Shown: positions 1 through 64,000 of the stretch, one piece after another | Layout: each line of letters starts with the position of its first letter | How positions within the stretch are numbered: the first letter of the stretch is position 1 | Assembly: GCA_025766275.1 (NCBI GenBank) | Contig: JAFKAC010000006.1 | Coordinates: 2,046,001 to 2,110,000 of the forward strand | Direction: 5' to 3' | Origin: Lactarius indigo | Lineage: Eukaryota > Basidiomycota > Agaricomycetes > Russulales > Russulaceae | Length of the DNA stretch: 64,000 nucleotides | Notes under the pieces: generated by a model | The model's database searches: none | What the model saw: only the letters and a program-made list of their open reading frames with translations | Told to the model about the DNA's origin: nothing | Position numbers and translations under genes: made by a program

Positions 1-839
1 CTTCCATCGCCCTGGATACTCCTGAATCTAGATTTTTGGGCCCATCCAGCCTTGAATCCAGCACGTAAACATCCACCGCTGGAGGTCATGAGGGCGTTGA
101 ATCAGAACTCAAAGGGTCCCACGTCGCGACACTGAGCCCGCGCGGTTGTTCCAGCGAGAGAACAACCTTGTGAACTAGGAAGAACGCTTTGAAGAACACG
201 CAACGACATCGTGACATGTGCTAAGCCAACTCGAAACATTTGGGGGCGGCGAGTCCATGGCCATCCAAGGCAGTACTACGCTGCGAGATTTCTCGATACT
301 TCACGAGGCCTTCGGCCCTGGCGCAGAAACGAAAAGCCCATTCCCCCGAACTCAGACCCCCCCAGAATGCAGTGGTCTCGTCTCGTAGTCATCACTTTCA
401 CGTCGAAAATAAGGACAATAGTTGGGGCGGAGGCTATGACCGGTCTGAACCCATCCATGATACGAATCCCGGGATGAAATGGTTCAAAACAAAAGTTGGG
501 ACGGATGGCATAGAAATACCCAAATTTTATTGTATGATCGCGTCCTCGCTGGCATTGGGCTCACAAAGATAGACATTACTTATTTGAAGATACAAAACTG
601 ATTATCAGCGCGCCAGGACCTGTGCTTAGAATCCTCAAAAATCCCAAAAGCGCCAGAATACTTTTGCCCTGAGATTGGGTCTTGGGTTGACTTCAGTTGC
701 TGAGTTCGACCTTCACTTTGGGTTAGTGGGTGAGCACTAGTGAGTAGCTGGCCTTTCGTGGAATATATATGACACTATCTCCTCGAACAGTTGGTTGGAT
801 GGGTTTGCAAACGTAGGCTCTGCTCAGGGCTCTACTGCC
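1..839. other. no recognisable gene
   Basis: I see no coding pattern, RNA gene or repeat that I can support. Short open frames here overlap on both strands and show no family motif. Confidence 0.4.
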
Positions 840-2070
840 CAAATCACCAACTACTTGAAGCTTGGCTAGTAGCACCTCCAGCATTTTGCCGAGGTTAGAC
901 GTTCAGAGGCCCGTGACCTAGGGAGCCCTGGGTCACCTGACTTCAAAAGTAAAGAAATTGAAGTAACAAACGCACAGGGCCCCATCCAGCGATAGCAGAG
1001 AATCCATTCGTGTTGCAACCCGGATTCGGGTCAACTCTGATGTTCGGGGATGCCAAGGCTAGGAGCGTTGTACCTAAGCACCGAGTATGAATGGCTTATA
1101 GCAGGTCACAGAAGCGGACTCACCTGTAAAGGCCTTGATACCGGCTGCTGAGGTGGAGGAAGGTAGACACAGCCCACTCCTGGTGGCTCAGGCACGGAAA
1201 GTAGTTCGAGAGGCCACCACTGGAGTACTTGAAACTTCCCACGACCTCCGGGTCGTGGCTCGTCCCCCCAACGACAGTGACTCAGGGAACTGCCAAACGT
1301 GTCAATCCGGTGAACGTTCTGGACCCACACTTGTGTACTACTTCCAATCCGAGAACAAACATACTGGTTGCGAGAAAACCAGGCACGAACCAGGCGGGGC
1401 TGTCGTTTGTCACGCAGTTCCCGCGACTGGCGCCGTCGTTACGACTGGGAGAAGAGGATATGGTGCTACGCGTACCGAGCTGCGCAAACAGGTCGTGCAC
1501 ACGCGCTGTACATTCCTCCGAGCAGATATCCTCTTCAAAGTTATATGACATGGTGGTCGTCTAAGTCTATTGGACGCTCAGCTAACTGGTGTAGCGAGTA
1601 ATAGTAAATGTCGACCAGACTCCAGAGGGAAGTGTAGATGAAAGAGATAGGAACTAAATAGGGAACACTGACTCGGAAGTGCCAGCCAACCGTGCTAACA
1701 ACGGCCTTACTGCCTCGATGTACCCGTACAGTTGGTATGGCTCAGAGATGGACGACGGTACAATGTGGTGTTTTGATACAGGAAGTCACGAGCAAGCTCG
1801 AGCGTGATTGGGCGCGGAACTACAAGCTCAGCAACTTGCCCCTTGGTCAGGTGTGCCGTATCTACACTGGAGTAGTAGTACATGTCAGTACGTGCGTGAG
1901 CGAATGAATGACGAAGACGTGCTTCGGATGACTAGTACTGCTGACCTTGCAGAGCGCTTCGATTGAGGTGTTCTCCGAGTCGTGGTGGGGCATGAGCACA
2001 ACGTAGAGGTGCCGGAGGGCCGAGAGCACGATCTTTCCTGTGGCAAAGAAAAGGATACCGGGACGAGTAA
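840..2070 (-). pseudogene. S53 (sedolisin) peptidase relic, minus-strand copy
   Basis: Pieces of a secreted serine-carboxyl protease of family S53 (tripeptidyl-peptidase/grifolisin type) occur in the correct order, in different frames. At about 2060-1780 is the activation pro-domain (AHLTKGQVAELV, the HLSxEQV region). At about 1520-1340 is the catalytic-domain stretch DLFAQLG followed by GNCVTND and FVPGF. At about 1060-1000 is the C-terminal NPGCNTNGFSAIAGWGP, and near 890-860 the tail GKMLEVLLAKL. Stops and frame changes separate the pieces and many residues differ from the family, so this looks like real decay rather than one sequencing slip. It matches the plus-strand relic at 14.8-16.8 kb. 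Family assignment is from remembered motifs; exact ends are uncertain. Confidence 0.6.
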
Positions 2071-4601
2071 CTTATCGCCAGCCCCGCAAAACTCACGTGT
2101 TTGTAGAACGCGCCGCGGCACTCAGCAGCGCGCGACCGCCCCGCGTGGTGCCAGCAGAAATGGTAGAGCGAGCGAAAGGAGCGATGCACTCCGAGGATTG
2201 TACGGCACGGGTACAGGAACCACGTCGCTTCGAGAAGATCCGATGGGTTACAGTGGCCTTCCTATGGTGATAGGGACATCCCTGATCGCTGCGGCCGCAG
2301 CCACGAACTTGGATCGGCGTTGACGTGAGCTCCCGAATGTTTTTTGGTCGCTAGTTGCGATCCGAAGAATTAGCACAAAACGATCCAAACCCGAGCGCAG
2401 TCAAAGTAATGGCCTCGGATGCAAGCACTCAAGTCCCCAAAACCGGTATCCCAAGAGCTGCGGGGCCCTGGAAAATGAACGACGATCACCTGAGCGTCGT
2501 TATTGGCCTAGTAGTAAAGAACTGCGTCGTGAGATCTTCGTTCCGGCTTCGCGTTGACCCGACTGGATCTTATAGACTACTAGCACCCGTGCTGATCCCT
2601 GAAATTGATCTTCAGGGAGAGACACCGTCGGTACCGCCTTAGACATAAGAATCGAAGCGCACATCCTCACTTCGGCACTTGCAATGAATAGAGGTGACTA
2701 TGTCGCTCGTAATTCTCCAGCTTCTAGAACGCTGAAAACGATGGTGATAACACATCAGTGCAACGTCAGTGTGTCATTCTCGCGGCACGCAATGTTCGAG
2801 AGAGAGCCACGATCTTTTTACCACTTAAAAAGAGTCGACCCTACGGAACATGAGAGTATATGCGAAAATGGGCACCCGCCCCAGTCAAGTGAGGCGGAAG
2901 AAATCGTGACTTCTTTTTCCTATTCGGCGAATTGTTGTGACAACCAACAATGAGACAAGGAGGGCGATTCAATGTGCACAAGGATGTACGTACAGAGGAA
3001 GGGATGCGTATGACGGAAAGACTTAGACCCGAGAAGTAAAGGTATTACTCCCCACTGAGCCCGATACAGAGCAGCGCAACTCACAAGACCTCCAGGGAAT
3101 ATCCCGATGCCCGAGAGCTTGAGCGGAGCCCTGAGAATTACGACCGCACCATCGGCTTCCTGTTCCGAATCGCCAGAAAGGTTCACGTAAAGGCGCCATC
3201 TTGGAAAACATACTACGTCTGGTACTGGAAGCCTCTGCAGATTGACCTCCACTAGCTGGGCAAGCCATTTGCGGCTCTGTATCACTAACAAATGCGGTGA
3301 GTGTAACTTGAAACCCATGAAAGGAGGCAAAGTCAAGCCTGAGGGCAAAGTCCGAGTCGGAGTTACGTGAGTCACTACAGTTATTTTGCTATTGCCTGCA
3401 GCGCCTGTCCTTGCCAGTGCGATCCGCTTTTTGTCCCCAGCTTACGATGGTCTGGTCACTGTTGTGTTACTATAAGCCACTATAACACTGGCACCCTTCT
3501 AGAATTTTGGGATACATTTGGCCCGTGCCTGAATCTACCCTCAGTAAAGTTTTTTGTGGCGCAGGCATACTACCCCCGATACTACAGTGACACTCTTGAT
3601 GCTTCGCGACACTTAGAGACCTTTCCGCGTACGTAGAAAGGAGGTCCAAGACAGAAATGGGGACTCAAAACGTGGGGAAAACCGACTGTGTGGACTGTAC
3701 GATACTTGTGAGGTCACCGCGGTGACTGACACCACGCCAGTAGAAGCCTGCCTGCCACACAGCGTCGTCCTGGCGTTCCTAAATCAGAATCTAGCGACTG
3801 AGGCTGTCTTGTCTTCTGAAACAGGACAGACCCGACCCGACCCCAAGCCAGGTGGCCAACGCCGCTTCTCCAAAAAAAAACTCAGAAAGGGGTTATTACG
3901 ACCAATACAATCAAACCCCATCAGCGGAGTGGCGTCAATGGCAGAGTGACATTTCCCGAGGAGACACACAGACGCACACACATTCACACAACGCTCGCAC
4001 TGGCATTATTAGCACACTGGCACACACGCACCCACGTCGCTCATGTTCATTTGCGCCCATACAGCAGCATGTGTACTGCCGTACACCGAGCTTCAAGCTG
4101 ACCGTGATCCCCGACATTCCACATTCCACAACACAATACTCCCTAGGATGGTCTTATTCAATTACCTTACTTCTATATCCTTGGGTACGGAATATGTGGC
4201 GCTACTCAGAGTGGGATCAATTATCGCGTGCGCTACATCGGAGATCTTTTTACAGTAAGTCGGGTCCGTCGACCACCCACGTGGATATCGGGCATCGAAC
4301 AAACAAGAGAAAGGAAGGAGAGGTGTAATAAACACGTTACGCATAGACATGTGAGAGGCACATAAATACCGAGGTTATAAAAAGTACAGCTAAACAAGTC
4401 GTGACATCGACATCGAAGTACAAGCGAAGCGAAATAATACCCTAATGGATACGAATACAAATGTTCCTATACTAGTGGACGAGGTCAAATCCGAGGCTGA
4501 TGCGTCTGAAAATTCGAAACGCGAAGTGAGTCTTCCTTCCTTCCTTTACAACTGGCCAATACAAGCCAAAAGCAAGAATTTTGCCAAGTTTAATTTTTTT
4601 T
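2071..4601. other. region without supported genes
   Basis: Apart from a dispersed repeat copy near 3.04-3.13 kb and a CA-rich patch near 3.96-4.04 kb, nothing here is supported as a gene. It lies between an S53 relic and the 3' end of the MFS transporter. The upstream part may hold an unrecognised N-terminal end of the S53 relic. Confidence 0.35.
3035..3135. repeat. dispersed short repeat, copy 1
   Basis: The stretch beginning GGTATTACTCCCCACTGAGC and running through AACTCACAAGACCTCCAGGGAATATC matches, with scattered differences, two tandem copies at 33.08-33.31 kb. Read on the minus strand, all copies carry a TGTGTGGCTC...GGGCTCAGTGGGGAG-like block that loosely resembles a tRNA A-box, so a SINE-like origin is possible but unproven. 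Confidence 0.55.
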
Positions 4602-6973
4602 TCATGCCGGTGCCGGTGATCCTCTCATACTCCTGTCACTACCAGCGGGAAGCATCTCCATATCCGACGACGACGGCCTCCGCTCGATGGGGATGGGGAT
4701 GTCTTCCCTCCCCCAGTCTTCATCAATGTTCGTGTGTAGTTGCAGTTGTCGCATGCCGAGACTGGCCACGAACCCCGCGCTGGAGATGCCGAGGACAGCC
4801 TGCCATACGACCTTGAGCGCATGGCCAAACGTGTTCTGCACCTCGGCCTTCAAAGGTTGCTCGAGCGTCGGGATCGACGGAATCGCCGCAAAGGCGAGCT
4901 GGACCCCGTGCGGGAACTGTGCGAGGAACGACGCAGGTAGGTTCTTCTTCAGTTCATTCTGCAGGATCGCGCCGCCGACGGTAACGCCCCAGATCTGCGC
5001 AGCACGTTATCAATCCGATCGGCCGGGGGTGCTGCGCGTAGAAGCAAGAAGGACTCACGTATCCAAAGTTTCGCGAGAACACATAGAGCGCCATCGTGGG
5101 GGCCGACTGCGTAACCGGGACAGACGCGAGTATGGGGAAGAGCGAGACAACGTAGATAATGCCGACGCCGCCGCCAATGACGAGCTGAAGGCCAACAGAC
5201 TTGGCAATACTGCTATCCGCGCGCAGCGTGGTCAATAGGCCGGCACCGACAACCATGAGCGCCCAACCGATGTATGTCGGGGCCAAGTATTTGCCCGTCT
5301 TCTTAACAGCAACGCCCGCAATAACGGCAATGAGACTGATGCTATACGACAACCCGAAGAGATCGACGCCAGCTCCAGAGGGAGATCTGTCCTTGCATGC
5401 TTCAAAGAAGACCGCGTACCAGTCTACCCATTGAGTGAGCAGAGGTGCCCAGATAGCGTGAGTTGTAGTGATTACGTACAACTAAGACTGGCCAACACCA
5501 CAGCCATCACAAAGTTTTGAAGATAACCACTAGTGCCAGTCCAGTCGAGCCTAAACAATATGGGCGCCTTCAAGGAAAACGTTGGCGGGATGTCCCCATG
5601 TATGCGAAAGGACTCACCGTTGGCGGCTTGCAGAAAAAGAACTCATAGATAACGAAAGCGACTAGGCCAATAAAACCGAAGACCAAAGGCACGAGCACGG
5701 AAGCGGAGGACCACGGAAATTGTACGCCTCCCCATGTCAGCCCGATCACGATCGAGGTCGTTGACCCTGTGATAAGAAGATTCCCGCTGCAAAAAAGGTG
5801 AGATTTTGTGACGCTCCAAAGTTTGCAGGACCTACATGAAGTCAATCTTACTGAGCTTCTCTTTTAGAGTTGCGTGTGGTGTCTTGAGACGCATGAAGAG
5901 CACGACAAGAGTCGCATTAAATGCGCATATAGGGAGGTTGAGGTCTGTGCTTGGTCCTCGACACATTGCACACCATAAACAAACACAGGTAACACGTACA
6001 GAACAACCATCTCCTGTAAGGAAAAGCGCGTCAAGAAGGAAGCAGTTGGCGGAAAGGAACGGAAGGGGGAATATAAGGCATACCAGTGACCACTCTGGGC
6101 TAAGGACCCTCCAATGACCGGACCAACACCACCGCCGACTGCCCAAGAGCTATACACGGTCCATTAGCAAAGCGTAGAACGCATCAAACGGGAAACGGAA
6201 ACCAACAGCGCCATAAGTCCGCTGAACGTGCCACGCTCGCGAAGTGTAACCAGATCGGACATCATAATTTGCACAGAGGAAGTGATCGCTCCGGCACCCA
6301 GTCCTTGCACGGCTATAGCGTGGGGAGAATCAGAACCGAGCATACACGCATGTACCGGCGCGGCCATCGGGGGGCGATAGCGGGGACTGGGGGACGATGT
6401 GGAGGAAAGACGGATGGACGTACATCTACCCGCAATGAGCATGTTCATGCTCGATGCCGCGCCGCAAATCGTGCTTCCAAGCGCAAAGAGGAAGAGTGCA
6501 GAGAGCATGATGGGCCGCCGCCCGATAATCTGATCATGACAACATTAGACTCCAACTCGCGTGAGAAAACGATATGCGGTACCTGCGTGAGTCCGCCACA
6601 AAGGGGCACCAGAGCCGTCGAGCCTAGCGCATAGGCAGAGCCGACCCAGATGAATTGCACACCCTGGAGATCACGTATGATCGTTGGAAGTGCAGCCCCG
6701 ATAGCGGTCTGCGCGTACAACGCAACGTATTAGTCCAAGTTTCCAAACGCCAACGCTACTTGGCTCCGATCCAGGCAGGAGAAGCGAGTAAGGGTGACTC
6801 ACAAACTCGACAGCGGTGAGGAGGACGGAGAGGCCGAGGGAAAAGATGATGCACCAGAACTTCCAGTCCTTCGGTACGCCATGGGATAGGTCGGCGTGGA
6901 CTTCCTCTGACCGCGTTTTCGGCATAGACTTGTTGGAGGATTGAAGGAGTGAGGGCGCAGGAGAGTAGTCCAT
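4602..6973 (-). CDS. MFS transporter, multidrug/DHA2-like, multi-exon
   Basis: A major facilitator superfamily membrane transporter, probably a proton-driven exporter at the plasma membrane. The start is at 6973. A hydrophilic N-terminus leads into TM1 (WCIIFSLGLSVLLTAVEF); the first exon is 57 codons and ends at a GTGAGT donor at 6802. Ordered exons then give TAIGAALPTI, the loop motif GRRPIMLSALFLFALGS (MFS motif A, GRRP), AVQGLGAGAI, and AVGGGVGPVIGG (antiporter motif C, GPxxGG). A long central and C-terminal part follows, with segments such as LAPTYIGWALMVVGAGLL and GLQLVIGGGVGIIYVV. The last exon ends in a hydrophilic Ser/Pro tail at 4602. Introns are short (the first is 94 bp). I count roughly 12-14 membrane spans. 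The reading frame looks healthy, unlike neighbouring relics. Substrate is unknown. Confidence 0.85.
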
Positions 6974-8299
6974 AGCCTGACTTGACGGCCGCCCACGATC
7001 AGTGGTCGGGAGCTAGGTGGGAAGGGAATCGGTAGGATACAAAGGGATGCAGGATAAGGGGAAGGGGATATTAAGTGGTGTGACGCCCATGGCGTGGCGA
7101 CCGAAACTCGGGCAAGAAGAAGGGCCGATACGTGTGTGGAAGGACGTGTTTGCCTTGATCGCAATGAGCCGAGAAGGGAAGACCATTGGCCGCGCGAACA
7201 CTCGCACGGTCGCTCCTTGACCATAATTGATTGCCCATCACACGCGCGCAACTTTGCTGGTGAACACATGGTGTCCTTGTGCCTCTGCAATTGGCGCCTC
7301 GATGCGTTAGCGCGTTCCAACGGCTTCTTCAGAGTCATCACTAACTTAGTTATAACATCACATCATCGAAATCATCGTGTTACAATATCTTTCCTCCTGG
7401 ACGGTCTTGCGGTTGCAAAGGCAAAACAGAACAAAAGGATTGGCCGACAAACCCGGTTGCGGAGCTGCGTACAATTCGTCTGTCGATCCCAACAGATAGC
7501 GTGGTGCTCCGCGCGGCTTGCAACGCTAGAACTATGTTAACTTACCATCCTGTATAAATTTAATAATAAATACGTAAAACAACCGTCAGTCTTCCCGGAT
7601 GGGCCGGGGGCTGTGGGATTTGACTAAGCTGCCTCATCGCAAAAATGATACAATTCAGTCAAGGTCAAATTAATCACTGATCAAGAAAAGAAGATGATGG
7701 GGATGTTTCCAGTTAGGTGGGAGCCTGAGGGCTTGGGAATACTATAGTGCAACTCAGGCTACTCAAGCGATCCACAATGTGAAACACGCAAATCAAAAAG
7801 TGAGTAAATTAAAATGTTCCCACGCATCCCTGGTCTCAGGGTCTTGATAACTTGTTGGCCAACTCGATCAAGGTCTGGTGCCACCATAGATGGCTAGCCC
7901 ACGATGTGAGCTATCAGTTGTATCATAGCATGGAACCACTGACTGAATCGTGCAATGGACTCCGTTGACGAACAGGGGCAACTACAAGAGGGCGCTTGCG
8001 CCCGCCCGCTTATCAGAAATTTGGGCGGCCTTTCGGACAGAATGGAAGCAGTCGCATGATTTCGCGAGGATAATGCAAAATCGTGTAGCCGCACAAGGTG
8101 ATAGGTGATGATGGCGATAGGATGGAGGATTCCCCGCCGCACCGCAGAGCGATCAAAACACTGGAGGCGCTATCGATATGCGGCGCCCAAGCACCGCGGA
8201 TCTATTTACCCCTGCCAGTAAATTACAAAACGCGAAGGCGTAGAAGTTCCGATAATACAACACATAGCAAACGTGAGCGCGTAGACCAGACAATGTACA
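6974..8299. other. 5' flank of the MFS gene; no other gene seen
   Basis: This should contain the MFS promoter, but no clear TATA box or recognisable ORF is seen. AT content rises around 7.54-7.70 kb. Confidence 0.35.
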
Positions 8300-9799
8300 G
8301 AGGGGAATCAATCCGTCGACTGTAGCTCGTAAGAGTTGTACATCCAGTTGGGTACTTGCAGGTCGCGACCGCTTCCCCGGGTCACCAATATGCGCTCCAC
8401 TCGCAAGACCAACCTCGTTACCATGACCGTGGATAGCGAGAGGACGAATCTGTGACCAGAAATCAGTCAAAGTCGCATGTACAGGTTGAGGGACGGGACA
8501 TACGAGACTGCAATAAGATAATATTGTCTCTATGACGTGGCTTAGTAACGATGTCCAGTCTGAACAGACGAGGTAAAAAGGCGTACGTCTGTGGGAATAC
8601 TGAGCGCGACATTCAAGAAACGTCCAACTGAAGGCACGTGCAAGCGATTAAGCTAGCAATTGCTGACTACGCGAACAGTAACCTACCAAAAAGACCCTAG
8701 ACACAATGATAAGTACAGTTGACTCGAGAGGTAGCGATTCACACGTACCAGGTAGAATACACAGCCATCACGACGTAGGTCCGTGATGATTTTTACATTG
8801 GCTCTCCGTGGCCGACTTGCAGCATTAGTTATCGTTAGAACGAACAAGAACACATCGAAAAGCGCCTGTATATCCACAGTTGTCAGTAGCTTGGTCAGAG
8901 GTCGTGGGCAGCTAAGCGGTTCATACCTGAGACAACCAGATGCCTATCCAATACGGAGTCCTTCCTATGATTAAACACATGTGGAAAATATACGGATCTT
9001 CTACCACATGAGCTGGCCAAATAGTTAGCTCAACTGAGAGCCATATGTCTGAAAACGTACGGGCAAGTTGCACGATGCTGGTCGTTACGAATGCTATCGT
9101 GGAACACACGGAGAGCGAGTAACCGACAGTATAGCGTTCGTAACATCCATTTTCGATGGTCCCACAGTGTGTATACCCGGAATGATCATAATATCTGCAC
9201 CAGCCAGTGAGGAGCCACCGTAATCACCGATCGCTAAGGCTTACAATTTGCAAGGACGATGCTCAACGATCCCACAAGAGCTAACACAATTAAGGTCCCG
9301 ACACAGCTGGGTAAATTGTCAGGAGCTTCTGATACCACAAAACGTGACGGTGCCCTACAACTAGGACTGTCAGGATCGACATATAGGTGAGCGCACAAAC
9401 TGGACACTCACACTATGTGACAAGTGTGCTGTTACCAAGCCGCTTATCGCTATCGAAGCATGTGAGGAAATCCGGCCCACCTCTTCACGGCGTTCTCACC
9501 TTGGAAGTAGATAAGCTGGCCGATGGCCACACCGTACCGCAGAATGAGGTAGAGCACTTTGATGCTCGAGATAGGCGGTCTCCATATGTACCGCACTTCA
9601 TCTCCGAATGTGAGCAGAAGGTCATATACGAATATCGAAAGTCCCACAGCTGCTGAAAACGTCTTAGAACCCAAGAGGAGAGCAGGATGAACAAAGACTC
9701 GCCAGAGATATACCGTTCTGCATCAATAACCGGCTGCTCCTTGATGGCGAGTGGAATCAAGAGGACAACGGCGGGAGGGAGAACACCACTGTTGCTCAT
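8300..9799 (-). pseudogene. DUF6533-type multi-pass membrane protein, probably decayed
   Basis: Basidiomycetes carry many seven-helix-like proteins with an N-terminal DUF6533 domain of unknown function. Here an ATG at 9799 opens MSNSGVLPPAV. After an apparent frame change comes the diagnostic block YDLLLTFGDEVRYIW followed by KVLYLILRYG (about 9630-9500), matching the domain signature YD-LLT--DEV--IW...K-L---NRY. Downstream, near 8.87-8.75 kb, is the late-helix segment FDVFLFVLTITN followed by PRRANVKIITDLRRDG, a typical C-terminal part of these proteins. Frames change between segments and some joins are not obvious introns, so I call a relic, though a gene with sequence errors is possible. 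The 3' end is approximate. Confidence 0.5.
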
Positions 9800-12700
9800 C
9801 TTGGGGAAAGTAGTGGTGGAGGGAAGAGGAGTTGGGCGCCGATCTTTGGACAAGGTACACGCCCCCAGCTTAATTAAAGGCAAGTTGCATACCTCATTGA
9901 AACAAGCAGACGGAGCCGGGGTACCGGGATGGGCGCATTCGTGTGCTTGCGTGACGAGAGCCATCCCGCGCGAGGCTGTACAAACCCGGCCAAACACATT
10001 TCCGGGCGCCAGAGCCCGATAACCATGGTGCCAATCGCCATCTAACCCTCCTGGTTTTTGATCACCCAGGCGCAGGTGAAATGAACACCTTGCGCGTTTG
10101 GAAACCGCCACGTGTAGATGTGCCCGTTCTTTGCGAAACCGTGGTATAGGCACGAAAAGGTCCACGTTGATTTCACAGGCGAAACAAGACAGAAGCGTAC
10201 GCAGCAGGGATACCGTAAAGGGCTTGCGGATCCGCTGAGCATCCGGAACGCGCCAAGGGGAATTGTAGAAGGCGGGTAGCCCATCTTGAAAACAACACGC
10301 TTAGCAACCAACATGGCCCGCACCACTGGCGCAGCCTTCGACATAATAAAAACAGATGTCGAAGATCGAGGGGGTGCGCCCAGTGAAGGGATTTCGTAAG
10401 AACAACGAAAACTGATTTTGCCTGGTTTGCTTCGTGATGCGAGGTAGCTACAAGTTAGGAGTTTATTGTGACAGTGTGACACAACTCTGAGGCCATCACG
10501 TGGTTCCACCAGTTCTGGTCTCCTATCAAGGAACGCTCCGAGTCATTGTCGTCTGGCCGTAGCACATTTACTCAGAACTACCTCCGCAGCACATTCAGAA
10601 TTTCCCTGGGTTGGAGCATCCGGCCGCTTTCCGAGCGCCGTTCACACGTATAGATTTACGTACGCTACGTATAACCATTTCAGATCTGGGAAATTGACAT
10701 CATGATCGCGGCGACCCGGGCCTTCCAACGTGATAAGTTAGCACCCTACGATAACAAGCGCAAACGTATCACCTTTGCCTTGCCGCGATGTCCACCTTAC
10801 CTACAAGAGGTGTGTTTGTCTCCATTCCTCATCAATCATGTGGAACGTAGCTTGTTCACAGAAAGATCCTCCGAGTCGTCGCCAACCATTCCGAATGTTG
10901 AACGATCCGTTCCGAAATTCCCATTTAGAGAAGAAAGGTCGGAGCCCGCTTTGACTCACCGATAACCCTACCAAAGGTATGGGTTGGGTTGATCACAGTA
11001 TTGTACCCTATTGGTCACATTCACAATGAAGCTGCTTCCATTTGTTTCCCAACCCCTGCTCCACGTGTAAGAGCGCGGGTCACATTGTCAGCGGTAGACA
11101 TTAACTGCGTAGCAGTCTGGCTCGACAAACGGGGACATCAAACACAATTTCTTTAATCGGTAGAAGGAGCCCGAGAACCCATCACTTCTTCAGCCTTTCT
11201 CATTTACCTAATGCAGTTAACCGCAAACGGTTTCCTTTGTAGGTATGCGTACAGCGCCACGTAGGGACGTACACGCAAGGCGCCTGTCCATTTCTTTCCG
11301 AACTTAATCCTATCACAAAGGTTTGTGACCTCCACATGAATAGTCCGTTGCACCTTAACTCCTTGGTGCACCGTGGGATTCCATCTGTGCCCCTACGGGC
11401 AGACCAGGATCCGAAGGTCAACACGATTTGTTCCGGCCATCATATGTTAATCTCCCTCTCTTACAAAGGTAGCGCACGCGGCGATTCCACCTTCCAAGGC
11501 GCTCGGCGTGATCATCGGAGACAAGGCTACTGACGAGCGTATCGCCGACACATACCGTGTCATATTTTCCGAAGTACGTCGTTTATTGCGGAGTTAGCGG
11601 AGGTTGGCAGGACCAATCAAATTATTGTTGCTGCCTGGCGCTGACACTGAACTGCCTGTTACAACAACATTCTCAACTGTTATCAGACTTTGTACACAGG
11701 TTTCAGGCACTTACACCTATAAATGTTGGGTTCCCAGAACCAGAAGAGGGTGAATGTAGCGGTATCACACGGTTCCCGAACTGGATGATAACGTTGCGCC
11801 GAATAGCTGGGTCAGGCCTCGAAATGGATCACACGGTGCTGCCAGGCAGCATCAGATGTGCAAGTCAAACGGTGTTTTCATCATGCTACCCTCGGAAAAG
11901 GAGAAGGCTAAAACAGACGTGCGAAGTTGTGGACGAGGGAAGCCACCATGCCATCAATGGCACCGATCAACATTGCCAACATGGCAAGAAAACATAATCA
12001 CACAGGATTAGCAAAAATGCATTGCTCCTAGTGACTGACCTCATTTCTGTGCGGTGCCACCGATGCCAACATTCATGCTCTGTTGAACATGCCCCATCAA
12101 CGAGATGGCTGGCGTCGGCATTAACCTATTAAATATAGTTCACAGAACAAAGTCGGGGTCTTCAGTAGCGATCATGCAGTGCTGGGAAGCGTGAACCATG
12201 TGGAATCCTTCCTGTGTCAATAACAGCTTGGGAAAACCAATATACAAAAGATTGCGCCCGTCGCAGTGGGCTTACACAAGACAAGTCGGCGACTTTCCTG
12301 CGGCATGCGTGACAGGCTTAGTACGCTGAATTACGTCTCAACCTCTGAGCGTGGCCTGGGAGAGGGTGGCGTTGGGGTGGCACATCCAAGGGACATTGGA
12401 CGGACTGATGAACAATATATCTGGTAGGTGCTACCACGTCAACAAGAGAATTCGAGAGTCAGACGAGGTGTGGATACAGAAATGCCGCCGAGGTGCGGGT
12501 GCAGTCTCTCCACTATTATTGACACTATCTGAGCAATCATCATCATACAATCGTTCACAGAGCGTACGCATTCGCTCAAGGACACACCCCATAATACAGT
12601 ACATCGTCGCGAATGTGCTGCCGAACCCACGATGGCCGCCGTGTGGAAAGAAAAAAAGCCGGCTGATGAAACCATCTCCCGGGCACGCGCTGACATTTCC

Positions 12701-14695
12701 CACTTGTACTAGTATTCCATTCTCATGTCGGTGATGGCACATCAGTGTGCAGCGTGGAGTGCTATGACCCAAGGTGGGACATGCGGGCGCACCATAGGCG
12801 CAATCATGCCGCCCACGCTGGCGCCCAGTATATTACTTGATCTGCTAATCGGCACTCGCGGCAGGGACGCGTAGGAGCCCGTTCGTGGCCCTCGCACAGA
12901 GTGCCTCGATCGCCTGCACGAACCCCGCGACGCCGCGGACGAGATTGGCAGGGCCGTGACCATCGACGCGACAGGTGCAGACTCGATGCGGCCACTGCGC
13001 ATGCGCGGTCTAATCCCATGCGCCAAACAAAAGTGGTGCCGGCCGACTTTGATGGAATGTAAGGGTTCTATATTGTGACCAATGTGTGCGAGTAACCGAC
13101 GAAGCGGCAAGCGGATCATCCTGGGAAGAAAGGTTCCAGCGCGCAAGGCCCCGCCGCGTGACTGGGGCAGTTGACTGCTCCGCGGTCGCGCATTTCTTCG
13201 GGCCCCGCCTGGGCGAGAAGCGTGGAAGCTCTCAGACTCGGACCCCGCGGTTCTGGGGTCCCCATTGAATTACCAGTAAACGTTTGCAATAATCCAATGC
13301 GTGCAGGAATGCGTTTCTTTCCGCCATATATCTCCATGGCTATGTAACAGTTCAGTCAAATCTCGCTAGCGCTGTCATATGAGCGGAGGACCACTGGTGC
13401 AACTGCTCCCAGCCCGCGTGCCCGGGGGTGCCTATTTACAGTATCAGAAATGAGGCAGCGCCTCTGCCACCGTGGTTCTCCCTAGTAGTATACTACGCTA
13501 CGAACTCACGTATTTTAGCTTTGCTTTCCGCCTTGCGGTCTGAGCTGCCTCCGAATTTGAGATCTTTAAGAATGTGAACGCTCCACTCGTGTACCACGCC
13601 GCTTTCACACGCCGCAGCTCTAAATAAATTATGGCCCTGCCCGTGGCGAAGCATTCAGTATGTGCTTCTACATATTATATGATGCCGTGCCTCCATGTCC
13701 GACCAGCGGACGCTTGCACGGACGCTGCGCATTCGTGGGGTAGCTTTCGACTCTCTATGACCCTTCATTGTTCAAGGACTCCTCCGCTTCTCAAAAATCG
13801 TTTCGTCGAGCCTGGATACCGCCGTCCACGTACGATATGAAGGGGAATCTACTTGTATGGTGTCCTCGCTTATCTGTGTGAACTGAATCAAATTCCCCAC
13901 TATTGCTGTACAATAGAGAATTTCTTGACTATCTTCGAGTTTAGTCCATGTTTCTCAGGCTCAGTGCCAAAAGAATATTACTCCGAGTCCATCGTTCCCT
14001 TCTACCGCCACAGCTCCCAGTGCCCTGCTTAACCTCCGCGACCCGCACGAGGGAGCGCCGCTCCTCACGCGTCACGGATTGCGATCACAATGACCCAGGC
14101 TAATGGTACGGCACCAGTATGGAGTTCAGGCCAAGTGCAACTACAACATTGCGACGGGATTCTTGAGAATGGTGATTGACGATTCCTTCACCATGCTCAT
14201 CGATTTCCGTTTTTCCCAACATCTCACCGCCTGAATCGATACCTCAAAGCCTCTAGGCCACGGGGGGTCTATGATTGCATCTACCCTACTGCCCTGCTTC
14301 TACCAACATTTTTATCTTTGGTCCATTTCTGCGGTATAAAAACTGTCGTTTTTTTTGCTTGATGCTCAGGACGACAAGAAATGCATCAGGTGGGCTTTAG
14401 GTTCATTCTCAACTTGCGACATGTTTATGTTCTTGCCAGTGCCTTCACACACTATGCAAGTCGTTCGCACTATGACTGAAGATGACAGGGAACATGACGA
14501 GTATTTGGAAAAATTCTTAGGTTACCTGTAGGGGGCGTTGGATATGCCATGTGGTACTACCGAACGTGGTCAAACTTCACTTCCGCTCGACTTAGACCTC
14601 AGCCCACTGTGACGTTACAGGTCTTAGTCAAGGTTGTACCGGTCTCAAAAGCTCGCGGATTGTGCCCCTACCTACCCTCATTCTGATGCCCTTGA
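9800..14695. other. region without supported genes (contains a diverged repeat)
   Basis: No open frame here has a convincing family motif. A segment at about 12.30-13.48 kb is repeated, diverged, near 17 kb and 18.75-19.25 kb. The rest gives no signal I can name. The region may be decayed genic DNA. Confidence 0.35.
12300..13480. repeat. diverged low-copy repeat, copy A
   Basis: Blocks of this segment recur in order elsewhere. The part with ACGCTGAATTA and the CACGTCAACAAGAGAATTCG stretch matches 16.98-17.42 kb. The later part (GCGCCAAACAAAAGTGGTGC, then a TGCTCCGCGG block and a GGTGCAACTGCTCCCAGC block) matches 18.75-19.25 kb. The identity of the ancestral sequence is not recognised. Confidence 0.45.
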
Positions 14696-14831
14696 GTGCT
14701 GTTTCCCGCACTGGAATCGCAAGTGCACTGTAAAACCTCCCGGCGTTCCATCTTTAGGGTCATTTCAGTGCCTTTCAGACACAGTTTGGCTTCCCATTTG
14801 ATGGCAGTGCTTCCTTGTAACCACTGGCATC

Positions 14832-16790
14832 ATGCGCTACCACCGGTTCTCTATACTCTTCGTCTTCGCCGCCGTTCCACGGGCATTCGGCAGGTTTATG
14901 ACACTCCTGGCACCACGTTGGGACGACCCGAGAGTGGGTCATACTTGGCGGGCCGTCCCGGAGAACTGGGAGAGCCTGAGCTTTTCGCCCGCATGCACCA
15001 CGATCAACCTACGTTTAGCGCCCCAGTCCCACAGCAAGACTACCCTGACCGTGGTTCTCTACGTGGTCAGCTCTCCTGAGCATCCAAAGCACGTCCCGTG
15101 CACTACTAATTCACGCACGCACGCACTCACCCGTCCTCAGCCTGCTACTACGTTACAGTTATGGCACACCTTTCAAAGGAACAGGTCAGTGAGCTCAGGA
15201 TGCTGCACCCAGATACCGTTACTATCTCCGTGATTAAATACCATGGCATGTCCTCCTCGTCCGTCTCAGTATGGGGGCAACTGGCTGACATTCACGGGTT
15301 TGTCCGTGTCCAAAGCTAACAATCTCCTTGGGGCATCGTATCAGTTCTACCAGCACGCCAAGACGAACGAAACCATTCTCCACACATCGACTATTCACTC
15401 CCAGAAGCTCACGTGTAGACTGTGGCGCCAACGACGTACGTCGGCTCCCCGCGTATGGTACCATGGAGGATAAAGGAAGCGCTCCGGCAGCATCTGCGAG
15501 CTCGTGGAGGGCCGGTGTCGGGCCGTGAAATGGCGGGCCGGACTTCCGTTGTGCGAGCGCCTGTCTTGGCTGTACAACTTGGCTCTACAATTCATTCGTC
15601 TATCATACAGTACTAGTCCGCAGCTACGGATTCCGGCGGACCTGGTAGCGTTTATGGACCATTTACACTGCTATAGGTCCGGGGCGACCTTCACTGTCGT
15701 ACAGGTCAAAGACGGTACTAGGCTACTAGCTACGACCCGGACAACCCGCGGGGCGAACGTGGACGTTCTTACACTGAAGCAATGGCGTACCTGACCCTAA
15801 TCATCTATTTCAGCATTTTCCAGGGCTCTTGTATCAGGATTACCCGTATCTTTCCTGGCCTCACCACATACTCGACCGGACCAACATCCTGCGGACAACT
15901 AACACATCATACATCAACTACGAGAATAACAACATTTTGGATCGTGTGAGGACATGGTTCAACCCATTTGCGCGGTTCAGATTACGTGGTTCCGGCATCC
16001 TCTTCGCGACCGGCGACCGGATCCCGTGTTGGCGACGGAGACTGCAAGACTGACGGGCAACTTCTCTACCTCCTCCGCATTGCGTACGTGTGACGTTTTT
16101 TCTCTGCTTGCAAACAGTGCGACGTACGCAGGTAGGACCGTTCGCCACGCTTCCACGCCTTCGCAATTTTCTTTGTCAATAGCGTTGGCGGAACGGGGGG
16201 CTACCCAAAGATCTCAGCGAGCCCTCCCAGTGGGGATTTTTCGGACTTCTTCAGCGCCTAGACTACCAGGACGAGCGTTTGTTATGACCCACCTTCCAGA
16301 ACGTCGGCAGCGAAAATCATGGCCTCTACAAGTGCACACGCCGCCGCGACTCGACCTGACCTTTTCTTACTTGTTAACTTATGCAGCGTCTCGATCCGCG
16401 ACTTCACCAACATTGCCGTGCAGGCAATCAATATCGAAACGGCGGCCTCCCGCGACAAATACGATGTCCTGCGAAGCACAAGTTGACCGATGCCCGTCCG
16501 CCTCTCATCCTTGTGTCTTCCATCCCGCAGCACCTGACTGACCGCTAACGTACAGATCGTAGCAGGGATTATCTCGTTGCTCATTGACCGCCGGATTTCG
16601 GAAGGCGTGCGCCCTTTCGGCTTCTCAGCCTTTGGCTCTAGGTATCGCCCTCGTGGGCCTGAACGACATCTTGGTTGGCTCGAACCGTGCTGCAAAACTG
16701 TCGGGTTCTCCACCATCAATGAGTGGGATCCCGTGTGTTCCTCCTGGCTTGTCTCTTCAGTTTTCGGTGTTCGCCCTGGCTGATGCTGGT
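14832..16790 (+). pseudogene. S53 (sedolisin) peptidase relic, plus-strand copy
   Basis: The frame starts with a signal-peptide-like MRYHRFSILFVFAAVPRAFG. A pro-domain follows with ENWESLSF, VVSSPEHPK, HLSKEQVSELRMLHPDTV and ANNLLGASYQFYQHAKTNET (to about 15.4 kb). Catalytic-domain pieces in other frames follow: APTTYVGSPR, YDPDNPRGE, YTEAMAY, PYLSWPHHILDRTNI and ILFATGD, then VAGIISLLIDRRIS and GLNDILVGSNR with NEWDPV near 16.55-16.75 kb. S53 enzymes are secreted acid proteases using a Ser-Glu-Asp triad. The GTSxSxP serine motif is not seen intact before VAGIISLL. Several frameshifts and substitutions mark it as non-functional. It is in opposite orientation to the relic at 0.84-2.07 kb and shares pro-domain DNA with it. 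Confidence 0.75.
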
Positions 16791-16979
16791 CTCTGTAGGT
16801 GACAGGTTTCAACACGCCGTTGTGCACTAAAGCCAGACATGTCTGCATTCGTGTGACCATGAAACCCAGGGTAAACCTGAAATCTCGTTTATGCAAGCAT
16901 GCACGACGACACAAACTCTAGGAAGGTAGATGCGGCCAAACTACAATTATACTACACTCTATCCGGGCCCTGAAGCGCC

Positions 16980-17420
16980 ATGTGCCATGACAAAGGCTCG
17001 CACTTATTCAATAGTACTACGCTGAATTAGCGTTTTAATCTCTGGGTATGGGTTGGACCGAAAATACCTAGTCGGGCTACCATGTCAACAGGGAACCCCG
17101 AGAGCCTAGACGAGGCGTAAATGCACCAATGCTGGGGGCAGCGCCATCTCTTCGACCGTGACATTAGCGATAGTGAGCCACCTTCTCGAGTCTCTAGTAT
17201 CCGCTCACGGGAAATCACAATCGCGCAATGATTCGCAGAGCGCACGGATTCACTGGACACGCCAACCACGCCCGAGCTCAGCACATACTTGATCTGCCAA
17301 CCGAGACGCGTACGGCCCCGCTCGTGGCCCTTGCAGTCTCTGAGTGCGTCGATCGCCTTCACGACGCTGAGGCGCAAGGGATGAACCCCAGGTGCCGAGT
17401 TAAAAGTCAATCGATGGCTG
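16980..17420. repeat. diverged low-copy repeat, copy B (first half)
   Basis: Matches the first half of the 12.30-13.48 kb repeat, including TACGCTGAATTA, the ATGTCAACAGGGAACCCCGA stretch and the CTTGATCTGCC...GTCGATCGCCT block. Similarity fades after about 17.42 kb, where the sequence becomes AT-richer. Confidence 0.4.
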
Positions 17421-18739
17421 TTCTTTGTAATTGCGGGCGGATATGGGACAAAGTGACGATGTATGCTTCAAATTGTAACCCTCAATTTTATATCTCCAAC
17501 TCCCTTTAGTACCAACTCCGCTCTGGAGGTTCTACGTCATTTCTTCTTCTGTGGTTTCGGCGATTGGCCTGGTATGCGTGGTTCCTATGACTTGAGTATA
17601 ACGTGGTAATAACGCGTAAGAGACGTTACGTGCCATCAGCGGGCGATCCCAAGCCATTGTGTCAGGTCGGCCCGGGGCAACCCGCCGTTGTTCACTAGGG
17701 TCAAACTTGTGTGCGTTTTTTTGCCAACGACACTCACCGTAAATCACGTGTACGGCCAAACAACTGTAGAACTGGATGTAACTTGGAGAGCGCCAACTTG
17801 CCTTGCGTGGGTAGCATCATGCACCATGGCAAAGCATCGCGCCTGCTCCGAGTCGCGCGTGCCAGCCTGTGCACCACTGGCAGAGTCTTGTGAGATCTTA
17901 GATCTCAGACCCAGGGCTATTTGCGACAGGGCTAGTATTCCAATTGGTTTGCCTTCGAACTTTTTTCAGACCTTCCCTATGTAGGAGCGCGAGAATGCGC
18001 GACTCAGCCGTTTGGGAGAAAAGGCTGAGGTTGTACTATGTGAGCTGCGAAGTATTTGTGTAAGGGAAAATTGTTTTATAGAGTAAGTTTTGAGTCCGCG
18101 GTCAATCAACTGAGCTCGACCTAACGCATTCATGTGTTGCCGGTCCAGCCGGCCCGAGACTGTCCGACGCTGGTGCGTCGTGTGTGGCTGAACATTCCAA
18201 CACCCTATTCTCGAACGGTCGGTCTTCTCTCTACAAATGCATGGTGCTCCACTGGGCAAATACGCTTTTAGCTGGATCCGGTGGAAAGCATCTTGGCTGA
18301 CGATAACCATTTCGGTCTCATGACACCAGGGTTCGATGAGGAGGGTGACGAAGATGAAAATCTCAATGGGACGCTCTTGTCGAGTTCCAGGATTGTCGAA
18401 GGGCTGGGCACCACCGGCGTGTTCTTGCGGTCCTCGGTCTAAGAGAATGAACATCCAAATGAACATCCATGCTGAATATGTACGAGAGGCCAAAGCGGGC
18501 AGAGAAATGACTCACCCACCGCGTGAATCGCAGAAACGCAAAGCACTGCTTGGTTCCCTTCTGGATGATCTATCTGAGGACCCCAACTCCCTCTGATCAA
18601 ATGACGGAGCGCCGCTCTATTCTAAACCTCGGGCCATCAAATAGGTAGTACAAAGTGCATCATTCTTGGCCTTTCATCGCTATTTGGCTGGGTCGCCTCG
18701 CCTCGCGATGGCATATGTCAGTCAGGCACATTGAGGTTC
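17421..18739. other. region without supported genes
   Basis: It separates the two halves of the diverged repeat, so it could be an insertion into that repeat, but I see no terminal repeats or coding signature to support an element. Confidence 0.3.
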
Positions 18740-19250
18740 GCATTGGATACGGCCACCCATTATCCAATCTTGGCGCCGGGGGCGAGACTGGCGAGGCCGA
18801 GCTCGTAGTCGAGGGCCATCCATGACTGGTGCGCGCCCGATGCAGTGACTGTGCGCGCACAGTCTGGTCCGTGCGCCAAAAGCGGTGCGGGGATCGACTT
18901 TGGTGGGACAGTGCGGAATGTACGGGATGCTAAATAGCGACTACTGAGCAGAAAGAGAATCACCCCAGAAAGAGACCCGCGTGGCCATTTTCTGGTGACC
19001 TGTTGTCTGCTCCGCGGCTGCTCCTGGCTTTGAAGCCCTCCTGCTCCTAACGTGCATCATAATGTGTCTTCGTAGCAGCCAAATCCTGCTGTCATAAGTG
19101 GTCGATCACCGGCGCAACTGTCCCCAACAGTTCCCCGGTCCCCGGGCCTAGAGTTGCCTTCGGTGAGCTATGAGAAATGTAGGGTATCTCGAATCCAAGA
19201 ACTATGCATCACCTTCTTGTTATACTACATATTATGCGCCGCGGCTCGAA
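18740..19250. repeat. diverged low-copy repeat, copy B (second half)
   Basis: Matches the second half of the 12.30-13.48 kb repeat (GCGCCAAAAGCGGTGC, the CTTTGGTGGGACAGTGCGG stretch, CTGCTCCGCGG, and GGCGCAACTGTCCCCAAC followed by a CCCCGG run). It may belong to the same copy as 16.98-17.42 kb. Confidence 0.4.
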
Positions 19251-19440
19251 ACAACAAGGACTTACTGTAACTGCCAAATATGAGAGAAGGGGGGATGCTT
19301 CGATGTGCACTCATGTGCATGTATGTGGGAAAGGTCGTCTCATCTGGCTGAAAGTAGTAAAGTAGATCTGAAACAGCGGATCAAAAAAAGGAAAAAGATC
19401 TGAAGCAGTGACTAGAATTGGGTCCTGATGCCCAGTGAAA

Positions 19441-19560
19441 AATGCGTCGAATAAAATAAAATAAAATATTTTAATTACAAATCTCATGGAAACATGTCCA
19501 ACCTTGGGGAAATTTAATCGAATGATCTAACATATTCGAAAGCATCTAATGAAATAGTTG
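19441..19560. repeat. AT-rich left subterminal block with ATTCGA motifs
   Basis: Contains TCGAAT at 19447 and 19518 and ATTCGA at 19534, plus a short AAAAT run near 19450-19470. It mirrors the motif-rich right block near 32.3-32.5 kb. Inferred binding region for transposon proteins. Confidence 0.4.
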
Positions 19561-19781
19561 CTCGTTCTATTCCCCAAAGAATCCCATAGAATTGTGTCAA
19601 CAAAACGATCTAAAGCAAAACACTCGGTACACTGAAGTAGGGTAAACGCATACACCTGACAGAAGCAAAGGACGCAGACTCTCACGGTGCGCCTCCCAGC
19701 AATTGCTGTAAGTTCAACTTGATGGTGTTCCGATTAATATCTGACTGTCGTCCCGTATCGTAGGTAGCTATCAAATACTAT

Positions 19782-20803
19782 ATGTCGGGTTCTTCAAGAA
19801 AATATTACTGTGATTGCGAGGCAAGGTGCAAGGGCCAACGCAAGGAAGTGTCGCGCACGACGTTTTACGGTCATAAGAAACATCGCAACACGTTATCACA
19901 ATTCACCCCAAATTTCCAAGAGTTTCTGCGTAATCTAGGCCCCTCGACTCCAGAACAGTCGCTTGCACCGGATAATGCCCGCAAGCGTGCTAATCGAAGC
20001 GCAGCTGGTCCTTCTGGAAAATGTCCCCGGCGTCAAATAGATGTGACGCCAGAACCCGATGGCGATCACTGCGACCGTGACACGGATCAATCTCACGGAT
20101 ATGGCGCGTCTGAGGACTTACTAGACCCGGAGGGGACACAAACTCCAGATCATCTGGGGCCTGAACCACAAGATGCGCCCGGGGAGACTGGTCCTCGTAC
20201 TACCCCGGAGCCAGGATCACTGGGTGTGCATGTCGGTCCTCCTCACGACGATCATTCTGGGGCAGCTGGAGCTGTGGACTTGGACAGCGATCTCTGGGAC
20301 CCGACTTCGATTCGACTGGAGGACCATAAGCTCACTGCGGACTTCATTAGGCTACTTCAAGCTGCATCTCTGGACGATCCTGTCAATGGGTTGTCTATTG
20401 ATGAACTAGAATGCCTCCGTAGCCCGCCGCGCGATAGGCCTGCTGACTTGGTCAACGACGATAGCCGATTTGCAATAGATCTGTACCTTGGCAATCCTTC
20501 TGCTGCGACGTATGAGATCAATCGTACCGCCATTCTTCGTCGCTTCCCAGATACATCATTGCCATCATATTATAGGACCAAGCGACTTGTGTCTGAACTG
20601 ACAGGGATAGAACCAATTGTGCACGACATGTGCATTAATTCGTGCCTCGCGTACACTGGCCCGTTCTCAGGGCTCGAATCTTGTCCTATGTGCTCGGAGG
20701 CTAGATATGACCAGTATCGCTTAGAAGCCAGCTCTGGCAGAGACAAAATTCCTCGGCAGAGATTTCATACCATTCCGATTGGGCCACAGTTACAGGCGCT
20801 GTA
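19782..20803 (+). pseudogene. Tnp2-family transposase, 5' part (disrupted by copia insertion)
   Basis: N-terminal ~340 residues of a Tnp2-type (CACTA) transposase. The start MSGSSRKYYCDCEARCKG is followed by a CxC...C metal-binding-like cluster, then an acidic low-complexity linker. A Cys-rich motif CINSC...CPMC lies at residues 284-304, and the conserved run RQRFHTIPIGPQLQALY ends exactly at the insertion. The copia LTR begins after base 20803 and the frame then runs five codons into the LTR to a stop. Removing the retroelement and one 5-bp target copy joins this frame to the 3' part at 27660 without a shift. The disruption is therefore due only to the insertion. The protein would act in the nucleus on transposon ends. 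Confidence 0.9.
20799..20803. repeat. 5-bp target-site duplication, left copy
   Basis: CTGTA directly before the LTR. The same five bases follow the other LTR at 27655-27659. Five bp is the usual Ty1/copia duplication length. Confidence 0.95.
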
Positions 20804-21345
20804 TGTTGAAGCGCAGAACTAACAAGCAAGAGATAAGCTTGGGCAGCTAGAGACAGACAAGTTACTTCAGAGGTAGAAGGAACTCTAATACCATTACTAC
20901 ACACCTAGAGACAGACAAGTTCTATAGAACGTCTTATAAGTAAAGGTGAAAGAGTATGGTAGAAAGAAGGAACTTACACTTCAGAGGTAGAAGGAACTCT
21001 GAAGTGTAGAGGCGAAAACAGCAGTCCTTATATACAGGACGCTTAGCTAATGATGGTCTGTGCGCACTGGTGACCCAAACACAATACAGGTGGTCTGTGC
21101 GCCAGAGGGAGAAATGCCATTGGACGGCAGAGAACAATAGCTGCCTAAAGCAGACAATACCGGTATCTTAACAATAGAAAGAACAATAAGAACCATATAT
21201 GGATCTAACAATAAAGATAAACAAAAGCGGTCCGTGTGAGTCCGGAATGTCCATAAGTCCATAAGGGACAGATACCGTATATAGTATGTGGGCTGACTCA
21301 ATCAGATCCCACGAGACATGTGACTTTAACAGTCGCGTCTCAACA
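20804..21345 (-). repeat. LTR downstream of gag-pol (element 3' LTR)
   Basis: Minus-strand ends are TGTTGAGACG and GCTTCAACA, giving TGTTGA...TCAACA inverted termini. It carries internal repeats of CTTCAGAGGTAGAAGGAACT and of the hexanucleotide-rich ACAGACAAGTT motif. Identical by eye to 27113-27654 (offset 6,309). Confidence 0.97.
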
Positions 21346-21357
21346 TCCCTCCATGAT
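21346..21357 (-). other. polypurine tract of the copia element
   Basis: On the minus strand a short purine run (GGAGGGA) directly abuts the 3' LTR, the expected plus-strand priming site for reverse transcription. Confidence 0.7.
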
Positions 21358-21695
21358 AGAGACAGTCCACAAGAGTGGTGCAAGCATTGAGTGAAAGTGC
21401 CTTGGCAGGACACTTTATTGCTTTACTGTACTATGAGAAATGTTTCGATTCTCTGGTTAGAAAGAATCTATGTACGCAGAAGTCCTGATAAAGGACAACT
21501 TTTTGGAGGTCTTCATGCACTGCTCTATGAGGATAATGTAGTTCTAAAGAACTACTTTTTGAAGAGCCGTGAGCTGGGAGATAAGATGGAACAAGGTCCA
21601 ACTTCTTCAGTTCTCTAAGAAGGGTTTTTCTTAGCTATTAAACTAGGAGTTCTGTTGCTAGTATACACAACAGTTCGACGTCCTAGAACCCATCT

Positions 21696-24600
21696 TTACA
21701 CCATTCCTAGATCAGTGACCATCTTTTCAAAGGGTTCTCTGGGCAGTGACTTAGTGAGTCCATCTGCAACCATTTCCCCTGTGGGTGTACGTATCAGGTG
21801 TATGACCTTGTTTTCTACGTACTCCCTGACTACATGGTGTTTGATTAGGATGTGTTTGGAACGTCTCCCAGTGACAGGGTTGAGAGCTAAGTCCACAGCA
21901 CCCTTATTGTCACAGTGCAGAGGAATGGGGGAGGATACCTCATACCCCAGTTCTCCAAGGAAAGTGGCATACCACTGAGCCTGATTAGAGGCGTCTGAGA
22001 GGCTCATGTACTCTGCCTCAGTGGTAGACTGCGCAATTGTCTTTTGCTTTCTGGTACACCATGAAATGGCTCCATTTGCAAGCAGGTAGACAAAACCTGA
22101 GGTGGAGTGCTTTTCTTCCTGATCTCCCCAGGAAGCGTCGCAGTAGCCATGAAGGCCTTCACCACCATTGCCATTCCCTCCAGCATAGCGTAACGAGTAG
22201 TCCTTGGTGCTATTTAGATAAGCTAGGACATACTTGGCTAGGCGTAAATGCTGAGGTGAGGGGTTGGAAGCAAATTGGCTAAGGTGCGCAACAGCGAAGG
22301 AAATATCAGGTCTGCTTCCAATCTGCGCATATAGCAGTGACCCAATAATCTGTTGATACTTCTTAATCTCAGAAGTAGAGGCCTGATCTGTGTACTTGAT
22401 CAAGTGTGCCTCGGCGCCAGAGGGAAGAGGGGTATATACTGGATTGGAATCAGACATTCCAAAGCGTTCCACTACATCGCGGATGTAGTCTGACTGGTTG
22501 ATCTCCATAGTGCGATTAGCACGATCTCTGGTGATGTTAACACCAAGGTAGGACTGGATTTCTCCCAGATCGGTCATCTCGTATCGACTAGATAGAGAAG
22601 CCTTCAGATCTTTAATCTTTGATAAGGAACTTCCGAGTATAGTGATGTCATCTACATATAAGATCACGAAAAGTGTATCACCCCCCTCTTGAAGATGATA
22701 CACGTATACTCCTGCATCAGAGTACGTCCGCGTAAAGCCTAGGTCAACTAGGACCCCATGGAATTGCACATTCCATGCGCGGGAAGCTTGTTTCAGGCCA
22801 TAGAGGGCCTTCTGTAGCCGGCACACAAGGTGCTCGGAGCCAGCTGTGACGAAACCGACTGGTTGCTCCATGTAAATTTCTTCCTCCAGTTCCCCATGAA
22901 GGAATGCCGACTTGACATCCATCTGGTGAATATGCCAGTCTTCAAGCGTAGCCAACGCAAGAAGGAGTCGCAAGGACTCAAAGCGGGCAACTGGGGAGAA
23001 AGTTTCGTCAAAGTCCACCCCCTCTAGTTGGGTGAACCCTTTTGCCACTAGCCTAGCACGAAAGCGACCATCCGCTTTCTTTTTAAACACCCATTTACAT
23101 TTGACCACCTTCCTTCCTTCAGGAAGGGGTTCAAGTCTCCAGACATCAAGCTTGTCGAGAGCGTCCAGTTCATACTGGCACGCTTCAAGCCAATCGACAG
23201 CTTGGTCAGACTCCATGGCCTGCTTAAATGTCTGCGGGTCCTTGTAGCCAGAAACCTCGGCAGCGTTTAGCAAGTCCATCATACCCAGTCTGCTACTTCC
23301 AGGCACAAATTCATCGTTCTCCTCTGTGTAGTAGCGAGGATTTGTGAATCGTACCCTGGTTCCACGCCTTGGGCGAGGGGGTGAAGTAACTAGCCCATTC
23401 CTCGGAGATCTAGGTGTTTCCCTAGGAGGAGAGATGTCCCTATTGAAGTTAGGGGCAGGGATTGGGGCAGTTACCACAGGCGGTCTCCCTTGCGAGCGAG
23501 TGCGAGGGCGCCTTGGGGTGGTAGGAGCAGGTGCTTGGGATGGAGGAGTGTGATATATTGTCTGGTCTGCGGGGTTTGGAGAAGTGTTGGGGGGTGTGCT
23601 AGGCTGTTGTATTGGTACTGCGGGCACCTGGACAGGTGGTAAGACAAAGACTGGTGTCTGAGGTGCCGCAGGGGCAACAGCTGGCGTAGGCTGACTAGGT
23701 ACTACAAAGAATATCTCACCGGCAACAGCAGCCCCTTTAGCAGGTTCGCCGGACACGGGAGAAGGAATAGGTTGATTAGAGTGACTAGTCAGGTCACTCA
23801 GGGATGGGAAGGTAGCTTCGTCAAATGTAACATCTCGTGAAGAGACGAAGCACCGGCTATGTCTATCCCAGAGTTTATAACCCTTTGAATTGGGTTCATA
23901 GCCCACAAACACGGCTTCCTTTGATTTAGGATCTAATTTGCGCCGGTTGTGTTCTGGTACATGATAGTAGGCTTTGCAGCCAAATACTCTAAAGTAAGAG
24001 ACATCTGGGACTGTACCATCCCAGAGCTCCAGCGGAGTTTTCCACTCATTAGAACGGGTGGGAGTGCGATTATAAATGTGCACTGCAGTTTGCACCGCTT
24101 GTTCCCAAAAGCCGAGGCTAAGGCCTGCATGATGAAGCATGCTGGTGCCTTTTTCCATGATTGTGCGGTTAAACCGCTCGGCTCTCCCGTTCTGTTGTGG
24201 AGAATAAGGCATCGTAAGCATATGCTCAATCCCTTCTTCCAGAAGAATGTCTTTGAGGACATTGTTGACATACTCGCCACCACGATCTGAGTGCAGGGTT
24301 TTAATGGGCTTATTTTGTTGTTTTTCAGCCCATGCCTTGTAGTGTAAGAAGGCACCCGTAAACTCGTCTTTGGACTTCATAGGGATGACAACTGCAGCTT
24401 TTGAGAAGTCATCTATGAAGGTGGCAAAGTATTTGTTGCCCTGGATAGAGTTACTCTGTAGTGGGCCAACAAGGTCACTGTGCACAAGTTCAAGGGATTC
24501 TTGTGCACGCTTCTGGGAAGGAGGAAAAGGTTTGCGGGTGGACTTGCCAAGTTCACACCCATGACAGGGACCTTCTTCCTCAGGGGATTCATCTATGTTA

Positions 24601-26099
24601 AGTCCTTTTACGGACTTTGGAGCATATCTTTGGAGCGCTTCTTTGGACATATGTCCCATGCGCTGATGCCAGACATCAAGGCTAGCAGATGCAGTTGCTT
24701 GGGCATTTACTTTATGGTGCCCATCAAGCCAATATAGGCCTGAGGCCTTGTGTCCTTCCGCAATGGTTTTCCCATCATACCTTATAGCAAAGGTAGTGGC
24801 ATCAAAACTTACTATGGCCCCCTTAGCTGTTAGGGCAGGGGTGGATAGTATACGCGAATGCGTATTGGGTAGGTGCAGCACATTGGAGATTTTTAGATCA
24901 TACCCAAAGTTGGTATGGATTGTTACCGTTCCAGTACCAACACTCCTTAGCAGGGAGTTATCTCCTAGAAGTACTTCAACACCTTTGTGAGGAGTGTAGG
25001 TGTCGTAGTCTTCTATGTGAGGGGTAAAGTGTGCTGACGCCCCACTGTCCATCATCCATTTTGATGCAATCTGGGTACTGTGTGTACCCATCGTGTAAAG
25101 GGAAACCTGAGGTACTTCATGTACCTCCTCTATTTTGCCAGAGCCATTGACTATAGTAAATAGTCGGCTCTTTGGTACAGGTATGCTATTTAACCTGTTT
25201 GCCGGAAGTGAGTCCGGCACCTCTACTGTGGTATTCTGGGCGGCCTTCGCCCGCTGTCCTGCCCTCCCCTTCTTCGCATTCTCCTGGTCCCGTTTAAGTT
25301 TGTAACATTCTGGCTTTTTATGGCCAGGTTTTTTGCAGTAGTGGCAGATTATGTCCGAAGACACAGAGCTGCCCGATGGCCGCGCCTCATGAGCGTGAGG
25401 GGCCGAAGATTTTTTGACGGGGGCGACCTTGTTGTAGGACGCCACGGGACCGGCGAGACGGGATTCCTCATTGATGAACCTGTTGATGAGGTCCTGAGGT
25501 TGGAGGTTAGAGGGGGGGCCAGAGGCCAGGATGGTGCCAGCTATGGTGCTGTAAGATGGGGGGAGCGCGTCTAGTAGAATGAAGGACATTTGCATGTCCG
25601 AGACGGGCATCCCCTGCTCCACCAGGGTGTTCCTCAGGTCCAGCATTTTTTGGAGCTGAGGTAGGAAGGGGCTACCTTCCTGAAGCTTGGTATTTGCCAA
25701 GCCCACCCAAATATTGAAGGTGGCCATAGAGCCAACCTGACCATAGAGGTTCTCCAACTCCACAAACTTGTCGTGGACGGTTGGGAAGATGTGGGAGGAG
25801 TGAATACCAGATAGTACCTCCGTTGTCACTGATAAAAATAGGAGGCCAGTGATGACCTCTTCCTGTTTTGCCCAGAGGGCAAGGATGGCGAGTCCTTCAT
25901 CTGTAGGGCCAGTGGGCCCCACAGCACCTGCTGCAAGAGGGGGATGTTGGGGCACAGACGCAGGAGCACCGTGTGTGAGGTGCCTGCTGCACCCGTTCAT
26001 CAGCATGAGGGAGGTGAAGGTGGCAGACCAGGTCTGCCAGTTGGTGCCATCCAACTTGGCGAGGGTGACGGAAGGAGGGAAGACAAGGTGGAAAGACAT
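21696..26099 (-). CDS. copia gag-pol polyprotein
   Basis: Single 1,467-residue frame. The gag region ends in a zinc knuckle CHYCKKPGHKKPEC (residues 252-265, CX2CX4HX4C). The aspartic protease has DSGA at 351-354. The GAG-pre-integrase/zinc region has H478, H483, C512 and C515. The integrase core acidic residues are D542, D605 and E641 (D,D-35-E spacing, with HSDRGGEY and SPQQNGRAERFNRT). A Pro-rich linker spans about 800-915. Reverse transcriptase has D1061 in QMDVKSAFLHG and the YVDD box at 1148-1151. RNase H has D1321, E1361 and D1397. All catalytic residues I looked for are present and no frameshift separates gag from pol. The start gives MSFHLVFPPSVTLAKLDGTN, a usual copia gag beginning. 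Expression would come from the LTR at 27113-27654. Confidence 0.97.
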   Translation of the reverse strand: MSFHLVFPPSVTLAKLDGTNWQTWSATFTSLMLMNGCSRHLTHGAPASVPQHPPLAAGAVGPTGPTDEGLAILALWAKQEEVITGLLFLSVTTEVLSGIHSSHIFPTVHDKFVELENLYGQVGSMATFNIWVGLANTKLQEGSPFLPQLQKMLDLRNTLVEQGMPVSDMQMSFILLDALPPSYSTIAGTILASGPPSNLQPQDLINRFINEESRLAGPVASYNKVAPVKKSSAPHAHEARPSGSSVSSDIICHYCKKPGHKKPECYKLKRDQENAKKGRAGQRAKAAQNTTVEVPDSLPANRLNSIPVPKSRLFTIVNGSGKIEEVHEVPQVSLYTMGTHSTQIASKWMMDSGASAHFTPHIEDYDTYTPHKGVEVLLGDNSLLRSVGTGTVTIHTNFGYDLKISNVLHLPNTHSRILSTPALTAKGAIVSFDATTFAIRYDGKTIAEGHKASGLYWLDGHHKVNAQATASASLDVWHQRMGHMSKEALQRYAPKSVKGLNIDESPEEEGPCHGCELGKSTRKPFPPSQKRAQESLELVHSDLVGPLQSNSIQGNKYFATFIDDFSKAAVVIPMKSKDEFTGAFLHYKAWAEKQQNKPIKTLHSDRGGEYVNNVLKDILLEEGIEHMLTMPYSPQQNGRAERFNRTIMEKGTSMLHHAGLSLGFWEQAVQTAVHIYNRTPTRSNEWKTPLELWDGTVPDVSYFRVFGCKAYYHVPEHNRRKLDPKSKEAVFVGYEPNSKGYKLWDRHSRCFVSSRDVTFDEATFPSLSDLTSHSNQPIPSPVSGEPAKGAAVAGEIFFVVPSQPTPAVAPAAPQTPVFVLPPVQVPAVPIQQPSTPPNTSPNPADQTIYHTPPSQAPAPTTPRRPRTRSQGRPPVVTAPIPAPNFNRDISPPRETPRSPRNGLVTSPPRPRRGTRVRFTNPRYYTEENDEFVPGSSRLGMMDLLNAAEVSGYKDPQTFKQAMESDQAVDWLEACQYELDALDKLDVWRLEPLPEGRKVVKCKWVFKKKADGRFRARLVAKGFTQLEGVDFDETFSPVARFESLRLLLALATLEDWHIHQMDVKSAFLHGELEEEIYMEQPVGFVTAGSEHLVCRLQKALYGLKQASRAWNVQFHGVLVDLGFTRTYSDAGVYVYHLQEGGDTLFVILYVDDITILGSSLSKIKDLKASLSSRYEMTDLGEIQSYLGVNITRDRANRTMEINQSDYIRDVVERFGMSDSNPVYTPLPSGAEAHLIKYTDQASTSEIKKYQQIIGSLLYAQIGSRPDISFAVAHLSQFASNPSPQHLRLAKYVLAYLNSTKDYSLRYAGGNGNGGEGLHGYCDASWGDQEEKHSTSGFVYLLANGAISWCTRKQKTIAQSTTEAEYMSLSDASNQAQWYATFLGELGYEVSSPIPLHCDNKGAVDLALNPVTGRRSKHILIKHHVVREYVENKVIHLIRTPTGEMVADGLTKSLPREPFEKMVTDLGMV

Positions 26100-27093
26100 T
26101 TGAGATGTTTATAAATCTGGTTCCGAGGAGCAGTCAGAACCAGCTCAGATCTTGGTAGAGAAAGTAATGGTCCAGCCATAGGAGCGCTATACTCCATAAC
26201 ACATATGGTGTCATGCCTCAAGTGTGTGCGACTTGGGTATAATTATATAGTGGAATTATTGTACTGATGGCTGCCTTATACTAAGACCCACAAAGCCCAA
26301 ATGTTACTATGGGTAATAGTCATGCAACAGCTTTGTTGGCTTCGACGGAATAGGAGCTTTTGGTCCGGCGAAGGACTACTAAGTCTCTGTATCCCTCAGC
26401 CTTACAGCCTTGATGCTGGGGCTACTAAGGATCTATAGTAAAGGGTAGTACCCTAGAGAGGAGCCAACAGCGAGTTCAAGAGACAGTGATAGGGATCAAC
26501 TCCCATAACAACTGAATCTTCCGTCTGTGGAGTCTCTAGAACAGACCATTAAGGGTCTTGGTACTAAGTAACTAGACTAGTGATACATGCTATGCAGCGA
26601 ATCCTGCACAAAGGGAGCGAATACTTCTCCTAGCAGAGGTCTAGTCATAGCTACTATGTATAGTACTAAGTAGCGTCTCCTAGTTGTATCAGAGGGAAGG
26701 ACTTCTGGGTTTGACTATTAACCAGGCCTTCACACCCCTTAAAGTGACCCAGGTATTAACCGAGTATCACCCAACCATTAGAGAGGCTTATAGCCGCAAG
26801 GGTCTTCCCCTATTGGCCTATGAAAGCACTTCCGGACGAAAACCGGGTATAGAAGATATAGTAGTGCGCACAGAGGAATTTGAGGTTATATAAAACCTCT
26901 CATGAGAACCTCCTTAGGAGGCTAGCCAAAATGGCACATGACCGAAGTCATGGTGGACAAGAAGAGGGGAGTGTGTCGAAGGAGGATAGAGGATGCTCAC
27001 TGGAAGTGTAGGTGACGACAAAAAAAAAAAATATGTGGTCGGCTGAGAGAGCAAGATGACACAAGTAGATCTGGTAAAGCAAGTTAGTTATTA
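26100..27093 (-). other. copia untranslated leader
   Basis: About 1 kb between the primer-binding site and the gag start with no long frame on the sense strand. A leader of this length is expected to hold packaging and dimerisation signals, but none can be identified by eye. It includes an A-run (12 A) near 27020. Confidence 0.6.
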
Positions 27094-27112
27094 GGCGTCA
27101 GGGCCCATAACC
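27094..27112 (-). other. primer-binding site, initiator tRNA-Met half-molecule type
   Basis: Directly after the 5' LTR the minus strand reads GGTTATGGGCCCTGACGCC. Its complement resembles the D-arm/anticodon region of initiator tRNA-Met (...CAGGGCCCATAACC, anticodon CAT), not the tRNA 3' end. Drosophila copia uses the same half-tRNA priming. Confidence 0.8.
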
Positions 27113-27654
27113 TGTTGAAGCGCAGAACTAACAAGCAAGAGATAAGCTTGGGCAGCTAGAGACAGACAAGTTACTTCAGAGGTAGAAGGAACTCTAATAC
27201 CATTACTACACACCTAGAGACAGACAAGTTCTATAGAACGTCTTATAAGTAAAGGTGAAAGAGTATGGTAGAAAGAAGGAACTTACACTTCAGAGGTAGA
27301 AGGAACTCTGAAGTGTAGAGGCGAAAACAGCAGTCCTTATATACAGGACGCTTAGCTAATGATGGTCTGTGCGCACTGGTGACCCAAACACAATACAGGT
27401 GGTCTGTGCGCCAGAGGGAGAAATGCCATTGGACGGCAGAGAACAATAGCTGCCTAAAGCAGACAATACCGGTATCTTAACAATAGAAAGAACAATAAGA
27501 ACCATATATGGATCTAACAATAAAGATAAACAAAAGCGGTCCGTGTGAGTCCGGAATGTCCATAAGTCCATAAGGGACAGATACCGTATATAGTATGTGG
27601 GCTGACTCAATCAGATCCCACGAGACATGTGACTTTAACAGTCGCGTCTCAACA
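27113..27654 (-). repeat. LTR upstream of gag-pol (element 5' LTR, promoter)
   Basis: 542 bp, identical by eye to 20804-21345. Expected to hold the promoter and RNA start of the element. Confidence 0.97.
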
Positions 27655-27659
27655 CTGTA
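27655..27659. repeat. 5-bp target-site duplication, right copy
   Basis: CTGTA, identical to 20799-20803. Confidence 0.95.
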
Positions 27660-29831
27660 CCGTAATCCTGAGAGTGCATGGCGCGCTCATTACCTACGCC
27701 AAGAGAGATCCAGGATACTGACCGAGATTGAACAGTGTGGTTACCTGGAGACATACAGCGATGTCCTGCATGGGTCTGACCTAATAGACGCGTTTCAAGA
27801 TGGCCGTGTCAACGAGGATGATATCGTTCTCATGTTCTCGATGGATGGGGCCCAACTATACGCAAAAAAGGTGTCCGCGTGCTGGATTTACATCTGGGTT
27901 CTGTTCAACCTCTCACCGGATGTCAGGTACAAGAAGAAAAACGTTTTCATTGGAGGCTTTATTCCTGGCCCAAACAATCCGAAAAATACAGACTCGTTTC
28001 TGTTCCCTGGAATTTACCATCTGCGTGCGTTGCAGAGAGAGGGCCTCACATTCTGGGATTCTGCCTTGGGTCGCGAAGTGCGGGCCAAGATTTTCTTGGC
28101 GTTGCTTACTGCGGATGGTCCCGGAATGATGCATGTCACCGGATTCGTTGGCTATCATGGCAAGCACGGTTGCCGACTGTACTGTGGGCTGCCTGGGCGC
28201 CGTGAGCCACAAGGGAAGCATTATTTCCCAGCGCTCTTGAAGCCAGTGAATTACAGCGTCGAAGGAAGTACACATGCGGATATCGATGTCAAGACACTCT
28301 CAAAAGCCTCGTCGGATGTCTACACCGCGAATCTCAGATATCTGGTTGCATCCCCTAACGAGGCGCAGTACAAAGCTCGGCGGCTTGCAACTGGTATCTC
28401 AAAGCCTTCTATCTTCTCTGGTCTTGACCCCACGGCTACGCTAGGACTGCCGAAATCTGCAGGCTCGGACATTATGCATCTTGCGGCATTGAATCTGTCG
28501 GATCTCATGCTCAGTCTTTGGCGTGGTACTATCGACTGTACAACGCCGGATGATAAGTCTACATGGACCTGGGCTGTTCTCCGAGGTGACGTCTGGCAGC
28601 AGCACGGCAAATCTGTTGCCGACACCCTTCATTATCTGCCGAGCTCCTTCGATCGTCCCCCACGTAACATCGCCGAGAAGCTAACCAGCGGTTACAAAGC
28701 CTGGGAATTCCTTCTCTATCTCTATGGCTTAGCTCCCAGTTTATTATATGGCATACTTCCTAACTTATATTATTCCAATTTCTGCAAGCTTGTACATGGT
28801 ATACGGCTTATGAACCAGCACAATATTAGCCGGCAGAATGTGCGCGGCGCCCACTTGGCTCTGAGCTCGTTTGCTCAGGAATTCGAAGTCATATACTGCC
28901 AACGACAACAAACCCGCATTCATTTTGTACGGCCATGCCTCCATTCTGTCCTCCACCTCCCCCGCGAGGTTGTGCGTCTCGGCCCCCCAGTGTGTTTGTC
29001 TCAATGGACGCTCGAGAGAACAATCGGCAACTTAGGTGAGGAAATAAAGCAACACTCAAATCCGTTTGCAAATCTATCGGAGCGTGGGGTCAGGCGTGCT
29101 CGGGTCAATGCTCTCAAAGCTATGATTCCTGACCTCGACGAAGACCATAGGCGGTCTCTCCCTAGAGGGTCGAAGGATCTAGGAGATGGCTTCGTCTTAT
29201 TGCGTGCGCGGGACACCTCTCCACACCCCCTACGAGAAAATGAGGTGCGGGCATTGCGAGAGCTGTTTCCCTCCACTCCGCCCAGTGTTTCCGTGCGCAG
29301 ATGGGCAAAGTTGCGAATCCCCACAGGGCAAAACTGCTACAGCGCATGGAAGGAAAAACAGAAGCCTCTCGAGAAGCGACGTACAGCACGGAATGTAAAG
29401 GTGAATCCTGCCTCTCCTGCTACATTCTCAAGGCTGACTGCGTTGGTCGGCCCTCCTAGCTTCGCCTCGGCGGTGAAACACGCATCGCAGAAGTGTACTT
29501 TTTCATACATCTCCGTCACGAGGACCAAGATACGGCTCTCGCTCTAGTATCACTATATTCGCAGCCAGACTCATCACTACTCCGATTGTCCATGAACACA
29601 CTTTGGTCGTGTGTTTATTTAGGAGACGGCGCGCTCAAGTTTGTTGACGTCAAAGCCATCCAGTCAGTGGTCGCAATGATTCCTCACAGACCATCGATCG
29701 ATGGTCGGCCAGCCGAGGACCGTTTTTTCTCAGTTGAGAAGCCGGGTTTTGATGTCGCTATAATGTCGGGTGTCGAAGATGACGAACAAGATAACGAAGA
29801 TAAGACTGCAAATACAAGGGACAACGAGTAA
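27660..29831 (+). pseudogene. Tnp2-family transposase, 3' part (disrupted by copia insertion)
   Basis: Continuation of the transposase beyond the copia insertion. Conserved Tnp2 blocks are present: LMFSMDGAQLYAKK, IPGPNNPKN, LLTADGPGMMHVTG, YHGKHGCRLYCGL, GISKPSIFSG, SAGSDIMHLAALNLSDL and QWTLERTIGNLGEEI. The Asp residues in MDGAQL and TADGPG are likely catalytic acids (inference). A 59-bp phase-0 intron at 29401-29459 (GTGAAT...CCTAG, with CTGAC branch-like site) joins ARNVK to LRLGGETRIAEVYFF, restoring homology through TLWSCVYLGD and VVAMIPHRP to a stop at 29829-29831. With the retroelement removed the CDS would be 3,135 nt (1,044 residues) with no stop, so the gene was intact until the insertion. 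Confidence 0.9.
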
Positions 29832-30270
29832 ATAAATAATAAGAGACATGTACATAGCGTGTGTAGACACATACACAAGTAGCGTAAATACTCAAAACAT
29901 TGTGCTGCGTTGTGTGGGGTCGCTGCTGGGGTAGCAGGCATGCGCACGCCTGCTACCACAACCGCCAAATTTGGCAACACGGATTTGGCACACCGAGTGT
30001 CTGAATCGTCGGCCCAGGCGATCCCTGAATTAAGGTAAGTGCTTCCTTCCCGAAAAGGCAAACCCAACGCTAGACGCAACAGGACGAGCGACTGGGCCAC
30101 AGCCTGAACTATTTGCAAGTACACCGCAGGTACACTGGGAGCTAATGGTATTCGTTGTGGCTTGTTCACGTGAGATACCCCAACCCCAACGATGTCGTGT
30201 TTCAGCGAAGTCGAAAAGAACACAGCGCCTCTCTCAGGCTCGGGCATCTCTTTCTTCTTTAACTAAGAAC
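29832..30270. other. intergenic region between transposase and companion gene
   Basis: 439 bp, presumably the transposase 3' end and companion promoter. No clear terminator or TATA box seen. Confidence 0.4.
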
Positions 30271-32192
30271 ATGGCATCGAATGCGCTCTCCTTCCCGACA
30301 ACACAGCATTTATCTGGGTTCAGTTTCCCAGATATTTTGGGAAATTCCAACAGCTCTATTGACTTTGCGTCCGCTGGCACACCCGACGAACGTCCAGACC
30401 TGACGAGCGCACTAATCACCCCGCATATAGGCCCAGGGCTTCTATCCCACTCCCAGCCCGGCATCTCTGGACAGTCTAATGGCACTCTGGTTTCATTACA
30501 GGGGTCGGATACTCCAGCATATTCGAGGCTCGCGTGTTTATTCCAGCAACTCACACGTGACTACAATTGTCTGAGGTCCGAGTCACTGTCTCGTCGCACG
30601 TTCGTAGCTCTAGAACGTTGACTAATATTATGGTATAGGGCAAGTCACGAGGAGCTCATGAAGTCACATAAGATAGTTCTGGAGGCGTACGTTGAAACGT
30701 CGAAGAATCTGACAGCCCGCAATCAGGAGTCCGATCACAACTTGAATTCAACGCGGTCGTCATGGTTGGGGTCACCTGAGACAGTTAACCCAAGTACACG
30801 GCAACTGATTAAGCCACTCGTGAAAAGTGACTACCCCCTCATCAAGTTCTGGACAAGATTGGCCTGGAAGTTTCATTTAGATAACACAAACGACTCGTCC
30901 AATCTGGTACCTGGGAACAATCGTCGAGGTGGGACAAGATCCGCCCAAGGGATCAACGTCATGATGCTATACATCGAGAATGCGGATGGCACGCCAGTCA
31001 ACGGTGCCGTCGCAGCCGAGATTCGGGAATTTGCACGCTCGATATGGCGAGGGCTCCACACACGGAACGCTGCTCCGGAAAGATGGGGGGACGCATCGAA
31101 GGAAATCAAAGAACACTATTACCACGATATGGAGGTCAAATACGAAGTACTGCGCTACTGTGAAGGTCACTGGAAATCTCAAGCCGTCGCAACAGCGATA
31201 TATTCACAGTGGTATGGCAATTTCGTCCTTGGCACTGGCAAGAAGCGCGGCACAGCAGTCAAAGAGGAAGGGGACGCAGACACGGAAACAGTTCAAGTGA
31301 CTACGAAGAAACCCAGACTTGCGAGCAGCGACGACTTATCTGAGCCCCCAGTGACGCCACCGTCTGCAAGAAATGTCGCCAGTAGTGTGCCCAAGGGGAT
31401 CACCCCGATAGATCCGCTGTACCTGTCTTACGAATATCGTCCGGTTTCGATCCACTGACGTGAGATTGGTTGCAGCGCAGACGTATTCGACGATCCGAGT
31501 GCAAGTGGATTTTCCTTATTCGAAACGGTACCTGACGTCACACCGCTCCCAACGCTCGACCCTGGTACCACTGGAGAGTCCCCAGCCGCAGGGGCAACCG
31601 ACGGCGCGTCGCTCGCACCGTCTCCAGCCACCGAACCCGTGTCACCAGGGCCAGGGCCGGTCACATCGCCTGCACCCACAACCATCGAAACTCATGTGGC
31701 ATCTAGCCCGATGTCCGCTGACGCCCCAGACACGCCCATCATGCTGGAGACATCGTCGAATCCGCACACCACTGGCAATGTGTCGGGCCCGACCCTTGAT
31801 TCAAGCGCAACGCTGCCCTCTTCGGCCACCACTGGTAATGGAAAGAGGGTAGAGAAGAAGTACGCTTGCAACAAAAAGATGATACCAGGTGGTGCCAAGA
31901 GTGCGAGGTCAGCGCCTCAATCACCACTCATTGACGTACTTTTGACATATTCCGGGTTCTTTAGGAACATTTGTGCTAGGGACTGGTGTATTTCCCACCC
32001 TGAAGGGACCAAAGGGGACTTTGCCCGATATTGGGACACTCTGGATGCGGGTTCCAAGGCGGTAAGTGTGTCCTTTCACTCACAGCACGCCTTGGTAGTG
32101 CTTACAATTGTGCATACTATGCACGCATACAGGCATACAAGCAGAAGGAGGTTGATGCAAAGGCCTCAGCAAAAGCAACAGTCTCCAAATAG
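30271..32192 (+). CDS. transposon companion protein of unknown function (4 exons)
   Basis: A predicted 589-residue protein from exons 30271-30599, 30639-31438, 31481-32061 and 32133-32192. Phases agree at all three joins (39-, 42- and 71-bp GT-AG introns). The first exon is Ser/Pro-rich and ends in a short helical stretch continuing as ASHEELMKSHKIVLEAYVE. The middle exon holds the only conserved-looking block: IKFWTRLAWKFH, an EIREFARSIWRGLHTRN segment and PERWGDASKEIKEHYYHDM, then a basic/acidic KKPR patch that could be a nuclear signal. The third exon is a Pro/Thr/Ser-rich linker followed by a basic Cys-containing segment with SGFFRNICARDWC. A similar gene often follows Tnp2 genes in Agaricomycetes, to my recollection. 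By analogy with CACTA elements it may be the DNA-binding partner, but no known domain is visible. Intron 1 is unusually short. Confidence 0.65.
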
Positions 32193-32310
32193 GTGAGAGG
32201 CAACGTTTTATTGACCATGACGCCTATCTTATGTTGTAGGCAAAAACGCGCGACTCAAGGTGCGACTTGCGCGCGTGAGGGGACAACGAGGCGTCAATTG
32301 ACAGTTCTTA

Positions 32311-32685
32311 GGTGATTCGAAACAGTTAGATACATAAAACAACTTGTAATTCGATTAGATTCGTTTGTTAACAAATGATATCGACGGTTTGAAGTCATTT
32401 TTCTGTATTTGATACAATTAGATATGCACTGCGATATATGATTCGATGGGATTCGATCTCATTCAGGAATCATGTAACTATATTTTCGAATCAGATAAAA
32501 TGCCATAAAACAATTTGATAGCATTCTAGATTTTTTTTACCTGACTCGAAAAAAACGAAGCTCAGTTCAGATTTTATAAGCGGGTCAAATATATCCAAAT
32601 GATCTGTTAGAATTTACATAATTCCATCTCATTCAACCGATTTCTAGCTGGGCCTGATGATCAGACGACATCAGGGTCTGTAGTG
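32311..32685. repeat. AT-rich right subterminal block with ATTCGA motifs
   Basis: ATTCGA at 32315, 32349, 32441 and 32451 and TCGAAT at 32486, with looser variants between, in strongly AT-rich DNA. It ends near TAGTG at 32681-32685. The orientation bias is opposite to that in the left block, as expected for subterminal inverted motif arrays. Confidence 0.45.
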
Positions 32686-32837
32686 ACATGACATGCTTTC
32701 TGGAACTGAGACACCTTTTTGGAATTTGGAGGAAATGTCCCAGAAACTTAGAACTTGAACAAATTTGCTAACTTACTTACAGATGCCTTGTGTACTGATG
32801 CGAGAGTTCGGACTGCATGCAGTCCTTACTTGTTCTC

Positions 32838-32846
32838 TATAAAAAG
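32838..32846 (+). promoter_or_regulatory. TATA box of orphan secreted-protein exon
   Basis: TATAAAAAG about 62-70 bp before the ATG at 32908. Confidence 0.45.
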
Positions 32847-32907
32847 TCCTCCACATGCGGGGTTGACTGACCATCTCCAAGTCATATCCTTTCAACCTTT
32901 CAACGTG

Positions 32908-32983
32908 ATGCGCATCTCTTTGATACTCTCAGTCTTCGTCTCCTCTGCTGTTGCAATCTCTGGCGCTGTGCCTGTGATGAACA
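32908..32983 (+). pseudogene. orphan first exon of a secreted protein
   Basis: ATG at 32908 opens MRISLILSVFVSSAVA, a classic short signal peptide with a likely cleavage after AVA, then ISGAVPVMN. A consensus donor GTATGT follows at 32984. No downstream exon is visible: within about 100 bp the sequence turns into the tandem short repeat. The gene looks truncated at its first intron. Read through, the frame stops after five more codons. Confidence 0.4.
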
Positions 32984-33081
32984 GTATGTCCTGCCAGTAG
33001 AGGTAATGCCACAGACGTGATGCTGAACCCCCGAGCAGGAGATGAGATCGACGGAAGGAACAACAACTACCCGAAAGGGGA

Positions 33082-33315
33082 GAGGTATTGCTCCCCACTG
33101 AGCTCTACATGGAGCCACACAACTCACGAGATCCCTAGGGAGTACCTGGATGCCAGAGAGCCCAGGCTTCCGGGTGAAATCCCTAACCTACTAGCCAGGT
33201 CCCCCGAGTCCGGCACAGAGAAGAGGTATTACTCTCCCACTGGGCTCTACACAAAGCCACACAACTTACACGATCCCTAGGGAATATTTGGCTGCCCGAA
33301 AGCTCACCGAGCCCG
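33082..33315. repeat. dispersed short repeat, copies 2 and 3 in tandem
   Basis: Two similar monomers with a period of about 141 bp, each starting GAGGTATT(A/G)CTC and containing GAGCCACACAACTCACGAGATCC-like sequence followed by CCCTAGGGA. A third copy lies at 3.04-3.13 kb. See the copy-1 entry for the possible tRNA-like box. Confidence 0.6.
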
Positions 33316-33595
33316 GCGCCGCTACGGAATAGTACCAAGTATAGCCGTCGACCAAATATGAGAGGGAAGTCCAAGTCCAAAGACCCCATGGGATACGATA
33401 ACTAGTGACCCTTGTACACTATTGAAGATAAGATCGAAAGATTTTCTTGCTCCTACGACCCAACATAGAATCGGGGTCGAGATTTTTTCCATTACAGTAA
33501 AACACGACAAGCAAAACATACAGTTTCTAACCCGTCCAAATAATACAGTACCATGACACAACGACCCACGGCTAGTAGAACAACCAAACTGCCTG

Positions 33596-36500
33596 TTACA
33601 TGCGCATCTTCTCCTCAAAGAACCCTATCAGACCGTCGCACTCAGGCCACGACTCCGAACCGTCCGCACCGTCGCCATCCTTCTGCGCTTCCCTGCTCAA
33701 GGGGTGCTGCTGCTCGGACGCGGCGGCGTCCTCCTGCCACCCGCTCAGCCGGATCTTCATCAGCTCGTCCCAAACGACCGTGGGGCTGCCCTGGCTGCGA
33801 CGGAGGAAGAGCCGGATATGGTGCAACCAGCTTTTGATGAGCCGGAACTGCGCCGCGTCCGGCGTCGCATCGGTGCCACTTCCTACGAGCGCCTGGTTCC
33901 CGTAATACGTCGCTGCAGAGAGCGAGTTGGTCCCGTACGTTGGCGGAAGCGTGGATCCCGGCACGGGCGAGGAACCCGAGCTCAGGCTGCTGCTTGAGAA
34001 GGGCGATGGCGCAAAGGGGGACGGTGAGAAGGGGGATGATGTGGTAGTTGTCGGAGGCGCGAAAGGCGAGGGCTCGTGTAGTGTCTGCACGTACGGCGGC
34101 GAAGTCGGTGATGCCGGCGAGGTCTCGCGCTTCCGGAAAGGTGGGAGGCCCTCCTGGAAAGCTAGTAGTAGCAGTTGTGCGAGCCAGTAAAACGGGAGGG
34201 GGTCGGACATGAGCCCGGACTTCTTCTGTCCTTCCATGACCCCGCCAGATGGGATCGCGTTCGGGGACGCGTTGGGTGTCTTGAGCCACATCTGCAGCCA
34301 GCGGTGGAGAGCGAGGAGCATGGCATGTACGTGCTCGTTGACTTGCTCTTCCCCATCAGCAGCGGGACTTGCACATTGGGAATTAGTTCCAGAGCAGCGA
34401 CTAAACAACTCCGCGAGAAGAGGTCTGCGTGAGGATAAAGTGCCCGAATGGCGAAACCGCGCTGAGTTCTAGTGGGGGTTCTGGAGAGGCGGAAGCGTTC
34501 GTAGTCGCGTATGGCGCTTCTAGTCCAAGAGCGATAAGGGCACGGGGCATCGGTACACCATATATCCGTTCCTCGATGCTTCCATAAGGAGATGGGTTGA
34601 GAAGTAGCTGTGCCCACTCGTTGGCAGTCTTGGCAGCCCATAATTCCTCCTCGCACGGTAGACACATTGTGAATTCCGCATGTGAGAACGACGGCGGTAA
34701 AGAGAAGTATATGCGGTGTGCTTGGTCATGGCAGTATCCCAAGTAAACCACGCTGTGGACAGATTGAGATTGAGTATGACAAGTCGTAGGTAGCCTTTGA
34801 ACAAAATAATCACCGCTTTAAAGTCTCGTGCATAGCCCAGCCGCGCCACATTGCGTCCAGTTCGGTAGGCTCTGTTGCTGGGAACGGTTGGTGCTCCCAC
34901 GTAGCGAGGCGCTCAATAAGGCGATTTTGCCGAATCATCTTGACAATAATAAGTTTGGATAGTAAATCCTCAAAATTCGTCTTACCAGGACAAGCATCCC
35001 ATGGTAGATATTTGATGACGCTCTCTGCTGTGGGTCTTGATGAAACAACCCAATCGTTTGCAGCAGGATCAACGTCATTATAGCGTGGATCTGTTGCTTG
35101 GGATCTGATGACGGTTTGGTCTAGAGGGGATGGGGGTGAGATTCTCTTGGAAGTTAGAAGACATCTCTTACGAGGTCACGAATGATAAGTTCACGCGATG
35201 TGTCAAGTGTCTTTTCTACAAACGCTTGCGCAACGGGCGTCTGGACGAACAAGGCTCCGCATGCTTGCATCGCGCGCAGCATCATGGGTGGCTTAAGCTC
35301 AAAGCGCAGCGTTGGTATATGGATAATAGGGACCTGGGGGAGGAAAGCGGTCAAGAAAATATAAACTACAGGGTGCGTTGCTTAGTGGTAAACTCGCGAA
35401 CGATTGTCGATTAGAATGACCCACGATATTGCTGCAACTCCTCTGTTGTCGGTTCGGCAGGGCCACCCTCTATCGGACGCAGCGGTGGAAGGAACTTCTC
35501 CACGTCCTGGTGAGTATATAATGGTGTCTGGGATAGATCGTATGTCAGATACGATGAATTCACCGGTTGGGGTTCACGGCGCAGGCGCAGAGGAAGGTGC
35601 AGGCAGAGGTGAGGGAGTGGGTACGGTCGCTGGTGAGGGCTCATGCGTCACTAGCGGCGTTTGGGTATTGTCGTAGTAAGTGCTTGACATCAAGTCCGAC
35701 ATGAGGCCGCTATCCAAATTCATGTCGAGAGACGGCACGCTGTCTGAAGAGTAACTGTGCAGAATTCGACTGGTCGAGCCCGTTAACGAGGGATTTCAAG
35801 GTCAGGGGCATGAAGGAGCGGAGCAGCCCCGTGGTCGTTCTGATGTGATGTTTCCTCCTCCACCGAAAAAATATCTCGAAAAAATGGTTCGAACATCGTA
35901 GGCGAGAAACCATGCAAAGCCCTTGAGTGACCAGCGACTTCAGAGGCGCCAAAGGCAGAAAACGCATAATTTGGCGCCGGGTGGAATGGATGAGGTGGTA
36001 ATATTCGAGTCGACATCGATTGTGGGGAGCGACATCGCACTTTGTGGAATCCGAGGTGCGCCAGCCATAAATGAAGCCAGATTGGCCTCGCTAAGAGGCC
36101 GAGAAAATGCATTGGTGGTTTCCTCGATCAACGAAAGTTCGGGGAAAGCAGTCGCAAAGTCTGCTGGTGCGCTTCGCCCAAGCAAGGAAGGATCAAACCC
36201 TGCAGAAGCGTCGAGGCTGACTATAGGTCCCGAAAAACCCACGTCGGGATACTGTTGGAGGCTTGATGAACCAGGGGTACTCTCTCCCCTGTCCCTCTTC
36301 GGTTACGTATAAGCAATCACGTCCACGCGCCCGACATTTCGAACAGGGTTGACGTAGATCACACTTGACCTTGAGGCTAGTACATGCCTGACAGGAGCGT
36401 TTCCGAGATCGACTTATTGGGTGGCTGCCAAGGGAGAGTATTAAGACACAAAACCCAACAAAGTTGTGAAGAGGGGGAAAAAAAAAAGGCTGAGAGCCGC

Positions 36501-37206
36501 AGAAGAAAGAAGAAAGCGCTCAGGCTCGGCGAAACGGGTGCGGGTATCATAGGCTGGCGCAAGAGGGGCAAGAGCGGAGCTGGCGGCAATGCGTTCATTA
36601 TAGCGATAAGCGGTCCGGCGCTTAATAGGTCCAGGTATATCTCCGACATCGTCCTCCAGGCTCAGTAAGGTGTAAACCTACAGGCGAGGAGCATATGCAA
36701 TAGCCCAAATCGTCGCCACAAGAGCGAGAACGAACCCATGATGCTCGAGCATGAGCGGAGAAGCAGGGAGGAAGACTCACGATTCTCCGCAACTTCTCTT
36801 GTGCCGTGCGAGAAGATCGCTTCTCGTAAACTGCGCGTTGCAGACCTTCATGAAACAATTAGATTTCTGGAAGACTCATGAACCCACAAGGACCCGCACC
36901 TCACAACGATAAAGACGCTCATTGGTATCTGATTGAAGCAGACGAGTGAGTATCAGTGTGAGGAACCAAGAGAACAGTGGGCGGGATGAGCAGCTCACGA
37001 TTTCGGAGGTGACGATTCAGGTGAGTTGTGCGGGTGAATTTTGCGGGGCAGAACGGGCAAAGTTTAGTCTGGGGGAGCTGGGGGATGTTTCCCCTATGCG
37101 AGCGCATACGAGAGACAGTGCCGTCCTTCTTGTACTCTACAGTCGTCATCGGGGAGGAAGGTGGAGGCATAGCAGATTTGTGGTCAGAGACCACTGCAGA
37201 TGGCAT
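33596..37206 (-). CDS. C2H2 + Zn2Cys6 fungal transcription factor
   Basis: Start at 37206. Exon 1 (37206-36999) holds finger 1, CPFCPAKFTRTTHLNRHLRN, completed by HTNERLYRCE from a 29-bp exon (36928-36900). Exon 3 (36845-36781) completes finger 2 as VCNAQFTRSDLLARHKRSC. Introns 1 and 2 are 70 and 54 bp. After an unusually long 356-bp intron, exon 4 (from 36424) gives a perfect Zn2Cys6 cluster (CX2CX6CX5CX2CX6C: CQACTSLKVKC, then CSKCRARGRDC). The C-terminal half is a fungal-specific TF domain: FLPQVPIIHIPTLRFE, MLRAMQACGALFV, VVYLGYCHDQAHRIYFSLPP and CLPCEEELWAAKTANEWAQL, ending at TAA 33596. Two one-base frame breaks, near 36280-36300 and 34417-34424, interrupt otherwise conserved stretches. 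They may be sequence errors. The protein should bind DNA in the nucleus; its targets are unknown. Confidence 0.85.
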
Positions 37207-37779
37207 TTTCTGTCAGCGAAAGGTGTGTTGTCAATGTCAGAGAGAAAGAAGAGGCCAGCCCCAGCGTAACTTGGCGTCCGTCATTGGACGCACAAGCCGT
37301 GATCTAGATCTAGTAATTCCCCACACGTCATATCGGTCTTTTCCGGGTGCCAGCCTGACTAATACTAGCTGTGCGTGGGAGCATTTCCAGTCACTCGAGT
37401 CACTCGAGTCATCCTCGGCGTTCATATTCGCCGATTTATGACATCGACACGCAAGCGTTGCCGTAAATCGACACAGCTCTTCAACATAACTACCAGGACG
37501 AGTAGCTTTTGTAGGAGCTACCCGTACGGCATGTCCATTGTCCACGTAGCCCTTATCTGATGGGATGTGCGATTGTCGGATAATGTTCACCTAACAGTTT
37601 CATCCAGTGCTTTTTCACAGCATTTGCCCACATGGCACTGTTCAGCACAGGACGATATGTAGGCATCCCCTCAGACCGTCTGTTCTAAAGACATGGTAGA
37701 ACCCAAACTGGTCGTGGAGCTGGCTAATGCTGTGATCCCTCGTCTGCTAAGTCCTCGGAAGCCGAAAAATCTGGTGCTA

Positions 37780-38230
37780 CACGTGTCTCATGATCCGGAT
37801 TGCGAATAGCTTCACTACAGAATTCAGCGCGGGACCTCGAACTCATCTGGCGGATTGTTACTACTGAAAGGTGCCACGGGGTGGACGATTGGCGCCGACT
37901 CGGGCGGAGGTAGTTATCGTCACGAGTGAGAGGTGAACATCGTAGGAAAGTTTGAGGGGAGTGTGTGGCAGTGTGTCCCGCATTCTTTGCTTTAGGTATT
38001 TCTGTTACTCCAGCTTCAGGTGCCTCGACCCTGGCGGAAGTGTGTACTGAGGCAGGGCGACTCTTTCCCCATCGGCAAAAGTACAACCCCTCGCACGTTA
38101 TAACCAGTCTAAAAATCCTTCGCCCTCCTCGAGGCTCTCTGCCATGTCGATGTCGAGCAATGCAGTCGAACATCTTCTCGGGAGGTGATCACGACGAGTG
38201 CCGGATTATTCCATGCACTGCGGGCTGAGG
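37780..38230 (-). pseudogene. SCY1 gene fragment, relic 1
   Basis: Nucleotide-level match to the SCY1 gene around 59.18-59.60 kb: the HEAT-repeat coding stretch (ATGATCCGGATTGCGAATAG, compare ACGATCCGGATTTGAGAATAG) and, further on, GAGGCTCTCTGCCATGTCGA and ATGTCGAGCAATGC. The match includes intron-derived sequence, so it is a DNA-level copy, not a processed one. Frames are broken. Confidence 0.65.
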
Positions 38231-38924
38231 AGTATACATGGTCAAGTAATGAAGGCTTTGAAACGGCCCAGCTGAACAGGTAGGCAACACTAAGGTGTGG
38301 GTGCCAATTGCTGAAGTGGCCCGTTGCAGAGAATTTTAGATATATATTTCAAGTCCCCAGTTGTATTAATACGATGAAACGCATTGACGCAAAAGAAACG
38401 GGATAAAGAACAATTTAAACCCTCCTTGTTTTGATCGTCGCAGAGTAGAGATGAATGTAGAGTGTTGCGTACGGTATTGTGAGAAGAGTTGTACGGGGCA
38501 CCAGAGCCTAGAAGAAGAAAAGGAAATGCGAACGAGACGAAGATAGAGGGTGGAAGAAGATTGCTGGGAGATTTCGTTCCACCATCTTAGACACGATTCA
38601 GCATCGGGGAAGAGCGTGAAAAAAGGAATCAAGATGCCGAGCAAGTCGTCACGATCGCAATTGAGTGCCACCGAATCAAGGGCCAACAGAACAATGTTTG
38701 CCTGGAATGAAGGGGTGGATTCCACGTGATGCAAGCAATGTTTCACGGCCCGGCAGTTCCCGGTAATGTTCCTGCTCTGGTTAAGTTGACGCATGCAGTC
38801 TACCTGACGTCTCAGATGCCTCCGCTGCTGATTCAGGTCAAGATTCAGGTTCTCTGCGGTTGCCCCGTGCCTCTGCAATATCGCCTAACTCACAGTCAGA
38901 GCCTGTCCTAATCCGTCGTATTCG

Positions 38925-39290
38925 TCGGTCGACGGTGGCCCGAAAGCGCTTGAAAAGTTCGTTGACCTCCAGATCGGCTGCGCGTAATTTCAGGCCCGTG
39001 TGGCACAGCCCGATCGTGTCTTCTCACGCACACTGGCACACGTGCACCATACGCACTCACTTGACAATTACCAAAAGCTGACTTTCTTGAACGACGTCTT
39101 GGCGTCCCGGGCCGGTCGTCCTCCTCGAACGGCATGCCGAATGAGACGCTTGATCGACAGTCCATTGTCAACTTGTCCCGCCCGAGGAGCACGCCGACGA
39201 CGCGGCGTTTCGATGCGACCCTGCATGCGTGGCAGACCGTCACGGAGAGTAAGACGAGAGGGTGTGCGACTAGCTAGATTTTTGGGGGCA
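38925..39290 (-). pseudogene. Rpn8/PSMD7 proteasome subunit relic, unit 1
   Basis: Minus-strand fragments resemble the MPN domain of the 26S proteasome lid subunit Rpn8: RRVVGVLLG, a MPFEEDD block, and in another frame a TGP-x-LRAADLEVNELFKRF-like stretch. Frames are broken and only the N-terminal half is present. The unit 2 copy (46.74-47.09 kb) preserves other residues of the same region. Confidence 0.55.
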
Positions 39291-39978
39291 GGCATATCGT
39301 AGCTCTAATCGTCGACACATTCGACGCAACGGTCAAGCCGCCTATCCGAACATGGGCGGGGTCAGTGTTGTCCACGCATATCGATCGTCGGTGGTTCGCG
39401 GCGAGGATAGAGATTATTACCATCTGGCCCAGCGTCCCTCCACCTCGCTCCTATGATCGGGTTCCGTGAGCTTTTCCGCCCCTTGGCGATAATTCACAAA
39501 AGCACGCAACCCGGAAATGAGCGCTACTGTAGTGAGCAGCCAACGACTCTGATCCCAGACAGAGTGACTCTTCTGCAGTCATTGCCTTCGTACCCTCGCA
39601 GGGCCCCGATGCGGCAGTGATCCGAGCAGTTAGGCGGTTATATCACGTGTCTTAGGTGTCTAGGGAACTCGCATTCAATTGTCACCATCATCCCGCTGTT
39701 CGAGACCAGGGCGGCCCGCACTTATTAAATCAGGAGACCGACCCCTTAATTACATAGGTTCTTCTTGCGGCAGTGGGTGGGGTTGCGTGAGGTACATGGC
39801 TGGGTCGGGCGTTGCTGGGATTGTCACCCTGAAATAGACAGACATTGGACACTTTCATGTTCTTTCCAAGAAATGTAATTCACAACGTTTACAATCGTGC
39901 AAAACAATGACCATACACAAAGAGTAACGCGACACCAGAGCACACTCAAGTCGCTTTCCGTTCCTCGTAGTCATTCCG

Positions 39979-40822
39979 TCAAAGAGTAACCGCAGGCTTG
40001 TCCAGAGCGTTGGAGAATCCAATGGCCTGTAAGAACGCGTCCGCCATACCAGCTGTGTACAAAGTTAGCAGAGAGGTTAACAGAATCGACGGCTTACTTA
40101 CTCGGTTGGAACGTGTATGAAGACGCTGCCGTGAGCGGCCAAGCCAACTCGAATTTCTCCGAGGGGGCCCCGTAGACTTCCAGAAGCAGCTGTAATAATT
40201 TTCGTTAGAAATTCCCTTTCCATACATCCTTCAAACTTACTATAAACTTGAACAGTTGGGACAGTCCCGGCGGTGTTTACAACTACGAATGACAGCTGGA
40301 CAATGCTGAATGACTGACGCAGATCAATTATATGTTATCCGAATAATGTCCTGACCACATACTTTCTATCACCGTAAGGGCTTGAATTCACGAGACGAGA
40401 ACCATAAACAGCGATCAGTTTTTCGTCGGCTGCAAGTAGTGTGATTCCAGGTGAACAAATAATTGGACACCAAAGAATAAGATATTACCGCCAACAGCAA
40501 ATGTCAGACTCGGGATTCCACCGTCACCACCGTGTTTCACGGTAACCGGAGTGATGACACCGCCGTTCTCCACATCATAAGTGATCCTAACGGAATCGAT
40601 AATAGTCGCCGGTGTAAACGACAACATTGGTGATTTTCCTGATAGCCTGGGTCTTAGGCCATTGACCGACGCCCGCTAGAATGCAGGGGTAAGCATTATA
40701 ACAATGGGGGCGAGGCCAGCGGCGGTGATGTTGGTAACGACGTACGGCTGGTCAAGTCGTCAATGAAGTTTCCTTGTGCGGAACCAGCGAGACGGATATT
40801 GGCTGCAACAGTAGTAAGACAT
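39979..40822 (-). CDS. jacalin-like lectin, copy A
   Basis: Predicted beta-prism (jacalin-related) mannose-type lectin, several exons. Exon 1 encodes a short MSY... N-terminus. Later exons give IRKITNVVVYTG, DIIDSVRITYDVENGG, VKHGGDGGIPSLTF (the GG loop), EKLIAVYGSRLVNS, LSFVVVNTAGTVP and a last exon GMADAFLQAIGFSNALDK before TGA at 39979. No signal peptide is seen, as in many cytosolic fungal defence lectins. Compared with copies C-E, one extra base follows the third codon (ATGTCTTACTACTG), which breaks the frame, so the copy is either inactive or miscalled. A TATA box lies ~61 bp upstream of the ATG. Confidence 0.65.
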
Positions 40823-40882
40823 GATGAGGAAGTTGAGAAGTAGGCAGTGAGTTGATAGGTAGATGGTGGTCAGATTTACCTG

Positions 40883-40890
40883 TTTATATA
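40883..40890 (-). promoter_or_regulatory. TATA box, lectin A
   Basis: TATATAAA on the minus strand, about 61-68 bp before the ATG at 40822, in a flank conserved among lectin copies. Confidence 0.6.
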
Positions 40891-42699
40891 TGTCTGGACT
40901 CGACGAAAGTAGGTCAAAAGCACCGTGACCGAGTTGGGGTCAGTTGATTCTACGGATCAGCATCAGTTGGACGTAAGTGGACAGGCGGTCTTTCACTCAC
41001 CGTCCCTTGTCTACTTGCTCACGAAATCGTACACGCCTTCATTTCTGTTGTCCGCATGTGCATGCTCCATCAAGTAACCGAAGACTGTCACTTTTCAGGG
41101 ACGCTCAGAGGACCATTAGATAAATTCTCTATAGTATCCGCCCATTGGTAGTAGCAGTAAGTCGACACCAGCTGAGCCATGAGATGAACGCTGAAAAGTT
41201 GTGATTCCGGTAGACTGGAATGTACCCTCGCGAATACAATGGCGTGGTTTGATTCTTGGAAAAGACATGTAAACAGGTCCAGAGGTGGTCCATTCCTATT
41301 TAATATACCATTCCTTGGTAATTTCCACCAACGAAGAAGAGCCGAGACGACAAATAGGACGATATGATCCCGAGAGAATGGTGGGGCTTTTAGAGGTAAC
41401 GTCACAAATTCCCTGATCGCTTCAGCACAGGTCCTGATAGACAGAAATGAAGACACTTTGGCACATGCATATATAGATAGAATGATTGGGGATAATGCAG
41501 TGTAGGTGGTACTATGCATGGACTCGGAGTCTTTCGAGGCGCGTTCAGTTGGAGTGCGAGACTGGTGCGAGTGGGATACGAGCGGCCCGGGTGTACCGGC
41601 GCGGCGATAGCTGAGCGCTGAGCGCTGAGCGATGGCAGACCCCGGTCTACTACAGGTTGCCGATATGTCTTGTGTTCTGCGCTTAGCATACAATTCCTCA
41701 TCTGCCATCATTAAGATTACTGTTGGCGCAATCGTCACCCAAGTCTAGTAAAAACCGGCTCTGTGCTTGGCCTAGAGATGGTCTTTTTGTGAAAATTTAT
41801 TAACTCGGAAGAAAAACGGAACACACATGGGCTGAGCGGTACTCTCTGATCGATCATGACATGATCATGTACGATTCCAGTCCGTGCTGTCTTCTCAAGA
41901 ATGCAGTGCTACCATAGCCAACTTGAAAATCTCCTCCACCTCTCTCTCGACCAAAGGAAACCTTACAGCTACACACCAATCAAGTCTCTCAGACCGATCC
42001 TTTCATTTGACAGGCCTTCCTAGAAGAGTTCGGTAGTATAAGCGACGCCCCTATCTCCCTACACAGCTATTACGAGTTTGCCAAGGAACCCTCAAATGCC
42101 ACTACAGTCCTTCCCCGCACAACTTCCACTCTCTTACGGCTTAAAATAGCCACGCGTTTGCAGAGACGCCTACATACAGTCATCGGTCGGCTGCCAATTG
42201 GCACTGGCACGTGGGATCTGGGTCTCCAGGTCTCCCAATTGTACAACGTGCAAGCTGATTACGAACGATTACTGACAAGGAACTCCGTTTCTTGTCGTGA
42301 CGATGACCGCCGCACTATCATCCACTTGACAGGTACTACAAGGGATGGCGTCGGTTCTCGCAGTCACGTCTTTGCTATGGCCCCAGGCCAAGGCCCGGAC
42401 AGATCGATTCAATCCGACACTTCACGGGACCCCATTGTCATCGTGCGTTTCAATAGTGTCAGAACTACCATCAGAATGGAAGGGAAGCACCGAATGCATC
42501 TGTTCGGCATAGTTTCAGTGGTTGTACGGAGCAGTTGTTGATAGTTCATTTAGATTCAAACCTAACGAGAGTAGTTCTCGGCTGAAGACTCTCAGCTAAG
42601 TCTTATCACATGGAAAAAATACCAAATAAATCATCTTCGCCGCTAGCTCCTACCCTATCTGGAAGGGTTCTGTTTCTGCCCTGCGAAATTGTGCGAGCC
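40891..42699. other. inverted upstream flank of lectin A
   Basis: No supported gene. The first kilobase is an inverted copy of the flank upstream of lectin B and a direct copy of that of lectin C. At 42.04-42.18 kb a plus-strand stretch with AKEPSNA and LPRTTSTLLRLK also occurs in unit 2 (49.87-49.95 kb) and may be a coding relic. Confidence 0.5.
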
Positions 42700-43790
42700 A
42701 TGTAGATTTCACAAGGTTTGGCCAGATCATGTCTGGGGTCATCTTGTTCATCTGCGAACCCAGGTAGCACGTTGAGCAGCGCCATACACGTCTCGCGGTC
42801 CGGACTTGTGAATAACTTCACTACAGATTCCAGGACGAGGGCTTTATACTTATCTGGCGGGACACAGACGAGCGGGACCATGAGCGGGACAATAGGTGGG
42901 TGGAGGTCGTTGTCGTCATGAGAGAGAGGGGAGTGATCAAGACAGGAAGTTGCAGGAAAGACGAGGCAAAATATTGGGGAGAATGTTGGGGTTGACTCCT
43001 TGAACATCGTCGTTCGCGTTATGTTTCTATGACATCAGGAAGATGTTGTACGCACCGAAGCAAAGGCCCTTTCTTCACCTATCGTCAAACCAAGGTTTCC
43101 CGATCCCACGCATATCTTAAACGGTCAACTTCCGCAAAAATAACCTCCGCTCGTACCGAGGCACCCGATCTTGCTGACATCGAGCATTGCCTTGGTGTCA
43201 TTCCATGCATAGGGTTTGGATAATTGAACACCTCGACGGCCACAGTGAGGGTAGTATTACTTCTCACGTAGAGGGCTGGTATGGAGGATTGAGGAATGAC
43301 GAGTGCAAGATGGCGGGTTGAGCCGGTTGAATGTCGGTAAAGATATGGCGCAGGTCTCGGCTGTTGTATTTGGCCACTGCAAAATATTTTCAGGCTGGAT
43401 ATTCAAGTACCCAATATGAGTATATGACACGATACAGAGCTTCGAGGGGGAAAGAAAGGGACGAAGCATGTTCGCACGAACAGGTTGTTGTGCTGTTCTG
43501 AGGGTCTTCTGAACCATTCGAACCCCCTAGCTTCATTCACTGGTTGTAGAGAGTTGATGCAGATGGCACCGCGAGAAGAATTTCACGAGGCGTTGATGCT
43601 CAGGGGAATGAGAGGATATGCGAGCCATGAGCGGAAGATGATCGAGGCCGGACATGCTCAGCTTAGAGAAACAACATACCATTATTCGCACGCACTGCTC
43701 GTGCGTGATACCCAGCCCGCCTGTCTTTCACAGGCGTAGAACCTTTGTGCGACCAACTTAGTATACTGTTCAGCTCGTCATAGAGTGGCA
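42700..43790 (-). pseudogene. SCY1 gene fragment, relic 2 (unit 1)
   Basis: Matches the functional SCY1 gene from about 59.09 to 60.29 kb, exons and introns alike: the HEAT stretch KALVLESVVKLFTSPDRETCMALLNVLPGFAD (partial, short form VVKLFTSPDRE), then kinase-domain exons and the CTGTCTTTCACAGGCGTAG region. The relic lacks both gene ends and has broken frames. Confidence 0.75.
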
Positions 43791-44765
43791 TGACGTTGGT
43801 TGAACCGGAGGTCAATCGTTGGCAGTGGTCGCAGACACCTCAGACCGAAATCGACGCGTAAATGTGAGAATACAACACCATATATGGATACCCTCCAATT
43901 ACGTATCCGAGACTCGTTCTTGAACCATTGACCAACCGAGCCCATGTGTGCGTTCCGTTTCTCTTCCGAGCTGACAAAAAAAACCACCTCTGGGCCAAGT
44001 TCTGGGCCTTTTTCTACTGGAATTGGGTGAATATTGCGCCAAGAACAGGAACGTCAACGATAGCGGATGAAGAATGTTCAATAGTCGTATGCACTAAGCG
44101 CGGATCACAACAAGACATTTCGGTAACCTGTTGACCCGTGATCTCACCCAGTAGGAGAAGAGAGTGAGAAGAGCTATCCTCTCTCCGGTACACTTGGGCC
44201 GCTCGTATCACCTCATTTTAATACTTGCAACTGAACTTGAACGCGCCTCGAAGACTCGTGCGTAGTACCATCTACGCTGTATCGGCCCGAGCATTCTCTT
44301 GATCTACGAACGTGACCTGGTACTTTCACGTCTATCAGGACCTGTGCTGAAACGATCAGGGGGCTTGTGGCGTTACCATTAAATGCCCACCATTCTCGGG
44401 GTCTCGTCGCCCCCAGTTTTGGCTCTGCTCTTTGTTTGTGGAAAATTACTGAGGAACGGTATATTTAATTGGAATAGACCCCCTCCTGGCCTGTTTACAC
44501 GTTTTTCCAAGAATAAAACCACGGCATTGTATTCCGCGGGGTCCATTCAGTCTACCGGAATCACAATACCAACTGTCAGCGCTGTCAGCGTTCATCTAAC
44601 GAGGCAGCTGGGGTCGACTGACCTGCTACAATTTCGTGAGCGACTAGACAAGACACATGAGAAAGATTGCCTGCCCACTTACGTCCTAACTGATGAAGGT
44701 CCATAGAATGAACCGACACCAACTTGGTCACGGTACTATTTGACAACTTTGGTCTCGTCCAGACA

Positions 44766-44772
44766 TATATAA
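44766..44772 (+). promoter_or_regulatory. TATA box, lectin B
   Basis: TATATAA 62-68 bp before the ATG at 44834, in the conserved sequence CCAGACATATATAAGGAGGT. Confidence 0.6.
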
Positions 44773-44833
44773 GGAGGTAAATATGAAGGTCATCTACTCA
44801 ACAACTCACTACCCAGTTCTCAGTTTCCTACTC

Positions 44834-45657
44834 ATGTATTCCGCTGTCGCAACTACTGTCGGTCCCTTTGGTTCCCCCCAAGGAGAAGCCCTTAACGACT
44901 TGACCAGCCGTACGTCGTTTCCAACGTTCGATCTCATCTCACTGTTAAAATACTTACCCTCTGCATTCTAGCGGGCGTCGGGAATTGGCCTTTTAGGAGA
45001 GATGCTATCAAGAAAATCACCAATGTTGTCGTTTACACTGGCGATATTATCGATTCCGTCAGGATCACTTATGATGTGGAGATCGACGGCGTCATCAATC
45101 CAGTTACCTGTGAAACACGGTGGTGACGGTGGAATCCCGAGTCTGACTTTGGCCATTGGGGGTAATACTTTTTTTGGATGTCCTGAATTTTTGTTCACCT
45201 GGAATCAAATTACTTACAGCCGACGAAAAACTGATCGCTGTTTATGGTTCTCGTCTCGTGAATCCAAGCCCTTACGGTGATAGGAAGTATGTGGTCAGGA
45301 TTTATCTGGATGACATATAACTAATCATGCGTTGGTCATTCAGCATTGTCCAGCTGTCATTCGTGGTTGTAAACACCGCCGGGACCGTCCCAACGATTCA
45401 AGTTCATAGTAAGTTTCAACTTGAAGGATGTGGGGATTGCCGGTTTATAACAAAATTGTTACAGCTGCTTCGGGAATCTACGGTGCCGGAGTCGGAGAAA
45501 TTCGAATTAGCCTGGCCGATCATAGCGGCCTCTTCATACACGTTCCGACCGGGTAAATAAGCCGTCAATTCTTCTAATATTTCTACTAACTTTGTATACA
45601 GAGGGTATGCCAGATGCCTTTTTGCAGAAAATAGGAATCTCCGACGCTTTGCAATGA
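44834..45657 (+). CDS. jacalin-like lectin, copy B
   Basis: Divergent partner of copy A. Its N-terminus, TVGPFGSPQGEALNDL, is closest of the five copies to the classical jacalin start (G-P-x-G-x-x-G-x-x-F/L-D). Further exons give IKKITNVVVYTGDI, HGGDGGIPSLTLAIGG, EKLIAVYGSRLVNPS, FSIVQLSFVVVNTAGTVP, EKFELAWPIIAASSYTFRP and GMPDAFLQKIGISDALQ with stop TGA at 45655-45657. One extra T before the GTGAAACACGG stretch (near 45112) shifts the frame relative to copies A and E. Role inferred: carbohydrate binding, possibly defence against grazers or microbes; no specificity can be read from the sequence. Confidence 0.65.
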
Positions 45658-46739
45658 GCTTTGACGGATTACTCTCAGGAACCGAATCGGACTGGAGTGT
45701 CACGCATGCTCTGTATCTGTGGTCATTGATTAGCACGAATGTAAACATTGTGAACTACACTTTGGAAGAACACGAAAGTGTCCAATGTCCGTCTAGATCC
45801 TGCGAGTCAGGTTTGTTCCAGGGATTAGTAGACTAGTGTGACAGTAGCGTCGTTGCTGACATTGGTACGTGCTTGAACCAACTCGCCAAGTTTTCCTGCT
45901 GGTCCGTTTGCACCACCTGGTCCACCACCTAGCCCGCCGTCTGTGACATGGTGACATGTAACCTCTGAATTCATCATTTAACCAGGACTCAAGCCACCAT
46001 ATGAAGGTGGGCAGCGTCGGCATTTCCCTGCAAAATTTCTCTTTGGTAATTCGCTGTGAGGACAGATAATACTCCTGTCCAACACTGGTACCTTTCCATC
46101 TCCGTATTTCGTGATTATACGGAGCCCAAGTAATAATTCACATAGAAAAACACCCGGCGATGAGCGCTAGAAAGCGGCCGGTGACTCGGATCCTGCACCA
46201 AATGCCAGAGACTGCCCCATGATTAATCAAGTCTCCGACACTTGTGAAATGGGGACAGGGTCACAGCGAGACTCCCCCGACTCTGAGGGATCCGGACAAG
46301 GTCATTCCACCGTCCTAGACACAATTCGGTATCAAGGAAGAACGTGAAGACAAGAATCGAGATGCCGAGTGAGTCATCACGATCTCAATCAAGGTCGACG
46401 GTCACCGGTCACTGGTCCGTAACACGGAGAAAAGGAAGAGGTGGTGGCCACGTGATGCAGGCAGCATGATTCCGAGTCCACGGTTCTAGCTTCATCCACT
46501 TCGGAAAGTTTCTGGCTTGGTTCTGGTCTTTCGTAGGTGGCTTTTTGAGTCTGGAGGTCAAACCGAAATCAATCTGCTCTGATGGTTTATGATACCCCTG
46601 AAGCCGCCCCGAATTCAGATTCTCTTTGGTTGCCCCGGTCTGCCTCTGCGCTATCACCTAACCCCGGGCCATGGTCACGCATCTGAGCCTGTCCGAATCC
46701 GGCGCATTCGTCAGTCGGCTGTGACCATCACCAGCCGAT
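45658..46739. other. junction between tandem units
   Basis: Unit 1 ends and unit 2 begins near 46.26-46.29 kb. The end sequence (CAAATGCCAGAGAC) matches 54.03 kb, and the following CCGTCCTAGACACAATTCGG matches 38.58 kb. No gene seen. Confidence 0.55.
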
Positions 46740-47093
46740 GATACATTTGAAGAGTTCGTCGATCTCCGAGGCTGCGCGTCGTTTCAGGCCCATGTATTAC
46801 AACTCGTCATGCCTTCCCGTGCTACATACATCACCATACGTGCACACATATCAATCTCTGAAGGCGCTGTTGACCCTATTGAAATTCTCAATGACTGTAA
46901 ACTACAGGTGTCCTGGTCGTCCTCCTCTAATGGCACCCCGATCGAGTTAGCGACGTTGACCGACTGTCCGTTGCCTTGCATGGGCACTGGCAGCACCGTG
47001 ACGCCGACGATGCGTTTCGGTGAGCCCCGGGCGACTCTCCGCACGTGGGGGTCCGCCACGAATAGTAAGACAAGAAGTTTCATGACTAGCTAG
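46740..47093 (-). pseudogene. Rpn8/PSMD7 proteasome subunit relic, unit 2
   Basis: Minus-strand frame opening MKLLVLLFVADPHVRRVARG, then SPKRIVGV, then VPLEEDDQD, aligns with the N-terminal MPN domain of Rpn8 (LVLLSVVDHxxRVARG, KRVVGVLLG, FAVPFDEDDKD as I recall the family). It stops well short of a full domain, and the metal-free MPN core is incomplete. Co-linear with 38.93-39.29 kb. Confidence 0.6.
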
Positions 47094-47782
47094 ATTTAGG
47101 GTGGTACATCATAGCTCTGATCGTCGACACATTCGACGAACGCCCAAGCTACCAGTGGCTATCCAAACTTGAACGCGAGCGGCATCAGCGTCTCCCCACG
47201 CACTGCCTATCGGTTTGCTGTGAGGACAGAAATCATTACCTGGCCCAGGTGTTTCTCCGCCCCATTCTATCGGGTTCCATGAGTTTTTCCACGCCCTGGC
47301 GATGATTCACACAGCCAGTAACTCAGAAACGAGAGCCTAATGAGCAGCCAACGGCCCAATTCCCAGTCGGAGTAACTGCGCTGCAGTCACTACCTTCGCG
47401 CGAGTACAGAAGGCCCCGATGCGGCAGATTTCCGAGCAGTTAGGCCTGTCATATCTCGTCCCGCATTCAAGTGTCACCATCATCCCTCCGTTCGGGACCA
47501 GGGCAGCTATGATCCCAAGTCTTTTGTACTTATTAAATGAGGAGACGGACCACTTTGATTACATAGGTTCTCCTTGCGGCCGTTGGTGGGGTACATAGTC
47601 GCGAATATACCTTCCAGTTGGGCCATGTTGGGATTGTTACCCCGAAATAGACAGCAATCGGAAGCTTTCGTGTTTTTTCCGAAATGTAATTCACAACGTT
47701 TACAACCGCATAAAACAATGACCATACAAAAAGAGCAAGCACGACATCAGCGGACAATCAAGTCCGATTCAGTTCCCGAGGG

Positions 47783-48638
47783 TTATTCCATCAAAGCACA
47801 AGCGGGGGCAGCCTTGTCCAAAGCGTTGGAGAATCCCAAGGCTTGCAAGAAGGCATCCGGCATACCACCTGTATACCAAGTCAGTAGAGATATTGGCAGG
47901 ATGGATGGGATGTTTACCTGGTTGGAACGTATACTGAAGAGGCTGCCGTGATAGGCCAAGCTAATTCAAATTTCTCCGACTCCGGCACCGTAGATTCCCG
48001 AAGCAGCTGTATCGATTTTAGTTATGAATCGGCGATTCATACATCCTTCAAACTTACTATAGACTTGAACCGCTTGGGACGGTCCCTGCGGTGTTTACAA
48101 CCACGAATGACAAGCTGGACAATGCTGAATGACCGACGCCGATTACTATATGTGACGTAATTAAATCTTGAGCACGTACTTCCTATCACCGTAAGGGCTT
48201 GAATTCACGAGACGAGAACCATAAACAGCGATCAGTTTTTCGTCGGCTGCAAGTAATGTAATTCCAGATGAACAAACATTCGACACCAAAAAATAAGATA
48301 TTACCGCCAACGGCAAACGTCAGACTCGGGATTCCACCAGTTGCCACCGTGTTGCACGGTAACCGGAGTGATGACACCGCCGTTCTCCACATCATAAGTG
48401 ATCCTGACGGAATCGATAATAGTCGCCAGGTGTAAACGACAACATTGGTGATTTTCCTGATGGCCTGGGTCTTAGGCCATTGACCGACACCCGCTAGAAT
48501 ACTGGGGTAAGTATTATAACAATGAGGCGAGGCCAGCGGCGGCGATGTTGGAAACGACGTACGGCTGGTCAAGTCGTCAATGAAGGTTCCTTGGGCGGAA
48601 CCAGCGAGACGGATATTGGCTGCAACAGTGTAAGACAT
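47783..48638 (-). CDS. jacalin-like lectin, copy C
   Basis: Starts MSYTVAANIRLAGSAQGTF followed by IDDLTSRTSFPT at the exon 1/intron border. The core exon encodes IRKITNVVVYT and YDVENGG, and later exons encode EKLIAVYGSRLVNSSPYGD and GMPDAFLQALGFSNALDKA with stop at 47783-47785. The glycine loop is disrupted: where A reads HGGDGGIP, C has GGTGGCAACTGG, a net one-base change. Another extra base lies near 48427. It is therefore probably inactive or carries sequence errors. A TATA box is conserved upstream. Confidence 0.6.
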
Positions 48639-48706
48639 GATGAGGAAGTTGAGAAGTAGGCAGTAGGCAGTGAGTTGATAGGTAGATGGTGGTCAGATTT
48701 ACCCTG

Positions 48707-48714
48707 TTTATATA
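48707..48714 (-). promoter_or_regulatory. TATA box, lectin C
   Basis: TATATAAA on the minus strand, 69-76 bp before the ATG at 48638. Confidence 0.6.
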
Positions 48715-50489
48715 TGTCTGGACTCGACGAAAGTGGTCAAAGAGCACCGTGACCGAGTTGGGGTCAGTTGAATTGTACAGATCACCATCAGTTAGGACGT
48801 AAGTGGACAGGCGGTCTTTCCCTCACCGTGCCCTGTCTAGTCACTCACAGACATTGTACACTTTGCCCCTTCATTTCCGCGTTCCGCACGTGCGTGCCCG
48901 AAGCATGCACGAGTCCTTCGAGTTCTACGAACGAGCATTGGAAGTAGCAGTGAGTCGACCCCGATCATCTCGTTAGATGAAGGCTGACAGTCAGCGTTGT
49001 GATTCCGGACGACTGAATGGACCCCGTGAGTACAATGCCGTAGTTTTGTTCTTGGAAAAAAGCGTGTAAAAGGTCCAGATGGGGTCCATTGCTATTGAAT
49101 ATACCATTTCTCGGTAATCTTTCCACAAAAAAAGAAGAGCAGAGACAAATAGGACGACGTGATCCCGAGAGAATGGTGGGCTTTTAGCGGTAACGTCACG
49201 AACTCCCTGATCATTCCAGCACAGGTCCTGATAGACAGAAATGAAGGCACTGGGGCACAAGCATAGATCAATAGAATGTTCGTGCTAATGCAGCGTAGGT
49301 GGTATTATGCATGGAGTCTTCAGGGCACATTCAGTTGCGAGTGGGGAAACGAAGTGAGAACCGTGACGAAGGGATATGAGCGGTCCGGGTGTACCGGAGC
49401 GAAGACGGATCATCGACCCCAGGTCTACAGGTTGCCGAAACTATCTTGTATTCTGCGCTTATACACTCTGCATACTATCGAAAATTCTTCATCTACCAGT
49501 CAAATTTGTTATTACTTGCTGGCGCAATCTTCACCCAAGTCTAGTAGAAAAGGGCCCAGAGCTTGGCCCAGAGGTCGTCAATTTGTGAACTCGGAAGAGA
49601 AACGGAACACACACACGGGCTTGGTTTTTCAAGCGGTACTTCTCTGCCGATCGAACGTCATGATAATGTACGATTTCAGCACTTGCTGAAGAATGTAGTA
49701 CTACTACCATAGCCAACTTGAAGGTCTCCTCTACCTCACTCGACCAAAGGAGACCTCCGGCAAAACACCAATCAAGTCTCTCAGACACGATCCTTTCTTC
49801 TACAGGCTTTCCTGGGGGGCTCAACAGTATCATAGCGAGACGCCCCTATCTCCCCACACTGCTATTACGAGTTGCCAAGGAGCCCTCAAATGCCCACTAC
49901 GTCCTCCCCCGCACAACTTCCACTCTCTTACGGCTTAAAATTAGTCACGCGTTCGCAGAGGCGCCTACATGCAGTCCTCACTCATCGGATCGGCTGCCAA
50001 TTGGCACTGGCACGTGGGGTCTGGGTCTCGCAATTGTACATCAGTGCAACCTGAATACGAACGTCCTGACAAGAAACCCCGTTTCTTGTCGTGACGATTA
50101 TTGCCGCACTATCGTCCACCTGACAGGTACTACAGAGGATGGCGCTGGTCATCGCAGTCATGTTGTTTTGCTATGACTCCAGGCCAAGGCTCGGACAGAT
50201 CAATTAATTCCGACTTTCACGGGATCACATTATCATCGTGCGTTTCAATAGTGTCAGAAATACCATCAGATTGTAGGGAAGCGCCGAATGCCTCTGTTCG
50301 GAATAGTTTCAGTGGTTGTACAGGGCATTGTTGATGACCTTTCTAGAATCAAACCGACAATAGTAGTTTCGGTCTAAAGACTCTCAGCAAGTCTGGATAC
50401 TAGAATACCAAAGTTCAATGAATCACCTTCGCCGCGAGCTCCTCCAGTATCCAGACGAATGCCGTTTCTGCTCTGTACAATTGTGCGAG
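48715..50489. other. inverted upstream flank of lectin C
   Basis: Counterpart of 40.89-42.70 kb, with the same unassigned AKEPSNA/LPRTTSTLLRLK stretch near 49.88-49.95 kb. No supported gene. Confidence 0.5.
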
Positions 50490-51440
50490 CCATGTAGATC
50501 TCACAAAGTTTGGCCAGATCTTGTCCGACATCATCTCGTTTATCTGCGAACCCGGATAGCACGTCGAGCAGCGCCATTCGTGCCCCGCGGTCCGGATTTG
50601 CGAATAACTTCACTACGGATTCCAGGAAGGTGGTCTTATACTCGTCTAGCAGAACACAAACGGAGCGGGACGATAGGTGGTTGTCGTCATGAGAGAGAGG
50701 GGAGTAATCAAGGCAGGAAAGGACGAGGCGAAATCATGATAAATGGGAAGGTACTGGGGTCGCGCCATTGAACATCGGTCAGTCCTTCGTGTTATGTTTC
50801 TACCAGCTTCAGGACGGATGTGGTATGCACCGAAGTAGAGACTCTTTCTTCACTCATCGTCAAACTAAAATTCCCCGATCTCGCGTCTATCTTAAACAGC
50901 TTAGTTCCGCAAAAATAACCTCCAGCTCGTACCAGGGTTCCCTGACATGGCGACATCGAGCAAAGTGCTTTTGGTGTCATTCGACGCGTCGGGTTTGGAT
51001 GATTGAGCACCTTCTTGACGGCCACGGTAAGGGGAGTATTACCCCTCGTGAAGGGCTTTGTATGTAGGGTTGAGGAGCGACGAGTGCAAAACGATGGGTT
51101 GAGCAGGTTGAATGCGCAGAGTATTTTCAGGCCGGATAGTCAAGTTCCCGGTATGAGTATATGGCACGATAGAGAGCTTTGAAGAAAAGGAAAGGGATGA
51201 AGTATGTGGGAAGAGGTTGTTGTTCTGAGGGTCTTCTGAGTCATTCAAACCCTCCTAGCTTCACTCACCGGTAGTACAGAGTTGATACGGATGGCACCGT
51301 GAGCAGAATTGCATGAGGCGTTAAGGCTCAGAAGAATGAAAGTGTATGCAAACGATAAGCGGAGGGTACCAGTTATGCGACGCACTTCTCGTAACGCCCT
51401 GCTTGCCTGTCTTTCGTAGGCGTAGTACCCTGTGCGATAG
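50490..51440 (-). pseudogene. SCY1 gene fragment, relic 3 (unit 2)
   Basis: Counterpart of relic 2, with the HEAT residues KLFANPDRGARMALLDVLSGFAD-like (short form NPDRGARMALLD) and kinase-exon remnants. Frames are broken. Confidence 0.75.
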
Positions 51441-52557
51441 ACTCACTATACTCTTCAGGTCGTCGTAGAGTGGGCATGAACTGGAGGTCGATTACTGGCA
51501 GAGGCTGCAGAGCAGAGGCACTGTGGTCACGGTCTCTAGGTGACGAAATCGAGTAAACGTGAGAATACAAGATCATATATGGATACGAGCCCAGTTACGT
51601 ATTCGAGTTACGTATTCGAGAGGCTCGTAACTGCTTGTGTGTGTTCCGTTTCTCTTCCGAGCTTGCTTCTGAGTCGACAAAATTTCACAAAAAGGCGTCC
51701 TCTGGGCCAAGCTCTGGGCCCATTCTCTACTAGACTTGGAAGATTGCGCCAGTAGTATTCACAATTTCCACAACTTCAATGATGGCAGATGAAGAATTTT
51801 CAATGGTTGTGTGCTAAGCGCAGAACAAGATTTCGAACAATCTCGGCGACACACTCGAAGCCATCCCCGCTCCGGTACACCCGGGCCGCTCGCATCCCTT
51901 CGTTTCCCCACTCCAAGTTGTGCATTAACCCGAGCATTTTCTACGCATGTACCTCAGTGCCTTCATTTTTGTCTATCAGGACCTGTGCTGAAATGATTAG
52001 GGAAATCTACGACAGTTACCGTTAAAAGTCCACCATTCTCTCGTGTCCACGTCATCCTATTTGTCTCTACTCTTCTTTGTTTGTGGAAAATTACGGAGGA
52101 ATGGTATATTCAATAAGCATGGACCCCTCTGGACCAGTCTACACGTTTTTTTTTTTCAAGAATCAAAGCACAGCATTGTATTCACGGGGTCCATTCAGTC
52201 ACCGGGATCACGACGCCGACTGTCAGCGTTCATCTAATGAGGCAGGCTGACAGCCGGGGTCGACTTACTGCCACTTTCCACTGGATGAAGACCGCGGGGA
52301 ATCCACCGAATTAGTTCTATGAAAGAGTTCCTGCAAGGTGACGGACGTCGGTTACTCGTTCAGAGAACTTGAAGGAGCACGCACTGTGCGGACGACGAAA
52401 GTGAAGGGGCGAGGATGCACAATGTCGTGAGCGACCAGACAAGGCACGGTGAGTGAAAGACCGCCTGTTTACTTACGTCCAACTGATGATAATCCATAGA
52501 ATCAACTGACCCTAACTCGGTCACGGTCCTTTTTACCACTTTCGTCGAGTCCAGACA

Positions 52558-52565
52558 TATATAAA
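52558..52565 (+). promoter_or_regulatory. TATA box, lectin D
   Basis: TATATAAA 62-69 bp before the ATG at 52627, in the conserved flank CCAGACATATATAAACAGGT. Confidence 0.6.
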
Positions 52566-52626
52566 CAGGTAAATTCTGACCGCCATCTATCTATCAACTC
52601 ACTACCCTGTTCCCAGTCATCTACTC

Positions 52627-53476
52627 ATGTCTTACACTGTTGCAGCCAACATCCGTCTCGCCTGGTTCCGCCCAAGGAACCTTCATTGACGACTTGACCA
52701 GCCGTACGTCGTTTCCAACAGTCACCGCCGCTGGCCTCGCCCCATTGTTATAATACTTACCCTGTATTCTAGCGGGCGTCGGTCAATGGCCTAAGACCCA
52801 GGCCATCAGGAAAATCACCAATGTTGTCGTTTACACTGGCGACATTATCGATTCCGTCAGGATCACTTATGATGTGGAGAACGGCGGTGTCATCACTCCG
52901 GTCACCGTGCAACACGGTGGTGCAACGGTGGAATCCCGAGTCTGACCGTTTGCCGTTGGCGGTAATATATTATTTTTTGGTGTCGAAATGTTTGTTCACC
53001 TGGAATCACATTACTTGCAGCCGACGAAAAACTGATCGCTGTTTATGGTTCTCGTCTCGTGAATTCAAGCCCTTACGGTGATAGGAAGTATGTGGTCAAG
53101 ACACATTTGGAATGACATATAATTAATCTGCGTCGGTCATTCAGCATTCGTCCAGCTGTCATTCGTAGTTGTAAACACCGCAGGGACTGTCCCAACTGTT
53201 CAAGTTTATAGTAAGTTTGAATGGATGTATGGATTTCGGATTTCTAACTAAAATGGTTACAGCCGCTTCTGGAGTCTACGGGGCCCCCTCGGAGAAATTC
53301 GAAGTTGGCTTGGCCGCTCACGGCAGCAGTCTTCATACACGTTCCAACCGAGTGAGTAAGCTGTCGATTCTGTTGACCTCTCTGCTAACTTTCGTACACA
53401 GCTGGTATGGCGGACGCTTTCTTACAGGCCTATTGGATTCTCCAACGCTTTGGACAAGCCTGCGGCTACTCTTTGA
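52627..53476 (+). CDS. jacalin-like lectin, copy D
   Basis: Plus-strand member of unit 2, same exon plan as B. Start MSYTVAAN; core exon IRKITNVVVYTGDIIDSVRI and YDVENGGVITPVT; then ADEKLIAVYGSRLVNSSPYG, and TGA at 53474-53476. Indels disrupt the frame: GGTGCAACGGTGG in place of GGTGACGGTGG in the glycine loop (near 52920), an altered base run after it, and an extra T in the final exon (GCCTATTGG, near 53430). With several defects this is the most damaged copy. Confidence 0.6.
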
Positions 53477-54596
53477 TGGAACTGACTGTGAGGAACGGAA
53501 AGCGACTTGAGTGTGCTCTGGTGTCGCGGATAACTCTTTGTGTATGGTCATTGTTTTGCACGGTTGTAAACGGATGTGAATTACATTTTTGGAAAGAACA
53601 TGAAAGTGTCCTAATGTCTGTCTAAATCCTGCCAGTCAGGCTTATTCTAGGAATTAGCAGGCGGTAGTGGCAGTAGCGTCGTTGCTGACATCAGTACATA
53701 CTTGACGCCAGCTCAGATCCAAGTTTTCCCAGTTGGTACCTCTGCGCCACCACCTAGCCCACCGTCTGCGGCGTGCTTAATTCTCTTTCCCTGGCTGAGC
53801 TCAGAATTAAACCAGCACCCAAACCGCCATCCCGAACACGGGCCGACGTCAGCAGTTTCCCCGCAAGTTTCTCTTTGGTGATTCGTCGCGAAGGACATAT
53901 ATTATCCTAGCTCAGCATCTGTTCGTCTTCATTCTACCATATTTCGTGATTTTAGCGAGCCCGAGTGATAATTCAGGCAGCAAGACAAGTGCGCGTTAGT
54001 GAGCAGCCAGTGACCCTAGATCCTGCGCCAAATGCCAGAGACCTACCCCACTGGTTACTCCGACGCTGCGTCATGACATTTTGTAGAAATTTATGGGGGC
54101 GGGCAGCCGAATAGGTGAGCAACGCGAGAGCGATGGAGGTCCGGAGTAGAGCGTATGCTCCTATCTCCTAGATATTATTCATAGATAACCGTTTAACTAC
54201 AGTATTATTACGATTATCTGATACCGCGGTCTAAGCCTCGGTTTGCCAGGACTGTGTCCGTTCCGGGCTGAATCCCAACAGAATGCCCCATTCTCACTTC
54301 ACCAAAGTCCTCATAGTACGATGTCAGGGGATCCCTGTTCCTGAGTCTTGACCCTGTGAGATAGGGATGGACAGACCCTCCTCAATTCTGCAAATTTTCC
54401 CTGCGACCGTGTGCAGGGTTGCATTTTCAATTTGGGAATAGATTCCTTACAGTTTTCCATGTTAGGATTGTCCCTCCGAATTAGACAGACATTTGACCCT
54501 TTCATTCTTTCAAAAAGTACAAAACGTAATTCCTAAAGTTTACATTCCCGCAAACAGTGACCATCCGCAAAGAGAAAGTACCACAGAATTCGAATT

Positions 54597-55419
54597 TTAC
54601 AACAGGGGTGGACCGGCCTGATCCAAAACCTTGGAGAATCCTATGGCCTGCAGATAACTAACAGGAGCGCCCTCTGTATACAATGTCAGCATATATATTG
54701 ATAGATTAGTGGGTTATTTACGCGGTTGGAAGGTATAAGAAGAGGCTGCCGTGAGAGGCCAAGATAGGTCAAACTTTTCAGTGGGGTCCTTGGACGTCCC
54801 CGAACCAGCTATAAAGAGTTTGATTATAAACCGACAATGTATATACCGTTAAAACTTACTATAAACTTTAGTCGTTGGGACGTTCCCGGAGGAATTCACG
54901 ACTACGAACGACAACTGGATAATACTGAATGATGAAGGTAGATTACTAGAGATGTGACGCAAATAAATCCTGGTCACATACTTTTTATCACCGTAAGAGC
55001 TTGGATTTACAAGTCGGGTACCATAAACGGCAACGAGTTTTTCGTTAGCTGTAATCAATGTGATTCATAGAGTGAACCAATATTTTGTACGAACAACATT
55101 ACCACCAATTTCGAAGTTAAGAGCCTCGGCTCCACCAGGACCGCCATGCTGTACGGTGATCGGGTTCGGAACGTTGTTAATCTGATAGGTAATCCTCAAG
55201 GAATCGACAATGCCCCCAGCGAAAACGACAATCCTGGTTATTCTGTTGATGGCTTGAGTTTTAGGCCATTGCCCGACACCCGCTTGAATACGGGGGGTCA
55301 GTAATATAACAGCGGGACGAGGTCGATGTTGGGAACGACATACGATTGGTCAGGTCATCAAGGAAATTTCCTTTGGCGGAACCAGCGAGACGGGAATTAG
55401 CTGCAATGCTGTAAGCCAT
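54597..55419 (-). CDS. jacalin-like lectin, copy E (best preserved)
   Basis: Start MAYSIAANSRLAGSAKGNF. Exons read without any frame break: AGVGQWPKTQAINRITRIVV, GGIVDSLRITYQINN, ITVQHGGPGGAEALNFEIGG, ANEKLVAVYGTRLVNPSSYG, FSIIQLSFVVVNSSGNVP, AGSGTSKDPTEKFDLSWPLT and a last exon YLQAIGFSKVLDQAGPPLL with TAA at 54597-54599. Five short introns. The beta-prism I pattern and the HGGPGG loop indicate a jacalin-related lectin of about 200 residues without signal peptide. It lies outside the tandem units and is the most diverged copy, so it may be the ancestral or sole functional gene. TATA box upstream at 55480. Confidence 0.75.
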
Positions 55420-55479
55420 GAGTTGTAAAGGGAGGACTCGGTACTGAGCTGAGCTGTGGATAACCGTCAAATTCACCTC

Positions 55480-55487
55480 TTTATATA
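55480..55487 (-). promoter_or_regulatory. TATA box, lectin E
   Basis: TATATAAA on the minus strand, 61-68 bp before the ATG at 55419. Same placement as in the other four copies. Confidence 0.6.
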
Positions 55488-55836
55488 TGCATGTGTGTGA
55501 CCAAAGTGGTGAAAGGTTTATTGATCGAGTATAGGTCGGTGTTAGCTGATTCGTGACATTGGTTGGGCGTAATCGAAGCTAGTCCTATGAACGTGTCTCC
55601 TGTCCGAACACATGATACCACTCCTTGCGTTACCTGTTCTCTATATGCCCCACCTGTTAGAAGGAACAGTAAGCCAACCTCGGCTGCATCATTAGATGGG
55701 CACTGAAGATTATGATTCTGGAAGAGTGTATGCCAGTGGGGTTGTGAATACCGTGGTTTTTTTATTGGGTAACGCGTAAATATTCGTATTATCTCTCGTA
55801 TTATCCCTAGTAGGAGTAGCACTCGAAGGCCCTCCA

Positions 55837-55945
55837 GGTGTGGCCAATGGTTAGGCGCTAGGCTTTGGATACTGTGGTGCGCCGCGGGAAGAGGTGGGTC
55901 CGAATCGAAGAGTTGCCCAGAGTGCTCGTGACCGTCAGGGGGGCC
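55837..55945 (-). repeat. inverted copy of the 56.65/56.80-kb repeat
   Basis: GGTTAGGCGCTAGGC, CGCCGCGGGAAGAGGTGGG and CAGAGTGCTCGTGACC on the plus strand are the reverse complement, with few changes, of the tandem pair at 56.65-56.91 kb. Confidence 0.65.
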
Positions 55946-56654
55946 ACCGGGTGCATGCGTAGCCTAGTACCATTGCGTAGGAGACACAGACATTAGCCGC
56001 CAGTGCCAGCGGGTATCTGGACTGTTATGTGGAACATTGTATGTGCGAACGCATGACTGGTCATAAGCCCATAAGAGAGCGGAAGTGGTGCGACGCAGGA
56101 CGAGGTTGCTTTCCTGTGGGCCTGTGGCGTCTTGGCGAGGCCAGAGGTGATCTTTCTCTTGGTCTTTCTGTCAGCTGACAGAGGCCACCTCTGCGCCTCT
56201 CTAGAGCCGGCCGAAGTTGGCGCCAAGTGCGGCGATCACCAGTTTGAAATGACAATAGATGAAGGATTCTCAACACAGCAGCCGTCGTGTGCCAGTGCAC
56301 TCAGGCTACAGAGAACAGCTGGAGAAAGCAGGGGATACTGAGATACTGAGTCCCGGGCCGTCCTTGGTCCCGGACCCGGCATCCGAGCCGCTCGTCCGCT
56401 TCTTGGTCCGCTTCGTGCAACTAACTTGAAGTCATCCCGGACCATGCCATGCATCTGGTCCCCATTCCTAACGCGCCTCGATATCGTTGACTTGAGCATT
56501 AGTATGCCTATGCCTATACCCACTGTAGCGCGTTCGCAGCTCGCCATCTGCTAAAACGGTCAAGGAAACTGAGGCGTAAACCCGAACCTACCACTCCTTC
56601 GGGGCCGTCCGAGTCCAGACTCCTCCAGTTTTCTCTGCTTGTCTACACCCTCCT

Positions 56655-57226
56655 GACTGACCACGATCACTCTGGGCAGCTTCTTTGATTCAGATCCACC
56701 TCTTCCCGCGGCGCATCACAGTAACCAGAGCCTAGCGCCTAACCATAGGCCACACCAGGTTGAGCCGTCGAGTGCTACGTCCAAACCCCATGACTCGTTT
56801 GTCTACACCCACCTGAACGGTCACGACCACTCTGGACAGCTCTTCGATTCAGACCCACCACTTCCCGCGGCGCATTACAGTATCCACAGCCTAGTGCCTA
56901 ACCACGGGCCACTCGTTCAACACGGACAATACGTGTCGATTCTTCAGAGCCAAACGCACGCTGATATTATATGCGAATGCGATGGAGATGTCAGTGAATG
57001 TACCGTCCGTCACATCATACGCACTTGTGTTCTCTTCGGTCCCGCTCGTTGCTCCCTAGGCATCGACCTTCATTGCCTAACCCTGTTCCAGCTTTCCGTT
57101 GACCCCAATGAGGCAACGACCCTCACAAAATACCTCGCTCACATTCCTGTTGCGCATAAGTTTCGTCAAATTGATCACATCCGAATTAATGAGAAGACTC
57201 CTTTGTCTCTCCCTCTTTGCGATTAA
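56655..57226 (+). pseudogene. possible non-LTR retroelement C-terminal fragment
   Basis: Begins with a ~148-bp direct repeat (56.65-56.76 and 56.80-56.91 kb, both with CTTCCCGCGGCGCAT). The open frame then includes CECDGDVSECTVRHIIRTC, matching the CxC...ET..H.L..C zinc-like pattern found at the end of many LINE-type polyproteins, and ends at 57226 after LTKYLAHIPVAHKFRQ. No reverse transcriptase domain remains. The assignment rests on one short motif and the repeat structure. Confidence 0.35.
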
Positions 57227-57398
57227 GTACGGTGGACTAAGTAAGTGTACGAACTTAAAATGTGCCAAACATGGGTTGTCCATTTTCTACCACATTAGTC
57301 AAATGAACAACACTTGCCAGACAAGCGGTTGTTACGCTCACGCAAGGGCATGTGATGACACCATGTGTACGTGCCCGTGTCTTCTTGGTATTGCCTAA
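57189..57398 (+). CDS. hypothetical small cysteine-rich peptide
   Basis: A 69-codon frame starting MRRLLCLSLFAIK (hydrophobic start) with nine cysteines, eight of them after residue 19, including CTNLKC, CQTSGC and CTCPC. It overlaps the preceding fragment in another frame. Small secreted cysteine-rich proteins are common in fungi, but the signal-like segment is short and nothing else supports expression. Confidence 0.25.
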   Translation: MRRLLCLSLFAIKYGGLSKCTNLKCAKHGLSIFYHISQMNNTCQTSGCYAHARACDDTMCTCPCLLGIA

Positions 57399-57448
57399 TA
57401 AACAAGGGCCTTCCACCTGAACGCCGCTCTCGATGCACCTGCAAATGG

Positions 57449-60400
57449 CTACGCTTTCGCCCCAGCAATGTTCTTCTTCTGTTCTTTTAACTGTGCAATT
57501 CTCTGAAGAACCAAAGTGCTCCTCATGAGCCCGACAAATCTAGATAGAATGTAAAGAGTACAAGACGCACCTGCTTGCGCTCCTCTTTCCTGCGTGCCAT
57601 CTCTGCGGCCTTTTCTTCTTTCGTCATCCCAGCTTTACTCGGCACGGGAGAAGTGGGCAATGCCGCGCCATCGCTTGGCGCAGGGGATCCGAGAGGTGTT
57701 GATCGCGGACTCGGTGATGGCGAGAGCGCCGCGACGCGCGCGGGCCGTGCAGCCTGTACGGTCTGCGTCCGGGCCGGTGTGACCGTCGTCGCTATGGCAG
57801 GCGAAGTGAGTTCTGTAACTGGAATGGGCACAGGTGGCGGAGCGGGTTCCTCAAATGCCCCCCACGGGTCCTCGTCGTTCGCGGTGCCTCCCCAACCGCC
57901 ACCCGACTGTGCTGGCGTGCTTTCGAATGCGTCTGTGGCGGTGGTTGATTAGTTGCCATGTCAGAGTTTTTGAGACGGTGTGGTACGTGCTCCAGTCGTC
58001 TGCGTCCGCGTTGAGGTCCATCAGATCGCCACCCCAGCGCACCTCGTCTGCTAGTCCTCCTGGCAGAACACCTGGAGATACTGCTTTGTGAGCGCCGAGC
58101 TGCAGTCCCTTAGGTTTGCTCCCGCTTGGGATCGGCGGGGCCGATGCCTGACTACCGAACGTAGGTCTTGAGTCGCTTGGAACGGGAGGCGGTGGTGTTT
58201 GGGTCGACGATATCGCTGACTGCATGTCTGCGGGAGTAAACTGCACGGGGTCATAAGAAAGAGAGGGCATCGTATATGAGATGAGATAACCCACCTTCTT
58301 TCCAATCGAGGATATTGCCCAGCCCGCAAGAGCACCTGCTGCTCCGGCAGCGGAGCTGACCAGGGTGGCTTCGGCAGCCACCATTCGGTGTGCTGAGGCC
58401 GAGAGTAGGTCCGTCGCCTACGAGCGCAGTTTCGGGCTGAGACCCTCAGTTCAGGCTTATCAGGTATATAGAAGACCAACGAACCATCTTTCGCCGCGTG
58501 TTCCTCCAGTATCTGGACGAGCATTGCTACCGCTTTGAATGCCTGGTCCCGCACGATCCTATTCGCGAGTTGTCAGATAAAGTGGGTAGGGAAAAAAAGA
58601 CAGCTTACTTTTCCTTGTCCACCAAGGCCCCCGCAACGAGACCTACTACTTTTCCTGCCAGCTCCTCGACTTCGAATAGGTTCGCGCAGGCCATGCAGGT
58701 CATGAGTGCAGCGACCCTAGCTGGTGGGAAAGTATCCTTCAGTGCTTTGGCGCATGCCGCACCGAGTACCTTCCGTCGGGTATTTGGTCCCAATGTCGGC
58801 CCGAGGCGGCCGATAAGGATGATCGAATTGGTGCGGATCGGCGCTTCGAGGTCAGACTGAAGTCGCGCAAGGTGACGAAGCAGGTCGTTGTTCAAGATAC
58901 GCTCTGTGAACTGGAAAGGAGAGAAGATTGAGCCTAGGTCTGCGTAGAAACCAGCACCTGGTATACCTTGTCAGAAAGAAGGCCAATGACTTTGACCGTC
59001 GCTTCTCGAATGACTGGGATCGTGTCTGTGAATCCTGTTTGCTAAGTCCTATCTGTTAGCAGCACGAAGGTGTCGTTATTCAGATCTCACAAGGTTTGGC
59101 CAAATCTTATCTGACACCATCTGCTTGTCGAGTTTATCGGCGAACTCGGGTAGCGCGTCAAGCAGCGCCATACGCGTCCCACGATCCGGATTTGAGAATA
59201 GCTTCACTATGGGCTCCAGAACGAGGGTTTTATACTCATCTGGTAGAACATAGCTACCGAGCTGGACCACGAGCGGAACGATAGATGGGGCAGAGGTAGT
59301 CATAGTCGTGAGAGAGAGAGAATTGAGCAAGGCAGGAAGAATGAGGCGCGTCGAGAATGTAGGTGGAAGTGTCGGGGTCGCATCTTTGATCATCCTTCGC
59401 ATCGTATTTCTGTCAGCTTAGGCGTCTTGACTGGTGGCGGAGGGGCACGCACCGAAGTAGAGTGGCTCTTTCTCCATCTGTCATCAAACCAAAGTTCCCC
59501 AACCCTTCGCATATCTTAAACAGTCTGTTTCCGCCAAAAAAACCTCCGCTCTCCCCAAGGCTTTCTGCCATGCCGACATCGAGCAATGCTTTTGGTGTCA
59601 TTCGACCCTTCGGGTTTGGATTGAGCATCTTCTTGAACGACTGGCCATAGCGAGGGTGGGATTGCCCCTCGCGCGGAGGGCTGAGGAGGGCTGTACGGTG
59701 GGTCTAAGAATGACGGATGCGAGACGCCTGGGTTGAAAAGATTGAATATGAGCAATGCTAAGGCATAGGCGTCAACTGCCGCAATTGGTCCGCTACAGAA
59801 TATGATTGGACCACTCCCAAACGAAGGTAAAAGGGAACGCTCACTCTTTTAATGCAGCCCACCCGCCCTTCTCGTTTTCGGGCATTCGATGGATATTCAA
59901 ATCCCCGGCGTAGGTCTAGCATTCTTGATATGATGCAGCGCGATAAGGCGGGGTATAAGAGATGAACTACGCACAACGAGGACGGCATTCTGTTCTGCTG
60001 GGTCGCTGAATAGTTCAAACCCTCCTAATTTCCATTCACCGGTGGAAGATATAAATATCGAGCTGATGCGAACAGTACCGTGAGCAGCGTTGCACGAGGT
60101 GTGGATGAAGGAAAGGGCGATCTAGATTGTAGGCATGAGATACGAGAAGAGCAGCGGGAAATGAAAGCGTGAATCCAACTGCGCGAATTTTCACCCCGTG
60201 CTGAAGGACAACGTACTGTTATGCGATGCAACCCCCATAATATCCAGTCCTGCTTATCTTTCATGGACGTAGCCTCCAATGACGACAGTTCTGCAGAGAG
60301 TAGCTTGACACGTTCCGTCATGATGTAGATCGTTCCATCCGCCTCGACAGCGTCCATAAATTTGAGAATATCGGGATGTCGCGTAACGCGCAACCTTCGG

Positions 60401-60676
60401 AGCGCATTCTGGGCGACAGGGAGCAAATTGCGCCATTTCTGGCTGTTAAACTCGAAAACGGACACGGGGGTTCCATCATCCTACCGTATTCAGCTTATCA
60501 GACGAAGGATGTCAAACAAAAAGATCTTTACCCGCTTTGTTGCGTCGTACAACGTCCAGATGCTGAGAGTGTCGAGAGGCGGAAGCTTTTTTCCAAGCGA
60601 AAAAGGTAGATTGAGACCAGACTTTTGTACTATAGAAGACACAGCGGCACTGCCGAGTGTTCCTGAGATAATCCAT
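57449..60676 (-). CDS. SCY1: SCY1-family pseudokinase with HEAT repeats
   Basis: Orthologue of Scy1/SCYL1-type proteins, which pair an inactive kinase domain with HEAT repeats and act in COPI trafficking and tRNA export (family knowledge). Start at 60676 (MDYLR). The next conserved stretch TLGSAAVSSIVQKSGLNLPF is one base out of frame (extra A near 60659-60663). Then SIWTLYDATKR, GTPVSVFEFNSQKW, RVTRHPDILKFMDAVE and YIMTERVKLL (kinase N-lobe). HEAT region: EYKTLVLEPIVKLFSNPDRG, TGFTDTIPVIREATVKVIGL, NNDLLRHLARLQSDLEAPIR and PARVAALMTCMACANLFEVE. A Ser/Pro-rich tail ends in the basic coil MTKEEKAAEMARRKEERKQ and RIAQLKEQKKNIAGAKA, stop 57449-57451. Many 50-60 bp introns. It is the source of the three relics in the lectin region. 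Divergent from MED14. Confidence 0.85.
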
Positions 60677-60918
60677 AATGAGGTGTTGCCAACAAGAGCG
60701 TAATACCCACGTGGACGTCCCGCTCGCGCATCCGGAACACGCTCCGGCCTTTGGCCACACCCCCTTCTCTATTCCCGCCCTCGTCTGCAGCACCGTCTGT
60801 TGCGAGTTCCGTCTTTCATTTAGGTTCTCTTCGTGCAACCTCATGCCATACCTGTGACCGACTAGACACCTGTCAACGACTCGGATCCCCGGCTCTCCCA
60901 TACCTCCCCTGTTCCTAA
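60677..60918. promoter_or_regulatory. shared divergent promoter region SCY1/MED14
   Basis: About 242 bp between the two start codons, pyrimidine-rich on the plus strand before the MED14 ATG (CCTCCCCTGTTCCTAAAATG). No TATA box seen. A bidirectional promoter is inferred from the spacing. Confidence 0.45.
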
Positions 60919-63900
60919 AATGTCTCTAAACGGGACCAACCTCGCGGCTTCCACATCCTTACCCTTCCCCCATTCTTGACGTTCTTGATCCCAGTTTAAA
61001 TGGCTTTGACGAGCCACCAATCGAGCTACTAGAGGCAGAACTGCCAGTCGTAGATGACGGTCAAGTTCCACTGAGCGAACTCGTCTCGCGTGTAGTGCAG
61101 GCATGCTATGCGGAGATGACAGAGATGGCAGAGACGTGAGTGCTTACAGCTTTTTGTTGTCTTGGATCGTGGAAACTCCCCGCGCCTGGTAGCTCATTGT
61201 ATGCGGCTGAATATGCCCTTTCCTTTTCTTCAGTCTCCCTAGCATGTCGGACAGCGCCCGAAAACGCAAGCTGGCTGACTTCGTTGTCGCATGGAAGAAA
61301 CAGGTGGTAAAGCTTTACGCCGTCACGAAGTGGTCGCGGGACGCAGACATAGTCCAGAAATGCATGGTGCGCAGACCTCCCACCTCGTTCGTGGCGACAC
61401 CTCTAACTCACTTTCAACGAAGAATATTACTGCTTTCCTAATGAACCAGAATCGCCAAGTTTGACGAAGTAATTCACGGACTGACGTACGCAAGAGACAG
61501 CTTGGACGGCGCAAGGTACGATGGTCTATCGTCTTAAGCTAAGCTCGCTCCTATATGCGCGCTCATGGATAACAGGCTACGAAATCATGACCTTCTTACA
61601 TCGTTAGACGTCCTCACTACAGGGTCCTACCGGCGCCTCCCCACTATCATCAAGGTGCGGACATTTACTCAAGGCAACTCTCCGGGTGTTGAAGATGACT
61701 ACAGAAGTCCATAATACCACCTCCTCGCCTCACCTGACGACCAAGTCTCGAAAGTCCTAACCGACCTTGAAACGCTCACGCGGTTCCGACTACGGATGAC
61801 AGAGATAGTTCCCATCGAAATGTCTAACTACCGTATCCGCATGTAGCTTTCCCTCAACCCCCTCGCAGCACTTACTGACAGCCTTGCGAGACAGTCGATG
61901 GGCGCGCCTGGTTCACCGTTCATAACCTTTTTGAGGCTTCTATCTGCCTGCGAGGTGGAAATCAAGACCATGGGTGGTTTTTTGTCCACGTCGAGTTCTT
62001 ATTCACAGTTGGCGGGGATCGGACGGGCATGCAAGGTCCGCAGCGCCTCACTTCTTCTACTTCTTCTCGATTTATGCCAGCGCACAGAATTTCCCCGCAA
62101 GCCCACAGGCGTCCTCAAGGACCACCTCACAATCGAAGCGGATAACCGTCTGGGCTGTTACCTCCCAATGCCTGAGCCCGAACAACCTCCAGATCCGAAT
62201 CTTCCAGCTCCTACAGAGCGGCCAAGGCTCCCAGAAGATGTTGTTGATGCACCGTTGGTTCGGAATCTACAACTTCCTTCGTAAGCGCTTCGCTTGGTCC
62301 TTTCATAAGTCTGAGAAACTGAAGAGGGTCGTAGAAATGATGTCAATGTCATATCAGTTGGAGATACTTTGGTACCAGGTATGTTCTTAAGCCCCCACCA
62401 TTCCCCCACTACACCATTAATCTCTCACGACCAGGCGGAACGTCTCCGTTCACTCGGTTGGGGCGATTTCCTGAAGGTCGAGATGTCGCGCGATCGTAAG
62501 GCGTTAAGCGTCTCTTACTGGATGTAAGCTTCCTTCTTGCCCTATTCTCGATTTTGTTCCCCTATGTTATGCAGTCGCCAGCCTCCTCCCCGTCCGCCTC
62601 CTCCTGCCGCGCGCTTTCAGCTACCCCTTCTCGGCGGGACCCTCAAGATCGAGTTGCGGACTACAACTGATCCAATCCGTGGGCCCCGTGCCCGCGTCCT
62701 TGCGGAGCTTCAGGACCGTGCTAAGCTTAACGGGCGAAGGCCATCAGACACGGTGGAGGGTACAAGATGGAGCGTCGCTATGGGAACCTGCACCACAGGC
62801 ACTAGGCATCGCACTCACAGGGAATGGTGCTATTCTTGCGCCCGAGCAGCTCTTTGTAGTACGTGGGTTTTGATCTCGTCTTTGGAGCTTGTGAGCGATG
62901 GCGCCAGCAGGACTGCACAAGACCTTGACTTCGAGCGCTTGATTCGGACAGTGATCGACACGCATACGCGTGCCATCTTCCGCGAGTTTGCGCTGCGGTT
63001 ACAGGGCAATCCGGTATTTTCTCTGCCAGGTGCAGTCAAGGTTGTTGAAGAAGGTACGCATTCTCTCTCTCCTTATCCGCCACGTAATCTATATGCTGAT
63101 AATTTCATAAAAAGTAGCAGGTCTACAAGCCTTACACGTGCACCTATGTGCTGATGAGATTCGTCGTCGTCACCATCGAGCCTCGTACTGGTAAGATCAG
63201 CCTCCGGGACACAGGGGACCTTGGCGCGGCAGGGACGTGGCCCACGCTTCCTAGCCATCTCATGAGAAATTGAACGAAAACCCAACGGTGTTGCTGTTAG
63301 AAGCACTCACAAGGCTACGCATCAAGGTGCGTGACTCTATTCTCCTTTTCACAGACGCTGATTAATGTACCCCTAGACGATTGTTGAGCTGGCAGAGCAG
63401 AAAGCCAATTATCTGGGTCTACTGACGTTCAGGCAACGCAATTTCTCGCGCGACGGTGAGCGCTATAGCAACTTCCTGCTTCGACACTTTACTCACTCCT
63501 GCCCTTGCACCGTTTGCCTCCAGAATTTATCAAATTTGGCGTCACAGTACGCGGACTACTCTACATCCAACTCACACCTTTCCCCACGCACTACCTCGTC
63601 CTTGTTGTCACTGATACCGACTTCCGCTACGCTCTCATTAGCGTCAAGATCGTCCCAGATAGCATGTACCAAAGTCTCGTCATGGAGGACATTGGATGGC
63701 TCGATGTGGAAAGGATATGTGGACGTGGCCGGGAGGCGAGGGCGTTGAAAGTTGCCCGAGAATCAGGTTTTGGCCCTTCTGCCGAGTCATCAAGGTGCGC
63801 AGGATGGTCGAGTTCGGGCACAATGGGAATGTGGCTGACGAAAGCCCAGGTTTAGACTGGAGACTCAGGTCTTGCACGAACTCTACACTTATTGCTGGTA

Positions 63901-64000
63901 TGAACTCTGCCTCATTACTACCTTGTTTGGGACTGATCACTCGCTTTGCAGCGCCCGCGTTGCACATACGAAGGTCGAGAAGCAACTCAAGAGGCTTAAC
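60919..64000 (+). CDS. MED14: Mediator subunit 14 (Rgr1), 5' part, runs off the window
   Basis: Mediator backbone/tail subunit for RNA polymerase II transcription. Exon 1 ends at 61135, exon 2 is 61234-61366 and exon 3 starts at 61423 (98- and 56-bp introns). Conserved blocks: GQVPLSELVSRVVQACYAEM, TLPSMSDSARKRKLADFVVA, VTKWSRDADIVQKCM, NITAFLMNQNRQ, FDEVIHGLTYARDSLDGAR, LRNHDLLTSLDVLTTGSYRR, SMSYQLEILWYQ, RARVLAELQDRAKL, HTRAIFREFALRLQG, VVVTIEPRTGKISL and LETQVLHELYTYC at the edge. The ATG at 60919 is out of frame with the following exon unless a base is missing in the C-run at 60967-60971. A second break is an extra G near 61459. The C-terminus lies beyond 64000. Confidence 0.85.

What the first reader, a model, noticed from the sequence alone, without database searches (positions are those of the whole stretch)
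38450..55490. Lectin locus amplified by inverted then tandem duplication
Five jacalin-like lectin copies alternate in orientation (-,+,-,+,-). Copies A/B and C/D form divergent pairs whose upstream flanks (more than 1 kb) are inverted copies. The two pairs sit in abutting ~7.8-kb direct repeats. All five keep a TATA box 61-76 bp before the ATG even where the coding frame is damaged. Jacalin-related lectins are known carbohydrate binders and some fungal lectins act in defence; clustering with preserved promoters suggests a dosage- or diversity-selected locus.
Basis: partly seen in the sequence, partly recalled or inferred. Interest (0 to 1): 0.75.

Follow-up and report, generated by a model that had tools for sequence, protein, structure and literature searches.

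The report
Milk-cap lectin cluster beside SCYL1
In a blue milk-cap mushroom, a jacalin-like lectin gene next to the housekeeping gene SCYL1 was copied several times by ordinary segmental duplication; four of the five copies in this window have broken reading frames in the assembly, although three of them show that their protein sequence mattered until recently.

Summary
In detail: five lectin copies on alternating strands, two 7.8-kb direct repeats (38,843-46,228; 46,613-54,060) carrying A/B and C/D, inverted upstream flanks, and TATATAA 68-76 bp before each ATG. The source is Lactarius indigo. Copy E encodes an intact 183-aa protein with a jacalin-like fold.

The history is not a plain "invert, then tandem": within the lectins that tree is rejected by the AU test in both halves (p 0.002 and 3e-61; SH rejects only the second), and C changes its closest relatives midway. 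A, C and D show purifying selection (dN/dS 0.11-0.20), not diversification; B looks relaxed. Yet A-D carry 3-8 exon frameshifts each, mostly single-base insertions, too many for so few amino-acid changes. Some are shared between copies, hence real; the private ones may be consensus errors or a local mutation burst, and controls do not settle it. Dosage selection is possible in the past, unshown now. An ordinary gene-family story with one unexplained detail.

The parts
38843..46228 (.). repeat unit 1 (copies A and B, SCYL1 fragment X1)
   Evidence: self-BLAST
46613..54060 (.). repeat unit 2 (copies C and D, SCYL1 fragment X2), direct repeat of unit 1
   Evidence: self-BLAST
39835..40822 (-). 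lectin copy A, frame-broken, splice dinucleotides kept, no stop at an internal aligned codon
44834..45795 (+). lectin copy B, frame-broken, relaxed constraint (branch 36 nonsynonymous : 14 synonymous), early stop at aligned codon 177
47648..48638 (-). lectin copy C, frame-broken; 5' half close to A and D, 3' half diverged from them (with B in the best of four trees, a clade A,C,D not rejected there)
52627..53624 (+). lectin copy D, frame-broken; 14 private single-base insertions over its region
54597..55419 (-). lectin copy E, intact, 183 aa; exons 55419-55344, 55282-55103, 55048-54982, 54924-54860, 54808-54722, 54673-54597
   Evidence: NCBI model P0001
40884..40890 (-). TATA box of A
44766..44772 (+). 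TATA box of B
48708..48714 (-). TATA box of C
52558..52564 (+). TATA box of D
55481..55487 (-). TATA box of E
42704..43387 (-). X1, decayed fragment matching the HEAT-repeat part of the SCYL1 gene (69%)
50496..51018 (-). X2, decayed fragment matching the HEAT-repeat part of the SCYL1 gene (70%)
57450..60700 (-). SCYL1-type pseudokinase gene, apparently complete (limits read by eye; no full gene model built)

Best explanation
A jacalin-fold lectin gene (E) sits beside the housekeeping gene SCYL1 in Lactarius. A segment holding the lectin and the 3' half of SCYL1 was duplicated, dispersed once (G/H) and built up locally into two 7.8-kb units with oppositely oriented lectins. The copies then exchanged sequence by gene conversion or recombination. 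A, C and D were kept as working proteins for most of their history, consistent with a multi-copy lectin cluster such as the one suggested in L. vividus. In this assembly only E in the window, and F, G and H outside it, have whole frames. Shown: repeats, founder unit, fold, past constraint, mosaic identity. Inferred: gene conversion as the mechanism, and the role. The most likely role is a cytosolic glycan-binding protein of hyphae or fruiting body, in defence or in surface recognition.
Against: The Pfam score is barely over its cut-off; residues 1-35 and 175-183 of the model have low confidence, and Foldseek TM-scores are only about 0.45-0.55 by query length, with Cry-toxin domains further down the same list. 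The sugar-ligand Asp of jacalins corresponds to Gln in 27 of 29 family rows, so binding is not assured. Constraint and frame damage contradict each other unless the damage is very recent or partly artefactual. By the SH test one tree (A,C,D clade with A+D sisters) is not rejected in either half (0.24 and 0.38), though AU rejects it in the 5' half (0.007), so the tree evidence for exchange is moderate. F does not fit a simple scheme: its upstream side is like A/C, its 3' flank like B/D. Linkage rests on equal contig lengths, not coordinates; L. quietus (17-kb contig) does not show it; L. sanguifluus, L. akahatsu and L. tabidus have lectins but no SCYL1 among the rows listed.
Confidence: 0.75

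Rival explanations
1. Most private frameshifts in A-D are consensus errors of the assembly. A, C and D are working genes kept similar by conversion, that is, a dosage array.
For: D branch 4 synonymous: 0 nonsynonymous changes and C-D exons 1-3 6 S: 0 N, yet 7 (D) and 5 (C) private exon insertions; no internal stop at aligned codons in A, C, D. The assembly does hold error-rich sequence: C110 against C24 has 25 one-base losses, 3 longer losses, 1 gain and only 5 substitutions in 5.0 kb.
Against: That demonstrated error class is losses (25 missing: 1 extra), the opposite of D (1: 14; Fisher p 6e-9). Its lost bases mostly copy a neighbour (19 of 25), whereas 9 of 25 inserted bases in A-D do (my tally), as in the G-H control (3 of 8). 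Thirty near-identical LTR copies show no one-base insertion. Extra exon bases are shared by A+C, C+D and B+C (one each) and so look inherited. The insertion excess is absent in the upstream arms.
Confidence: 0.4
2. The frames broke for real and very recently, in a local burst of single-base insertions, for instance during error-prone repair synthesis; conversion spread some of them.
For: Shared insertions exist. Excess confined to the lectin bodies, where copies exchange sequence, and D's 3' flank (4 inserted: 0 deleted bases). One-base insertions to deletions 25: 7 in A-D bodies (events) against 10: 21 in the A-D upstream arms (bases), p 4e-4.
Against: No known process of this signature was found here. 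D needs 14 insertions in the time of at most 30 substitutions (G-H control 8 one-base indels: 189 substitutions, p 2e-7).
Confidence: 0.3
3. A-D are old pseudogenes decaying neutrally.
For: Frames broken in all four; B branch 36 N: 14 S and an early stop in B.
Against: dN/dS 0.11-0.20 among A, C and D with Fisher p 9e-6, 1e-8 and 4e-6; splice dinucleotides kept; no internal stop at aligned codons in A, C, D.
Confidence: 0.1
4. This family encodes the purified 18-19 kDa Gal-beta-1,3-GalNAc lectins of Lactarius (LDL, LDetL), proposed to act in host-root recognition.
For: Predicted masses 19.3-20.0 kDa for E and five relatives fit the 18+19 kDa subunits of LDL (PMC5535827, passages); jacalin itself binds that sugar (recalled).
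Against: The genome also has the FB_lectin family PF07367, 13 matches, which is a usual mushroom T-antigen lectin (recalled). The canonical ligand Asp is missing here. No N-terminal sequence of LDL was found.
Confidence: 0.12

Closest known systems
Jacalin-related lectins (PF01419), e.g. banana lectin, horcolin, OsJAC1 domain; in fungi Grifola frondosa GFL (Nagata 2005, known here only from citations in PMC8227253 and PMC4425051)
   Same: Pfam match over the cut-off, all-beta model of jacalin fold, single domain
   Different: about 15-26% identity to the best-ranked jacalin lectins; ligand Asp of the GxxxD loop is Gln in nearly all members; six exons; named members almost only in Lactarius
Segmentally duplicated gene families with gene conversion
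   Same: mosaic identity, similar gene bodies in diverged flanks
   Different: excess of single-base insertions in the exchanged parts
FB_lectin family (PF07367), also clustered in this genome
   Same: mushroom lectin, multi-copy
   Different: different Pfam family; 9 of 13 matches span 130 or more of the 140 model positions, 6 of these without an internal stop, so largely uninterrupted by introns

Membership tests
Jacalin-like lectin domain PF01419 | profile score over curated cut-off | tested here: met
   22.5 bits against 22, E 1.7e-4, scanned with the first 187-aa model of E; precomputed PF01419 in many relatives
Jacalin-like lectin domain PF01419 | beta-prism I fold | tested here: met
Sugar-binding jacalin lectins with canonical GxxxD site | Gly and Asp of the GxxxD loop (motif recalled) | tested here: not met
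   position 167 is Gln in 27 of 29 rows, position 163 is Gly in 1 of 29; register to horcolin D138 rests on a weak alignment
Sugar-binding jacalin lectins with canonical GxxxD site | carbohydrate binding | not testable with these tools
   needs protein and a glycan assay
Gene-converted duplicate family | different parts of the same copies support different trees | tested here: met
   of four trees compared, the best of the 5' half is rejected in the 3' half (AU 1e-38, SH 1e-4) and the best of the 3' half in the 5' half (AU 2.7e-6, SH 0); one compromise tree passes SH in both halves but fails AU in the 5' half
Dosage-selected array | several intact, expressed copies | tested here: inconclusive
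   in the assembly 1 of 5 copies in the window and 4 of 8 in the genome have no frameshift; whether the private frameshifts are real is open, and expression is not testable

The most novel reading that the evidence does not exclude
Lectin bodies that exchange sequence between inverted copies in this locus suffer a genuine local process that inserts single bases, mostly not copies of a neighbouring base. It broke A, C and D within a time that allowed almost no amino-acid change. That would be an insertion-biased mutation signature linked to ectopic gene conversion.
Probability: 0.2. Interest if true: 0.55.

Novelty: new member of a known kind. Interest (0 to 1): 0.33.

Why it matters
It gives a lectin family, seemingly almost confined to Lactarius, a genomic address beside SCYL1 and an intact founder gene that can be expressed and tested. 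Lectins were the first molecules credited with host specificity in milk caps (PMC8417538, passage), and a 2021 survey says their part in the symbiosis is not yet confirmed by gene disruption (PMC8227253, passage). The insertion pattern, if real, would be a mutational signature worth naming.

Tried and rejected
A first E model of 187 aa used another donor for intron 2; relatives corrected it to 183 aa; searches used the 187-aa version. The idea that this family is LDL was weakened by the FB_lectin search. A repeat-induced transition signature is not evident: A-D 29 transitions: 20 transversions, A-B 80: 65; context was not tested. The view that the insertions differ from normal mutation because most do not copy a neighbour was dropped: the G-H control has the same proportion (Fisher p 1.0). 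The notion that they are this assembly's usual errors was weakened by the opposite direction in C110 and by the LTR control, but not excluded. Giollant 1993 (PMC160599) is not held, so no peptide data of LDetL were seen. Seven literature searches list no title or abstract start on a jacalin cluster in Lactarius; of the five papers I opened passages of two; this is absence from an open-licence library only.
Full report
Source. The window lies on contig C248 (2,414,834 bases) of a 90-Mb genome. I take the genome to be L. indigo, a milk cap.

Observation. Self-BLAST confirms two direct repeat units of period 7.77-7.83 kb at 74-76% identity and the inverted matches between lectins and their upstream flanks. 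The five lectins alternate in strand. TATATAA starts 68-76 bp before the ATG in all five. A 16-base run around the TATA is invariant in A-D, and 9 bases in all eight genome copies, more than intron columns would give (rough chance 6e-5). So the box was constrained over the life of the family, but this does not date the constraint to after the frames broke.

Relatives. One-sequence search gave 54 proteins among 209 candidates, profile search 83 among the 7991 candidates that were scored. Named hits of 40% identity or more are all Lactarius, apart from one Gymnopilus dilepis protein (P0056, 47%); a number of unnamed metagenome hits are of unknown organism; named bacterial hits are distant (26-32%). 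Russula, Lactifluus and Multifurca appear in the SCYL1 list but not among the lectin hits. In the protein tree E groups with L. vividus, L. psammicola, L. pseudohatsudake and L. sanguifluus proteins and two metagenome rows (support 89/96, below the strict mark), while F falls in a clade with proteins of seven other species (96/96). A-D were not in that tree; the DNA tree places them next to F. In L. vividus the E-type and two F-type proteins (no difference over the tree's columns, lengths 182 and 174) share one 552-kb contig length and close locus numbers, so a cluster probably predates L. indigo.

Founder unit. The gene at about 57.45-60.7 kb (-) is a SCYL1-type pseudokinase: relatives are named armadillo-type protein, SCY1-like protein 1, N-terminal kinase-like protein. 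A piece of its kinase part has one match in the genome. Its HEAT part recurs, decayed, at 42.7-43.4 kb and 50.5-51.0 kb and beside F, G and H; the G locus also carries the C-terminal part in the same order behind its lectin. The duplicated segment was thus lectin plus SCYL1 3' half, and E stands at the founder position. Other lectins of some of these species lie on other contigs.

History inside the array. Outside the inverted arms only A-C (58-89%) and B-D (up to 84%, fading past the 3' side) match, as a tandem duplication of an A/B pair predicts; inside the arms upstream of the promoter (windows 1400-2000) A, B, C and D are about equally alike in all pairs (69-84%). F is mixed: upstream side like A/C, 3' flank like B/D. 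In the lectin bodies A, C and D are 94-97% alike in two windows of the 5' half, A-D stay at 92-93% over the next three windows, while A-C falls to 84, 74 and 81% and C-D to 88, 74 and 79% (by exon). Of four trees compared, A~C, B~D has AU p 0.0024 in the 5' half (SH 0.15) and 3e-61 in the 3' half (SH 0). The best tree of each half is rejected in the other; a compromise tree (A+D, then C) passes SH in both but fails AU in the 5' half (0.007). Exchange between copies, including oppositely oriented ones, is the simplest reading.

Selection. Among aligned codons A-D differ by 14 synonymous and 5 nonsynonymous changes (dN/dS 0.11), A-C 0.16, C-D 0.20; Fisher p 9e-6, 1e-8 and 4e-6. A, C and D against B give 0.43-0.54, and the B branch has 14 S: 36 N; intact pairs E-F, E-G, F-G give 0.30-0.37. 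Intron ends at E's columns are GT..AG in 40 of 40 cases over eight copies. The only stop at an aligned codon in A, C, D, F, G and H is at the last codon; B has one more at codon 177. Exons of A-C, A-D and C-D are 91-96% identical, introns 80-90%. This is purifying, not diversifying, selection. Low dN/dS could partly be inherited from working donors by conversion.

The contradiction. Exon indels not divisible by three number 3, 3, 8 and 7 in A-D and 0 in E, F, G, H. D has 14 private one-base insertions to 1 deletion over its lectin region (15 in the wider span), against 15-30 substitutions. Controls: G against H 8 one-base indels to 189 substitutions in 7.3 kb; 30 LTR copies, of 40 scored and 249 candidates, 0 insertions, 1 deletion, 25 substitutions. 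The excess is confined to lectin bodies and D's 3' flank; in the A-D upstream arms deleted bases outnumber inserted ones 21 to 10. Extra exon bases are shared by A+C, C+D and B+C (the C+D one lies in an ambiguous stretch), so those look inherited. Base context does not discriminate: 9 of 25 private insertions copy a neighbour, 3 of 8 in G-H. The assembly does contain error-rich sequence: contig C110 repeats part of C24 with 25 one-base losses, 1 gain and 5 substitutions over 5.0 kb. But the direction is opposite to D's (p 6e-9). I therefore leave the private insertions open between consensus error (0.4) and a recent real burst (0.3).

Function. The best guess is a soluble glycan-binding protein acting in defence or surface recognition, by analogy with other mushroom lectins. 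PMC8417538 reports lectin genes among those induced during L. deliciosus-pine mycorrhiza (passages), without the word jacalin. The classic lectin LDL has 18- and 19-kDa subunits and binds Gal-beta-1,3-GalNAc (PMC5535827, passages; PMC6272671, passages). The masses fit, but the genome also encodes FB_lectins, so I do not equate them.

Verdict. The finding is real and correctly described, but its explanation is ordinary: segmental duplication of a lectin-SCYL1 segment, sequence exchange and partial decay. The added points are the SCYL1 founder unit with its linkage in the genus, the failure of the simple history, purifying rather than diversifying selection, and the unexplained insertion excess.

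Noticed in passing
20804-27654: Very young LTR retrotransposon: identical 542-bp LTRs and one uninterrupted 1470-aa reading frame (-); 40 LTR matches scored of 249 candidates in the genome. It sits between two plus-strand frames, the right one with a tnp2 transposase domain (PF02992), which suggests a nested insertion.
   Followed up: partly
outside window: G000 contigs C24, C282, C110, C224: FB_lectin (PF07367) cluster; C24 and C282 show nearly the same spacing (2817/13921 and 2809/13931 bases) and look like two haplotypes, while C110 is an error-rich near-duplicate with mostly one-base losses.
   Followed up: yes
54925-54981 (intron 3 of copy E): The NCBI model of copy E (P0001, 202 aa) keeps a 57-bp in-frame stretch that relatives splice out.
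   Followed up: yes
P0056 (Gymnopilus dilepis, 12-kb contig): The only named non-Lactarius protein of 40% identity or more to the family; horizontal transfer, contamination or patchy loss not distinguished.
   Followed up: no
55816-56912: Three related stretches of about 105-130 bp, two in direct and one in inverted orientation, upstream of copy E.
   Followed up: no
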